Virus record (IMG/VR): IMGVR_UViG_3300019885_000001
Span: 1-40,435 of that record
Source of the DNA: a virus
DNA length: 40,435 bases
Direction: 5' to 3' (one strand)
In this document: one piece after another, positions 1 to 40,435 of the stretch
Layout of the letters: every line of letters begins with the position of its first letter
Position numbering within the stretch: position 1 is the first letter of the stretch
Notes under the pieces: model-generated
Databases searched by the model: none
What the model was told of the DNA's origin: nothing
Seen by the model: the letters and a program-made list of their open reading frames with translations, nothing else
Program-made: the position numbers and the translations under genes

Positions 1-150
1 TTTTTGCTTAAGGCCCGTCAAACCCGGAGAGGTAACAGAGAAGATCGGCCCCTACTTATTCCATTCTCCCACCTGCGCTTCTGAGTGGCATCGCATGCGC
101 CAGCAAGCCGACCGCTTAACTTGGCGGCATCCTGAAAAGGAGAAAGAGTA
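1..150. repeat. Left copy of 150-bp terminal direct repeat
   Basis: These bases align without gaps to 40286-40435, with mismatches only at positions 12, 135 and 144 (147 of 150 identical). The repeat lies inside a small zinc-binding protein gene. A repeat exactly at both contig ends suggests a circular or terminally redundant genome whose assembly overlaps itself. The mismatches suggest strain variation or poor consensus at the ends. A true near-identical duplication of the gene is the alternative. Confidence 0.85.
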
Positions 151-151
151 A
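1..151 (+). CDS. Zinc-binding miniprotein, 3' part (5' end cut by window edge)
   Basis: The open frame starts inside the gene and reads FCLRPVKPGEV onward, ending with TAA at 149-151. It is the 3' portion of the gene that begins at 40266, with three amino-acid changes (Lys to Arg, Ala to Glu, Thr to Lys). It contains the FHSPTC half of a CxxC...FHxxxC zinc site. Its stop codon overlaps the ATG of the next gene (TAATG), so the two are probably translationally coupled. If the contig is circular, this and the 40266 entry are one gene of about 56 codons. Function is unknown. Confidence 0.7.
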   Translation, partial: FCLRPVKPGEVTEKIGPYLFHSPTCASEWHRMRQQADRLTWRHPEKEKE

Positions 152-330
152 TGCCTTACACAGATTTTATGTGTGAATGGTGCTCAAGGCTAATTCACAA
201 CACGGACGTACTCGTGGAGATTGAAGGCAAACTGTTTCACGACCCCAACTGCGCAGACGCTTACAGGGAATACATTCGGCACAAAAAAGAATCGGAGGAG
301 AATAAGAAACCGAAGCCTGATTCCAGCTAA
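151..330 (+). CDS. Zinc-binding miniprotein (CxxC...FHxxxC), 59 aa
   Basis: This 59-residue protein starts with ATG overlapping the previous stop. It has CEWC at residues 8-11 and FHDPNC at residues 29-34, the same CxxC-x(18-20)-H-x3-C layout as its upstream neighbour, followed by a charged, lysine-rich tail. The layout fits a small treble-clef or zinc-ribbon fold. It is the partner of the 40266/1 gene and matches, in order and general form, the leftward pair at 801-977 and 602-808. A terminator overlaps its stop codon, so it ends the rightward unit. Role unknown; a nucleic-acid or protein-binding adaptor is possible. Confidence 0.7.
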   Translation: MPYTDFMCEWCSRLIHNTDVLVEIEGKLFHDPNCADAYREYIRHKKESEENKKPKPDSS

Positions 331-346
331 TCGGGCTTATTTTTTA
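313..346 (+). terminator. Rho-independent terminator after the zinc-protein pair
   Basis: AAGCCTGAT (313-321) pairs with ATCGGGCTT (330-338), 9 bp with one G-T wobble, followed by a T-run. The right arm begins at the last base of the stop codon, so the stem overlaps the end of the gene. Confidence 0.75.
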
Positions 347-601
347 ATTTTGCATAGGGTTAGAAAATATTTGCGGGGAGTTCGTCAAGGACGTCAGACG
401 TCCTCAAGCGGGATTTTTACTTTTCTTCTTCTTTTTAATGAAAAAGAAGATTTTAATTAAAAAAGTTTTGGTGGCAGGGATTAAAACTTTATTCCCGTGC
501 TTATCATAAAAGGAAATTTGGATGGGTTCATTGCGCACGCGAGTTGCTATCCTCCATTTTATGTTATTATACTTTCTTTTCATTATTTAAAAAATAAGTC
601 G
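347..601. other. Intergenic region between convergent zinc-protein units
   Basis: No convincing gene is seen. It holds a perfect inverted repeat AGGACGT/ACGTCCT (388-394 and 398-404), a second imperfect one around 476-495 (GGGATTAAA...TTTATTCCC), and an A/T-rich terminator-like stem for the leftward operon. Transcription from both sides converges here. Confidence 0.5.
455..490 (-). terminator. Possible terminator of the leftward operon
   Basis: On the minus strand AAAGTTTT (490-483) pairs with AAAACTTT (469-462), followed by a run of T residues. The stem is A/T-rich and therefore weak, but it lies about 110 bases beyond the last leftward stop codon, where a terminator would be expected. Confidence 0.4.
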
Positions 602-808
602 TTACTTCTTGTGAAGTCCCGACAAGTCCTTAATATCCCGCTGTGCCTTCTCCGCCTGTTTCCAGGCCTCGCGGAATGTCAGCTTAGAGTATCGGAGGCA
701 ATCAGAATGCAGAACAAGGTCGCCGTTCATTACCGCTTCCTGGGCAGGCTCAATGATCTTACCGCAGAATGAACAAACAACCGGCACGTCAGGAGTGTCC
801 TCAGCCAT
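602..808 (-). CDS. Zinc-binding miniprotein, 68 aa
   Basis: The protein begins MAEDTPDVPVVCSFCGK and has CSFC near residues 12-15 and HSDC near 35-38, followed by a long charged helix ending RDIKDLSGLHKK. The open frame runs further upstream, but this ATG is preferred because it overlaps the stop of the 801-977 gene (ATGGCTGA) and the protein then starts just before the zinc site. It is the counterpart of the 151-330 gene on the other strand. The last gene of the leftward operon; function unknown. Confidence 0.7.
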   Translation of the reverse strand: MAEDTPDVPVVCSFCGKIIEPAQEAVMNGDLVLHSDCLRYSKLTFREAWKQAEKAQRDIKDLSGLHKK

Positions 809-977
809 CGCTCTGCTCCTTTTTATCTTCGGGTTTCCGCAGCCGATCGGCTTTCTGCCGCAACGAGTGCCATTCCAGAAAACAATCGAACTTGTGAAAG
901 ACGTACATGCCGAATCTTTCGACTTCCTGCCCGGGAGTGATTCGTTTCGCGCAGAAATCACAAATCACAGTCGGCAT
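801..977 (-). CDS. Zinc-binding miniprotein, paralogue of the terminal-repeat protein
   Basis: This 58-residue protein (MPTVICDFCAKRITPG...) has a good ribosome site (GGAGG about 5 bases before ATG). It closely matches the protein starting at 40266: both share P-VICDFC-K, PG, a FHxxxC half-site, EWH and RQ-ADRL. The zinc ligands would be the CDFC pair, the His of VFH and the following Cys. It overlaps the next gene by 8 bases. The pair 801/602 repeats the order of the pair 40266/151 on the opposite strand, so one pair probably arose by inverted duplication. Confidence 0.75.
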   Translation of the reverse strand: MPTVICDFCAKRITPGQEVERFGMYVFHKFDCFLEWHSLRQKADRLRKPEDKKEQSDG

Positions 978-987
978 AAAACCTCCG

Positions 988-1089
988 TTAGGTATTCTTA
1001 TGCAACAGCGAGAGGTCTCTGATGTCCCGCAGTATTTGGGCGATCCAGTCAGTCAAGCTGTTTCTGCGGATTCTAATCGTGATAATCAT
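988..1089 (-). CDS. 33-aa peptide with strong ribosome site
   Basis: The frame MIITIRIRRNSLTDW... is preceded by AAGGAGG at a proper distance. Its end, RDIRDLSLLHKN, resembles the end of the 602-808 protein (RDIKDLSGLHKK), and both have a Trp about ten residues earlier. It may be a detached or truncated copy of that tail. Its stop lies just before the ribosome site of the 801-977 gene. Small size keeps confidence moderate. Confidence 0.55.
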   Translation of the reverse strand: MIITIRIRRNSLTDWIAQILRDIRDLSLLHKNT

Positions 1090-1098
1090 CTGTCCTCC

Positions 1099-1182
1099 TT
1101 AATCTTTAATTAACCAAGTAGCCGCTATTATCAAGACAATTAAAACCCAAGCGATTGGCCATTCTGCTGAACAGACGTTCAT
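1099..1182 (-). CDS. 27-aa single-helix membrane peptide
   Basis: MNVCSAEWPIAWVLIVLI... continues as one hydrophobic helix ending WLIKD. The ATG overlaps the previous stop as ATGA, and the stop is followed at once by the AGGAGG of the next gene. Such coupling supports translation. Function unknown; a small phage membrane peptide. Confidence 0.5.
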   Translation of the reverse strand: MNVCSAEWPIAWVLIVLIIAATWLIKD

Positions 1183-1283
1183 TTGTTTGGCAAAATTAAG
1201 TTTAGAAAAGCTCTAAGGAGAATTAAACTTAAAAAAGAAACTCCCATTCCGATAAAATATGAACCTAAATCAAAATGCCACAT
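1179..1283 (-). CDS. 34-aa membrane peptide
   Basis: MWHFDLGSYFIGMGVSFLSL continues hydrophobic to LPNK, giving one transmembrane helix. It starts 5 bases after the previous stop and ends by ATGA overlap with the next small frame. No clear ribosome site is seen, so translation may depend on coupling. Function unknown. Confidence 0.45.
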   Translation of the reverse strand: MWHFDLGSYFIGMGVSFLSLILLRAFLNLILPNK

Positions 1284-1287
1284 AAAA

Positions 1288-1428
1288 TTATTGATTTTCT
1301 ATGCAAACAACCCAAAATAATGTTCTAACATAATTTCCTCCTCGTTCGGAGCATTCAATGTTTTTATAAATAAAATAAGAAGCAAAAATAATCCAGATAA
1401 CTACTGCAACGCCTGTTATTATTTTCAT
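1288..1428 (-). CDS. 46-aa protein with N-terminal membrane anchor
   Basis: MKIITGVAVVIWIIFASYFI forms a transmembrane or uncleaved signal helix, followed by YKNIECSERGGNY and a second hydrophobic patch with a Cys. It starts 4 bases after the upstream stop. An internal GAGGAGG in its frame could also act as a ribosome site for a 10-residue frame at 1299-1331. Function unknown. Confidence 0.5.
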   Translation of the reverse strand: MKIITGVAVVIWIIFASYFIYKNIECSERGGNYVRTLFWVVCIENQ

Positions 1429-1432
1429 AAAT

Positions 1433-1618
1433 TCACTTGCCAGGCTTGATTACAATTTTATCAGTTATCAATTCTTGATTTTTATACAACGCAATATAAT
1501 ATTGCTCATCAAATATAAGTTTTTCAAACCAAAGTTCGTATCCATCTCCAAACTCAATCTTATAACTTCCATCTTCGATTTGTTGCCAATCAACCAAGCT
1601 TTCTTTAAATGATTTCAT
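1433..1618 (-). CDS. Hypothetical protein, 61 aa
   Basis: A soluble, acidic protein rich in aromatic residues (GDGYELWFEKLIFDEQYYIAL) with an alternating pattern that suggests a small beta fold. It lies 4 bases after the preceding stop. No family recognised. Confidence 0.6.
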   Translation of the reverse strand: MKSFKESLVDWQQIEDGSYKIEFGDGYELWFEKLIFDEQYYIALYKNQELITDKIVIKPGK

Positions 1619-1622
1619 AGAC

Positions 1623-1829
1623 CTAGCTTAATAATGCCCCCTGAATATCAATTTTAGGAATAGGGCATTGCAATTTATTGAGCTTGTCATTTAAGAGCCT
1701 GATCGATTCAGTCTCCAAATTATTGACTCTAATAAGTTTGTCGTTGATATCAGCCTGCCAGATGACAGCGATATTCATAAGAATCATCCACAGTATGAGA
1801 GCTACGATTAGAGGAGTAAATTTATTCAT
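1623..1829 (-). CDS. Small membrane-anchored coiled-coil protein, 68 aa
   Basis: The N-terminus MNKFTPLIVALILWMILMNI is one membrane helix; residues 28-55 form a polar, leucine-spaced helix likely to be a coiled coil. The layout is that of a small inner-membrane protein facing one side. It overlaps the upstream gene by 4 bases (ATGA). Function unknown. Confidence 0.6.
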   Translation of the reverse strand: MNKFTPLIVALILWMILMNIAVIWQADINDKLIRVNNLETESIRLLNDKLNKLQCPIPKIDIQGALLS

Positions 1830-2062
1830 TCGAGTACGGGATAAATTATCTTAATTTTTTTCTTACGGACGGCTTCCTGCAAAATTAAAGCCATCGGGTA
1901 TAAATGATTAGCGCTTTTGTACTTGCCGAGTAGGGCTGCGGCGGCTTGCTTGCTGGAAATCTCATCATGCACCCAGGCTAAAGCCAATTCCAAAGTTTCG
2001 TCATTAAACTCATACTTCTGCGATCTCCGCTTAATTGTTTTAGCTTGTTCAAGCAATGTCAT
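1826..2062 (-). CDS. Hypothetical helical protein, 78 aa
   Basis: An all-helical, basic protein. The segment DEISSKQAAAALLGKYKSAN resembles a helix-turn-helix (SSKQAAAALLG), so DNA binding is possible but not established. It overlaps the 48-residue gene upstream by 11 bases and the next gene by 4, in a coupled operon. Confidence 0.6.
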   Translation of the reverse strand: MTLLEQAKTIKRRSQKYEFNDETLELALAWVHDEISSKQAAAALLGKYKSANHLYPMALILQEAVRKKKIKIIYPVLE

Positions 2063-2198
2063 GCTCTATAGGTAATGGTTGGGTTGGAGAGAATTTATTT
2101 AACTGCTGACAGACGGCGGAATGGATCCCGTAGTAAAAATGTCTGCGGCAGCAATCATAGCCAGAATCCACGGAAATGATTTGTTGGTTATTTTCCAT
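2052..2198 (-). CDS. Cys-containing miniprotein, 48 aa
   Basis: MENNQQIISVDSGYDCCRHF is followed by YYGIHSAVCQQ. Its ATG lies inside the last codons of the 2188-3072 gene (overlap ATGGAAAATAA) and its end overlaps the start of the next gene by 11 bases, filling what would otherwise be a gap. The C-C...H...C residues could bind a metal. Function unknown. Confidence 0.55.
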
Positions 2199-3072
2199 TT
2201 GGTTTTGGCGTATCATTCTGCGGAGCAGACTGGCTTCGCTCAGTAGTTTCTATTGTAAACATGGAATCGTCCAATTCCAATCTCCTTGCTGTAAACTCTG
2301 ATCTAAGCAATGCTCGTTCTTTAGGCGTTAACTGTCTTGAAAGGTATTTCAGATTTTCCGAGTACCCGTCAATTTCTTTAATGGTTTTGGCATTTTTAAC
2401 TTTATCGCTAAATTCTTTATATACATTGCGGTTGACTGGCGGATTGCCAGGCACGATTGTATTTACATCCACATCAGGTTCCGGGAGGCTTGTAGACGCA
2501 ATATTTGGCGTTTTGCGGGGCGGTTGGTCATTAAGTGGCTCATTATCCATTTCCTCGGCCGGGGTGGCTTGTATGCCCGCTAAAACTGGAATGTAGCCTA
2601 GAATGGAACGCAGGGCTTTTGCCATAGCGCGGGTCTGAGCCATGCTTCGCAACTGAAAATCAGGCACTCTTTCTTCGCCGTATTTAGTTCTTCTTACACT
2701 CCAATTTTTTTCTTTTTTAGAACAGCTTGCCTCAGCTCCTCCGATTATTATTCCATTCCTGTTATAAACAACGGCTGTCGCGATATAAGAGCCAGCATCG
2801 CTGTCGTAGATTACATGATCCGTGCCAACAGTAATATTGAAAAATTTGGCAATGGCCAGCCAGTGCTCAAAGTAGAGATAAGTTTTACCGCCTAATTTCA
2901 AAGGCTTGGTAATTTCAACAATCTTCATCAGAGCACGGGCGGCTCTCTGTCCGCGCTCTATATCAGCTTCAGGATCGAATTTTACAAGTTCGGTGGCCTG
3001 CGGTATAATTTGCGTATTAAGAACCTTGCTTGAGACGGCTGGGTTCTTTTCGTTTGATGATTGGTCTGTCAT
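2188..3072 (-). CDS. Phage protein with a QTRAMAKALR motif, possible single-strand annealing or ssDNA protein
   Basis: At 294 residues this is the largest leftward gene. The N-terminal 30 residues are disordered. Residues about 35-180 form a conserved core (GGKTYLYFEHWLAIAKFF, then FQLRSMAQTRAMAKALRSIL) ending in a TPAEEM segment. The C-terminal third is a Pro-rich linker followed by a charged helical tail. Phage proteins with a related xQTRAxxKALR core are often found in recombination or early modules, and the motif recalls the basic helix of Erf/Rad52-type annealing proteins. That assignment is an inference from motif and position; no other replication or recombination gene is visible. An early hypothetical protein is the safe call. 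Confidence 0.6.
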   Translation of the reverse strand: MTDQSSNEKNPAVSSKVLNTQIIPQATELVKFDPEADIERGQRAARALMKIVEITKPLKLGGKTYLYFEHWLAIAKFFNITVGTDHVIYDSDAGSYIATAVVYNRNGIIIGGAEASCSKKEKNWSVRRTKYGEERVPDFQLRSMAQTRAMAKALRSILGYIPVLAGIQATPAEEMDNEPLNDQPPRKTPNIASTSLPEPDVDVNTIVPGNPPVNRNVYKEFSDKVKNAKTIKEIDGYSENLKYLSRQLTPKERALLRSEFTARRLELDDSMFTIETTERSQSAPQNDTPKPNGK

Positions 3073-3193
3073 GTAATTTTCTTTCTAACTCATTGAGACT
3101 TTTAATTATGTATCTCCCTCCCACTAACCCGTACCTGTTTAGAAGAAACTGATTTAACTTTAAGCGGTAATAAATTTCACTGTCATTGTCCAT
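3017..3193 (-). CDS. Hypothetical basic protein, 58 aa
   Basis: MDNDSEIYYRLKLNQFLLNR... is helical and basic at its C-terminus. The start at 3193 is chosen because AAGGAGGTGA, a full-length match to the 16S rRNA anti-Shine-Dalgarno sequence, lies at 3199-3208 just before it; an ATG three codons upstream falls too close to that site. The gene overlaps the 2188-3072 gene by 56 bases and the preceding one by about 11. Function unknown. Confidence 0.6.
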   Translation of the reverse strand: MDNDSEIYYRLKLNQFLLNRYGLVGGRYIIKSLNELERKLHDRPIIKRKEPSRLKQGS

Positions 3194-3443
3194 TCTTCTC
3201 ACCTCCTTTTTCCTTCATTTCGTCATGCTCCCGATCTATCTTGTCCGCCCATAAACCCATCATTCCTTGCTGTGTCTCTGCTTCAGTCAATCCTTTCAGC
3301 TTTTCCAATTCATCCTGCATCAAGCCCAATTCGTTTTGAATCGTGAAAATAAATTCATCCATTAATTCAATCTGCTCGTTGTTCAAAGTTTCAAATAGCT
3401 TAAAGAATGATTTGTACATTTGGCTTTCCTTTGGGTTGTCCAT
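3183..3443 (-). CDS. Hypothetical acidic coiled-coil protein, 86 aa
   Basis: Residues 20-65 form amphipathic helices rich in Glu, Leu and Gln (ETLNNEQIELMDEFIF, then DELEKLKG), and the tail is charged. Two starts are possible: MDNPKES at 3443, 8 bases after the previous stop, or MYKSFF at 3419, which has AAAGGA at good spacing and may be the real start. No family recognised. Confidence 0.6.
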   Translation of the reverse strand: MDNPKESQMYKSFFKLFETLNNEQIELMDEFIFTIQNELGLMQDELEKLKGLTEAETQQGMMGLWADKIDREHDEMKEKGGEKNGQ

Positions 3444-3451
3444 AAGTTTTC

Positions 3452-3619
3452 TTATTTAATTACTAATAAATTCATGTAGTAAGTAACCACGCTATAATTG
3501 CATCCAACTTCCTGAACTATCTGGTTAGCTTCTTTCCCCTGTCTGATAGCCTTGACTATCTGAATGGTATTATGGGCAGTTCTTAAAACTCTTGCTTCTT
3601 CCTTAGTGTTGATTTTCAT
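3452..3619 (-). CDS. Small helix-turn-helix protein, 55 aa
   Basis: MKINTKEEARVLRTAHNTIQ is followed by IVKAIRQGKEANQIVQEVGC-NYSVVTYYMNLL, which has the spacing of a helix-turn-helix (helix, GKEANQIVQEVG, turn, recognition helix NYSVVTYYM). At 55 residues it is little more than the DNA-binding unit. It could bind one of the palindromes near the leftward promoters. A long hairpin (3636-3685) lies just upstream in its transcript. Confidence 0.6.
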   Translation of the reverse strand: MKINTKEEARVLRTAHNTIQIVKAIRQGKEANQIVQEVGCNYSVVTYYMNLLVIK

Positions 3620-3635
3620 ATCGTTGATTAATTTT

Positions 3636-3685
3636 TTTAGAGAAGGAAGGGAGTTCTTGGCAGATACCTTCCTTCCCTCTCTAAA
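3636..3685. other. Long hairpin between leftward genes
   Basis: TTTAGAGAAGGAAGG (3636-3650) pairs with CCTTCCCTCTCTAAA (3671-3685), 15 bp with one wobble and a 20-base loop. On the minus-strand transcript it follows the 3694-3900 gene and precedes the helix-turn-helix gene. It is followed by A residues, not U, so it is not a normal terminator. It may set mRNA stability or processing within the operon. Confidence 0.6.
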
Positions 3686-3693
3686 GCCAACAA

Positions 3694-3900
3694 CTAGATT
3701 ATTACTTCCTTAACTTCTGGTTTAATTTCAGCTTGCTTAGTTTCCTTAATCAGCCTATATGCTCCCCAAGTTCCGAATGTTAACATCAATCCTCCCACTA
3801 TCAGGGTGGTGCTGGAATCAAGTTCAACATTAAATAAGCCTGATAAAGCCGCAAACCACATTGGAATTAAAATTGCCCAACCCATTGCTTTATTTGTCAT
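3694..3900 (-). CDS. Two-helix small membrane protein, 68 aa
   Basis: MTNKAMGWAILIPMWFAALS forms one membrane helix, and residues 31-50 (TTLIVGGLMLTFGTWGAY) a second, followed by a charged tail. The start at 3900 is preferred over one five codons upstream because AAAGGA lies 7 bases before it. It is the first gene after the leftward promoter at 3941-3969. Size and topology would suit a holin-like or superinfection protein, but nothing identifies it. Confidence 0.65.
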   Translation of the reverse strand: MTNKAMGWAILIPMWFAALSGLFNVELDSSTTLIVGGLMLTFGTWGAYRLIKETKQAEIKPEVKEVII

Positions 3901-3940
3901 CGTTATTCCTTTCACTTAATTACTCGACCTTTATACACAT

Positions 3941-3969
3941 ACATTACACTAGTGTTAAAATTCTGTCAA
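3941..3969 (-). promoter_or_regulatory. Leftward promoter with palindrome at the -10 side
   Basis: On the minus strand TTGACA (3969-3964) is followed after 17 bases by TAATGT (3946-3941). The -35 is perfect and the -10 is poor. A perfect 10-bp palindrome, ACACTAGTGT (3946-3955), sits in the spacer and touches the -10, where a bound repressor would block RNA polymerase. It would drive the leftward operon starting at 3900. Confidence 0.55.
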
Positions 3970-3983
3970 GAGTAATTACAATT

Positions 3984-4094
3984 TCATTTATCGGCAAGTT
4001 CATTTTCTTTCCTTTGGATTTCTAAATTTCTCTTGGTTTCCTCTACGAGTATTTTAGCGGTTTTTTCTTGTTCTTCTTGAATGGGATCAGTCAT
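3984..4094 (-). CDS. 36-aa charged helical peptide
   Basis: MTDPIQEEQEKTAKILVEET is followed by KRNLEIQRKENELADK; the whole chain would be one charged helix. The ATG lies 1 base after the stop of the 4096-4437 gene. No ribosome site is clear, so translation probably depends on coupling. Function unknown. Confidence 0.45.
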   Translation of the reverse strand: MTDPIQEEQEKTAKILVEETKRNLEIQRKENELADK

Positions 4095-4095
4095 A

Positions 4096-4437
4096 TTAGT
4101 TAGCTAAATAATAACCTAATTGTATCTGGCCAGAATATCTGTCTCGAATCCAGCCACGTTTAGTCCAACAATCTTTACACAAGATCAATAAAGCATCAGT
4201 TCGTATTTTATATCTTACTGTCGGCGTAATCTTAACGGATTTTTCACAAGCATCACATTGATTAGTCATACAAAGCAAACTTCTAAATAATAAATTCCAA
4301 CTTTTAAAATGTTTCCGCCTTCGTTTTAATTCTTTTCTTACTTCTTCATCATGCCTATAACTATGTCTTTTATAATGTTTATTTCTCATTTTCGCTATTG
4401 TCGGACAATAGTCGGACAATATATATATCTCCCCCAT
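4096..4437 (-). CDS. Zinc-ribbon protein with basic N-terminus
   Basis: The C-terminal half has CDACEKS (CxxC) and, about 25 residues on, CKDC, a four-Cys zinc ribbon. The preceding segment is very basic (RKELKRRRKHFKSWN), suggesting nucleic-acid binding. The start is uncertain: ATG 4437 has AAAGG directly against it; ATG 4389 gives 97 residues and would leave the tandem 11-bp repeat (4400-4421) upstream of the gene. It could be a regulator of the leftward region. Confidence 0.6.
   Translation of the reverse strand: MGEIYILSDYCPTIAKMRNKHYKRHSYRHDEEVRKELKRRRKHFKSWNLLFRSLLCMTNQCDACEKSVKITPTVRYKIRTDALLILCKDCWTKRGWIRDRYSGQIQLGYYLAN
4400..4421. repeat. Tandem 11-bp direct repeat
   Basis: GTCGGACAATA occurs twice with no gap (4400-4410, 4411-4421). 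It lies within the long form of the 4096-4437 gene or directly upstream of its short form, where it could be an operator. Confidence 0.6.
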
Positions 4438-4635
4438 CCTTTACTTTTGAGTTATGTATCAGGCAGAGAGTTTAGCTAAGTACGGGACTGATCATTCGGC
4501 TGGGCAGAGGAAAATGATTTAACATTTTACTACTTTAGTAGCATGGGAAAGGAACTGTTTATCCCAGCTTTCACATCAGGCTCTTACTTAGAGGTAGGTG
4601 TTTTTTAGAATCGGCGAAACTTGTTTTTTGCTAAC

Positions 4636-4674
4636 ACCGTAGGAAATGCAATTTGTGCCTAAATTGTCTACGGT
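4636..4674. ncRNA. Bulged hairpin in the terminase upstream region
   Basis: ACCGTAG (4636-4642) pairs with CTACGGT (4668-4674). Inside, GCAATTT (4648-4654) pairs with AAATTGT (4661-4667) around a GTGCCT loop, leaving a 5-base bulge on one side. An alternative pairing, GGTGTT near 4595 with AACACC (4633-4638), would compete with it. Confidence 0.45.
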
Positions 4675-4682
4675 AATTTAAA

Positions 4683-4765
4683 AACCCTATCGCATAGCGG
4701 TTGGGCTGACCTGTTAGAGTTACAGACCAACCAACCATGTGGTAGGGTTCTTACAGTCTAACAGG
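4683..4765. ncRNA. Interleaved helices, possible pseudoknot or RNA switch
   Basis: Three helices can be read directly. AACCCTATCGCAT (4683-4695) pairs with ATGTGGTAGGGTT (4737-4749), 13 bp with two wobbles if RNA. GGTTGG (4699-4704) pairs with CCAACC (4731-4736) and would stack on it. CCTGTTAGA (4710-4718), in the loop of that stem, pairs perfectly with TCTAACAGG (4757-4765) downstream. The last pairing crosses the first two, giving either a pseudoknot or two alternative folds. Transcription direction is unknown, though with the terminase genes it would be the plus strand. Confidence 0.5.
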
Positions 4766-4810
4766 CTTTGCGTAATTTAAACTACTGATTGAATTATACC
4801 ACATCTAACT

Positions 4811-4819
4811 TGTGGATAA
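4811..4819 (-). promoter_or_regulatory. DnaA-box-like 9-mer
   Basis: TGTGGATAA is the exact reverse complement of the classical DnaA box TTATCCACA and lies in the A/T-rich gene-free region. A single 9-mer can occur by chance; the same word also occurs inside the fibre gene near 31415. Weak evidence for an origin. Confidence 0.25.
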
Positions 4820-4892
4820 AATTAGCCAGATTTGTAAGAATGTGGCAAAATAAAAGCAATAAAATTAGCAGTAAACAAGGAGTTAATATCCA

Positions 4893-5210
4893 ATGGCTGG
4901 TGGCAGAAAAAGCATGAAAGAAGAAATTGAAGTCGTGAAATATATGACCGAGTTAGCGGGTCCGACTTTTGATTTTATAAAATCCTGCATTGAAGGCAAA
5001 AATAAACCTGATAAGAAATGGGCAGTTGAGCAAATGATAAAGCTTTATGGCAAAGCCATACCCGATGCTGGTGATGACCCTACAAAGCCTATTTACGTGC
5101 AAATAGCCAAAGAATTAGCAGAGAAAAACAATATCGATGAATCTAACCCCGAAACAGTCGATAATAGCCCAGGATCGTCACCGCTACCGGGTCCTGAACA
5201 CGGGGCGTAG
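4893..5210 (+). CDS. terS: Putative terminase small subunit
   Basis: A 105-residue helical protein directly before the large terminase gene, the usual place of the DNA-recognition subunit. It has a basic start (MAGGRKSMKEE), helices to about residue 70 (DKKWAVEQMIKLYGKAIP) and a disordered Pro/Ser-rich tail. AAGGAG lies about 10 bases before its ATG. It overlaps the large subunit by 74 bases. The call rests mainly on position, size and helical pattern. Confidence 0.65.
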   Translation: MAGGRKSMKEEIEVVKYMTELAGPTFDFIKSCIEGKNKPDKKWAVEQMIKLYGKAIPDAGDDPTKPIYVQIAKELAEKNNIDESNPETVDNSPGSSPLPGPEHGA

Positions 5211-6372
5211 GTTTGGCAAAACCACTCTGGCCGTATTGGAGATGATTGCCAAAGCATTTGCCCAGAAAAATAGGCGGATAAGCTATATTGCCCCGACTTA
5301 TCAACAGGCTAGAGATATTGCCTGGGCAGAACTCTTGCGCCAAGCCCAGCCTTTAATCCACAAGGTCAATGAAAGCCGGCTGGAATTGAAAATCAAAACC
5401 CAGGATAGAGGCATATCGCTGATTACTTTGCGAGGCTGGGAGTCTGTGGAAACCGCCAGAGGCACATTTAACGATTTTTTAGTCTTAGACGAAGTTTCAG
5501 GCTATAAAAATTTCTGGCTGAATTGGCAGGAAGTACTTAGGCCAACGCTGACTGACCGCAAGGGTGAGGTTATGTTTATTTCCACGCCCAAAGGCTTTAA
5601 TCATTTTTTCGATTTGTATAATTTGGAAAATACGGATAAGGATTTTAAAAGTTTTCATTTTACCAGCTATGACAATCCCTTCTTGCCCGAAGAAGAACTG
5701 GATAAAGCCAGAGCCGAACTTACCGAGGACAGGTTTGCCCAGGAGTATCTGGCGGATTTCAGAAAAACTGAAGGCTTGGTATATAAAGATTTTTCAAGGG
5801 ACAGGCATTTATACAGCCAGCATGAGATTGAATCGGCGGAGTATATCGCGGGGATTGATTTTGGATTTACCAACCCTGCCGCGGTCTTATCAATCAGGCG
5901 GGATAAGGATGACAATTACTGGGTTGAAAAAGAATGGTATAAGACAGGGAGAACCGATGCCCAAGTGGCGGAATATGTCGCGTCCTGTGGATTCAATCGT
6001 GTCTATCCCGATCCTGAGTCGCCGGGGGCGATTGAAGCGCTTAATCAAAAAGGCGTATCAGTCAGCGAAGTTGTTAAGGGCAAGGATTCGGTAGCCAACG
6101 GCATTAGCAAAGTCAGAGAGCTGTTTAAGCAGAATCGCCTGCATATCCACAAGGATTGCGTAGCTTTGATTAGTGAATTGGAAACTTACAGCTACCCTGA
6201 CAAGAAGCCTGACCACAATGAACAGGAAAATCCAATTAAAGAAAACGACCATGCCCTCGATAGTTTAAGGTATGCCATTATGGGCAACCAGCCGCAGGGG
6301 ATTATCAGCCGGGAAGAAATACTTGAACGGAGTTTGGTCCGCCAAAGAGCATTAATCAACCAATCCAGATGA
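5137..6372 (+). CDS. terL: Terminase large subunit (ATPase and nuclease)
   Basis: This DNA-packaging motor of 411 residues has all the expected motifs: Walker A GRRFGKTT at residues 23-30, Walker B LVLDE near 115-119, the coupling motif FISTPKG near 148-153, and an RNase H-like nuclease with acidic residues at D241 (GIDFGFTN), D292 (YPDPESPG) and D375 (DHALDSLRYA). It cuts concatemers and pumps DNA through the portal. It overlaps terS by 74 bases. The next small gene starts by ATGA overlap with its stop. Confidence 0.95.
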   Translation: MNLTPKQSIIAQDRHRYRVLNTGRRFGKTTLAVLEMIAKAFAQKNRRISYIAPTYQQARDIAWAELLRQAQPLIHKVNESRLELKIKTQDRGISLITLRGWESVETARGTFNDFLVLDEVSGYKNFWLNWQEVLRPTLTDRKGEVMFISTPKGFNHFFDLYNLENTDKDFKSFHFTSYDNPFLPEEELDKARAELTEDRFAQEYLADFRKTEGLVYKDFSRDRHLYSQHEIESAEYIAGIDFGFTNPAAVLSIRRDKDDNYWVEKEWYKTGRTDAQVAEYVASCGFNRVYPDPESPGAIEALNQKGVSVSEVVKGKDSVANGISKVRELFKQNRLHIHKDCVALISELETYSYPDKKPDHNEQENPIKENDHALDSLRYAIMGNQPQGIISREEILERSLVRQRALINQSR

Positions 6373-6524
6373 CTTGGATTAACGGCCGAAAATTAAACGA
6401 GGATTGGGATGATATTAAATTCTGGTATTTTGATTCAATCCCGCCCAATGCTGATATGACGCAAGAGGAACTTTTGGAATTGGAGCTTATACGGCGCAAA
6501 CTTGCCAGAAACAATGCCAGATAA
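6369..6524 (+). CDS. Hypothetical protein between terminase and portal, 51 aa
   Basis: MTWINGRKLNEDWDDIKFWY is followed by an acidic linker and a charged helix ending RRKLARNNAR. Its ATG overlaps the terminase stop (ATGA). It could be a minor packaging accessory, but only location supports that. Confidence 0.6.
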   Translation: MTWINGRKLNEDWDDIKFWYFDSIPPNADMTQEELLELELIRRKLARNNAR

Positions 6525-6549
6525 TTAAATAAGTAGTAAACTTAAAGAG

Positions 6550-8424
6550 ATGAATCTCAAAATATTCGGCGAAGTCAATGAAATAATCGGGGCATACAAT
6601 ACTTCGGCTTTGGAAATAATCAACGGCCTGAATTTTTCCATGTCTGAAATGATACGGACGATTGAGTTTTATTCCTCCAGCAAATATTTATTGGGGCAAG
6701 TCGATGAACTGGGCAAAGAGAAGCCTTTCTATAATATCGGCAATGCCATCTGCGACGTGGAAGACGCTGCTGTGGATTTGGATACCAAGGATTTGCAGGT
6801 TACGGCGGATGAACCGAAAGACTTTGATAAGTCGTTTCTCTTAGGCAAAGAATTGCAGAATTGGATGAAAGAAATGAATTTCGGCCAGACCTTAAACGAA
6901 CTGAAACAAACCCGAACCAGATACGGCGGAGTTATCGCCAAGAAATGCCTGGAAGAGTATGACGGCAAAAAAGAATTGGAGATACAAGTTCCTGAATGGA
7001 AAAATATCGTCTGCGATCCTTTGGATATTGAAAAAGGCGTGATTATTGAAAAGCATTACATGAGTCCGTCAGAATTGAGCCGAAAAATGGATGTCTGGCA
7101 GGATGTCGAAGAGGCTATCAAGCTGGCCAGCAAAACCCGCAAAGCTCAGAAATACGGCGTGGATTTGAAAGCTACCAGCAAGCGCGTGCCGGTATTTGAA
7201 GTTAGAGGCGAGTTTCCGATTGAATATTACAAAGAAGCAAAACAGGAAAAAGCAGATGATAATGACAAAAATAAATACTCTTATCAGTTCTATATCATTG
7301 CCGGCGAGGAAAATACCAAGCAGGTTTTATTGTATTGTGAGGATGATACCGAACGGGTGTATAAATATCTGCCGCGCAAGAAAAAATCAGGGCGCAGTTT
7401 GGGAATCGGCGTTTGGGAAGAAGCGGAGCAAGCCCAAGTTTGGACTAATGACGCGGTGCAGAAACAGCAGCGGGCCATGGAGTACACGGCTAAAGTTATC
7501 GGCCAGTCAGCTTCAAGAAAACTGAAAGGGCGCAATATACTGACAGACATGGATAACGGCATAATTCTGGAGCATGACGACGGCAAGCCGATTACGACTT
7601 TGCAGTTAAGCCCCACAGGCGGTATGCAGCAGTTTGAGAATTATGTCACGCTTTGGTACACGCAACTGGAAAAAGCCTCTTCAGCTTATGCCGCGCAACG
7701 GGGCGAAACACCGCCTTCAGGCACTCCATATCGGCTGCAGGCGGCTATTCTCCAGCAAAGTTTCAGCGTTTTCGACGATTTAAAAGAAGAGTTGGGTATT
7801 TTTGTTTCCGAGATATTTTATGATTGGATACTGCCCTATTTAAGCAAGCGGCTGAACAGGAAACATATTCTGGCCTATGAATTTTCTGCTGATGAATTGA
7901 AAGCCATTGATAAGTCTTATTCTCTGCATGTAGCCAATCAGCAGGCCATACAAAAGATACTCAATGACCAGATAGTGACTTTGGAAGAGTATGAGGCATA
8001 TCAGAAGTTTGCTTTGGAGAATGTCCAGCAAAGCAAAACCCATCGCTTCATGGACATACCCAAGGATTATTACAAGGATTTGGAATTAAAATTGACGTTT
8101 AGCGTAACTGGCGAACAGCGCAATAAAGCCGCGACTTTGGAATCGCTGTCCAATATTCTTCTGATGGTGGCCAAAAATCCGACTATGCTTCAGGACCCTG
8201 TCTTATCCCAGGTCTTTGTCAGAATTGTGGAACTGTCAGGAGCCGGACTTTCTCCCATAACGTTAATGGCGGCAATTCAGGAACAGGCCAAGCAAATGCA
8301 AGCCCAGCAGGATGCGCAACAGCAGGGACAACAGACACCGCAAGCGCAGCCGCAACAACAAGTTCCAACAGCTCAAACAGTTCCTAACAAGCAACCTCAA
8401 TTGTCATTAGCGGCCAGAGCATGA
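6550..8424 (+). CDS. Portal protein
   Basis: At 624 residues and directly after the terminase, this fits the dodecameric head portal through which DNA enters and leaves. The central part has the mixed wing and stem pattern of portals (conserved SGTPYRLQAAILQQS region near 395-410, then long helices) and the C-terminus is a Gln-rich low-complexity tail from about residue 575 that may be disordered. Recognition rests on length, order and pattern more than on a single motif. Confidence 0.8.
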   Translation: MNLKIFGEVNEIIGAYNTSALEIINGLNFSMSEMIRTIEFYSSSKYLLGQVDELGKEKPFYNIGNAICDVEDAAVDLDTKDLQVTADEPKDFDKSFLLGKELQNWMKEMNFGQTLNELKQTRTRYGGVIAKKCLEEYDGKKELEIQVPEWKNIVCDPLDIEKGVIIEKHYMSPSELSRKMDVWQDVEEAIKLASKTRKAQKYGVDLKATSKRVPVFEVRGEFPIEYYKEAKQEKADDNDKNKYSYQFYIIAGEENTKQVLLYCEDDTERVYKYLPRKKKSGRSLGIGVWEEAEQAQVWTNDAVQKQQRAMEYTAKVIGQSASRKLKGRNILTDMDNGIILEHDDGKPITTLQLSPTGGMQQFENYVTLWYTQLEKASSAYAAQRGETPPSGTPYRLQAAILQQSFSVFDDLKEELGIFVSEIFYDWILPYLSKRLNRKHILAYEFSADELKAIDKSYSLHVANQQAIQKILNDQIVTLEEYEAYQKFALENVQQSKTHRFMDIPKDYYKDLELKLTFSVTGEQRNKAATLESLSNILLMVAKNPTMLQDPVLSQVFVRIVELSGAGLSPITLMAAIQEQAKQMQAQQDAQQQGQQTPQAQPQQQVPTAQTVPNKQPQLSLAARA

Positions 8425-8636
8425 TTGCTGAGTTTTATCAGAATGAAAAATTAAGGGAAGCGGTCAAGTCGTACATGTTTGCAGTTTTTAATCAAGAAAT
8501 AATTGACCGCGTCTATCAGCGCAAAAGCGTTGAACACGCGGCTGACGCCATTGAGCTGGTCGATCGGGCGTTTAATCAGATGGAGTTGGATTATGCTCCT
8601 AAAAAGGAAGCTAAACCAACTAATGAAGCGAGATAA
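8421..8636 (+). CDS. Hypothetical helical protein, 71 aa
   Basis: A small charged helical protein (MIAEFYQNEKLREAVKSYMF...). Its ATG overlaps the portal stop (ATGA). Located among head genes; perhaps a minor head or assembly factor. No family recognised. Confidence 0.65.
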   Translation: MIAEFYQNEKLREAVKSYMFAVFNQEIIDRVYQRKSVEHAADAIELVDRAFNQMELDYAPKKEAKPTNEAR

Positions 8637-8802
8637 ATTTATGCGAGGAACAAGTGTCGCGGGAATGGGCATGAAAAAAGTCGGCGGTAAAACTAAGGGA
8701 ACAAGCAAGCCGAATATGATGAAAGGCGGCAAAAAGCCAAAAGGCAGTACTAAGCCTAATGTCGGTTTGTATCACAAAAGCCGGGGCGCGAAAGGAATGT
8801 AA
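8623..8802 (+). CDS. Small Gly/Lys-rich basic protein, 59 aa
   Basis: The sequence is dominated by Gly, Lys, Met and Ser (GMKKVGGKTKGTSKPNMMKG), probably disordered and able to bind DNA or an acidic partner. Start is uncertain: ATG 8623 follows AAGGAAG at long spacing; ATG 8641, 4 bases after the previous stop, gives 53 residues. Its TAA overlaps the next ATG (TAATG). Confidence 0.6.
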   Translation: MKRDKFMRGTSVAGMGMKKVGGKTKGTSKPNMMKGGKKPKGSTKPNVGLYHKSRGAKGM

Positions 8803-8930
8803 TGCCGTTTAAAAGTGTAGCTCAACTTCACTGGATGTATGCCAATAAGCCTGACATGGCAAATCGCTGGATGAAAGAAACGCCGCACCCCGAGAAGCTG
8901 CCCAAAAGGAAAAAGAAGAAAAGAAAATAA
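8802..8930 (+). CDS. Small conserved-type phage head-cluster protein, 42 aa
   Basis: MPFKSVAQLHWMYANKPDMA is followed by NRWMKETPHPEKLPKRKKKK. Phages often encode tiny proteins of the form MP-KS-AQ-x-(F/W)-A-KP-x-A-x-W-x-ET-x-LP-K near their head genes, and this one fits. The role of that group is unknown. The stop codon forms part of a hairpin (8927-8977). Confidence 0.65.
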   Translation: MPFKSVAQLHWMYANKPDMANRWMKETPHPEKLPKRKKKKRK

Positions 8931-8977
8931 GCTCTAGCTGGGAGCGGAGTTTTAATCCGTTTCCAGGTGTAGCTTAT
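8927..8977. other. Two-tier hairpin upstream of the scaffold gene
   Basis: ATAAGCT (8927-8933) pairs perfectly with AGCTTAT (8971-8977). A symmetric 4/4 internal loop follows, then CTGGGAGCGGA (8938-8948) pairs with TCCGTTTCCAG (8956-8966) with two wobbles around a 7-base loop GTTTTAA. No T-run follows, so it is not a normal terminator. It may be an mRNA processing or stability element between portal-side and scaffold/capsid messages. Confidence 0.6.
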
Positions 8978-9018
8978 ACACTCATATTGGCCATGCCTGG
9001 CCTATCAATGGCAAACAT

Positions 9019-9549
9019 ATGGCAGAAGATGCCGAAGATGTAGAGCTGGATACTCCTATCGAGCCGGCAGAGGAAGCCGAAAAAACCGATAATGTCGAAG
9101 AACCCGTGGCTGACACGGAAACTGAGGATATAGAAAAGATTAAAGAATCAAATAAGCGATTATTTGAACGGGCTAAAAAAGCCGAAGCCGAGGCCAAGCT
9201 GTTAAAGGCCGAACGCCTAAAAGCGGAAGAGCAGGCTAAGGTTCAACCAATAAATAATTCCGACTATCTTTTGCGTGAAGAAGGCATACTCATCGCGCAA
9301 GGCATGGAAGCTGATGATCTTGATGAATTAAAAGCCGTTGCTAAGGCCAAAGATTTGTCTTTGCTTAAAGCCAAGGACACTCCGTTGTTTCAGGGTTATC
9401 TTGAACGGGCGGAAGCTGACCGCAAAAAAGAAAAGGCAAAACTTTCCGCTAGCAGAGGCTCATCAGTTAAACAGGAAAAATCAATTACTCAGCTGACACG
9501 CGAGGAGCATGAAGCTTTGGCAAAAGAAATGGCGGAAAAAATAAGGTAA
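9019..9549 (+). CDS. Putative scaffolding protein
   Basis: A 176-residue, very acidic then charged-helical protein (Glu/Ala/Lys heptads between about 30 and 85) directly before the major capsid gene, the usual place and composition of a phage scaffold. It would guide capsid assembly inside the prohead and then leave. The C-terminus (REEHEALAKEMAEKIR) is a charged helix like those that bind coat protein in known scaffolds. No protease domain is seen. Confidence 0.7.
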   Translation: MAEDAEDVELDTPIEPAEEAEKTDNVEEPVADTETEDIEKIKESNKRLFERAKKAEAEAKLLKAERLKAEEQAKVQPINNSDYLLREEGILIAQGMEADDLDELKAVAKAKDLSLLKAKDTPLFQGYLERAEADRKKEKAKLSASRGSSVKQEKSITQLTREEHEALAKEMAEKIR

Positions 9550-9553
9550 AAAA

Positions 9554-10462
9554 ATGGCATTTCCCACAACTACCGAGACTTTAACAACTCTCGCTAGTTA
9601 CATCCCTACATTGTGGGGAGATAAAGTTAATGAGTTCTTTAAATTAAAACTCTTACTTGCCGATTTCTTCGTAGATCGATCAAGTGAATTGGCTGAAGGC
9701 GGTAATGTTCTCTATACCCCGACAACCACTGAGATGGCGGCAAACGCCAAACTCAACGCAACAGCGGTAACTTTAAATGCCCCCACGGACAGTAAAATTA
9801 CGCTGGCGGTTGACCAATGGTTTGAAGTTTCTTTTGCGATTGAGGATAGAGAAGCGGCGCAGGTTAAGCATTCCTACTATCTGCAGGAACGCTACGCCAA
9901 GAATGCCGGCTACACTATGGCTAAAAAATTGGAAGTTGCTCTTGCCACGCTGTTTGGCGGATTTTCCGGCACGGCGGGCAGTTCAACAGCTAATGTAAAA
10001 GACAGCGATATTCTCTCGGCAATCGCCCAGCTTGAAACCAATGGCCTGGATACGACGCAGGACGTGGCTTTCTTCTTCTCGCCGAATGTTTTTTGGAAAC
10101 AATTGCAATCGATTGATAAATTCTCTCTTGCAATTAATTCTCCAATCAACGATCCAACGGCGAAAAGACCGGCCGCATTGCTCTATGGCATTCCGGTATT
10201 TGTCTCCAACAATATTCAGAATGTATCCAACACAGTCGGGCGCTATAACGCTTTGGCTCATAAAGACGCTCTGCATTGGGCGCGGTCCCCTTTGGGAACC
10301 GGCGGATCAATGGGTTCGTCTTCCATGACAGGGCAGTATGGCGTCAGAGTGCAATCGCACTATATTCCCGAATATCTATCAACAGTCACGACCGCAGACT
10401 TGCTCTACGGCACGATTGAAAACAGAGATAACGCGGGAATCGCAATTCTCTCTGCGGCATAA
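9554..10462 (+). CDS. Major capsid protein
   Basis: A 302-residue protein right after the scaffold with pattern and length of an HK97-fold coat protein: an N-terminal arm (MAFPTTTETLTTLASYIPTL), a long spine helix around residues 105-130 (YLQERYAKNAGYTMAKKLEV), and a mixed alpha/beta domain. FFFSPNVFWKQL and YGIPVFVSNNI are typical coat-protein phrases. It starts 2 bases after the scaffold stop. A stem-loop after the gene may lower expression downstream. Confidence 0.85.
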   Translation: MAFPTTTETLTTLASYIPTLWGDKVNEFFKLKLLLADFFVDRSSELAEGGNVLYTPTTTEMAANAKLNATAVTLNAPTDSKITLAVDQWFEVSFAIEDREAAQVKHSYYLQERYAKNAGYTMAKKLEVALATLFGGFSGTAGSSTANVKDSDILSAIAQLETNGLDTTQDVAFFFSPNVFWKQLQSIDKFSLAINSPINDPTAKRPAALLYGIPVFVSNNIQNVSNTVGRYNALAHKDALHWARSPLGTGGSMGSSSMTGQYGVRVQSHYIPEYLSTVTTADLLYGTIENRDNAGIAILSAA

Positions 10463-10489
10463 ACAATCTGATATAATAACTGCAGTTAG

Positions 10490-10531
10490 CCTTGTAATTA
10501 AAAAGGACACCACTTACAAGGCGGTGTCCTT
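10490..10531 (+). terminator. Stem-loop after the capsid gene with competing pairing
   Basis: AAGGACACC (10503-10511) pairs perfectly with GGTGTCCTT (10523-10531). Its loop holds TTACAAGG (10514-10521), which pairs perfectly with CCTTGTAA just upstream (10490-10497). With only one base joining the second and fourth strands, both helices are unlikely to form fully together, so they may be alternative folds. The weak T content after the stem suggests a partial terminator or attenuator. Confidence 0.5.
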
Positions 10532-10546
10532 CTTGATAGGAATTGA

Positions 10547-11038
10547 ATGAAAAAAATAGCGTTAGGCGGCAAAAGGGGTCAAGATAAATATCTTTTAATA
10601 GATAATGAAAAATATGATTTAGTTAAAAAATATTCTTGGTATTTAAGCTCTTACGGATATGCTATTGCCCATCATTTAGGAAAAGGAAAAAATTATAAAA
10701 AAATTTATGCTCATTTATTAATAATAAACTGTCCTAAAGGGATGGAAATAGATCATATCAATCATAATAAATTAGATAATCGCCGCCGGAATTTAAGAAT
10801 TTGCACGCGTTCTCAAAACCAAATGAATAAAATAAAATTAAAAAATAATATTTCTGGATTTACAGGTGTAATTTGGGATAAACAAAATAAGAAGTTTCGT
10901 GCGCAAATTCAAGTTAATAAAAAACATTTTCATCTTGGTTTATTTGAAACAAAAGAACAAGCTGCCGAGATTTATAATCAAAAAGCAAAATATTTATTTG
11001 GTCAATTTTTTAATATTAAAAAATTAGGCAATTTATGA
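10547..11038 (+). CDS. HNH homing endonuclease with AP2-type DNA-binding domain
   Basis: This 163-residue protein has an HNH nuclease core (EIDHINHNKLDNRRRNLR near residues 66-83) followed by an AP2-like domain (SGFTGVIWDKQNKKFRAQIQ near 103-122, then HLGLFETKEQAAEIYNQKA). This is the standard plan of free-standing phage HNH-AP2 homing endonucleases, which cut phage DNA lacking the gene and spread by repair. It is visibly more A/T-rich than the capsid gene, supporting separate origin. AGGA lies before the ATG. Confidence 0.9.
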   Translation: MKKIALGGKRGQDKYLLIDNEKYDLVKKYSWYLSSYGYAIAHHLGKGKNYKKIYAHLLIINCPKGMEIDHINHNKLDNRRRNLRICTRSQNQMNKIKLKNNISGFTGVIWDKQNKKFRAQIQVNKKHFHLGLFETKEQAAEIYNQKAKYLFGQFFNIKKLGNL

Positions 11039-11337
11039 ATGGCGTGATACTTTCTCCGAATATAAAAAAGGAATCAGTCAGGATTGATTCTCAAGGCAAT
11101 GTTATTGACCCCAAGACAAAACAGATTATAAAGCCAAATGTTCCTGATTACATTCCGACCAAAGAAGAAATAGAAGGGCTGGCTAAAAAACAAACTGTTC
11201 CACAAGAAACCAAAACTAATCTATCCATAACTGAGCAGATAGCTGAAGCTGAAAAGCGTTTGGCTGATTTGAAATTACAAAAACAGCAAGAGATTGCCAG
11301 AATGAAAGAGGAATTAAAAAAGTTGGAGGCTTCTTGA
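11035..11337 (+). CDS. Hypothetical protein with C-terminal coiled coil, 100 aa
   Basis: The first half is mixed with a Pro-rich stretch; residues about 65-100 form a charged helix (ITEQIAEAEKRLADLKLQKQ). The ATG overlaps the stop of the HNH gene. It was probably next to the capsid gene before the HNH insertion, so it may be a head component, or the first gene of the sugar island. No family recognised. Confidence 0.6.
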   Translation: MNGVILSPNIKKESVRIDSQGNVIDPKTKQIIKPNVPDYIPTKEEIEGLAKKQTVPQETKTNLSITEQIAEAEKRLADLKLQKQQEIARMKEELKKLEAS

Positions 11338-12383
11338 AGGTTTATTTTACTCTGTCCATGCAGGAAGGCTGTTATTTCTATCGCTGTTTGACGCCTTTAA
11401 TAGCCGGCGGCTGGGATGGCGACAAGACCAGTTTAAGAAACTGGCATTTTAATGAAAATTCAATGGCTCAGGCTTGCATGGACGCGGACATTGTCGTCTT
11501 TCAGAGGCCGAATGACGAACGCTGCTTGCAGATTGCCGATACGCTTAGAAAACTGGGCAAGAAGATTGTCATGGATTCAGACGATACATATAAGGATATT
11601 GACGGGCATAAATTTGAGTATCTTTTGGATAAAGTTAATAAATATTTGGATGAATTTGGACGCAAAGCTGATTTGATTACTTGTCCCACGGAATTTTTGG
11701 CTAAAGAATACAGGGAGTTGAATGACAATGTCGCTGTTTTGCCGAACTGCATTGATCCTAATGCCTGGCCCGAGCCTTTAAGAAACGAGGGCGATAAGGT
11801 TCGCATTGGCGTAGTCGGCTCAACCGCTTACGAATCAGATTGGCAGGGATTTAAGCAGGTTTTGGAGTCGCTGAACAGAAAAAATGATGTGCAATTGGTT
11901 TTGTTTGGCTTGCCTGCCAAAGATGAGGATACGGCAAGGGTTGTTCAAAAAGTTCATGCCAAAGATTACGCTTTCTGGGAAAGTTTGAATATTGAATGGC
12001 AACCGCTGGTGCCTATGGCAGATTATTTTGATACTCTGAATGAATTGCGGCTGGATTTAATGCTTATTCCCAGAGCCGACAGATATTTTAATCGGTGTAA
12101 AAGCAATCTTAAATTCTTGGAAGCTTCCATGCTGGAGATACCGGTTATAGCCCAGGGGTTTACAACTAATGACAGTCCTTATCAGCAAAATCCTAAAGAC
12201 AGCCAATTTATGCGGGTCATCATCGATAATTCCAAATGGATGGATGAAATAAAAATGTTTTTAAGATACAAAAGCTTAAGGCGGGATTGGGGACAGAAAG
12301 CCAAGCAATATGTTTTAGAAAATTACAATATCGCTGTTAAAATTCATTTATGGGAACAGGAATATGCCAAACTTTTTGGATAA
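11334..12383 (+). CDS. Glycosyltransferase, GT4-like (GT-B fold)
   Basis: The 349-residue protein has the two-domain GT-B pattern: an N-terminal Rossmann-like half with IVMDSDDTY near 80-90, a linker, then RIGVVGSTAYESDW starting a second Rossmann-like half, and a C-terminal donor-binding region (RCKSNLKFLEASMLEIPVIA) matching the E-x7-E-type segment of GT4 enzymes. It would transfer a sugar from a nucleotide donor. The start codon is TTG, overlapping the previous stop; this is the first gene of the carbohydrate island. Confidence 0.8.
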   Translation: MKVYFTLSMQEGCYFYRCLTPLIAGGWDGDKTSLRNWHFNENSMAQACMDADIVVFQRPNDERCLQIADTLRKLGKKIVMDSDDTYKDIDGHKFEYLLDKVNKYLDEFGRKADLITCPTEFLAKEYRELNDNVAVLPNCIDPNAWPEPLRNEGDKVRIGVVGSTAYESDWQGFKQVLESLNRKNDVQLVLFGLPAKDEDTARVVQKVHAKDYAFWESLNIEWQPLVPMADYFDTLNELRLDLMLIPRADRYFNRCKSNLKFLEASMLEIPVIAQGFTTNDSPYQQNPKDSQFMRVIIDNSKWMDEIKMFLRYKSLRRDWGQKAKQYVLENYNIAVKIHLWEQEYAKLFG

Positions 12384-12942
12384 ACATTTTGGGCGTTTGG
12401 GAAACAGGTTTTTTCAAAGTGCATACATTTACGCCCAATGGCGGGAGGGCAAGATACCGGATATTTATTTGCAGAATTATGAGTACTTCGATAAGTACAA
12501 GGTGGAGTTGCAGGCTATGTTCAGCGAAGGGATTGGTTATGATAGCCGAGTCAGCATTCATGTCAGGCGCGGAAAAAATCCCAGCAATCCTGATGAACCC
12601 GCGTATTTTGAAAATCCTTTTTATGTGAACTTATGGGAAACCGATTATTATCAAAAAGCTATGGCCATGTTTCCTGACGAGCAGTTTTTGATATTCAGCG
12701 ACGATATCCAGTGGTGCATGGAACAGAAATTTTTTAAAAATCAAACTTTCTCTTTCGGAACGGAAATGGAAGACTTTAAACTTATGGCAAGTTGCAAATC
12801 CAACATTATTTGCAACAGCACTTATGGCTGGTGGGCGGCGTATCTTAATCCCAATCCTGATAAGATTGTGGTCGCGCCTAAAGAGTGGTTTACCGATAAA
12901 ATTGAACGGGTGAAATGCCCGCCTGAATGGAAAAGAATATGA
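12364..12942 (+). CDS. Glycosyltransferase family 11-like (fucosyltransferase type), short
   Basis: GRLGNRFFQSAYIYA near residues 10-24 matches the G-LGNQ-FQYA opening of GT11 alpha-1,2-fucosyltransferases; SIHVRRGK is the HxRRG motif for GDP-fucose binding, with Lys where Asp is usual; SNIICNSTYGWWAAYLN matches the third GT11 motif. At 192 residues it is about 100 shorter than typical members. GT11 enzymes use GDP-fucose, but the donor here could be another GDP-sugar such as the product of the next gene. It overlaps its neighbour by 20 bases. Confidence 0.8.
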   Translation: MPNFLDKHFGRLGNRFFQSAYIYAQWREGKIPDIYLQNYEYFDKYKVELQAMFSEGIGYDSRVSIHVRRGKNPSNPDEPAYFENPFYVNLWETDYYQKAMAMFPDEQFLIFSDDIQWCMEQKFFKNQTFSFGTEMEDFKLMASCKSNIICNSTYGWWAAYLNPNPDKIVVAPKEWFTDKIERVKCPPEWKRI

Positions 12943-13892
12943 ATTGTTTAATTACTGGAAGCTCAGGATTTATAGGGTCGAATCTTATTAAGCGCTTGAA
13001 ACAAGACGGCCATTATGTCGTGGGCGTGGACATAAAAAAGCCGAGATTTGCCAGACCTGATGAGTTTTTATTGGGCGATTTGCGCAACCCTGCTGTTTGG
13101 GAAAAATTGTTTTCTCATCCCCAAATATCCTTTGATAGATTATATGCCCTTGCGGCTTGGATGGGTGGAGCTGGGGTAATTTTTACTGGCGATAACGATT
13201 CAGAAATTTTGCATGACAACGCGCTTATCAATATCAATACTGCCCATTACGCAACCATTAATAAAGTTAAACAGGTGTTCTATTCCTCTTCAGCTTGCGT
13301 TTATCCGCCGATTGATGAACTTACCGCCCAGTTGACCAACTATGATTACAAAGAGACTGACGCTTACCCGGCTATGCCTGACAATGAATATGGTTGGGAA
13401 AAACTGTTCTCGGAACATTTATACTTGTCGTACAATAAGAACAAAGGGCTGAATGTGCGACTAGCTCGGTTTCATAATACTTTCGGGCCGTATTGTGCGT
13501 GGAAAGGAGGCAGAGAGAAAGCTCCAGCCGCCATTTGCCGTAAAGTCATTGAGGCTGACAATGAGATAGAAATGTGGGGAGACGGCGAACAGACTCGTTC
13601 CTTTTTATACATTGATGAATGTCTGGACGGAGTGGAAAAACTGATGCAATCGGATTTTGTCGGGACGGTTAATATCGGCTCATCGGAGTTGATTTCCATT
13701 AACCAATTAGCAGAGTGGGCTATGGAATTTAAAGGCAGAAAACTAAAGATAAACCATATTGACGGCCCGGTCGGCATCAGGGGACGCAATTCGGATAACA
13801 CTTTGATTGAACAGAAACTTGGTTGGAAACCAAGCAGACCGACTAAAGAGGGATTGTTAAAACTGTATAAATGGATTGAAAGCCAAATATGA
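12939..13892 (+). CDS. GDP-mannose 3,5-epimerase homologue
   Basis: This extended short-chain dehydrogenase has GSSGFIG (NAD-binding), the YGWEK catalytic pair (Tyr151, Lys155), SSACVYPP with the Cys used by GDP-mannose 3,5-epimerase (Cys120), and GGREKAPAAICRK with its acid/base Lys (Lys194). The stretches EMWGDGEQTRSFLYIDEC and GIRGRNSDNTLIEQKLGW are nearly diagnostic of that enzyme, best known from plants, which makes GDP-L-galactose and GDP-L-gulose. The start at 12939 gives an ATGA junction; an ATG four codons upstream is possible. Confidence 0.85.
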   Translation: MNCLITGSSGFIGSNLIKRLKQDGHYVVGVDIKKPRFARPDEFLLGDLRNPAVWEKLFSHPQISFDRLYALAAWMGGAGVIFTGDNDSEILHDNALININTAHYATINKVKQVFYSSSACVYPPIDELTAQLTNYDYKETDAYPAMPDNEYGWEKLFSEHLYLSYNKNKGLNVRLARFHNTFGPYCAWKGGREKAPAAICRKVIEADNEIEMWGDGEQTRSFLYIDECLDGVEKLMQSDFVGTVNIGSSELISINQLAEWAMEFKGRKLKINHIDGPVGIRGRNSDNTLIEQKLGWKPSRPTKEGLLKLYKWIESQI

Positions 13893-14548
13893 TTTCAATA
13901 GTCATCCCAACTTATCACATGAAATATGGCTTAGAGTTTCTCAAGCAGTCGTTTGATATGCTGAAACAGCAGACATACAAAGATTTTGAAGTTGTGGTAA
14001 CTGACGATTCTATGGATGATGAGATTAGGGATTTTTGCCAGGAAGAAAAAGATTTGCCTTTAAGATTTATTAAAAACATGGGAACTCCGGGAATGGCCGG
14101 GAACACCAATACCGCCATGCTTTATGCCAATGGCGATTTGATTAAAATTCTTTATCAAGACGATAGGCTTTATCACAGCCGGGCGTTGGAAGTAATTGCC
14201 GCTCACTTTAAGCCTAAGGATAATTGGCTGGCAACATCCTGCACGCATACTGATGGTTCAGTCCATTGGCCAACTTACAGTGATGAGATACTTAAAGGGG
14301 TTAATACAATCGGTTCGCCCAGCGTTATCACAATCCGCAAACAGGCTAATCCGATTTTGTTCAATACCAAACTGACTTGGGTGTTGGATTTGGATTATTA
14401 TTACCGAATGAAACAAAAGTTTGGCGAGCCAAAGCTGGTTTATGACATTAACGTTATAATCAACACAGGCGATCACCAGACGACTTTTAACTTGTCGGAT
14501 GAACGCAAATTAGCCGAAGTAAATTATTTAAAGGAGAAATACTTATGA
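13889..14548 (+). CDS. Family 2 glycosyltransferase
   Basis: MISIVIPTYHMKYGLEFLKQ opens a typical GT-A nucleotide-binding domain. VVVTDDSMDD near residues 35-44 and KILYQDD near 88-94 (the DxD-like metal site) follow, and GMAGNTNTAMLYANGDLI is the usual helix before it. It would add one sugar to a growing glycan. At 219 residues it is a catalytic domain without membrane anchor. It overlaps both neighbours by 4 bases. Confidence 0.85.
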   Translation: MISIVIPTYHMKYGLEFLKQSFDMLKQQTYKDFEVVVTDDSMDDEIRDFCQEEKDLPLRFIKNMGTPGMAGNTNTAMLYANGDLIKILYQDDRLYHSRALEVIAAHFKPKDNWLATSCTHTDGSVHWPTYSDEILKGVNTIGSPSVITIRKQANPILFNTKLTWVLDLDYYYRMKQKFGEPKLVYDINVIINTGDHQTTFNLSDERKLAEVNYLKEKYL

Positions 14549-15654
14549 AAATTTTGTATTCAGCCGCTGTATTCGGGGATGAAGAAAAGAACGCCGTATG
14601 GCTGGCATTGGGCAACACCATGCTCTCAGTCGGGCCGTTGTCAGAGGAGTTTGAAAAGCAGATCGCCAAGCTGTTTAATAAAAAATATGCGGTTTTTGTC
14701 AATTCAGGCAGCAGCGCCAATCTTTTGGCTTGCACTATCTTGCCCAAAGGCGAAGTTATCACGCCGGCTCTGACTTTTGCCACGACGCTTGCTCCGATTA
14801 TTCAGACAGGACACAAGCCGGTATTTGTGGATTCGGAGATCAGCACTTACTTGCCGACCATAGAAAATATCGAGAAGTTGATAACCAAAAAAACTGTGGC
14901 GGTTTTAATTCCCAACTTACTGGGCAATCGCATGGACTCGGCTAGGTTAAGAGCTTTGTGTGATGAGAAAAATATAATTTATATCGAAGATGATTGCGAT
15001 ACTATCTGCGAATCTTCGGGACACATAGCCATAACTTCTTTTTACGGCTCGCACATCATAACTGCCATGGGCGGGGGTGGCATGATTATGACTGATGATG
15101 AGACATTAGCTAAAAGATTCAGAACCATGCGGGATTGGGGACGAGGGGCGACCGAGAGCGAAGTTATCGCGGACAGATACACCCAGACTGTCGGCAACTT
15201 TCTTTACGACAATAAATTTTTGTATGTGGAAAAAGGATTTAATTTCAGGCCGGTTGAGGCTATGGCCGCGTTCGGCTTGGAGCAGTTAAAAAGACTGGAT
15301 GGTTTTTTGGCTAAGCGCAAAGCCAACTTTATAAGCCTGCTGGAGTTCTTTGAGCGGGAGTTTCCGCAGTTTACATTGCCGTTTACGCAATTTCACGCCA
15401 ATTGGCTGGCTTTTCCTCTGTTGGTTGATAACAGGTATAAATTGGTCAAGTATCTGGAGGAGCATGAAATTCAAACTCGCCCGATATTTTCAGGCAACAT
15501 TACCAGACATCCTGCTTTTTACAGCTCCCACCGCCCAAGGAAGTTTCCTAATGCCGATTATGTTATGAAACACGGGCTATTAATCGGCATACATCAGGGA
15601 TTGGGCGAGGAGCAGTTGGAGTATATTAAGCAAACTTTTAGAGGCTTTAAATGA
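14545..15654 (+). CDS. DegT/DnrJ/EryC1/StrS-family PLP enzyme with His in place of catalytic Lys
   Basis: The fold is clear over 369 residues: NSGSSANLLA (phosphate loop, near 53-62), EVITPALTFATTLAP, IEDDCDT near 148-153, and MRDWGRG. In sugar aminotransferases the PLP Lys lies in SF-x-TK-x-x-x-GEGG; here the segment reads SFYGSHIITAMGGGG, with His170 in that place. The same swap defines the 3-dehydratases RfbH/E1 and ColD, which remove the sugar 3-OH. The Cys cluster of E1 is absent, so ColD-like (GDP-sugar) chemistry is closer. This fits the GDP-mannose epimerase next door. Confidence 0.85.
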   Translation: MKILYSAAVFGDEEKNAVWLALGNTMLSVGPLSEEFEKQIAKLFNKKYAVFVNSGSSANLLACTILPKGEVITPALTFATTLAPIIQTGHKPVFVDSEISTYLPTIENIEKLITKKTVAVLIPNLLGNRMDSARLRALCDEKNIIYIEDDCDTICESSGHIAITSFYGSHIITAMGGGGMIMTDDETLAKRFRTMRDWGRGATESEVIADRYTQTVGNFLYDNKFLYVEKGFNFRPVEAMAAFGLEQLKRLDGFLAKRKANFISLLEFFEREFPQFTLPFTQFHANWLAFPLLVDNRYKLVKYLEEHEIQTRPIFSGNITRHPAFYSSHRPRKFPNADYVMKHGLLIGIHQGLGEEQLEYIKQTFRGFK

Positions 15655-16292
15655 ACATTCTTTTAACAGGCGGTTCAGGGCTGTTAGGTTCGCAGTTAAT
15701 TCCGATATTGGGTAAAAAGAGAGATTGGAAAGTGATAGCTCCACCGCACAAGCTTTTGGATATTACCCAAGCTCCGATTACGTCGTATCAAGGCATAGAT
15801 TTGCTGATTCATTGCGCTGCTTACACCAAAGTTGAACAAGCCGAAATTGATAGGCAAGAATGTTTTGAAACCAATGTTAACGGTACGTTCAATCTGTTGC
15901 TGGCGTATCCCAAAGTTCCGTTTGTGTTTATTTCAACCGAGTATGCCCATAGGCCGATTAATTTTTACAGTCTGACTAAAAGATTGGCAGAACACGTGGT
16001 TACTTATCAAGCAACGCCTTATCTGATTATCAGGACTTTATTTAAGCCAAGACCATTTCCTCACCCCAAAGCATTTACTGATATGTTTACTTTAGGAGAT
16101 TACGCGGATAAAATCGCTTCCAAGATTTACTATGCAATTAGCGAATGGCAGGAGGATAAGAAGTCTAAATTGATATATATAGGCACAGGCCGAAAAAGTA
16201 TGTTTGAATTGGCGAAAGAAACCCGCCCTGATGTTGAGCCTATGAGCATTAAAGATATTAAGACAGTTAAATTACCTTCTGATTATCAATGA
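15651..16292 (+). CDS. RmlD-like NAD(P)-dependent sugar reductase, short
   Basis: MNILLTGGSGLLGSQLIPIL is a GxxGxxG nucleotide-binding start; DLLIHCAAYTKVEQAE matches the RmlD-type D-V-N-AAYT-VD-AE motif, and YSLTK supplies the Tyr and Lys of the active site. RmlD reduces a 4-keto sugar to the final deoxysugar. At 213 residues it is shorter than usual (about 290), with the substrate-binding end reduced. It could reduce the keto intermediate made by the preceding DegT-like enzyme. Confidence 0.75.
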   Translation: MNILLTGGSGLLGSQLIPILGKKRDWKVIAPPHKLLDITQAPITSYQGIDLLIHCAAYTKVEQAEIDRQECFETNVNGTFNLLLAYPKVPFVFISTEYAHRPINFYSLTKRLAEHVVTYQATPYLIIRTLFKPRPFPHPKAFTDMFTLGDYADKIASKIYYAISEWQEDKKSKLIYIGTGRKSMFELAKETRPDVEPMSIKDIKTVKLPSDYQ

Positions 16293-16876
16293 TAAAATTG
16301 CCTATGATAACTCTGGCTTGCATGACCGGAGTTGGCTATAAAACACAAGAGCATAAGGAAGCGATAAGGAAAAGCTGTAAAGATATAAAGTTCGGAGCCG
16401 TTAAACTGATTGAGCTGGAACAAATAAAAGATATTGGAACTTGGAATGAGGCGGTGATTTACGAATTGCCTAGACACATTGAAACTGACTATTGCTTATT
16501 TATTCATCATGACGGATATATTATTCACCCCGAACTTTGGAAAGATGAATGGCTCAATTATGATTTTATCGGAGCACCTTGGCCAATGCCTAAAGATAAT
16601 TATTCATATAGAACGCTTTTAGGCAGATTGATTCGGGTCGGCAATTCAGTCAGCTTAAGAAGCAAAAAATTAATGGATTTAGCGGCAATTAGGCTAATGG
16701 AATATCATCATGGAAATAACAACGAGGACGGAGCGATATGCGTCTGGCAAAGGGATTGGCTAGAGGAACAAGATTGTAAGTTTGCCCCATTGGAGGTTGC
16801 TAAGTATTTCAGCAAAGAGCATGAGATAGAGGAGAATAAAGACATTAAAAAAACTTTCGCTTTTCACTCACTATGA
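16289..16876 (+). CDS. Putative glycosyltransferase, DUF5672-like
   Basis: CLFIHHDGYIIHPELWKDEW followed by LNYDFIGAPW is the signature of the DUF5672 group, predicted GT-A-type glycosyltransferases in polysaccharide clusters. HHDGY probably takes the place of the DxD metal site. A later NEDGAICVWQRDWLEE segment matches the conserved end (N-E-D). The protein is 195 residues, soluble, and overlaps both neighbours by 4 bases. Confidence 0.75.
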   Translation: MIKLPMITLACMTGVGYKTQEHKEAIRKSCKDIKFGAVKLIELEQIKDIGTWNEAVIYELPRHIETDYCLFIHHDGYIIHPELWKDEWLNYDFIGAPWPMPKDNYSYRTLLGRLIRVGNSVSLRSKKLMDLAAIRLMEYHHGNNNEDGAICVWQRDWLEEQDCKFAPLEVAKYFSKEHEIEENKDIKKTFAFHSL

Positions 16877-17610
16877 TAGCCACTAATTTGGAGGAAGGAA
16901 TGGGTTTGGGCAACCAGTTATTTTCATATGTAATGTGCCGTGTTTTAGCTTTGGATTTAAACACGGATTTTGGCATAGGCCACCCGGAATTATTTAAGGG
17001 TAGTTCCTTTATGAATCTGGATTTTGGCAGAAATCTTCAATGGCTGAGGTTTAAATTCAGCGAACAAAGAATTGATACGCCTGAAGGCGTGGATATTCGA
17101 GGCTATGACAAGCGGGTGAAAGATATTAAGGACAACACTCTGATAATGGGCTTATGGCAGGATGAGAATTATTGGAAGCATAGGCTTATGGAAATCGACA
17201 AATGGCTGGCGGTTGAACCTCTAAAAATGCCCAAGAATCTATGTGTTATAAACTTTCGAGGCGGAGAATATAAAGGCGTTGCTGATTTGTATTTAACCCA
17301 TGATTACTGGAGTCTGGCGGTTTCGGAAATGAAAGCCAAAGGAGCAAAGAAATTCATTGTGGTTACCGACGATATGGAAGAAGCTTTGAAATTTTTCCCT
17401 GATTTTGAAGTTATGCACGAGATTGGCAGGGATTGGCGGATGATCCGCTATGCTAATTATTTGATTCTTTCCAATTCCAGTTTCGCCGTACTGCCGGCTT
17501 TATTAAATGAGAATGTAAAATTAGTTTTGGTGCCCCGTTTTTGGGCTGGACGCAATGTTGGCTACTGGAAACTTCCCCAAAATGAATATAAAAAATTCAC
17601 TTATATATAA
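16873..17610 (+). CDS. GT11-like glycosyltransferase
   Basis: GMGLGNQLFSYVMCRVLALD resembles the GT11 opening motif; CVINFRGGEYKGV is the HxRRGDY-like motif with Asn-Phe in place of His-x; LILSNSSFAVLPALLN matches the SNSSFSWW-A-LN motif near the end. It is the second GT11-type gene of the island and clearly different from the one at 12364. Donor and acceptor are unknown. The HNH gene follows, separating it from the next sugar gene. Confidence 0.75.
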   Translation: MIATNLEEGMGLGNQLFSYVMCRVLALDLNTDFGIGHPELFKGSSFMNLDFGRNLQWLRFKFSEQRIDTPEGVDIRGYDKRVKDIKDNTLIMGLWQDENYWKHRLMEIDKWLAVEPLKMPKNLCVINFRGGEYKGVADLYLTHDYWSLAVSEMKAKGAKKFIVVTDDMEEALKFFPDFEVMHEIGRDWRMIRYANYLILSNSSFAVLPALLNENVKLVLVPRFWAGRNVGYWKLPQNEYKKFTYI

Positions 17611-17640
17611 TTGCATTTCTTTACTGGGTATGATATCCAT

Positions 17641-18069
17641 ATGGTTATGGAAAAGAAATGTTTAGAATGTAAAAAAATATTTATTCCTTGGCCATCTAAT
17701 TTTAAAAAAGGAGGTGGTAAATTTTGTTCAATGAAATGCTATCATAGACAGGCTATTTCTCATAGAAAAGGTATAGAATCGCCTTTTTGGAAAGGTAAAA
17801 AGGCGAAGTACGGTGCTGTTCATGATTGGATAAAATCACAATTTGGTAATGCTAAAAAATGTGAAAATTCTGAATGTATTTATCCTAGAAAAACTAAGAA
17901 TGGAATTTTATTATTTCCTCAAAAATTTGATTGGGCTTTGAAAAAAGGAAGAAACTATAATGATAGGAAGAAAGATAGTTTTATTCAATTCTGCCGAAGT
18001 TGTCATAAAAAATATGATTTTAAGAAATCAAAAAAACGAAATAACAAAGGATATTTTATAAAAGTATGA
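17641..18069 (+). CDS. Free-standing HNH-type endonuclease with zinc knuckles
   Basis: It has CLECKKIF and KFCSMKC (a four-Cys zinc site near the N-terminus), then YGAVHDWIKSQFG with CENSEC, and FIQFCRSCHKKYD at the end, the form of the phage HNH group with YxxxHxWxxxxxG...CxxC...D...W/F-xxLCRxCHxxYD. It is strikingly A/T-rich beside its neighbours and sits between two glycosyltransferase genes, so it looks like a homing insertion. The open frame extends 10 codons upstream to a TTG; ATG 17641 or 17647 is preferred. Confidence 0.75.
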   Translation: MVMEKKCLECKKIFIPWPSNFKKGGGKFCSMKCYHRQAISHRKGIESPFWKGKKAKYGAVHDWIKSQFGNAKKCENSECIYPRKTKNGILLFPQKFDWALKKGRNYNDRKKDSFIQFCRSCHKKYDFKKSKKRNNKGYFIKV

Positions 18070-18746
18070 AAATTAGAGATGATACTTTTGTAGTGATTTC
18101 TAAATATAACAGCGATGCTGACTGGATCAAAAAGTATACATGTAACTATCAGATTTACGACAAGTCTGACCCTGTTCCAAACTACCCAGAAAAAAATTTA
18201 TTAGGTTATAGGGATATACGGATTCCGAATGTAGGGTTTAACCTTTATGCTTATTTTACATACATCATTGAACATTATAAAAATTTACCGGAAATTCTAA
18301 TGCTGATTAAAGGAAACGTTATTAACCGCCATGTCAGCAAAGAATATTTTGAGAGCGTTATGAACAATGATTATTTCACGCCGATTGTCGAAAAAGAAAA
18401 GCTGGAATTTCGCATGACGGATTCTTACTGGGATCACGGCTATATGGAGCATAATTATTTGAATATGTACCATAACATTCTTTATGTCAGGAACCCTAAT
18501 GAATTTTTTGATTTTGTCTATCAAGACCACTACTATCCAACCTATCTGCGGTTTGCCCCAGGCGCTAATTATATCGTCCCTAAAGGCCAGATTTTGCGCC
18601 TGCCGAAAAGTCTGTATCAGGATATGCGGACAATGGTAGAACATCACCAGTTAAGCGGGGAAAGCCATATTATTGAACGCTGTCTGGATACTTTGTGGAC
18701 TTCAGGACTTAAATTAAGGGAACAGCGGATTATTCATACCATATGA
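18066..18746 (+). CDS. DUF3431-like protein, probable glycosyltransferase
   Basis: FVVISKYNSDADWIKKYTCN, then YQIYDKSDP, NVGFNLYAYFTYIIEHYKNL and PEILMLIKGNVINRH follow the order of DUF3431 proteins (V-V-R-Y-D-W, YDKG, N-GREAHTYL-Y-YD-LPD-F-QG). The group is found with glycosyltransferases and is thought to act on glycans. Late His and Glu (HHQLSGESHIIERCLDTLW) are also typical. 226 residues. ATGA junction with the next gene. Confidence 0.65.
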   Translation: MKIRDDTFVVISKYNSDADWIKKYTCNYQIYDKSDPVPNYPEKNLLGYRDIRIPNVGFNLYAYFTYIIEHYKNLPEILMLIKGNVINRHVSKEYFESVMNNDYFTPIVEKEKLEFRMTDSYWDHGYMEHNYLNMYHNILYVRNPNEFFDFVYQDHYYPTYLRFAPGANYIVPKGQILRLPKSLYQDMRTMVEHHQLSGESHIIERCLDTLWTSGLKLREQRIIHTI

Positions 18747-19525
18747 AAATCGTGGATTGCGTGTTATTCAACGGCGAGAAAGAAGTCTTGGATTTAAGAT
18801 TGAATATTCTTAAGGATTTTGTCGATTATTTCATAGTCTGCGAAGCGACCTCAACCTTCAGCGGCAAAAGCAAACCTTTGTATTATCTGGAAGATTTGGA
18901 AAAATACCAAAAATTTTCCATAGAATATTATATGATTGGCGATGACTTTACCGCAGAAGAAATTGATCTGGCCGAGAACAGCCCCAATACCAAAGGCCCT
19001 GCTCATTTTCTCCATGAGTTTCTGCAAAAGGAGAGGATTAAAAAAGCTTTGATAGGCTTAGATGCTGAGGATATAGTTTTTATTTCCGACTGCGATGAAA
19101 TTTATGATCCCAAATCTCTATCCATAATTCCCGAGGGAATTTACAGGATTAACCAGATCGTTTATGTTTATTATTTGAACAATAAAAGCGATGAGCAATG
19201 GGCTGGAACTTTATTATGCAAATATAAAGACATTAAGGATGGCTGTTTGAATCATCTGCGGACGGCTAAACATTCCATAATCGGCAATGGCTGGCACTTC
19301 ACCAGCTTAGCCAAAGATTTAAGACGGAAATTAACGGACAGTTATACTGCCGAGAGTTACGCCGCTGATTATGTCTTGAATAATCTGGAAAAGAATATTA
19401 AAGCCAATAAAGACTTTTTAGGCAGAGATTTTAAATACGAGATAGACGAAAGCCAATGGCCGGAATACTTAACCAATAACAGAAGCAAATATGCCGAACT
19501 GTTCCGTAATAATCCCGGTATTTAA
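18743..19525 (+). CDS. GT17-family glycosyltransferase (beta-1,4-GlcNAc transferase type)
   Basis: KIVDCVLFNGEKEVLDLRLN and ILKDFVDYFIVCEA, TFSGKSKPLYYLE are the hallmark opening of GT17, the family of animal MGAT3 (adds the bisecting GlcNAc of N-glycans) with bacterial and viral members. DIVFISDCDEI near 112-122 holds the acidic metal site, and NGWHFTSL is the conserved late segment. 260 residues, so only the catalytic domain. It overlaps the next gene by 35 bases. Confidence 0.85.
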   Translation: MKIVDCVLFNGEKEVLDLRLNILKDFVDYFIVCEATSTFSGKSKPLYYLEDLEKYQKFSIEYYMIGDDFTAEEIDLAENSPNTKGPAHFLHEFLQKERIKKALIGLDAEDIVFISDCDEIYDPKSLSIIPEGIYRINQIVYVYYLNNKSDEQWAGTLLCKYKDIKDGCLNHLRTAKHSIIGNGWHFTSLAKDLRRKLTDSYTAESYAADYVLNNLEKNIKANKDFLGRDFKYEIDESQWPEYLTNNRSKYAELFRNNPGI

Positions 19526-20147
19526 CCAGGAAGAATACTTAGCCGAGGCTATTGAATCAGCGCTGGCTCAAACTGTTCCTGTGGAGGTAATCGTGGTTGA
19601 CGATGGTTCGATTGACGACAGCTTTAAAATCGCTTCCAAATATCCGGTTAAATTGGTTTCTCATATGTTTAATCGGGGATTGTCAGCCGCCAGAAATACG
19701 GGTATTCGCCATGCCCAGGGAGTCAGGATTCTATGTTTGGATTCGGATGATACTATTGAACCGACTATGGTGGAAAAATGTCAGAATATTCAGGGCGTGG
19801 CAGTTGTCGGAGTGCATAATTTTGGGGACAGGCTAGAGGCTTGGGTCCTGCCTTACCAAGACTTAACCTTGGAAGCATTTAAGATTCAAAATCGAATAAC
19901 CTGCTGCTCCATGTTTGATAAAAAAGACTGGCAAGCCGTAGGCGGATTTGATGAGGAAATGAAACTGGGAAAAGAAGATTATGACTTCTGGTTGTCCTTA
20001 TTGAAACGGGAAGTGAAATTTACTCCGATTAACGAACTTCTGTTTAATTACCGCATGAAAGCTGATAGTATGGCCTTAAGAGCAGATAGCATGGAACAGG
20101 AAATTTTGGAATATATCCACAACAAACACAAAGATTTATGGACTTAG
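19491..20147 (+). CDS. Family 2 glycosyltransferase
   Basis: MPNCSVIIPVFNQEEYLAEA, then VIVVDDGSIDDS (residues 33-44), RGLSAARNTGIRHA and ILCLDSDDTIEP (DxDD metal site) give a complete GT2 GT-A domain; GKEDYDFWLSLLKR supplies the catalytic ED segment. 218 residues without membrane helices. The start lies inside the GT17 gene in another frame. It resembles the next gene and may be its paralogue. Confidence 0.9.
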   Translation: MPNCSVIIPVFNQEEYLAEAIESALAQTVPVEVIVVDDGSIDDSFKIASKYPVKLVSHMFNRGLSAARNTGIRHAQGVRILCLDSDDTIEPTMVEKCQNIQGVAVVGVHNFGDRLEAWVLPYQDLTLEAFKIQNRITCCSMFDKKDWQAVGGFDEEMKLGKEDYDFWLSLLKREVKFTPINELLFNYRMKADSMALRADSMEQEILEYIHNKHKDLWT

Positions 20148-20827
20148 TCAGCATTGTTATTCCCGTATATAATGGCGAACAATACATCAGGCAAGCTTTA
20201 GACTCCGCTTTGGCTCAGACATACAAGAATATAGAGATTATTGTGGTCAATGACGCCAGCACGGATAAAACGGAGGATATAGTAAAACAGTATTCAGTTA
20301 AGTATTTGAAGCACGAAACAAACAAAGGGTTGAGCGCTGCCATGAACACAGGGTTAGCTCATAGCAAAGGCCAATACTTAATGGAACTTGATTGCGATGA
20401 TTACATTGATAAAGAGTTGGTGGAATTATCCTTGCAATGGTTTGAAGCTAAAAAAACGGATATAGTCGGAGTCTGGCAAAAAGAATTTGGCGATAGAGGA
20501 GAAATTCACTATTTCCATCCCAATCCCACTCATAAAGATTTTCTTAATGGCAATAAGATTAACTGCTCCTCTATGTACAAAAGAAAAGTTTATGAGGCTA
20601 TGCTAAAAGAATATGGATTCATGTACGACGAGAAACTGAAAGTTTATCAAGATTGGCAGGCTTGGATTCGGGCAACCAAGTTGGGATTTACCGTGGCCAC
20701 TATTCCCCTGCCTTTGTTCCATTATCGGATTCATAAAGGCTCGCTGATAACCGACATGCTGGCTAGTAATACCCGCCATGACGCTTTTGAGGTTATGAAA
20801 GATTCGTTGCCTGATATTTTTAAATAA
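20138..20827 (+). CDS. Family 2 glycosyltransferase
   Basis: MDLVSIVIPVYNGEQYIRQA, IIVVNDASTDKTEDI, KGLSAAMNTGLAHSKGQYLM and ELDCDDYID give the usual GT2 order, with the metal site in DCDD. VYQDWQAWIRA replaces the more usual ED-W segment. 229 residues, last gene of the carbohydrate island, overlapping its predecessor by 10 bases. Substrates unknown. Confidence 0.9.
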   Translation: MDLVSIVIPVYNGEQYIRQALDSALAQTYKNIEIIVVNDASTDKTEDIVKQYSVKYLKHETNKGLSAAMNTGLAHSKGQYLMELDCDDYIDKELVELSLQWFEAKKTDIVGVWQKEFGDRGEIHYFHPNPTHKDFLNGNKINCSSMYKRKVYEAMLKEYGFMYDEKLKVYQDWQAWIRATKLGFTVATIPLPLFHYRIHKGSLITDMLASNTRHDAFEVMKDSLPDIFK

Positions 20828-20831
20828 ATTT

Positions 20832-21392
20832 ATGTATCCACGAAGAGTAAAACTTGACCATCCCAAACTTTTAAAGCTGGAATTGGAGAAAGGCGAACTG
20901 ATTGAACAAGGTCGGGAATTTTCTAGGCAGATTGAAGAGACAGAGTTGGAAATGGGCAAAATTGATATACGCCTGCAGGCGCAGGAGGCTAAGGTTGATG
21001 TTGCTGATCTGAAAGAAAAAGGCAAAGCTATTATAAAAGACATGGATAATGTGGCTAATGAGTTTAAAAATAAGATACAAGCAGTTGAAAAAGAAATATT
21101 TGAGCGCATGAGCAAGCAAACTGATCCCGAACTGCGTAAAAAACACCAAGAATTGGAAAAAATTAAGAAAGATTTGGAAACCGAGCGCAATAAAAAAGCG
21201 CTTAAAGCTCAACAAATAAAAGACAGAATCATTCCTCTGACCCGCAGGCTTATGACTCCCCATTTGGAGAACGATTATGAGGATATTTATGACGTTAAAT
21301 TGGAAAATGGCGAGATGATTGGCACAATCTTTTCCCATTTGGCGGATTTTGAAACAAAATTCAGAAAAAAGTTGGAGAAATCAAAAAAATAA
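20832..21392 (+). CDS. Coiled-coil protein, 186 aa
   Basis: Nearly the entire chain from residue 10 to 145 is a charged coiled coil (EKGELIEQGREFSRQIEETE..., then DPELRKKHQELEKIKKDLET); the last 40 residues may form a small domain (ENGEMIGTIFSHLADFETKF). It starts 4 bases after the sugar island and before tail genes. Could be a structural or assembly factor. No family recognised. Confidence 0.65.
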   Translation: MYPRRVKLDHPKLLKLELEKGELIEQGREFSRQIEETELEMGKIDIRLQAQEAKVDVADLKEKGKAIIKDMDNVANEFKNKIQAVEKEIFERMSKQTDPELRKKHQELEKIKKDLETERNKKALKAQQIKDRIIPLTRRLMTPHLENDYEDIYDVKLENGEMIGTIFSHLADFETKFRKKLEKSKK

Positions 21393-21504
21393 GGGTATAG
21401 TTAAAGAAATATAACAAAAGCAATTTTTGGGTAGTAGCTCTCGTAAGTGGGGTGTGAGGTCGCTCTCCGCCCCAGCCCATAAAAACGTAATTAAGCGACT
21501 AATT
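21393..21504 (+). other. Leader before the third HNH gene with GC-rich hairpin
   Basis: A GC-rich block (21448-21474) can fold as TGGGG/CCCCA with an inner GAG/CTC, in an otherwise A/T-rich stretch. The local base composition differs from both neighbours, so this leader may have arrived with the endonuclease gene. Confidence 0.4.
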
Positions 21505-21945
21505 ATGCCATATAAAGATTTACAAAAACGAAATGCTTATAAAATTCAATGGGCAAAAGAACATCCTGAGAGTAGGCGTTTAACGCACTTGAAGTATTAT
21601 CGAACTCATAAGGATCAATTTAAGATAAGAGCTGATAGATACAGAAATCGACGAGTCACAGTAATAATGCCCAATTATCAATATAGGATTAAAATTGACG
21701 TTTTTACGCATTATTCTAAAGGTAAACCAATTTGTGCTTGTTGTAGAGAATCTATATTTGAATTTTTAACAATTGATCATATCAATGGAGGCGGAACTCA
21801 GGAACGAAATAAAACGAAAAGAAACGGTGGCTATGTATTCTACAGATGGCTTCAAAAGAATAATTATCCATTAGGGTATCAAGTTCTATGTTATAACTGC
21901 AATTGTGGTAAACGTACTTCTCAAATATGTCCACATAATTATTAA
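21505..21945 (+). CDS. HNH homing endonuclease
   Basis: The N-terminal 60 residues are basic and helical (KNRN-type); then CACCRESIFEFLTIDHINGG (zinc-linked HNH core with DHINGGG), YRWLQKNNYP and VLCYNCNCGK. This is a common free-standing phage HNH type. ATG 21505 is preferred; the frame extends upstream to a TTG through a GC-rich hairpin. A/T-rich, inserted between the coiled-coil gene and a virion gene. Confidence 0.88.
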   Translation: MPYKDLQKRNAYKIQWAKEHPESRRLTHLKYYRTHKDQFKIRADRYRNRRVTVIMPNYQYRIKIDVFTHYSKGKPICACCRESIFEFLTIDHINGGGTQERNKTKRNGGYVFYRWLQKNNYPLGYQVLCYNCNCGKRTSQICPHNY

Positions 21946-21955
21946 AGAGTAATTT

Positions 21956-22714
21956 ATGATTTTTAATGACCCATCAGGCCGGCTAGGGTTAATTCAAGAG
22001 GCTGAAGATATTTGTGGTTTAGGAGCGACTGGTATCTCTGGAAATCCTGCCCTTTTTCAACAATTTACTAGATGGATGAACAATTGGTCAAAAATAGGTT
22101 TTGATTATGCAATTTTGGCCTACGATGGATACCACATTGATGATCCAAATTACCCAACTGCTCCGACAGGAACATTTACGGGCACGACTAACCGCGATTA
22201 TAATTTCGACCCGAGTTACGCCATGCTTAAAATCAAGCTGGTTAATGTTTCCTATGACGGCGTAAATTACACTCCTGCCAAAGCCTTTGACGATAATGAC
22301 CGGCGATGGTTGGCGCTAAATGCCACCAATGCCGACGCAATATTCTCTCTGCAAACTCCAGCCTATGACTTAATAGCTCAAGGCCTTTTATTGTATCCCA
22401 AATTTACCGCAGCCCAAGTCGCGGCAGGGGCAAAAGTTTACGTTGAATTTTTCCGCACGCCTAAAGAATTTGCCACAACAGGGACTGATACGCTAACTCC
22501 TGGATTTGACCTGCAATTTCATAAGTTTTGCGCGGTTGGGGCGTCCTTTGAATACGCCAAACTCTACAAGCCTGATTTAGCCAATCGTTTAGCCGTAGAT
22601 TTATACGGCAATAACGCCAACATTAAAGGGCTGATTAGAGAGTTGGAAGACTGGTATTCGGCCAAATCTCCAACTAATAATCGGATTATGCCTATGATAA
22701 GGAGTTCTAGATGA
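21956..22714 (+). CDS. Putative head-tail connector or tail structural protein
   Basis: A 252-residue soluble protein. The N-terminus (DPSGRLGLIQEAEDICGL) and a long helical end (DLANRLAVDLYGNNANIKGL) recall adaptor proteins that sit below the portal of podoviruses; the middle is beta-rich. It is the first tail-side gene after the sugar island and HNH insertion. Position and composition support a virion role; the exact part is an inference. Confidence 0.6.
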   Translation: MIFNDPSGRLGLIQEAEDICGLGATGISGNPALFQQFTRWMNNWSKIGFDYAILAYDGYHIDDPNYPTAPTGTFTGTTNRDYNFDPSYAMLKIKLVNVSYDGVNYTPAKAFDDNDRRWLALNATNADAIFSLQTPAYDLIAQGLLLYPKFTAAQVAAGAKVYVEFFRTPKEFATTGTDTLTPGFDLQFHKFCAVGASFEYAKLYKPDLANRLAVDLYGNNANIKGLIRELEDWYSAKSPTNNRIMPMIRSSR

Positions 22715-22899
22715 GTTTTGTTGCCGATACTCGCACGGGAGCTTTAACTCTTAACCAAGATTTAAGAGATGTAACGGGTGATAATTTCTTTATTTTATCG
22801 GAAGATGATTCGTTTTTATTGTTAGAAGACGGCAGTAAAATAATTATAGATAATCCTTCAAATCCAGTTATTTTTAATCTCGATACAAGGAATTTCTAA
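22711..22899 (+). CDS. Small virion-cluster protein, 62 aa
   Basis: Contains FFILSEDDSFLLLEDGSKII, a short repeat-like beta pattern (LxxEDxSxLLLEDGS) seen in many small phage proteins of tail clusters. The ATG overlaps the previous stop. Function unknown; probably structural. Confidence 0.6.
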   Translation: MSFVADTRTGALTLNQDLRDVTGDNFFILSEDDSFLLLEDGSKIIIDNPSNPVIFNLDTRNF

Positions 22900-22900
22900 T

Positions 22901-23635
22901 ATGGCCGACAAAAAAATTAGTGAATTGACTGCTGATACTTCCCCGGCGAACTCCGACATAGTGCCGATGGTGGATTTAGTGGCGGTGCAAACCAAAAAAA
23001 TTACTTGGACAAGTATCAAGGCTTTTTTGAAAACTTATTTTGATACTTTATATCCGTCCGGCTCCGGTACTAGCTCAGGCACAAATACCGGAGATCAGAC
23101 AGATGTCACTCTTACAACTACTGATGTTACGACTAATAATGTTTCAACAAGCAAGCATGGTTTTGCTCCCAAAGCTCCCAATGACGCAACCAAGTTCCTT
23201 AGAGGAGACGCAACTTGGGATGTTCCTTCTGTTTCTTTGGTTAAAACAGTATTTCCTATTGCTACTGAAATCTCAATGATTGCCAATTCAACAATTTATA
23301 ACTGGATGAATTTTGCTGGAACCGAAGGAACGGAATCAAACGCTCAATTTCCAATGCCGATAGCAGGAACATTCAAGAATTTTTATCTTCACCAGTTTGA
23401 CACGCTTGCCGGAACTGGCGGTCAAACAATTATTTATACAATTAGAAAAAATGGAGTTGATACTTCAGTAACCGTAACTGCGACTGTCGGAGGAACGGCT
23501 GGACTTCTGTCAGATACTACTCATTCTTTTACTATTGCTGCTGGTGATTTAATCAGTCTTAAAATAGTTTCAGGCGGTATTACAAATAATACGGGTCGAA
23601 TTTCAGGGGCAACCATAGAATTTGACCCAAGCTAA
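22901..23635 (+). CDS. Tail or fibre-associated protein, 244 aa
   Basis: The N-terminus MADKKISELTADTSPANSDI matches the K-I-SELT opening of many phage fibre proteins, with KHGFAPKAPNDATKFLRGDA near residue 85 as a second fibre phrase. The last 140 residues are beta-rich with Thr/Gly turns, like a fibre tip or decoration domain. It lies between tail genes. Probably a small tail fibre. Confidence 0.65.
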   Translation: MADKKISELTADTSPANSDIVPMVDLVAVQTKKITWTSIKAFLKTYFDTLYPSGSGTSSGTNTGDQTDVTLTTTDVTTNNVSTSKHGFAPKAPNDATKFLRGDATWDVPSVSLVKTVFPIATEISMIANSTIYNWMNFAGTEGTESNAQFPMPIAGTFKNFYLHQFDTLAGTGGQTIIYTIRKNGVDTSVTVTATVGGTAGLLSDTTHSFTIAAGDLISLKIVSGGITNNTGRISGATIEFDPS

Positions 23636-23638
23636 AAA

Positions 23639-25126
23639 ATGTCATCTAAAATCATTGAAATTAAAGGAACTGATTTTCTTAAAGGAAAATCCGCCCAGCC
23701 CAATCTGCCGATTGGCGGATTGTTTCAGTCCTATTTTTCATTTGATCCTTTTGAGCAGTCGGGAGTTATGCGCCCATCCTTATCAGGGACTCCTTTTGTG
23801 CCAATGTTAAGCGGATCACCAGCTGCCGTTAAGTTTTTATCTAGTTGGACAAATGGAACAACAAACTATGTTTATGGAGCGTTGGATGGTCATCTTTTGC
23901 GGATTTTAAAAGATTCTCCTTATACGGTAACTGATGTCACCAGTGAAATTACCCCTAGAACAACTATCAGAGGAGCGATTATTTGGAATGGCAAATATGT
24001 TTATGCTCCTGATGGGGGAGCAACTAGTGATTTGCGAATAAACGCATTGCCGGTTGCGGCAGGTTCAGATGTTCAGATATTTGCCAGTTGGAATGATGTG
24101 CTTGAAAGCAGGCCAATGGTGATTGGGGCGGATGGCAATTTATATGCGGGCGGGAATCCATGCATTTATGTTATAACTTCTTCAACTGGAACAGCTGGCA
24201 ATTTTAAAATAGATATAGACGCTAATTTTACAGTAAGAGATTTAATCAATGACGGCAGATATCTGGTAATTTTGGCGGACAATAATACCCAGCAGTTGTC
24301 AAAATTAAAACTCGGTGATTATCGAGCGCGTATCTATTTCTGGGACATGGTTAAAACCCAAAGTTCAGGTACAAAAATTCTGCCTGATGTTGTTTATGAT
24401 TTAGTGGGCGAGAATTATTTAATCGGCGGGAAATTTATTGATAATGGCATTTACTTCTTCGGCTACAATGGTATTTATGTTTGCAATTCAGCTACTTCTC
24501 CTAAGATGATCCGCCCATTTACAGGAACGTACGCTTTAACTAAAGGCAAGCCTTTTAATTCCTATCAGATATCTGCTAGCAAAGGTTCTCTTTATTGGGT
24601 GCAAGGCTCTTCGGATGCAACTATTCAAGGAAGAATCTATGCTTATGGCAATCCTATAACAGGGCAACCCAAGATTTTTTATGAGCCTTATCCCTCAGTT
24701 TCTTCTTTTGATGTTTATTCGTTGATTTCAATAGGTGAACAGCTATGGACAGCAGATGCCCAGCCAGGAATACTCATTCATAACTCAGGCACTAGAGGTT
24801 GGGCAGAAATTAAAACAACAGTTCAGACAATGAATAGACCACATAGATATGATTATACAAAAGTCGTTTTAACCGCTCCGCTAGTAGCTACGCAATCAGT
24901 TCAAGTTCAGATATTTAACGGCAACGGGACAAGTCTTTCAGATGAAACTATAAATTTTTCTGCAGCTGGTTCTAAACAAACTTTAATATTTAGGCGAGTG
25001 CCAGGAACGAATAGTCCTGATAAGTTCGAAGAGATTTATACTGATGTAATAGCTAATAATGGGGCGGCGATTCAGCGCGTATCAGTTTACGCCACGCCAT
25101 TGGAAGATGGGGGACAGGATTTATGA
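23639..25126 (+). CDS. Putative tail nozzle or hub protein, 495 aa
   Basis: A long all-beta protein with repeating strands (WNGKYVYAPDGG, DGRYLVILADNN, DNGIYFFGYNGIYV), as expected of a beta-propeller. Podovirus tail nozzles (P22 gp10, T7 gp12) have such a region. The N-terminal segment (FLKGKSAQPNLPIGGLFQSY) is a loop-rich docking part. Size and location before the ejection proteins support a nozzle; family not confirmed. Confidence 0.55.
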   Translation: MSSKIIEIKGTDFLKGKSAQPNLPIGGLFQSYFSFDPFEQSGVMRPSLSGTPFVPMLSGSPAAVKFLSSWTNGTTNYVYGALDGHLLRILKDSPYTVTDVTSEITPRTTIRGAIIWNGKYVYAPDGGATSDLRINALPVAAGSDVQIFASWNDVLESRPMVIGADGNLYAGGNPCIYVITSSTGTAGNFKIDIDANFTVRDLINDGRYLVILADNNTQQLSKLKLGDYRARIYFWDMVKTQSSGTKILPDVVYDLVGENYLIGGKFIDNGIYFFGYNGIYVCNSATSPKMIRPFTGTYALTKGKPFNSYQISASKGSLYWVQGSSDATIQGRIYAYGNPITGQPKIFYEPYPSVSSFDVYSLISIGEQLWTADAQPGILIHNSGTRGWAEIKTTVQTMNRPHRYDYTKVVLTAPLVATQSVQVQIFNGNGTSLSDETINFSAAGSKQTLIFRRVPGTNSPDKFEEIYTDVIANNGAAIQRVSVYATPLEDGGQDL

Positions 25127-25350
25127 TAAAGGAATTAGCGGAAATCAAGCCTGATATGCCGGATATTTCTTTGGACGAATTTAAATTCGGTTCGGATATT
25201 TTTGGAAAATTCCGCACAATAGATATAGTTCCTACGTATACTCCTCGTAACTATTTAGACCAGATTATTTATTATTCCAATGCTGGAACGAAAAGAATTT
25301 ATATTTATGACACTATTAACCATGTCTGGAGCTACGCGGCTTTGACTTAG
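25123..25350 (+). CDS. Small tail-cluster protein, 75 aa
   Basis: MIKELAEIKPDMPDISLDEF is followed by a short beta region (RIYIYDTINHVWSYAALT). The ATG overlaps the previous stop. Probably an accessory of the nozzle or tail. No family recognised. Confidence 0.6.
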   Translation: MIKELAEIKPDMPDISLDEFKFGSDIFGKFRTIDIVPTYTPRNYLDQIIYYSNAGTKRIYIYDTINHVWSYAALT

Positions 25351-25355
25351 AATTT

Positions 25356-26681
25356 ATGGCGGACACTTATACATCACCTGATATTGCCCAGCAATATGCC
25401 AATCCGTATACCCAAAACGGGCAGACTTTTTTTGCGCAGATGCCGCAAGGAGATTCATCCGCAAAAAATCCCATAATTATGAAACCTGACCAAATATCTT
25501 CAGGCGTTAGTTTAGACTTGGCGCAACTTAATGCGGATACTACCGCAACAACGGGTTTGGCTGGCGGAGGCACTGCGACTGAAAAAACCATGGCGGATTA
25601 CATAAAGGAATTAACTCCGCCCCAAACTGCGACAGATACCCAATACCAAGGATTGCTGAATGACATATCAGGCTTAACCGGACAGGATACAGGCAGAGAG
25701 CAGGCTCAAATTGACGCTGAAAATGCTTCGGGGGCGACAGCCGCCAAAAAAGCTTTGACTGATATTAACAATGAGCTGATTACTAAAAATGCTGAATACG
25801 AGAAAATGTTTTCAGGGTTAGGTGCGGGTGGCGGAGCTGTGGAAACCGCCGCTGTCTACAATGCCCAACAGGCGGGCTTACAACGAGCTAAAGCGGCTGA
25901 TATAGGGTTGATTACAGCCAGAGCGCAGGTCGCGCAGGGTAATCTGGCATTGGCGCAGGAAACTGCTAATCGGGCGGTTGATGCCAAGTATGCGACGATT
26001 GAGGATAAAATTAAAGTTAAACAAGCCCAAATAAATGCTATCTTGCCTCAATTGGACAAGGAGCAAAAAATTCAAGCTCAAGCCCAACAGCAGTATCTTA
26101 AAGACCAAGCCGACAAAGTAGCGGAACGAAAAGACAAAATTAAAGCTAATTTAGCTTTGGCATTGTCCAATAATGTTAGAACGCAATTTGCCAACAGCAA
26201 TGGAGAATTTTTCAATGCCCGAACAGGTGAAACTTATGCCACTCCTGCCGAGTTCTTCAAAGCGGCTAATGTGACTTCTTTTGAAGATGCTTATGCTAAG
26301 GGATTAATTTCTGATGTCAAAGCTGCTGCTGATTACTCCAAGTATCCTGCAAGTTATCAAGAATATATTTTGGCAAAACAGGGAGGCTATACCGGTTCAT
26401 ATAATGATTATCAAAATCTTGACGCCAATAGAAAACGGGCAGTAACCAACAACATTACATATAACCAAAGCCAAGATCAGTTAAAACAAACGGATATATC
26501 CCAGACTAATCAGAATCTTTCTTTGGTTGCCGGGACTGATGGCTATGTTAATGTCACAGATTGGAAGCGGGCATATAATGATTGGATAAACTCTGGTCAT
26601 TTGGCTAAGGATTTTATTGATAATTTTTCAGGTTACGTCAATCCTAATTCTATAGATAAATATTTTGGGGTAAAAGAATAA
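25356..26681 (+). CDS. Putative internal virion (ejection) protein, 441 aa
   Basis: The chain is Ala/Gln-rich and helical, with a Gly-rich flexible patch (GLGAGGGAVETAAVYNAQQA near residue 150), a long helical stretch (170-270) with repeated Gln/Ala/Lys, and a C-terminal domain with aromatic residues (YPASYQEYILAKQGGYTGSY). Ejection proteins of short-tailed phages look like this and precede a larger partner. Its stop shares one base with the next start. Confidence 0.6.
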   Translation: MADTYTSPDIAQQYANPYTQNGQTFFAQMPQGDSSAKNPIIMKPDQISSGVSLDLAQLNADTTATTGLAGGGTATEKTMADYIKELTPPQTATDTQYQGLLNDISGLTGQDTGREQAQIDAENASGATAAKKALTDINNELITKNAEYEKMFSGLGAGGGAVETAAVYNAQQAGLQRAKAADIGLITARAQVAQGNLALAQETANRAVDAKYATIEDKIKVKQAQINAILPQLDKEQKIQAQAQQQYLKDQADKVAERKDKIKANLALALSNNVRTQFANSNGEFFNARTGETYATPAEFFKAANVTSFEDAYAKGLISDVKAAADYSKYPASYQEYILAKQGGYTGSYNDYQNLDANRKRAVTNNITYNQSQDQLKQTDISQTNQNLSLVAGTDGYVNVTDWKRAYNDWINSGHLAKDFIDNFSGYVNPNSIDKYFGVKE

Positions 26682-28780
26682 TGCCGATTAAACCTTGGTC
26701 AACAGTTAAAACTCCGACAATTACTAAGCCAACAACCAAAGCTGGCGGAGTTCCTGATTGGTCAAAACCAACCCCCCCGTCTCCCGTATACAACAAATTC
26801 AGTCAGGATGTATCAACTCATGTAATGAATCCGCTTAATCCGAATAATCAGCTTAATGTCCAGTTTCCCAAATCTAATCCTATAACCGAAGCTTTACAGC
26901 CCCACAATCTTCTGGGAGCAACTAAGAAAATTGGAAATTATTTATATGATAATATTGCCCAAATAATTGCTCCAACAATCACGCATGAGGAAGCCCGCAA
27001 TCCCAAAATTATCGAAGATACACTTTTAAATCTTCCTAATTCTGCTTTTAAACTTGCAAAAGAAACTGTCAGCCACCCGATTAAGACTGCTGAAACTGTC
27101 GTAGGTTCTGCTACTAGAGGATTGGCGGATGTTGTAACGAATGCAATTATAAATCTCCTTCCCGAGAAAGCAGGAGGAGACAGAATATCTTTATTGCAGG
27201 CAACTTCTGAAATTTTGGATAAATATTTAAACGGAAGAGATTTGACTGGGCAGCCAACTCAACAAGCAATTTCTGAAGCTTTCCATGTAGCAGGGCAAGC
27301 AGCTCCTTTTATAGCTGCTGGAGGTATAGGAGGAGAAATTGGAATTTCCGCAGGTTCAGCAGTAACTCCTACCGCAGAAGCTATATCAAGTGGAATTGGA
27401 ACTACCCTTGGTTTTCTAGGAGCAGGTCAAACTCAAATTCCGAGAGAAGCAACTGCAAAACAACGGGCAAATCAAATGATGCATGATTTAGTCGGATTGG
27501 GCTTATTTGAAGCAGGAAGTCGCTTATTTAACATCGTTAAGGGCAAGGCAGTTGAAGCAATAACTGAATCAAAAACCCCGACTGCTACTAAAATTCCCAA
27601 TGAGTTTCCTAAAGCTAACCCGCTTCCTCCTGAAGTCCAAGCACGGGTACAAGAACCGGGGACTACTAAACCAACACCAGAAATAGCCCCTACAGAGGCG
27701 ATAACTCCTAAGGTAGACCCCTTAATTCAAGAAGCTAAGAAGTATACAAGTGCGGAGGAGTTTGTGAAGGCACAGGAACTTTTATATCACGGTACAAGTA
27801 AAGAATCGGCAAGTGCAATTAAAAAGGCGGGTGGATTTACATCGGAAACAGCAAAAAAGGGTATTGATTTACTTGGTGACAAGGTTTCTGCTAATGCTTC
27901 TGTTGCTCTTACTTTGGATGAAGCTACTGGAAAATTATATGCTGGGCCACGACCAGAGGGGGGAATAGGAGAATTATTAGCGTTTTCTTCAAAGAATTTA
28001 AAGTTAGCCGACGAAGCAACAGCGAATAAATTTGGTAAAGACATAAATAAATTAAGACAAGCTGGTTATGATGGGTATCATACAAGTTCGCCACATGATG
28101 AAATGGTGGAAACTGTTGTATTTAATAAAGAGAAATTAAAACTCATTTCCAAATCCCAACTAACTGATATTTGGAATAAAGCAAATCAACCTAAAACAGT
28201 CCCTATAACCCAACCCCAAGTAAGTACGCCGGAGATAAAGACAAGCAAACTCGCTTTGGGCGTGGAACAGAAAGCCATTGAAGCTAAACTAACGCTTGGA
28301 TTTGAAGATAAGCCTGAATATGCCACAGTTAATGTCAAAGAACAAGCCAGAGTGGCAGCAGAGTTATTAAGCAATGATCCTGCCAGAGCAGGCAGAATTG
28401 CCATGGGAACAGAACGCCCGCCAGAGGGTTTACTGCCAGAATCAGTATTTACCGCAGTTGAAGATCAAGCTTTGAAAAATGGAGATGTGGCAACGCTGAG
28501 AGAACTGGCAACAGCGTCCAGTTTAACTTCCGAAGCAACAGGCATGGGTCAAAGAATCAGAATGCTGGCAGAACGCCAGCCGGATTCGCCTGTGGCTAAG
28601 ATTCAGGAAGTTATCAAAGCAAGGGAACAAGCGGCTGTCGCTCGCGAACAAGCTAAACTAAAAGGAGCAAAAGATTTAGAACGGCTGAAAAGCGATATAG
28701 CCAAAGAGATTAAAAAGAAAATAGAGAAAACTCAGACTAAAGCTAATTGGTCGAGTTTTGTCGAAAGCCTGAGGTGTTAA
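26681..28780 (+). CDS. Large internal protein with putative ADP-ribosyltransferase domain
   Basis: 699 residues. Residues 1-60 are Pro-rich; about 85-300 are helical with hydrophobic stretches, as in ejection proteins. Residues about 355-490 form a separate domain starting LLYHGTSKES (His370) with YAGPRPEGGIGELLAFS in the middle and VETVVFN (Glu477) at the end. This order (HGT, then S/A..., then E-x-VVF) fits the ADP-ribosyltransferase fold of phage and toxin enzymes. The remainder is charged helix. If right, the enzyme would enter the host with the DNA, as T4 Alt does. The protein ends ...SLRC then TAA. Confidence 0.6.
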   Translation: MPIKPWSTVKTPTITKPTTKAGGVPDWSKPTPPSPVYNKFSQDVSTHVMNPLNPNNQLNVQFPKSNPITEALQPHNLLGATKKIGNYLYDNIAQIIAPTITHEEARNPKIIEDTLLNLPNSAFKLAKETVSHPIKTAETVVGSATRGLADVVTNAIINLLPEKAGGDRISLLQATSEILDKYLNGRDLTGQPTQQAISEAFHVAGQAAPFIAAGGIGGEIGISAGSAVTPTAEAISSGIGTTLGFLGAGQTQIPREATAKQRANQMMHDLVGLGLFEAGSRLFNIVKGKAVEAITESKTPTATKIPNEFPKANPLPPEVQARVQEPGTTKPTPEIAPTEAITPKVDPLIQEAKKYTSAEEFVKAQELLYHGTSKESASAIKKAGGFTSETAKKGIDLLGDKVSANASVALTLDEATGKLYAGPRPEGGIGELLAFSSKNLKLADEATANKFGKDINKLRQAGYDGYHTSSPHDEMVETVVFNKEKLKLISKSQLTDIWNKANQPKTVPITQPQVSTPEIKTSKLALGVEQKAIEAKLTLGFEDKPEYATVNVKEQARVAAELLSNDPARAGRIAMGTERPPEGLLPESVFTAVEDQALKNGDVATLRELATASSLTSEATGMGQRIRMLAERQPDSPVAKIQEVIKAREQAAVAREQAKLKGAKDLERLKSDIAKEIKKKIEKTQTKANWSSFVESLRC

Positions 28781-30487
28781 ATGGCATTTTGTCTTATTCC
28801 AAAACTAGCGGATGAATTTTTAACCCGCATTAAAGACGGGCGAGTTAATCCTGAAAAACTCTCTGATCTTTCTTCTAAAGACCGGCGAGCTTATTTTGCA
28901 GAGTTTTTGGGAGAAACTAACGCCAAACAAGTAAACGCTCTTTTTGAAAGCAAACTTTTATTAAAAAATCAGCAGGCGGGCATGATTACTTGGGCCAAAT
29001 CCATAAGCGGAATGAAAGAGCAAGTTAAAACTGATATTCTATCTAAGATAAATAAAATGGATAAGGTTTTAAGTCCCGCGGAAGAGAAACTGTTTCTAGC
29101 TGATTTAGCGGCTCATAAACTAGGAGCTACTGTAACTTTAGCTGAAGCGGCAAAAATTACGGATTTGGCTAAAACTGCAACTGACACAAAAATTAAAATT
29201 GATCCCAATTCGCCCAAAGGTTCAGAAAGCCGGATGAATTACGGCAGAGCTGATGTGGCTCTGCAAAATTATGTTTCTGATTTAAAAAACGAAAGCAAAA
29301 AATTAACTGTCGCTGATTTTAAAGCAGCTCCTGGCAAGGCAGCGGCCAAAAGCATTTCTAATTTAGCTGGCTTGGCCAAAAGCTTAAAAGCAACATTGGA
29401 TAACAGCGTAATTGGCCGGCAAGGCTTAAAAGTGCTTTTTACTCATCCTAAAACATGGTTAAAAAATTCTGTTAATTCATTTAAGGATATTGTTCAGGTA
29501 TTCGGTGGTAGGGCAGTTATGGATGAAGTTCGGGCAGAAGTTAACTCAAGACCCAATGCTCTATCAGGATTATATAAAAAGGAAGGATTAGCTGTTGGCG
29601 TGACTGAAGAAGCATTCCCTACCAGTCTGCCTGAAAAAATCCCTATTGCAGGCAGGATTTTTAAAGCTTCCGAAACCGCGTTTACTGCCTTTCAATACAG
29701 GACGCGTGCTGATATTTTTGACCGCTATTACGATATTGCTCAAAAATTAGGCGCTGATATTACAGGAATCGGCAAAATTTCTAATTCTTTAACAGGCAGA
29801 GGAACATTTGGGCAGAGAGGCGAAAGTGCGGCTAGTATAGTCAATAATGTTTTTTTCTCACCCCGCTTGATTAAAAGTCATATAGATTTATTAACTGCTC
29901 ATGCATTTGATTCCGGTATTAGCCCATTTGCGCGCAAACAGGCAGCCATAAATTTGGTTAAAGTCATTAGCGGTATTGCAGGTGTTCTGACTATTGCCAA
30001 TGCAGTTAAACCAGGATCAGTAGAAACTGATCCTCGTAGTGCTGATTTTGGCAAAATCCGTGTCGGCGATACCCGCTTCGACGTAACTGGCGGTATGAGT
30101 TCATTGGTAACATTGGCCTCGCGCTTGATTACTATGTCCTCTAAAAGTTCTACGACAGGTAAAGTCACCCAATTAAACGCCAAAACTAAAACAGGCGCAC
30201 CCATGTATGGAGCGCAAACTGGGAAAGATGTAGTAGTTAATTTCTTGGAAAATAAATTAAGCCCGATGGCTTCTGTAATCAAAGACTTACTGGAAGGAGC
30301 TGATTTTAACGGCAATTCGCCTACGCCTGTTAATGAACTTAAAAACCTGCTGGAACCAATTCCTGTAGCTACTTATGAAGAATTAAAAAAGAATCCAAAA
30401 TCTGCTGATATTTTAATGAGTATGATTTTGGACGCTTTAGGAATTAGTGTTAATACTTACTCAGCTAAACCAAAGAAGAAAAAATAA
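28781..30487 (+). CDS. Large polyvalent-type or ejection protein, 568 aa
   Basis: The ATG directly follows the TAA of the previous gene, in the same reading frame, but GAGGTG at correct spacing supports true initiation. The N-terminal 200 residues are helical; the middle (NSVNSFKDIVQVFGGRAVMD... to FDRYYDIAQKLG) and the segment ETDPRSADFGKIRVGDTRFD followed by VTGGMSSLVTLASRLIT match a phrase seen in the C-termini of large phage polyvalent and ejection proteins. It may work with the preceding protein to move DNA across the envelope. Function inferred. Confidence 0.6.
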   Translation: MAFCLIPKLADEFLTRIKDGRVNPEKLSDLSSKDRRAYFAEFLGETNAKQVNALFESKLLLKNQQAGMITWAKSISGMKEQVKTDILSKINKMDKVLSPAEEKLFLADLAAHKLGATVTLAEAAKITDLAKTATDTKIKIDPNSPKGSESRMNYGRADVALQNYVSDLKNESKKLTVADFKAAPGKAAAKSISNLAGLAKSLKATLDNSVIGRQGLKVLFTHPKTWLKNSVNSFKDIVQVFGGRAVMDEVRAEVNSRPNALSGLYKKEGLAVGVTEEAFPTSLPEKIPIAGRIFKASETAFTAFQYRTRADIFDRYYDIAQKLGADITGIGKISNSLTGRGTFGQRGESAASIVNNVFFSPRLIKSHIDLLTAHAFDSGISPFARKQAAINLVKVISGIAGVLTIANAVKPGSVETDPRSADFGKIRVGDTRFDVTGGMSSLVTLASRLITMSSKSSTTGKVTQLNAKTKTGAPMYGAQTGKDVVVNFLENKLSPMASVIKDLLEGADFNGNSPTPVNELKNLLEPIPVATYEELKKNPKSADILMSMILDALGISVNTYSAKPKKKK

Positions 30488-30488
30488 T

Positions 30489-30608
30489 TTAATCTAAAAT
30501 TTTCTTAACTCGCATTTCTTCGGCTTCTTTATCAGCGATATTGCCGACATACATGCCACCGAATAGAAATCCTATGACAAATACGAACGCTAAAGCTAAA
30601 ATATCCAT
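30489..30608 (-). CDS. 39-aa membrane peptide encoded against the late operon
   Basis: MDILALAFVFVIGFLFGGMY forms one membrane helix, followed by a charged tail (NIADKEAEEMRVKKILD). AAAGGA lies 7 bases before its ATG, and a leftward promoter (TTGACA, 17, TAATAT) lies about 40 bases upstream, so it is a complete small transcription unit placed between two late genes and pointing the other way. Function unknown; a moron-like gene is the best description. Confidence 0.6.
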   Translation of the reverse strand: MDILALAFVFVIGFLFGGMYVGNIADKEAEEMRVKKILD

Positions 30609-30647
30609 AAACTATCCTTTCTTGGCATCTTAATAAAATAACTACTA

Positions 30648-30676
30648 ATATTAACAGATACATGGAATAGTGTCAA
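30648..30676 (-). promoter_or_regulatory. Leftward promoter for the 39-aa gene
   Basis: Minus strand TTGACA (30676-30671) and TAATAT (30653-30648) with a 17-base spacer: perfect -35, 4 of 6 in the -10, ideal spacing. It overlaps the start of the fibre gene. Confidence 0.6.
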
Positions 30677-33600
30677 TACCTAAAATGACCAAAGAAGAAC
30701 GCCTAAAACGAATCCAGGAAATCAACAATTCTGCCTTAACTCCCCAGCAGAAGATTCTTGAAATTAAGAAGTTTGTGGATAGCGAAAAACAGGCGGAAAC
30801 CGAAGCAAAACAGGCTAACAGCGTGAATAAAGTTGAACTTGTAAATGATAACGAAAAAAACACTTTAGCTAAAACTTTCTTTTCTATGTTGAAAGGTGAG
30901 AAAGGCGACGAGGGAGAATCCATAGTCGGCCCAAAGGGGGATAAGGGAGATACTGGAGCAGATTCTACCGTTCCCGGGCCAATGGGGCCGGCTGGCAAGA
31001 ATGGAAAGGATGGCAAGTCAATTCAAGGTCCGCCTGGCAAAGATAGTACTGTCCCAGGACCTCGAGGCGAAAGAGGTGAAATAGGCGAAAGAGGCGCCGA
31101 TGGTTCTTCGGATACTTCATTTCAAATACGGGATAAATTGTCTTCCTTGGTTAAAAACGAACGGCTGGATATTGCTGCGATTAAGGGAGTTGATAAATTG
31201 CAAGATCAGATTGTCAATCATTCGGTTTCTGAAGCCAGACGAGGATTGCTTTACGCGGGATTAATCACTCAGGGTAGCAGCGGCGGTACTGGAGCAGTTT
31301 CAGTTGATACGGTGCTTGGTCCTGCTTCTGCCACCGACAACGCTGTTGCCAGATTTGATTCGACTACCGGCAAGCTGATTCAAAATTCTTCAGCATTGTT
31401 AAATGACCAAGGGGTTTTATCCACAGCTAATACCTTTGCTACAGAAGAACAAGTTTCGGGCAATATCCGCCCTGGCTACCAAGCTTTTTATAACGGGGGA
31501 ACTTCGGGGTCGAGTTATTCCATCGGCCAGGCTTTTTCTATTGACGGCGTGGATTGGGTCAGAGACAGCGCCAATCCCATAATCTCTCCGGTGGCCTCGA
31601 CTTGGGAAGCCAATATCTGCAAAGACCCGTGGGTAGTAGTTGTTAATAATATAATTTACCTTTACTACGCCGGCTGGCGTTCTTCGACCAATCGTTTTCA
31701 AATTGGTTTGGCTATTTCTAAAGACTATGGCCGGACTTTTACCAAGTATTCAACTAATCCGATAATCGCCAACGGCGGAGTGGGAACTGTTGATGAGAGA
31801 CGGGCGATGTTCCCGGTGGTTCTCTATGAAGCCGATGAAGCCAATTCTGCCAAGAAATGGAAGATGTGGTATGCCGGACGCAATGCTTCGGATGTCGAAA
31901 CTCTGGCTTACGCTTATAGCGCTGACGGCATAACTTGGACTAAATTCGGGCAAGTTTTGGCATTGGGCGCGGGTGGACAATTCGACGACGGCATTCTGCA
32001 GACCGGCAGTGTCGTAAAAATTTTAGGAATTTATTATTTCTTTTATGCAGGCAATACCACGGTCGGGGGCAGGACTAAATGGACAGGCGGACTGGCAACA
32101 TTTACCGATCCCGAAGGGACATATACCAGACAAGGACAGGTGTTAAATTCCGATACAGCCAAAGTTCAAAATCTGACAGCCGATACTCTGACAGCTTCCA
32201 AAGTTGTAACTGTCGCCGATACTTCTGTTTTTGAAGCCAATGAATATGTTTTGATTGCCGATACCAATAGCACGCCGCTATTGACCCGTATTGAATCTAT
32301 TGATTCGGCAACTCAGGTAACTTTGCGCGACGCGGTGGCTTCTGATATTACCACAGCCTTGTCCGGAGCATTGCGTTCAGTTTATTCCTGGAGCGTTGCT
32401 CCTCGAACTGTCTTTCGAGAAAACGGCCATTGGACAATGGCAGTGACACTCTACCAGGCCTTTTCGGACATGGGTTATCTCAATGAAGTTTCAGGCTGGG
32501 CATATAACTACAACGATTTGCCGACAGGTTCATGGACAATAGATATTAAACGGGGTATCGCATTGGAGCCGGTGGCGGGAACCTGGGAAACAGTATCTTG
32601 TGAGAATTTTTCAATCATTCCTTTAAGGTTTTCTCCTTATCAGCCAAAGGACGCGGAATTGACCCAGATTGCGGCACTCGCTGATCCCGATGCTGATAGA
32701 GTTTTGTTTTGGGATGACAGTACTAGCAGTTATGCATTTTTGACAATTGGAGCGGGATTAACTTTAACGGATACAACTCTCAGTACAGCGGCTGGCGGAG
32801 GGGACGTTGTCGGGCCTTCTTCCTCATACGACAATGCTCTTCCCAGATTTGATGGGAATACCGGCAAATTGCTTCAAGGCAGCAGTCTGATTTTAAGCAA
32901 TCCCTCCATTACTTCTCTTGAACTTAAACCCGTATCTGTGTCAGGTGTTGGATTTTCTGTAAGTTTCAATGCCGGAGACAGCACTGATGATAATGGCGGA
33001 ACAGCAACCCTCCACGGCGGCAACGCGACTGCCGGCAACAGCAATGGCGGAGATGTCGCCCTAATTGCTGGATCCAAATCAGGAAGCGGAACAGCGGGAA
33101 TTATTTATTTATCAAAAGGGGATGGACAACCCTCTGCGGTAATGGATGTTTCCGGGATTTTATCAACTTCCAAAATTTTTACTTGGCCGAATACAACGGG
33201 AACCGTACTTCTTACTACAACTTTGCCTGCTATAAATTTAGCAGCCAGCGGAGTCGGGGGAGTGACGGGCAATCTGCCTGTGACTAATCTTAATTCCGGT
33301 ACGGGAGCCACTGCTTCTACTTTCTGGCGAGGCGACGGCACATGGGCAAGCGGCGGACTTACCAGTATTGCCCCGCTGGTCATAACCAGCGCAAACGTGG
33401 TTGACCAATATAACGCGGCGAACGCCCAGACTTTCAGCATTTATAACAGGCGGGCTGATGCCAGCAATTATGAACGCTTCTCTCTTTTGTATGATGGCGG
33501 CGTTACCATGTATTTGTACACGAATCACAGCGGAGCTGGATATAACAACACCAATATCAGAATCCAGGCTGACGGGGCAGTTTCTCTTTACAACAACTCT

Positions 33601-35718
33601 CAGTCTGGCAGCGATTATAGTGGTATTGTCATTGATGGGAGTGGAGTTTTAATCACGGCCAGACCGACGTTTCCAATTACTTTGACTCAAACAGGCGGCA
33701 ATACCAGCACCAGCGGAACTTATAGCGGAATAATAATGACTCCGCTGTTTGCGCCAACGGCTACTTCAACAATGGTTGCACGTGGCTTAGTTGTTAATCC
33801 GACAATCAATTACTCGGCAGGAACGCCAGGAGCTGGCTCATACGAAGCTTTAAAAATAGCAGTAGTTGAAACAGCCTTACCAACGGGAACTAATTATCTG
33901 ATACGAGCTAGTGCGGGTTCAGCAGGAACTACGGATAAATTTTCAGTTGATAATGCTGGGAATTTGGTTGCCGGTGCTGGAACGTTTGGCGGAAATAACA
34001 ATGTCTATCTTTCTTCTTCCGGAATAAATGGGGGCAATGGCGCGCAGGCTTTAAGATTTGGGACAGGTTCAGCTTCAGGAGCAATGGATACTTTATTGAG
34101 GCGTGAAGCGGCGGCAACATTAAAGATGGGAACAGATGTCAACGGCGCTCCTGTAACCCAGACATTCAAAGCCCACGACGGCATTACGGGGACAGACGTT
34201 GTTGGAGCTAACCTTATTCTTGCGTCAGGAAGAGGAACGGGAGCTGGAGCTGTTTCTTCATTGATTTTTCAGACACCAACAGTTTTAACTACAGGGACAA
34301 CCGCTCAAAGTTTGGCCACTCGTTTAACGCTTACAGAAACGCTGGCAACATTCGCCACAGGGATTCAAGTGCCAACCGGCCAGCCCGGATACAGCTGGTC
34401 TGGAACTAACGTTGCAATTTATTGGGATGGCGGGTCAAATATTATTTTAAGAAATGGCAGTATCGGCGCATATATCCAAAGTGGAGTACTGCTTACGCCG
34501 AAATTGGATATCGGTGCCAATGGCGATTTGTTTCTGACGAGGGCGGCGGCGGCTGACCTTCAATTTGGTTTAGATGTCAATGGAGCGGCTGTTTCCCAAA
34601 CTCTTAGAGCGCCTAGTGGCATTACTGGCACAGATAAAACCGGCGGCAATTTTACTATCGCTTCCGGTAAAGGCACAGGAGCAGGGGCAACCAGTTCAAT
34701 AATTTTTCAGACTCCCACTATTCTTACAACCGGTACAACTGCTCAGACACTTGCAACCCGCTTTACTATTGCTGAAACGATAGCGACGTTTACTATACCA
34801 GTTATTGTTCCGACTATCATCGGAGGCACTGGGACAACTTCAACTTTGACTTTGCAGACGACTTCGGGAGTCGGGGCTTCCGGCGCTGATATGATTTTTA
34901 AAGTCGGCAACAATGGCGGAACAGAAGCCATGCGGATTCTCAATTCCGGCTCAATCGGAATCAATGAAGCAGCACCTGACAATAAACTGCAGGTAACCGC
35001 CACAAGTTCAGGTGCATTAGTTAATGGGATCAAAATCAAAAACAGTGCCACAGCAACTTCCACTGGTGCTGGCATAGCATTCGCTACTACAACCTCAACT
35101 GCGGTATCTTCTCAAATTCATTCTTTGCGGGACGGCTCTGGCAATAATGATTTAGTATTTTCCAACAACCTATCTTCTTCTTTAACTGAAGTCATGCGGA
35201 TCACCTCGGCTGGAGCCTTGAAACTGGTATCAGGCGGAGTCATTGATTTTGCCTCTGCGAATGTGGTGCTGACCCATACCTCTGGGGTCCTGACAATGGG
35301 AACTGGGACGCTTAAAATTACTACCCCGACCAATACCACAACTTCGGTGGTAACAATTGACGGCACGCAGACACTGACCAATAAAAGAATAAATCCTAGA
35401 GTGGTTTCGGCCGCTTCCTACACGACTGATACTGGAACTTCATTGGATGTTTCTACCACAGATTTATTTGTAATCACGGCTCAGGCCGGAGCTTTGAAAT
35501 TCAACAACCCTTCTGGCACACCCGTTCAAGGACAAAAATTGATGATCAGAATAAAGGATGATGGTACGGCCAGAGCTCTGACTTATGACACCCAATTCCG
35601 AGCATTGGGAAATGCCTTGCCATCAACCACTGTTTTGTCAAAAACTCTTTATCTCGGATTTATTTATAACTCAACGGATACCAAATGGGATTTGGTAGCC
35701 GTGGCTCAAGAAGCATAA
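30670..35718 (+). CDS. Long tail fibre with collagen-like stretch and beta-propeller region
   Basis: 1682 residues. Residues 1-70 are helical; 76-146 are collagen-like Gly-X-Y ([20 protein letters not shown]); about 255-660 are beta-rich with Asp-box-like motifs [15 protein letters not shown] and SADGITW, as in sugar-cleaving or sugar-binding propellers. Repeats follow: a GPxSxxDNAxxRFD unit (near 214 and 713) and a longer DVNGA...GITGTD unit (near 1150 and 1297). The end ([13 protein letters not shown]...) is a common fibre tail. It is probably the receptor-binding fibre and may degrade a capsule. Start GTG 30670 or ATG 30685. Confidence 0.85.
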
Positions 35719-35722
35719 AAAT

Positions 35723-36376
35723 ATGATTGCCTACGACGCAAGCACATATGGAGGAGACGGAGTGGCTTCCTTTTCGCATACCTGCACAGGAACAAATCGC
35801 TTACTAATAGTTGCAGTTAATAATCCCAATCAGGACATTACAGGCGTGACATATAACGGAGTGGCAATGACGCAGCAACTGGCGCCTACTGGTGCTGGAA
35901 ACTTAGCGGTTTATTCGCTTTTAAATCCTGCAACAGGCTCAAATACCGTGGCCGCGACTGGCATGGGTGGAAGTACAAGCGTCATGGTAATTGCCGTAAG
36001 TTATACTGGAGTTAAGCAATCAGCATTTCCTGATTCCAAGAATAATGACACGACCAACACCAATGTCAGGACTTTGGCTACTACGGTCGTTGCCGCTAAT
36101 TGCTGGCTTATCAACTGCGGAGCCGGGACTGTTGATGTATCAAATCCCGTAATCAATACCAATAGAACAAACAGAAAATCACAGACGAATGCCAATGTCC
36201 CGTTTACCCCTTTTGCTTTAGTGGCGGGAGATTCCAATGCAACTGTCAGTACGGGTTCTCAAAGCACAATCTTTACAACAACAGGCATAAATTCACCAGT
36301 CTGTGCCGGAGTATTCTCGCTCTCGGCAGAACCGTCTCCTGAAACAGGAACAAGTAAGATGTTTTCAATGTTTTAA
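35723..36376 (+). CDS. Putative virion surface or fibre-tip protein, 217 aa
   Basis: All-beta, Thr/Asn/Gly-rich (TCTGTNRLLIVAVNNPNQDI, then VTYNGVAMTQ), typical of a jelly-roll or immunoglobulin-like binding domain. It starts 5 bases after the fibre gene. Probably binds the fibre or the host surface. Confidence 0.6.
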   Translation: MIAYDASTYGGDGVASFSHTCTGTNRLLIVAVNNPNQDITGVTYNGVAMTQQLAPTGAGNLAVYSLLNPATGSNTVAATGMGGSTSVMVIAVSYTGVKQSAFPDSKNNDTTNTNVRTLATTVVAANCWLINCGAGTVDVSNPVINTNRTNRKSQTNANVPFTPFALVAGDSNATVSTGSQSTIFTTTGINSPVCAGVFSLSAEPSPETGTSKMFSMF

Positions 36377-36389
36377 TTAATATCTAAAT

Positions 36390-36629
36390 ATGCCCGAAGA
36401 AAATAAAATTGAGCGGAGCCAGTCTGAACGGGATGATTTAGTTGAGATTAAAACGAGCCTAAAGTATATCGCCAAAGAACTGGATGATATTTATGGGAGG
36501 CTGGAGAAGAATTATGTCACTTTCGATCAATTTTCTCCGGTCAGAGCCATAGCCTATGGCTTAATGGGAGCAACAGGTTTTGCTTTATTGGCCGCTATTC
36601 TGGGATTTGTCATTAAAAAGCCTGTATGA
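36390..36629 (+). CDS. XhlA-like coiled-coil membrane protein (lysis accessory or holin)
   Basis: 79 residues: residues 10-45 form a coiled coil (DLVEIKTSLKYIAKELDDIY) and 55-75 one membrane helix (YGLMGATGFALLAAILGFVI). This layout matches the XhlA haemolysin group in phage lysis cassettes. It overlaps the next gene by 4 bases. Confidence 0.6.
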   Translation: MPEENKIERSQSERDDLVEIKTSLKYIAKELDDIYGRLEKNYVTFDQFSPVRAIAYGLMGATGFALLAAILGFVIKKPV

Positions 36630-37072
36630 TTACTTCAAGCCGAATAACTCCATGGCTAACTAGATTGGCAGTAGTCATTCCGATTCTCGCGGCTTTGATG
36701 ATTCTGTATGTTTCATTTCTGTTCTTTTCTCCTGCTAAACCTATCAGCGTATCGGATTACCATATCATAACTCCGATAGTTAATACGGGAACACGAATAG
36801 GATATACGTTGATTTATTGCGCTAATAAAACTTCTCAGTTTGTGGAAGAAAGACAGTTATTGGCAATTTCAGATTCAACTTTGTATCCGTTAGCTTCGGT
36901 TATTGTGCATTTGGATAAAGGCTGTTCACAACGAAAACTAGACGCGCTTACACCCAGCAATATTCCTGAAGCGGATTATAAAATTCTTAATACTATTACT
37001 CTGCGTTTAAATTCAATTCAGCAGACAGAAGTTAACTTTTCTAGTGATGTTTTCAAAGTGAAAGCGAAATAA
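36626..37072 (+). CDS. Membrane-anchored protein, 148 aa
   Basis: A hydrophobic helix at residues 14-35 (VVIPILAALMILYVSFLFFS), then an outer domain of about 110 residues, mostly beta, with two Cys (YCANKTSQ, GCSQRK) that could form a disulfide. It may face the cell exterior. Located in the lysis region; function unknown. Confidence 0.6.
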   Translation: MITSSRITPWLTRLAVVIPILAALMILYVSFLFFSPAKPISVSDYHIITPIVNTGTRIGYTLIYCANKTSQFVEERQLLAISDSTLYPLASVIVHLDKGCSQRKLDALTPSNIPEADYKILNTITLRLNSIQQTEVNFSSDVFKVKAK

Positions 37073-37089
37073 TTAATCAAAGGAAATAT

Positions 37090-37338
37090 ATGGATACAGG
37101 ATTGAATGATTTATTGGCTCTGGGAGTGATAGGAGCTTTGTTGAGTATAGGTTTTAAATTTGTCTCAAAGAACCTAAGTCCTTTAGGTTCTAAGTTGGTC
37201 ATTGTTTTGGCGTCAATCGTGTTAGGTGGAATTTATTATTGGTTGCGGCAGAGCAATTACCTTGTAGCGGTATTATCAATTCTTTCTGCTTCCCAGATTG
37301 TTTATGGATTTTTTATTAAACAGACAAGTGACGACTGA
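37090..37338 (+). CDS. Holin-like protein with three membrane helices, 82 aa
   Basis: Three hydrophobic segments (LLALGVIGALLSIGFKF, LVIVLASIVLGGIYYW, YLVAVLSILSASQIVYGFFI) separated by short loops, charged end QTSDD. Size and topology fit a class I holin. AAAGGA lies before the ATG. Holin identity is an inference from topology and the M23 peptidase downstream. Confidence 0.6.
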   Translation: MDTGLNDLLALGVIGALLSIGFKFVSKNLSPLGSKLVIVLASIVLGGIYYWLRQSNYLVAVLSILSASQIVYGFFIKQTSDD

Positions 37339-37340
37339 TT

Positions 37341-37520
37341 ATGTCTAAAAAACTTCGATATATTGTCCGAACTTTTGTTGAAGCGGAAAACCCGCAGAAA
37401 GCTATTAAAATTGCTAAAAGAACTAATCCTCACGAAGTTTATATAGACAATGAAATTTGGAAAATGAGCGATTTTCTTTTAGAAGAATCCAAAAAAAATG
37501 TAGGATTCGGAAAGAAATAA
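37341..37520 (+). CDS. Hypothetical small protein, 59 aa
   Basis: MSKKLRYIVRTFVEAENPQK has a beta-alpha pattern (YIVRTFVEAENPQKAIKIAK) followed by YIDNEIWKMS. It starts 2 bases after the previous stop. No family recognised. Confidence 0.55.
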   Translation: MSKKLRYIVRTFVEAENPQKAIKIAKRTNPHEVYIDNEIWKMSDFLLEESKKNVGFGKK

Positions 37521-37521
37521 T

Positions 37522-37620
37522 ATGTGGATATGGTTTACATGGGTAGTAGGAATAGGGTTAATATTATTTTTGGTTTGGCAGGTTGTTAAACCCGAATCTG
37601 AAGACAAAGATGAAGATTAG
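37522..37620 (+). CDS. 32-aa single-helix membrane peptide
   Basis: MWIWFTWVVGIGLILFLVWQ is a membrane helix followed by an acidic tail (KPESEDKDED). It starts 1 base after the previous stop and overlaps the peptidase gene by 11 bases. Possibly a small lysis regulator. Confidence 0.5.
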   Translation: MWIWFTWVVGIGLILFLVWQVVKPESEDKDED

Positions 37621-38344
37621 ATTTCCCTATCCCGGGCAGGATCGGCTGGATTACTACATCAGTCAAGGCTATGACAGCAATCCTATCAATCCTGAAACCG
37701 GCAGGGGATTTTACGCGGTTCATCATGGCGGGTGGGATATAGTTCCCTTAACAGGCAGATACGGCAGTTTTTGGCCTGCTCCGATTTATCCGATACTGGA
37801 CGGCGTACTTCTCTCCGCTTCCACGACTGACAAAGACAGGGGGTTGGGGATTAAGGTCCGAAGTGTCATAGACAAGCCCCTAATCGCCTATTTTAAGGTT
37901 TTAAAGGCCATACCAGACAACTATTCGGGAGAAGTATGGCTGGTCCATATGTATTGGCATTGTTTGAAGGTTGCTGATTTTAATGGTCAAATTAATCAAT
38001 CCACTCAAATCGGCTTAACAGGCAATTCAGGTTATGTATTTTCGGGAGGATTGCCGATTCCTGACAGTCAGAAGAATGTCCCTCCTTACTATGGCGGACA
38101 CTTGCACCTCGAATATTATTTAAGAAGCCCCATTGAAATATTTAATTTAGAGAAAGACGAAATTGGTCGACTTCGTCCGGAATATTTATGGGGTTACCGA
38201 GATATACCTATGGCCCAGTTTAAAACTCAAATTTATAAAGGCGAGAAAAGAGTCGTCCTTCAAGTTTCCACTCCTCAGCAATGGAAGGAACTTTGCGCTG
38301 TCTATGGATTGAATCCTGACGCGCTGGATGAAAATATCAGTTGA
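37610..38344 (+). CDS. M23-family (LytM-like) zinc peptidase, probable endolysin
   Basis: The metallopeptidase motifs are clear: HGGWD (His39, Asp43), HMYWH near 113-117 and GGHLHLEY (His164, His166), with TGNSGYVFSGG before the last. M23 enzymes cut peptide cross-links in peptidoglycan. It lies among small membrane proteins that could release it. No signal peptide is seen, so it may depend on a holin. ATG 37610 is preferred to a TTG nine codons upstream. The last 40 residues form a small extra domain that may bind the wall. Confidence 0.85.
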   Translation: MKIRFPYPGQDRLDYYISQGYDSNPINPETGRGFYAVHHGGWDIVPLTGRYGSFWPAPIYPILDGVLLSASTTDKDRGLGIKVRSVIDKPLIAYFKVLKAIPDNYSGEVWLVHMYWHCLKVADFNGQINQSTQIGLTGNSGYVFSGGLPIPDSQKNVPPYYGGHLHLEYYLRSPIEIFNLEKDEIGRLRPEYLWGYRDIPMAQFKTQIYKGEKRVVLQVSTPQQWKELCAVYGLNPDALDENIS

Positions 38345-38466
38345 TGTTTGATATCACATTTCTAGATTGGCTTGGCCATATCTGGCTTATCCTTAAAAGC
38401 CTCTGGCCAATTCTATTGATACTGTTTTGGTTGATAGTTTTTAGTATAATTATTAGCAGAGAGTAA
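38344..38466 (+). CDS. 40-aa membrane peptide
   Basis: MFDITFLDWLGHIWLILKSL continues as a long hydrophobic helix to SIIISRE. ATG overlaps the peptidase stop (TGATG). One or two membrane helices; probably part of the lysis cassette. Confidence 0.5.
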   Translation: MFDITFLDWLGHIWLILKSLWPILLILFWLIVFSIIISRE

Positions 38467-38496
38467 AGGTCGCAATTAAAAAGAAAGGATCAAAGT

Positions 38497-38562
38497 ATGA
38501 TCTTTCGATTCGAAGGTGAAGAAGGCGAAAAGCCGGCTGCTGAACATAAAGAACATAAATAA
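38497..38562 (+). CDS. 21-aa charged miniprotein with good ribosome site
   Basis: MIFRFEGEEGEKPAAEHKEH is preceded by AAAGGA at good spacing and ends 1 base before the next ATG. Very small, so translation is only likely. It may be a leader peptide for the next gene. Confidence 0.4.
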   Translation: MIFRFEGEEGEKPAAEHKEHK

Positions 38563-38563
38563 G

Positions 38564-38761
38564 ATGTTCCTCTGGCTAATCCCGGCAGGATTAGTAATCT
38601 ATCTAACTATTAAAAAAAGGAAAAAAATGGCTTTAGATCACGATGCGTTGCAGACAGACCTTCAAACTGTGGCTAATACCCACAAGGCGCATCTGCTTGT
38701 TACAGCAACACCAGTGGACAGTTCAGATGAAAAGTTTGATGTAACTGCTGTTGCGGAATAA
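38564..38761 (+). CDS. Small protein with N-terminal membrane helix and internal start
   Basis: From ATG 38564 the 65-residue product has a membrane helix (MFLWLIPAGLVIYLTI) and a basic KKRKK, then a soluble part. A second ATG at 38627 has a strong AAGG ribosome site and gives a 44-residue soluble form (MALDHDALQTDLQTVANTHK...). Both forms may be made. The gene ends 6 bases before a strong terminator. No family recognised. Confidence 0.55.
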   Translation: MFLWLIPAGLVIYLTIKKRKKMALDHDALQTDLQTVANTHKAHLLVTATPVDSSDEKFDVTAVAE

Positions 38762-38767
38762 ACTATT

Positions 38768-38797
38768 AAAGAGGACGGACCGTACACCGTCCTCTTT
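38768..38797. terminator. Strong bidirectional terminator
   Basis: AAAGAGGACGG (38768-38778) pairs perfectly with CCGTCCTCTTT (38787-38797) around an 8-base loop, followed by a T/A-rich stretch. Likely the main late terminator. Confidence 0.85.
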
Positions 38798-38823
38798 ATA
38801 TTAAAAAATTAACCTTCAAATAT

Positions 38824-39003
38824 ATGATCGATTGGCTGGCAAGCGCAATTGTAATTTTCTTGGTTATAGAATTTGGCAATTGGGCGAATGGAGCTATCAA
38901 GTTCGTGACCAATGTCAATGTAAATCTGTTCATCTGGTCGTTGATTATCGCTGTGGTGGTTGGTTGGGCTGGTTCAAGATTCGTTACGATAAAATCTGCT
39001 TAG
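38824..39003 (+). CDS. Small two-helix membrane protein, 59 aa
   Basis: MIDWLASAIVIFLVIEFGNW and residues 34-50 (LFIWSLIIAVVVGWAG) are two hydrophobic helices separated by a short polar loop with TNVNVN. Terminators flank it on both sides, so it may be a separate unit or be reached by read-through. Holin-like topology, but unproven. Confidence 0.55.
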   Translation: MIDWLASAIVIFLVIEFGNWANGAIKFVTNVNVNLFIWSLIIAVVVGWAGSRFVTIKSA

Positions 39004-39036
39004 TTGTATAATCAATGCAGTGCGGTCAAGCAAAAT

Positions 39037-39066
39037 AAAAACCCCGCTGATAAGGCGGGGATTTTT
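39037..39066. terminator. Rho-independent terminator
   Basis: CCCCGC (39042-39047) pairs with GCGGGG (39055-39060), flanked by AAAA and TTTTT, giving terminators in both directions. Confidence 0.85.
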
Positions 39067-39139
39067 ATATGAGACACTCTGGCCAAAACCAAAAACACAA
39101 CTAAGGTAAGTTTACCACGATTTAATCTTCCACGATATG

Positions 39140-39165
39140 GCTATGTATAGTATGGTATACATAGC
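39140..39165. repeat. Perfect 10-bp inverted repeat with 6-bp spacer
   Basis: GCTATGTATA (39140-39149) and TATACATAGC (39156-39165) are exact inverted copies. It lies in gene-free DNA between two terminators, so it may be a binding or recombination site and is unlikely to be only a transcript hairpin. Confidence 0.7.
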
Positions 39166-39171
39166 TAATTA

Positions 39172-39204
39172 AAAACCGTCATGCGGACATTTGATGGCGG
39201 TTTT
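39172..39204. terminator. Terminator between convergent genes
   Basis: AAAACCGTCAT (39172-39182) pairs with ATGGCGGTTTT (39194-39204) with one wobble; A-run before and T-run after allow function on both strands. It probably ends the leftward 39240-39578 gene. Confidence 0.75.
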
Positions 39205-39239
39205 AATTTATGCTAAACTTTTAACTGACTGATCTCCAC

Positions 39240-39578
39240 TTAAACCTCGTTCTGCGGGGTTTTTTGTTTTTCCAGATGGGCGACTATCGCTTCGCAATAA
39301 GCTCTATGCTGACTGCCTCGACCAAAAAAGTCTGGAACACTTAATCCGTAAAACTTAGCTATCTGATAAGCAACATCGAGAGCATCTACTCCTTCGGCTT
39401 CCTTCATATCACCCTCCAGGTGTAAGCCTTTGAACTCATGGCTGGTATCCTTAGCGATACGTAGATTTGGAATCAGACCAAATGGCATTAAGAAATGTTT
39501 TGCTCCTTCTGGTGATAGAAAAGTATGATCGTAATCTTTCAACTCTTCAATTCGTTTGATGAAATTTTGGGTAGTCAT
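39240..39578 (-). CDS. Hypothetical protein under a consensus promoter, 112 aa
   Basis: A soluble acidic protein (MTTQNFIKRIEELKDYDHTF..., DALDVAYQIAKFYGLSVPDF). It has no recognised domain. The gene is the only one behind a perfect TTGACA/TATAAT promoter with an operator at its start site, and a terminator follows. This arrangement suggests an early or host-takeover gene. No ribosome site is obvious. Confidence 0.65.
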   Translation of the reverse strand: MTTQNFIKRIEELKDYDHTFLSPEGAKHFLMPFGLIPNLRIAKDTSHEFKGLHLEGDMKEAEGVDALDVAYQIAKFYGLSVPDFFGRGSQHRAYCEAIVAHLEKQKTPQNEV

Positions 39579-39618
39579 ATTATTTTGTTAAGGTGCTGTC
39601 CGCTACACCAAGTTAATG

Positions 39619-39640
39619 ATACTCACCGGTTGGTGAGTAT
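39619..39640. promoter_or_regulatory. Operator-like palindrome at the transcription start
   Basis: ATACTCACC (39619-39627) and GGTGAGTAT (39632-39640) are exact inverted arms around GGTT. The site covers the expected start of transcription from the adjacent promoter. The form with a central ACCGGTTGGT core recalls TetR-type operators. Confidence 0.6.
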
Positions 39641-39644
39641 AATC

Positions 39645-39673
39645 ATTATAGCAAATTTGGTCAATCCTGTCAA
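39645..39673 (-). promoter_or_regulatory. Perfect sigma-70 type promoter
   Basis: Minus strand TTGACA (39673-39668), 17-base spacer, TATAAT (39650-39645): a full consensus match at the best spacing. Start of transcription is expected near 39638, inside the palindrome. Confidence 0.85.
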
Positions 39674-39683
39674 ATTTAGATAT

Positions 39684-39708
39684 CAAAAAAGAGCTTATTC
39701 AAGCCCTT
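39684..39708 (-). terminator. Terminator of the 39785-40222 gene
   Basis: Minus strand AAGGGCTT (39708-39701) pairs with AAGCTCTT (39696-39689) with one wobble, followed by a run of T. It ends the upstream gene before the consensus promoter. Confidence 0.75.
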
Positions 39709-39784
39709 ATCTTGGCTAACACAAGCTTTTTGACTTATCAACACATTGTTCCCTGTTTACATATTATATCGAAGATTTTAAGTC

Positions 39785-40222
39785 CTATGGCAATGGCGGA
39801 GGCTCGATATCTTCTACGATCTGACTAAGCCCAAACATCTGGGTTACATTTATTTCTTTTGGAACATCATCCAGCTTAATCTTATAAGGCTTAAAGTCGC
39901 TCTCTTGATTCAACAATTCCTGATATTCCTTATAATCCTTGTTTTCTTGCAGTTTCTTCAGATCCGCTTGGAATCCTGCCAGATTCTCAATATCAAACTG
40001 GTTATTCCGCATTACAGGCTCTCCCATAGGGTTCTTTTTGGCATACTTAGCGGCTAAAGCCACTCTATCAGCCTCATAGGACGCTGAAGCCTTGCTTAAA
40101 GCCTCTATCTCCAATTTTAGAAGATTAAGGTTTTTACTGACCCCATAGGCAAAGCGGACCCCGTTGAGATTGCCTAAGTTATTTAAGGCGGTGAAAAGCT
40201 CCAATGTTTCTTGTTTTCGCAT
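39785..40222 (-). CDS. Hypothetical phage protein, DUF1617-like
   Basis: 145 residues, helical in the first two thirds (ETLELFTALNNLGNLNGVRF, then LLKLEIEALSKASAS...AAKYAKKNPMGEPV) with a beta end. The order 'L-L-L-g-v-f-yxxxKN-xL-xxE, AxKyaxxdxxGxPv, F-xxLxxLxxq' resembles DUF1617, a Gram-positive-phage protein of unknown role. No ribosome site is seen and the leader from the extended -10 promoter is only about 8 bases, so the message may be leaderless. Confidence 0.6.
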   Translation of the reverse strand: MRKQETLELFTALNNLGNLNGVRFAYGVSKNLNLLKLEIEALSKASASYEADRVALAAKYAKKNPMGEPVMRNNQFDIENLAGFQADLKKLQENKDYKEYQELLNQESDFKPYKIKLDDVPKEINVTQMFGLSQIVEDIEPPPLP

Positions 40223-40236
40223 AAAATATTGTATTA

Positions 40237-40245
40237 ATTATATCA
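40237..40245 (-). promoter_or_regulatory. Extended -10 promoter, near-leaderless
   Basis: Minus strand TGATATAAT: an extended -10 (TG, one base, TATAAT). No good -35. The expected start of transcription is about 7 bases before the ATG at 40222. Confidence 0.5.
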
Positions 40246-40265
40246 TATTAAGAGGAGGAGAAATT

Positions 40266-40435
40266 ATGCCGAAAGTTATCTGTGATTTTTGCTTAAAGCC
40301 CGTCAAACCCGGAGAGGTAACAGAGAAGATCGGCCCCTACTTATTCCATTCTCCCACCTGCGCTTCTGAGTGGCATCGCATGCGCCAGCAAGCCGACCGC
40401 TTAACTTGGCGGCATCCTGCAAAGGAGACAGAGTA
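40266..40435 (+). CDS. Zinc-binding miniprotein, 56 codons seen (stop lies beyond the window end)
   Basis: MPKVICDFCLKPVKPGEV starts after a strong AGGAGG site. Zinc ligands are CDFC (residues 6-9) and FHSPTC (27-32), then EWHRMRQQADRLTW. It lies mostly in the 150-bp terminal repeat; in the left copy its stop TAA overlaps the ATG of the 151-330 gene. It is a close paralogue of the 801-977 protein. Divergent from the 39785 gene. Confidence 0.75.
   Translation, partial: MPKVICDFCLKPVKPGEVTEKIGPYLFHSPTCASEWHRMRQQADRLTWRHPAKETE
40286..40435. repeat. Right copy of the 150-bp terminal direct repeat
   Basis: Aligns to 1-150 with mismatches at 40297, 40420 and 40429. See the left copy for interpretation. 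If the two are merged, the genome unit is 40285 bases. Confidence 0.85.

Follow-up and report, generated by a model that had tools for sequence, protein, structure and literature searches.

The RNA known as IsrK, from the prophage Gifsy-1, is described in the accessible part of PMC4825925 as promoter-proximal, as having alternative structures, and as either ending at its own terminator or being read through into the operon; the same part of that source describes, for the CI RNA/seqA-seqC immunity of phage P4, complementary segments in an untranslated leader that decide premature termination. The put RNA of phage HK022, as far as the accessible part of PMC9378689 goes, is some 70 nt long, follows an early promoter and forms two stem-loops, and it suppresses termination through RNA polymerase.

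The locus considered here is an element at 4636-4765 of the window (by which is meant the whole stretch of DNA that was analysed, a viral record of 40435 bases), and its closest working likenesses appear to be IsrK and the P4 CI system, at least as these are set out in the accessible accounts. With IsrK it would share the character of a phage RNA near a promoter, with an early end or read-through and with alternative structures, and with P4 the combination of complementary leader segments and premature termination, all of which are here predicted from sequence. It would differ from IsrK in that its alternative helix overlaps the terminator hairpin itself (and in having no Rfam match), and from P4 in that the processed P4 RNA pairs with two complementary sites, whereas here the segments called a and a' below are single, with one occurrence each, and pair within one RNA. 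The likeness to put, compared by layout only, would lie in place and in the presence of two stem-loops, which are here predicted on the minus strand and 3 nt apart; put, however, acts against termination, whereas the first stem-loop of the element is itself terminator-like.

The c4 antisense RNA is a small phage RNA situated in the leader under its control. It is RF01695 (so named in the accessible part of PMC2864571), from which the element differs in finding no match in Rfam scans: with Rfam 15, none of 4227 families was reached at its gathering score, and the best match below threshold was to a microRNA family at 25 bits against a cut-off of 50. This bears out the first-pass annotation, which had recognised no known RNA class, and because Rfam finds nothing no membership in such a class is claimed. 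In being a structured RNA close to packaging genes the element would also recall the packaging RNA of phi29, but no Rfam match exists here and the phage encodes a terminase large subunit; the phi29 ATPase is of another type than terminase. In the literature searched, where coverage of subscription papers is slight, no RNA of such a kind is named before a terminase gene.

The first and last 150 bases of the record (1-150 and 40286-40435) are identical at 147 positions, implying that the genome is probably near-complete and circular or permuted, probably with variants assembled together. A hand-made list of 56 ORFs leaves 3167 of the 40435 bases (7.8%) non-coding, and the element sits in a gap of about 455 bases that separates the leftward ORF 4096-4437 from the rightward ORFs 4893-5210 and 5137-6372; this gap is a divergent control region, more than a mere leader of the terminase genes. 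The ORF at 4096-4437 (minus strand, 113 aa, Cys-rich, start codon uncertain) is the first of a leftward gene set that begins at 4437 and then runs from 3915 down to 602, and at its start, at 4397-4419, lie two tandem near-palindromes like TTGTCSGACAA, which are operator-like. On the plus strand, 5137-6372 encodes the terminase large subunit (phrog_2, E 4.6e-54; PF03237), with no more than about 32% identity to cultured phages among the matches listed, and by this measure the phage, an uncultured one, is distant from all cultured ones. ORF 4893-5210 (plus strand, 105 aa) has no family match in Pfam or PHROGs and is taken as the small terminase subunit by its position; a 20-residue stretch of it is 55% identical to the ORF in the same place at three related loci (L009-L011). 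The same gap also contains a second long hairpin (4476-4592, whose 17-base arms are complementary at 82% of positions and whose minus-strand z is -3.2). Elsewhere, some 9.5 kb of glycosyltransferase, sugar epimerase/dehydratase and DegT aminotransferase genes (11334-20827) lie within the structural gene block.

Searching for relatives yielded little with which the element could be compared. By blastn it has no relative among cultured phages, while its terminase large subunit led in viral contigs to 14 loci of 39-67% identity, mostly fragments, at none of which is there similar DNA before the terminase genes; genome contigs gave one terminase match, at 39%. These searches returned no relatives of ORFs 4893, 6550 and 4096, and two distant relatives of ORF 2188, neither of whose records holds the element. 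One 17-base word of the element occurs in 17 contigs, isolated and in other contexts, and a second such word in none. A covariance model, R1, built from a single sequence entered twice, scores the window at 179 bits and is matched in none of the 14 terminase-related and neither of the two ORF 2188-related records; applied to 22 of 33 loci together with the window it gave, outside the window, six fragments of 9-17 bits, each coinciding with the 17-base word that had led to the contig in question. Because a single-sequence model of this kind reaches fairly close relatives only, and because the records are mostly fragments, uniqueness of the element is not established, and for the latter reason its absence from the 14 records is limited evidence. 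At four of these loci (L001 and L009-L011) a gene can be seen by eye to reach right up to the small ORF that precedes the terminase, so that there is no comparable gap, and this counts against an essential packaging RNA there. The idea, raised in the first-pass annotation, that the element might itself be a packaging RNA finds no favour: the terminase large subunit is of the ordinary sort, a small ORF occupies the place of the small subunit, and the count among the 14 related records, mostly fragments, is zero.

As to the element itself, the four helices originally claimed for it are all present, pair by pair. A bulged hairpin at 4636-4674, adjoining the long hairpin (z -3.4 on plus, -2.6 on minus), pairs 4636-4642 with 4668-4674 and 4648-4655 with 4660-4667, leaving 4643-4647 bulged and including two G-T pairs; the long helix, 4683-4695 with 4737-4749, is paired at 13 of 13 positions, two of them T-G or G-T; the helix stacked within it, 4699-4704 with 4731-4736 (GGTTGG with CCAACC), is paired at all six; and the crossing pairing, 4710-4718 with 4757-4765, consists of nine Watson-Crick pairs out of nine. 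The six-pair inner helix thus exists as it was drawn, but another register, 4699-4708 with 4723-4732, computes lower (-43.0 for the nested helices, as against -39.8 in the register first proposed). Set against shuffled sequences, 4636-4765 folds at -48.1 kcal/mol on the plus strand (z -4.14) and at -45.1 kcal/mol on the minus strand (z -3.63), with none of 200 shuffles as good in either case, and the plus-strand element ranks second by z among 1244 windows of 130 nt from both strands, a ranking that somewhat favours it in that it was placed exactly and the others on a fixed grid. The element is a genuine feature and not a random one.

The crossing pairing by itself is only mildly surprising, because shuffling the 130 nt 300 times produces a perfect helix of at least nine pairs in 7 cases. 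What is more unusual is the depth of both folds: for 4680-4770, computed on the plus strand, the fold with the long hairpin comes to -34.4 and that with the crossing pairing to -31.4, i.e. 3 kcal/mol higher, and in 1000 shuffles the first-fold energy was never equalled, while the second folds averaged -17.4 and none reached -31.4. The second fold does owe its depth partly to the first, since its energy is still attained by 34 of 1000 sequences in which the long hairpin retains its arms and shuffling is confined to loop and tail. On the plus strand, crossing pairs of helices of at least 9 bp are found twice, at 4683-4765 and at 10489-10531, as compared with an average of 0.75 and a maximum of 3 in 60 shuffled genomes (one strand); the minus strand has the same two places and a third at 33.6 kb, no T-run being required in this count. 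A pseudoknot or two-state switch had been suggested, and of this the structured element with its two mutually exclusive folds stands, but the plus-strand reading of it is not the one preferred here.

The question of strand is not simple, and the assignment is not settled. Wobble pairs had been thought to suggest selection on RNA, but the best folds of 4636-4765 have the same make-up on either strand, with 39 Watson-Crick pairs and 4 G-U, so that these pairs neither pick a strand nor exclude DNA. The best-fold energies for the same stretch are -45.6 (plus) and -43.7 (minus), and which strand comes out lower depends on the boundaries chosen, being plus for 4636-4765 and for 4615-4885 and minus for 4679-4786. 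The minus strand is favoured because of its context, namely a promoter motif directed into the element. This is the extended -10 motif TGGTATAAT, which occupies minus-strand positions 4801-4793, some 27 bases outside the element, and has no good -35 hexamer, and both the motif and its place are observed directly; the start of any transcript would be expected near 4786. It is a copy of TGNTATAAT, a strong promoter element, of which the record contains four copies, all of them within the bases that the ORF list leaves non-coding and each preceding a gene read in the same direction. In shuffled genomes the mean number of copies is 2.29, and when 455-base regions are shuffled 3.1% contain one, so the count alone proves nothing and the argument is one of placement. 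The control region has no copy on its plus strand and does have one on the minus strand pointing into the element, which tells against the earlier proposal of a leader of the late genes. Another of the four copies, before the 39240-39578 gene, is part of a TTGACA-N17-TATAAT promoter that is perfect and has an extended -10 (39600-39673, minus strand); it is followed by the palindrome ATACTCACCAACCGGTGAGTAT, a likely operator, and its leader has a z of -4.9.

Read on the minus strand, the element resolves into four segments. Segment a, GCCTGTTAGA (4757-4766), belongs to the alternative hairpin and includes what had been annotated as the downstream strand of the pseudoknot; segment b, TAAGAACCCTA (4743-4753), is the 5' arm of a terminator-like hairpin; segment a', TCTAACAGGT (4709-4718), is the partner of a and lies within the loop of b:b'; and segment b', TAGGGTTTTTA (4679-4689), is the 3' arm of the terminator-like hairpin and takes in a T-run at 4684-4680. 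The RNA would accordingly run through a leader of about 20 nt, a, b, a loop with GGTTGGTTGG, a', CCAACC, b' and five U. It is because the parts come in the order a, b, a', b' that what looks on a static map like a pseudoknot can be seen as two competing hairpins. Both helices, and their exclusion of one another as full helices, are matters of direct observation, as is the T-run, and together they make up the layout of an attenuator on this strand: two mutually exclusive full hairpins, the later one with a U-tract (T5, 4684-4680). The plus-strand version of the helix has no T-run after it. The basal stem of b:b' has 10-11 bp, including 3 G-C pairs, followed by only five U and then by AAA; the hairpin is unusually long for a terminator, and a scan for intrinsic terminators with loops of 3-8 does not list it.

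Computed folding of this RNA agrees with such a layout. Over 4786-4679 the minus strand gives -37.9 (z -4.13, with 0 of 300 shuffles as good) and the plus strand -34.9 (z -3.14, 1 of 300), and when minimum-energy folds are calculated for a growing minus-strand RNA, a:a' is best at 76-100 nt and b:b' from 104-108 nt. Stems followed by a T-run, with loops of up to 80 and counting both strands, number seven in the genome, and in only one of these, the element, does an alternative helix of at least 9 pairs overlap the stem, while among 120 shuffled strands there is no such case, albeit by criteria that were set after the site had been seen.

These observations suggest a promoter-proximal terminator/antiterminator RNA on the leftward side, working in the manner of IsrK or the P4 CI RNA, a reading that we hold tentatively and with somewhat less than even confidence, mainly because the plus-strand fold of 4615-4885, discussed below, is also very stable. 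The promoter at 4801-4793 would fire and start a minus-strand RNA near 4786, the first 80 or so bases of which, while emerging, would fold to a:a' (4766-4757 with 4718-4709). Once b' (4689-4679) had emerged, b:b' would be the more stable, with the shape of an intrinsic terminator and five U at its end, and in that state we infer that the transcript would terminate at about 108 nt, yielding a short structured RNA; with a:a' formed instead, RNA polymerase would continue into the leftward gene set. If the switch is regulated, the balance might be tipped by a protein, by a second RNA or by the speed of transcription, no one of these being preferred.

A second site in the same genome has its parts in the same order. 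On the plus strand at 10469-10534, the motif TGATATAAT is followed by a at 10489-10497, b at 10503-10511, a' at 10514-10522 and b' at 10523-10531, and by a hairpin, the whole having the major capsid gene on one side and, on the other, an HNH endonuclease gene that starts at 10547. Each of the crossing sites at 4683-4765 and 10489-10531 comes after one of the four TGNTATAAT motifs. The plus-strand U-tract here is weak (TTCTT) and there is a better T-run on the minus strand, for which reason the site supports the layout more than it does the termination step.

Of the competing explanations, the one that survives best is a structured RNA of about 260 nt on the plus strand (4620-4879), either a leader of the terminase genes or a free RNA, containing the pseudoknot of the first-pass annotation; we regard this as unlikely. 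The computed fold is multi-branched and closed by a 14-bp outer helix with one mismatch (4620-4634 with 4865-4879), which overlaps the likely ribosome-binding site of ORF 4893 at its first three bases, and for 4615-4885 the plus strand reaches -85.3 (z -6.2, 0 of 200 shuffles), the excess over shuffles in a separate run being larger on the plus strand (z -6.6) than on the minus (-4.9). However, those boundaries were derived from the fold itself, and on a fixed grid of 271-nt windows the nearest plus-strand window (4591) ranks fifth of the 593 computed out of 606, behind 8911+, 10261-, 406- and 39016+, so that the stability, strong as it is, is not decisive. (The window at the head of that ranking, 8911-9181 on the plus strand, has the greatest energy excess of the 593, and lies within and around the gap that precedes the 9019 ORF.) There is, moreover, no convincing promoter on the plus strand before 4620, no Rfam match for such an RNA, and no copy of the modelled part, 4632-4768, in any of the 14 related-terminase records. 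A more elaborate version, in which a 260-nt plus-strand RNA with an internal pseudoknot would be a new kind of phage RNA coupling late expression or packaging to its fold and would, through overlap with the minus-strand switch, form a two-strand RNA control element, seems to us extremely unlikely.

It is distinctly unlikely, in our estimation, that the element is a site at the level of DNA, its repeats, DnaA box and position in a divergent gap marking an origin of replication, or else a cos/pac site, with the RNA folding a by-product of palindromes. Folded as single-stranded DNA, 4636-4765 is equally exceptional (z -4.27). Over the promoter there is an inverted repeat, CCACA-N7-TGTGG (4799-4815), seen in the sequence and interpretable as an operator or as a pair of DnaA-box halves, and at it, on the minus strand at 4811-4819, is TTATCCACA, an exact match to the DnaA box consensus. 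This box and the GC-skew minimum (4444) share one gap, but the latter is not independent evidence and may reflect transcription, because the skew turns where gene direction turns. A DnaA-dependent origin has a cluster of DnaA boxes adjoining an AT-rich stretch; here 4781-4860 is 70% AT, and the gap holds a single exact box and no cluster, the only other exact copy in the record being at 31417. Three related records (G009, G012 and, with a degenerate box, G001) also have a box within 370 bases of the skew minimum, although their gene layouts differ. Pfam or PHROGs scans of 46 of the 56 ORFs recognised neither a replication polymerase nor a helicase, making reliance on host replication plausible. 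Against all this, a DNA-level site needs neither the T-run nor the promoter, and an origin or operator function can in any case coexist with the RNA switch.

Very unlikely, too, is that the locus is a small RNA gene and nothing else, transcribed from the promoter at 4801 to the terminator at 4680 and acting in trans, with the leftward genes having a promoter of their own. A search of viral sequences for the combined promoter and inverted repeat, TCCACA-N7-TGTGGTATAAT, found two other contigs, in one of which (L051) a 12-bp stem with a T-rich tail comes after the motif, and more than 2 kb of the same strand are without an ORF of at least 60 aa (in a non-overlapping list). The other, L050, has a shorter hairpin and fails the stem test, a test that 69 of 1500 random stretches pass; and since two matches are close to what chance would give for a collection of that size (by our own estimate), both contigs are given little weight. 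In the window, moreover, leftward genes do follow the element.

That an AT-rich gap has simply thrown up a strong but meaningless hairpin is similarly hard to credit: comparable z values do occur in other windows, some of them within ORFs (38676+, 23011-, 22556+), but none of the 1000 shuffles of 4680-4770 reached the first-fold energy or matched the depth of the second fold, and the element stands second of 1244 by z. A transposable element between the 10-base direct repeats GTAATTTAAA (4673 and 4772) was rejected, such a repeat being likely enough by chance on a rough estimate.

With the strand corrected in favour of the leftward terminator/antiterminator RNA, what was a pseudoknot on one strand would be the signature of an attenuator on the opposite one. 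If that reading is true, an uncultured phage would be governing its leftward genes by means of RNA-based premature termination, and, with the layout recurring at 10469, would be employing the device more than once.

Follow-up and report, generated by a model that had tools for sequence, protein, structure and literature searches.

Glycosylation of phage virions, autonomous glycan pathways in giant viruses and large sugar-gene clusters in cyanophages are already known; the tailed phages with demonstrated virion glycosylation are few and use one or a few transferases. The mycobacteriophages Che8 and Rita and their relatives encode transferases and are described as carrying glycans covalently attached to the major capsid and tail tube proteins (Freeman et al. 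2023, as relayed in PMC11256854 and PMC12619734). Chloroviruses and mimiviruses possess transferases and nucleotide-sugar enzymes of their own and display rare-sugar glycans on structural proteins (PMC4691112). In cyanophages (sources include PMC9602691 and PMC7824862), the S-SCSM1 cluster comprises GMD, GDP-fucose synthase, GME and fucosyltransferases, and the cyanomyovirus cluster has been interpreted as a means of modifying the host envelope (PMC7824862).

The DNA that we analysed (the window) is an entire IMG/VR record, listed as linear, with a length of 40435 bases. ORF reading gave 13 ORFs across 11334–20827, every one open and all on the + strand, as are the neighbouring genes g11035, g20832 and the capsid gene. 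The island covers 9494 of the 40435 bases (23.5%), in agreement with the quarter of the genome estimated in the first-pass annotation, and 11 of its 12 internal junctions overlap, seven of them by exactly 4 nt, while the remaining pair abuts, so that the description of the genes as mostly overlapping also holds. Its position between capsid and tail genes was borne out by the flanks, with a terminase gene (5137–6372) and the major head protein gene (9554–10462; phrog_267, E 2e-18) upstream and tail-side genes from 21956 onward. Family assignment by Pfam and PHROGs searches confirmed three nucleotide-sugar enzymes and nine transferase-like genes, the latter of six kinds; the earlier gene list was correct for the genes it named but incomplete, as it missed a thirteenth, the HNH-like, non-sugar gene I. 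We found no strong + strand terminator-like site within the island, the promoter scan gave the same number of sites as in shuffles, and an Rfam search of the window and of three relatives with split capsid genes gave no match. Mycobacteriophages have few transferases, those of Maravista lying near the 3' end of the genome, whereas the window, known from its genes alone, has nine together with sugar-nucleotide enzymes inside the capsid-tail operon. It resembles the chloroviruses in carrying both transferases and nucleotide-sugar enzymes, but chloroviruses and mimiviruses are giant viruses of eukaryotes with other gene sets and the window is a 40-kb tailed phage.

The island begins with gene A (11334–12383), which encodes a GT4-like (GT-B) glycosyltransferase matching phrog_7162 (5e-37); a PDB sequence search with A gave only generic GT4 C-terminal matches. 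Between the capsid gene and A lies g11035 (11035–11337), encoding a small conserved protein; 44 of 61 relatives have a homologue in this position. Two genes are of the GT11 type, namely B (12364–12942), which is alpha-1,2-fucosyltransferase-like (PF01531, 1e-21) with the motifs GRLGNRFFQ and HVRRG, and the GT11-like H (16873–17610; phrog_2644, 4e-9). Genes D (13889–14548, 1e-14), L (19491–20147, 3e-29) and M (20138–20827, 5e-39) all match the GT2 family PF00535, and K (18743–19525) is of the GT17 or N-acetylglucosaminyltransferase type (PF04724, 8e-18). Gene G (16289–16876) belongs to DUF5672 (PF18922, 5e-12), a family for which our literature search retrieved no paper concerning phages. The AlphaFold model of G (pLDDT 88) had GT-A enzymes as its top PDB matches, with TM up to 0.60, and the PBCV-1 capsid glycosyltransferase 2p73 was among the fold matches, which adds to the likeness to chloroviruses; judged by its predicted fold, G is a GT-A enzyme. 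Gene J (18066–18746; DUF3431, PF11913, 1e-11) is glycosyltransferase-like by context only, its AlphaFold model, built from three sequences, having a pLDDT of 35. Gene I (17611–18069) gave weak HNH matches (E 0.02–0.05) and appears to be an insertion outside the pathway. An HNH gene is also found between G and H in one relative, L093.

The remaining three genes concern the supply of sugars. C (12927–13892) matched the plant GDP-mannose 3,5-epimerase 2c59 over its full length with an E value of 2e-94, against 8e-23 for the next enzyme family, and gave a further epimerase family match in the Pfam/PHROGs searches (E 9e-39). In the alignment it shares the catalytic Cys (SSAC-Y-P), the Tyr/Lys pair (YGxEK) and the Lys of WKGGREKAP, and as read from its sequence C is a GDP-mannose 3,5-epimerase, an enzyme leading to GDP-L-galactose or GDP-L-gulose. 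E (14545–15654) is predicted to be a PLP-dependent nucleotide-sugar 3-dehydratase (DegT family, 3e-66 in Pfam/PHROGs; 3bcx, 2e-55; ColD 3gr9, 1e-45). Its stretch SFYGSHIITAMGG aligns with SFYPAHHIT of E1, which places His170 at the position of the PLP lysine; this position is His in 68 of 78 aligned sequences and Lys in the other 10, the Lys type being aminotransferase-like. The [2Fe-2S] cysteines that follow RDWGR are absent from gene E in the E1 alignment, which sets it apart from the E1 subtype and points to ColD-like chemistry. F (15651–16292) is a putative RmlD-like NDP-4-keto-sugar reductase (PF04321, 8e-18; 3sc6, 3e-11), and is short. The 4,6-dehydratase needed by E is absent from the window, so that the host would have to supply it. 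The short F, the uninformative fold model of J and this absence count against reading the island as a pathway for virion glycosylation.

To place the island among related phages, we examined the surroundings of the capsid gene and of A. The capsid protein has 61 relatives in IMG/VR; it had no match among 50,697 cultured phage records, and no relatives of it were found among cellular genome contigs. The capsid genes of three relatives are split. A profile search with A matched at least 428 viral contigs, out of which 80 loci were kept. Among 96 non-redundant A loci (duplicates removed and the window not counted), the capsid gene lies just upstream of A in 94, and the remaining two are cut off at that point. 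The next core gene after A was resolved in 80 loci, and in 59 of these A is followed directly, at a gap of less than 50 nt, by g20832 (20832–21392 in the window), a conserved gene for a coiled-coil protein, at which the cargo site ends. The gap is 100–580 nt in 10 of the resolved loci (to g20832, or in two cases to the adaptor) and 0.9–8.3 kb in 11, and at least seven further A loci enter cassette genes before the contig ends; the window has 8.4 kb of cargo at this junction. A is missing from a fully covered region only in the most distant capsid relatives (L053, L055–L058). A is a core gene of an uncultured phage group. Since it is conserved after the capsid gene and mostly joined directly to g20832, we regard A as the resident gene and B–M as cargo at the A–g20832 junction. 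The notion of one pathway is thus retained, but not that of a single unit, as the island consists of a core gene plus a mobile cassette.

Mapped on a tree built from 90 A proteins, the loaded state requires four changes, two of them imposed by branches with good support, and the cassette in its syntenic form requires at least three. Among 17 empty-site genomes, nine have A plus one SDR gene and only two have a GT2 gene; the one SDR tested, from L036, is dTDP-glucose 4,6-dehydratase-like. These genomes look like a minimal, one-transferase version of the system. The two close matches to A lie on short contigs from MAGs, one labelled Bacteroidales and the other Tenericutes; they were considered as a clue to the host and rejected: the capsid gene adjoins A on both, so they are binned phage contigs, and their host labels conflict.

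The cassette is found repeatedly, with B-D-E-G-H-J-K-L as its recurring gene set. L093 has the order B-C-D-E-F-G-(HNH)-H-J-x-K-L at the A–g20832 junction, and parts of it, in almost unchanged order, are present there in seven other relatives (L067, L096, L100, L086, L065, L097 and L044). A search with gene G matched 513 viral contigs; in the 80 G loci kept, the commonest order was L-B-D-E-G-H-J-K, and G precedes H and H precedes K in most of them. That independent contigs share these genes in almost the same order rules out chance or assembly noise. The recurrence also supports the earlier proposal of a multi-gene glycan pathway belonging to the late operon, as the search of related genomes suggested there did find this cluster between their capsid and tail genes. 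The branched form of the glycan and the virion as its acceptor, also put forward there, were not borne out in the same way. A second cassette-bearing group consists of phages of ~42 kb that have neither the capsid family of the window nor A; their capsid protein is the different phrog_1357, and two records, examined over their whole length, have the cassette on the coding strand with the terminase, portal and capsid genes immediately after it. The lack of A itself in this second group counts against a reading as virion glycosylation. Cassette-bearing contigs reach 270 kb. In close pairs the dN/dS values of cassette genes were mostly 0.02–0.3, as measured on related cassettes, the window itself being without a near relative for comparison; higher values (up to 0.8) came from one pair, whose genes have apparently been replaced by distant copies. 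Purifying selection thus acts on the related cassettes. The alternative of a passively carried piece of host DNA that serves no function in the phage might draw on the empty site of most relatives and on the HNH-like genes inside and beside the island, but we reject it as highly improbable because of this selection and the gene order. The set stands in near-same order at one and the same site, with three or more changes on the tree of A, it recurs both in the ~42-kb group and in large phages, and all island frames are intact.

The sugar-supply genes vary independently of the phages that carry them. E of the window is 63% identical to that of L067, with A at 49%, whereas L067 and L093 share 73% identity in A and only 26% in E; the E of L093 is in turn 70% identical to that of L086. 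The allele types of E hence do not track phage relationship. The place of C is taken by GMD in L009 and by dTDP-glucose 4,6-dehydratase elsewhere, and L100 has dTDP-glucose 4,6-dehydratase plus a 3-dehydratase; the partial pathways of L009 and L100 make chemical sense. Together, the E alleles and the changes at the C place indicate that the sugar supply is swapped while the transferases B, D and G stay.

With regard to the acceptor, the cellular relatives of A give an indication. Of 34 distant relatives, 17 have a flagellin gene somewhere in the fetched locus, and in 11 (in Marinobacter, Deefgea, Chitinibacter and Pseudomonas) such a gene lies in the same orientation 0.2–0.5 kb downstream, these counts coming from a motif scan on motif-selected relatives with Marinobacter making up seven of the 11 adjacent cases. 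The adjoining flagellin genes suggest that these relatives are likely protein glycosyltransferase genes beside a surface-filament gene. The window shares with bacterial flagellin glycosylation islands the combination of soluble cytoplasmic transferases and a self-assembling surface protein, but A is only 22–31% identical to its cellular relatives and its neighbour is a capsid gene, not flagellin. A hydropathy scan found no hydrophobic segment above threshold in A–M; in the cargo of relatives four proteins exceeded the threshold, all DegT enzymes, a soluble family. Transferase genes are tied to structural genes, as virion glycosylation would have it, in both the A group and the ~42-kb group. 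A virion protein is therefore favoured as acceptor, on account of A beside the capsid gene, its flagellin-adjacent relatives and the soluble enzymes, and we consider it probable, from gene position and distant homology, that the island serves cytoplasmic glycosylation of such a protein with exchangeable sugars.

The late-expressed system would decorate a protein of the virion, for which the product of the capsid gene just upstream is the likeliest candidate. A, as the proposed initiating protein glycosyltransferase, would attach the first sugar to the protein, D, L and M, all of the GT2 type, would lengthen the glycan, and B and H would add an L-sugar in alpha-1,2 linkage. The donor of this sugar would be GDP-L-galactose or GDP-L-gulose, formed by C from GDP-mannose of the host, or alternatively GDP-L-fucose if made by the host. 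E and F may produce a 3-deoxy sugar from a 4-keto-6-deoxy precursor, and G, J and K may add further residues. Exchange of the sugar-nucleotide genes would change the identity of the sugar, as in O-antigen serotypes, and thereby alter the particle surface shown to host receptors, defences or predators.

The best surviving alternative is that the enzymes modify a surface glycan of the host (LPS or capsule) during infection, blocking superinfection or altering the host. Large clusters in cyanophages with the same enzyme classes (GMD, GME, GT11 and GT2) have been read in this way in print (PMC7824862, PMC9602691), and those of the cyanomyoviruses RB11-B and S-B05 contain homologues of E (His type), G, H, K and C of the window; the RB11-B 'aminotransferase', the homologue of E, has the histidine. 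The cyanomyovirus cluster, however, is about 20 kb long and lies beside fibre genes, outside the late genes, on the strand opposite to the neighbouring fibre genes in S-B05, and has no core A beside the capsid gene, whereas that of the window is inside the capsid-tail operon. The first-pass annotation had taken homologous phages with the cluster outside the late operon as evidence against its reading; none was found within the capsid group, but the related cyanomyovirus cluster is such a case for the cassette in the wide sense. Against a host-surface target, neither the island, nor the cargo of relatives, nor 22 records contained a membrane-anchored transferase, flippase or polymerase, and GtrA flippase and phosphoglycosyl transferase were both absent from the 22 records. 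L and M do resemble GT2 (GtrB-like) sequences of GtrABC serotype conversion, but the window lacks GtrA, membrane segments and an integrase. Only one of the 22 records has an integrase, so that a long benefit through lysogeny is unlikely, A belongs to the core of the capsid module, and late expression would leave little time for remodelling of the envelope. We therefore hold modification of the host surface to be rather doubtful. Still less probable is that the transferases glycosylate hypermodified bases of the phage DNA. Some phages do have glycosyltransferases that act on DNA (Pyle et al. 2024, as cited in PMC12619734), and L weakly matched a beta-glucosyl-HMC-alpha-glucosyltransferase PHROG (9e-5), but a hydroxymethylase of the thymidylate-synthase type was not found in the 22 (possibly incomplete) records, its positive control being matched, and nine diverse transferases with rare-sugar enzymes in a structural operon would be unusual for base modification. 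A search for TET/JBP oxygenases gave no match, as did its positive control. DNA modification by the island enzymes is unlikely.

Returning to glycosylation of the virion, we tentatively suggest a phage 'serotype' system, in which a founder protein glycosyltransferase beside the capsid gene has been upgraded repeatedly by a mobile, ordered cassette; this might build a virion oligosaccharide, often one containing a 3,6-dideoxy sugar, and phages would exchange its sugar genes in the manner of O-antigen genes. As far as the literature was searched, the following are new: a large uncultured group whose capsid module has a fixed core transferase, the empty or loaded site next to it, an ordered cassette common to small and large phages, and the exchange of its sugar genes. 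If the proposed glycosylation of the virion is right, small environmental phages would devote up to a quarter of their genome to a glycan pathway, which would move between unrelated phages as an ordered cassette and diversify by sugar swapping. The purpose of phage surface glycans would then become a testable question, for which the cultured cyanophages with a homologous set, RB11-B and S-B05, would offer an experimental entry.

At the cargo site, the junction between the GT4-like core gene A and g20832 that in the window holds cassette genes B-M, relatives L013 and L031 carry only a homing-endonuclease-like ORF. In nine of 17 genomes in which this site is empty, with A followed by g20832, a single SDR gene lies upstream of the terminase gene; it is dTDP-glucose 4,6-dehydratase-like in L036 (936-1949) and is also found in L034, L035, L012, L049, L061, L006, L091 and L048. 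This gene may supply the sugar used by A.

The tail fibre of the window (30670-35718, 1682 aa) contains collagen-like repeats and gave a weak match to a GH32-type beta-propeller (2e-4); it perhaps includes a depolymerase or glycan-binding part.

With regard to the DegT genes, the one in L097 (13631-14785) is broken by an intein-like stretch (IKVGDEVLTRKGYRKVL...) that reaches the contig end. The protein of Synechococcus phage RB11-B annotated as a DegT aminotransferase (L264 14352-15647) has a His (SFYPAHHICTIEGG) at the position expected for the PLP lysine and, because of this replacement, is probably a 3-dehydratase, contrary to its annotation.

Among relatives with 66-83% identical capsids, terminase identity to that of the window was either 22-29% or 57-69% (L002, L004 and L011 versus L001, L003 and L042). 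Judged from these sequences, the terminase is exchanged within the phage group. Two contigs of the same group, L138 and L139, lie inside assemblies with conflicting labels, Bacteroidales and Tenericutes.

Several relatives have a capsid gene interrupted by inserts of about 0.7-0.9 kb, in the manner of introns or homing elements (L047 888-2557, L049 9028-10690, L050 9096-10720, L051 to 7633, L061 5759-7481, and 34202-35834 in G021, the record for L097); Rfam indicated no known intron in three of these relatives. In the window, HNH-like genes lie beside the glycan-building island (10547-11038 and 21427-21945) and interrupt it (gene I, 17611-18069). Homing could be a driver of cassette exchange.
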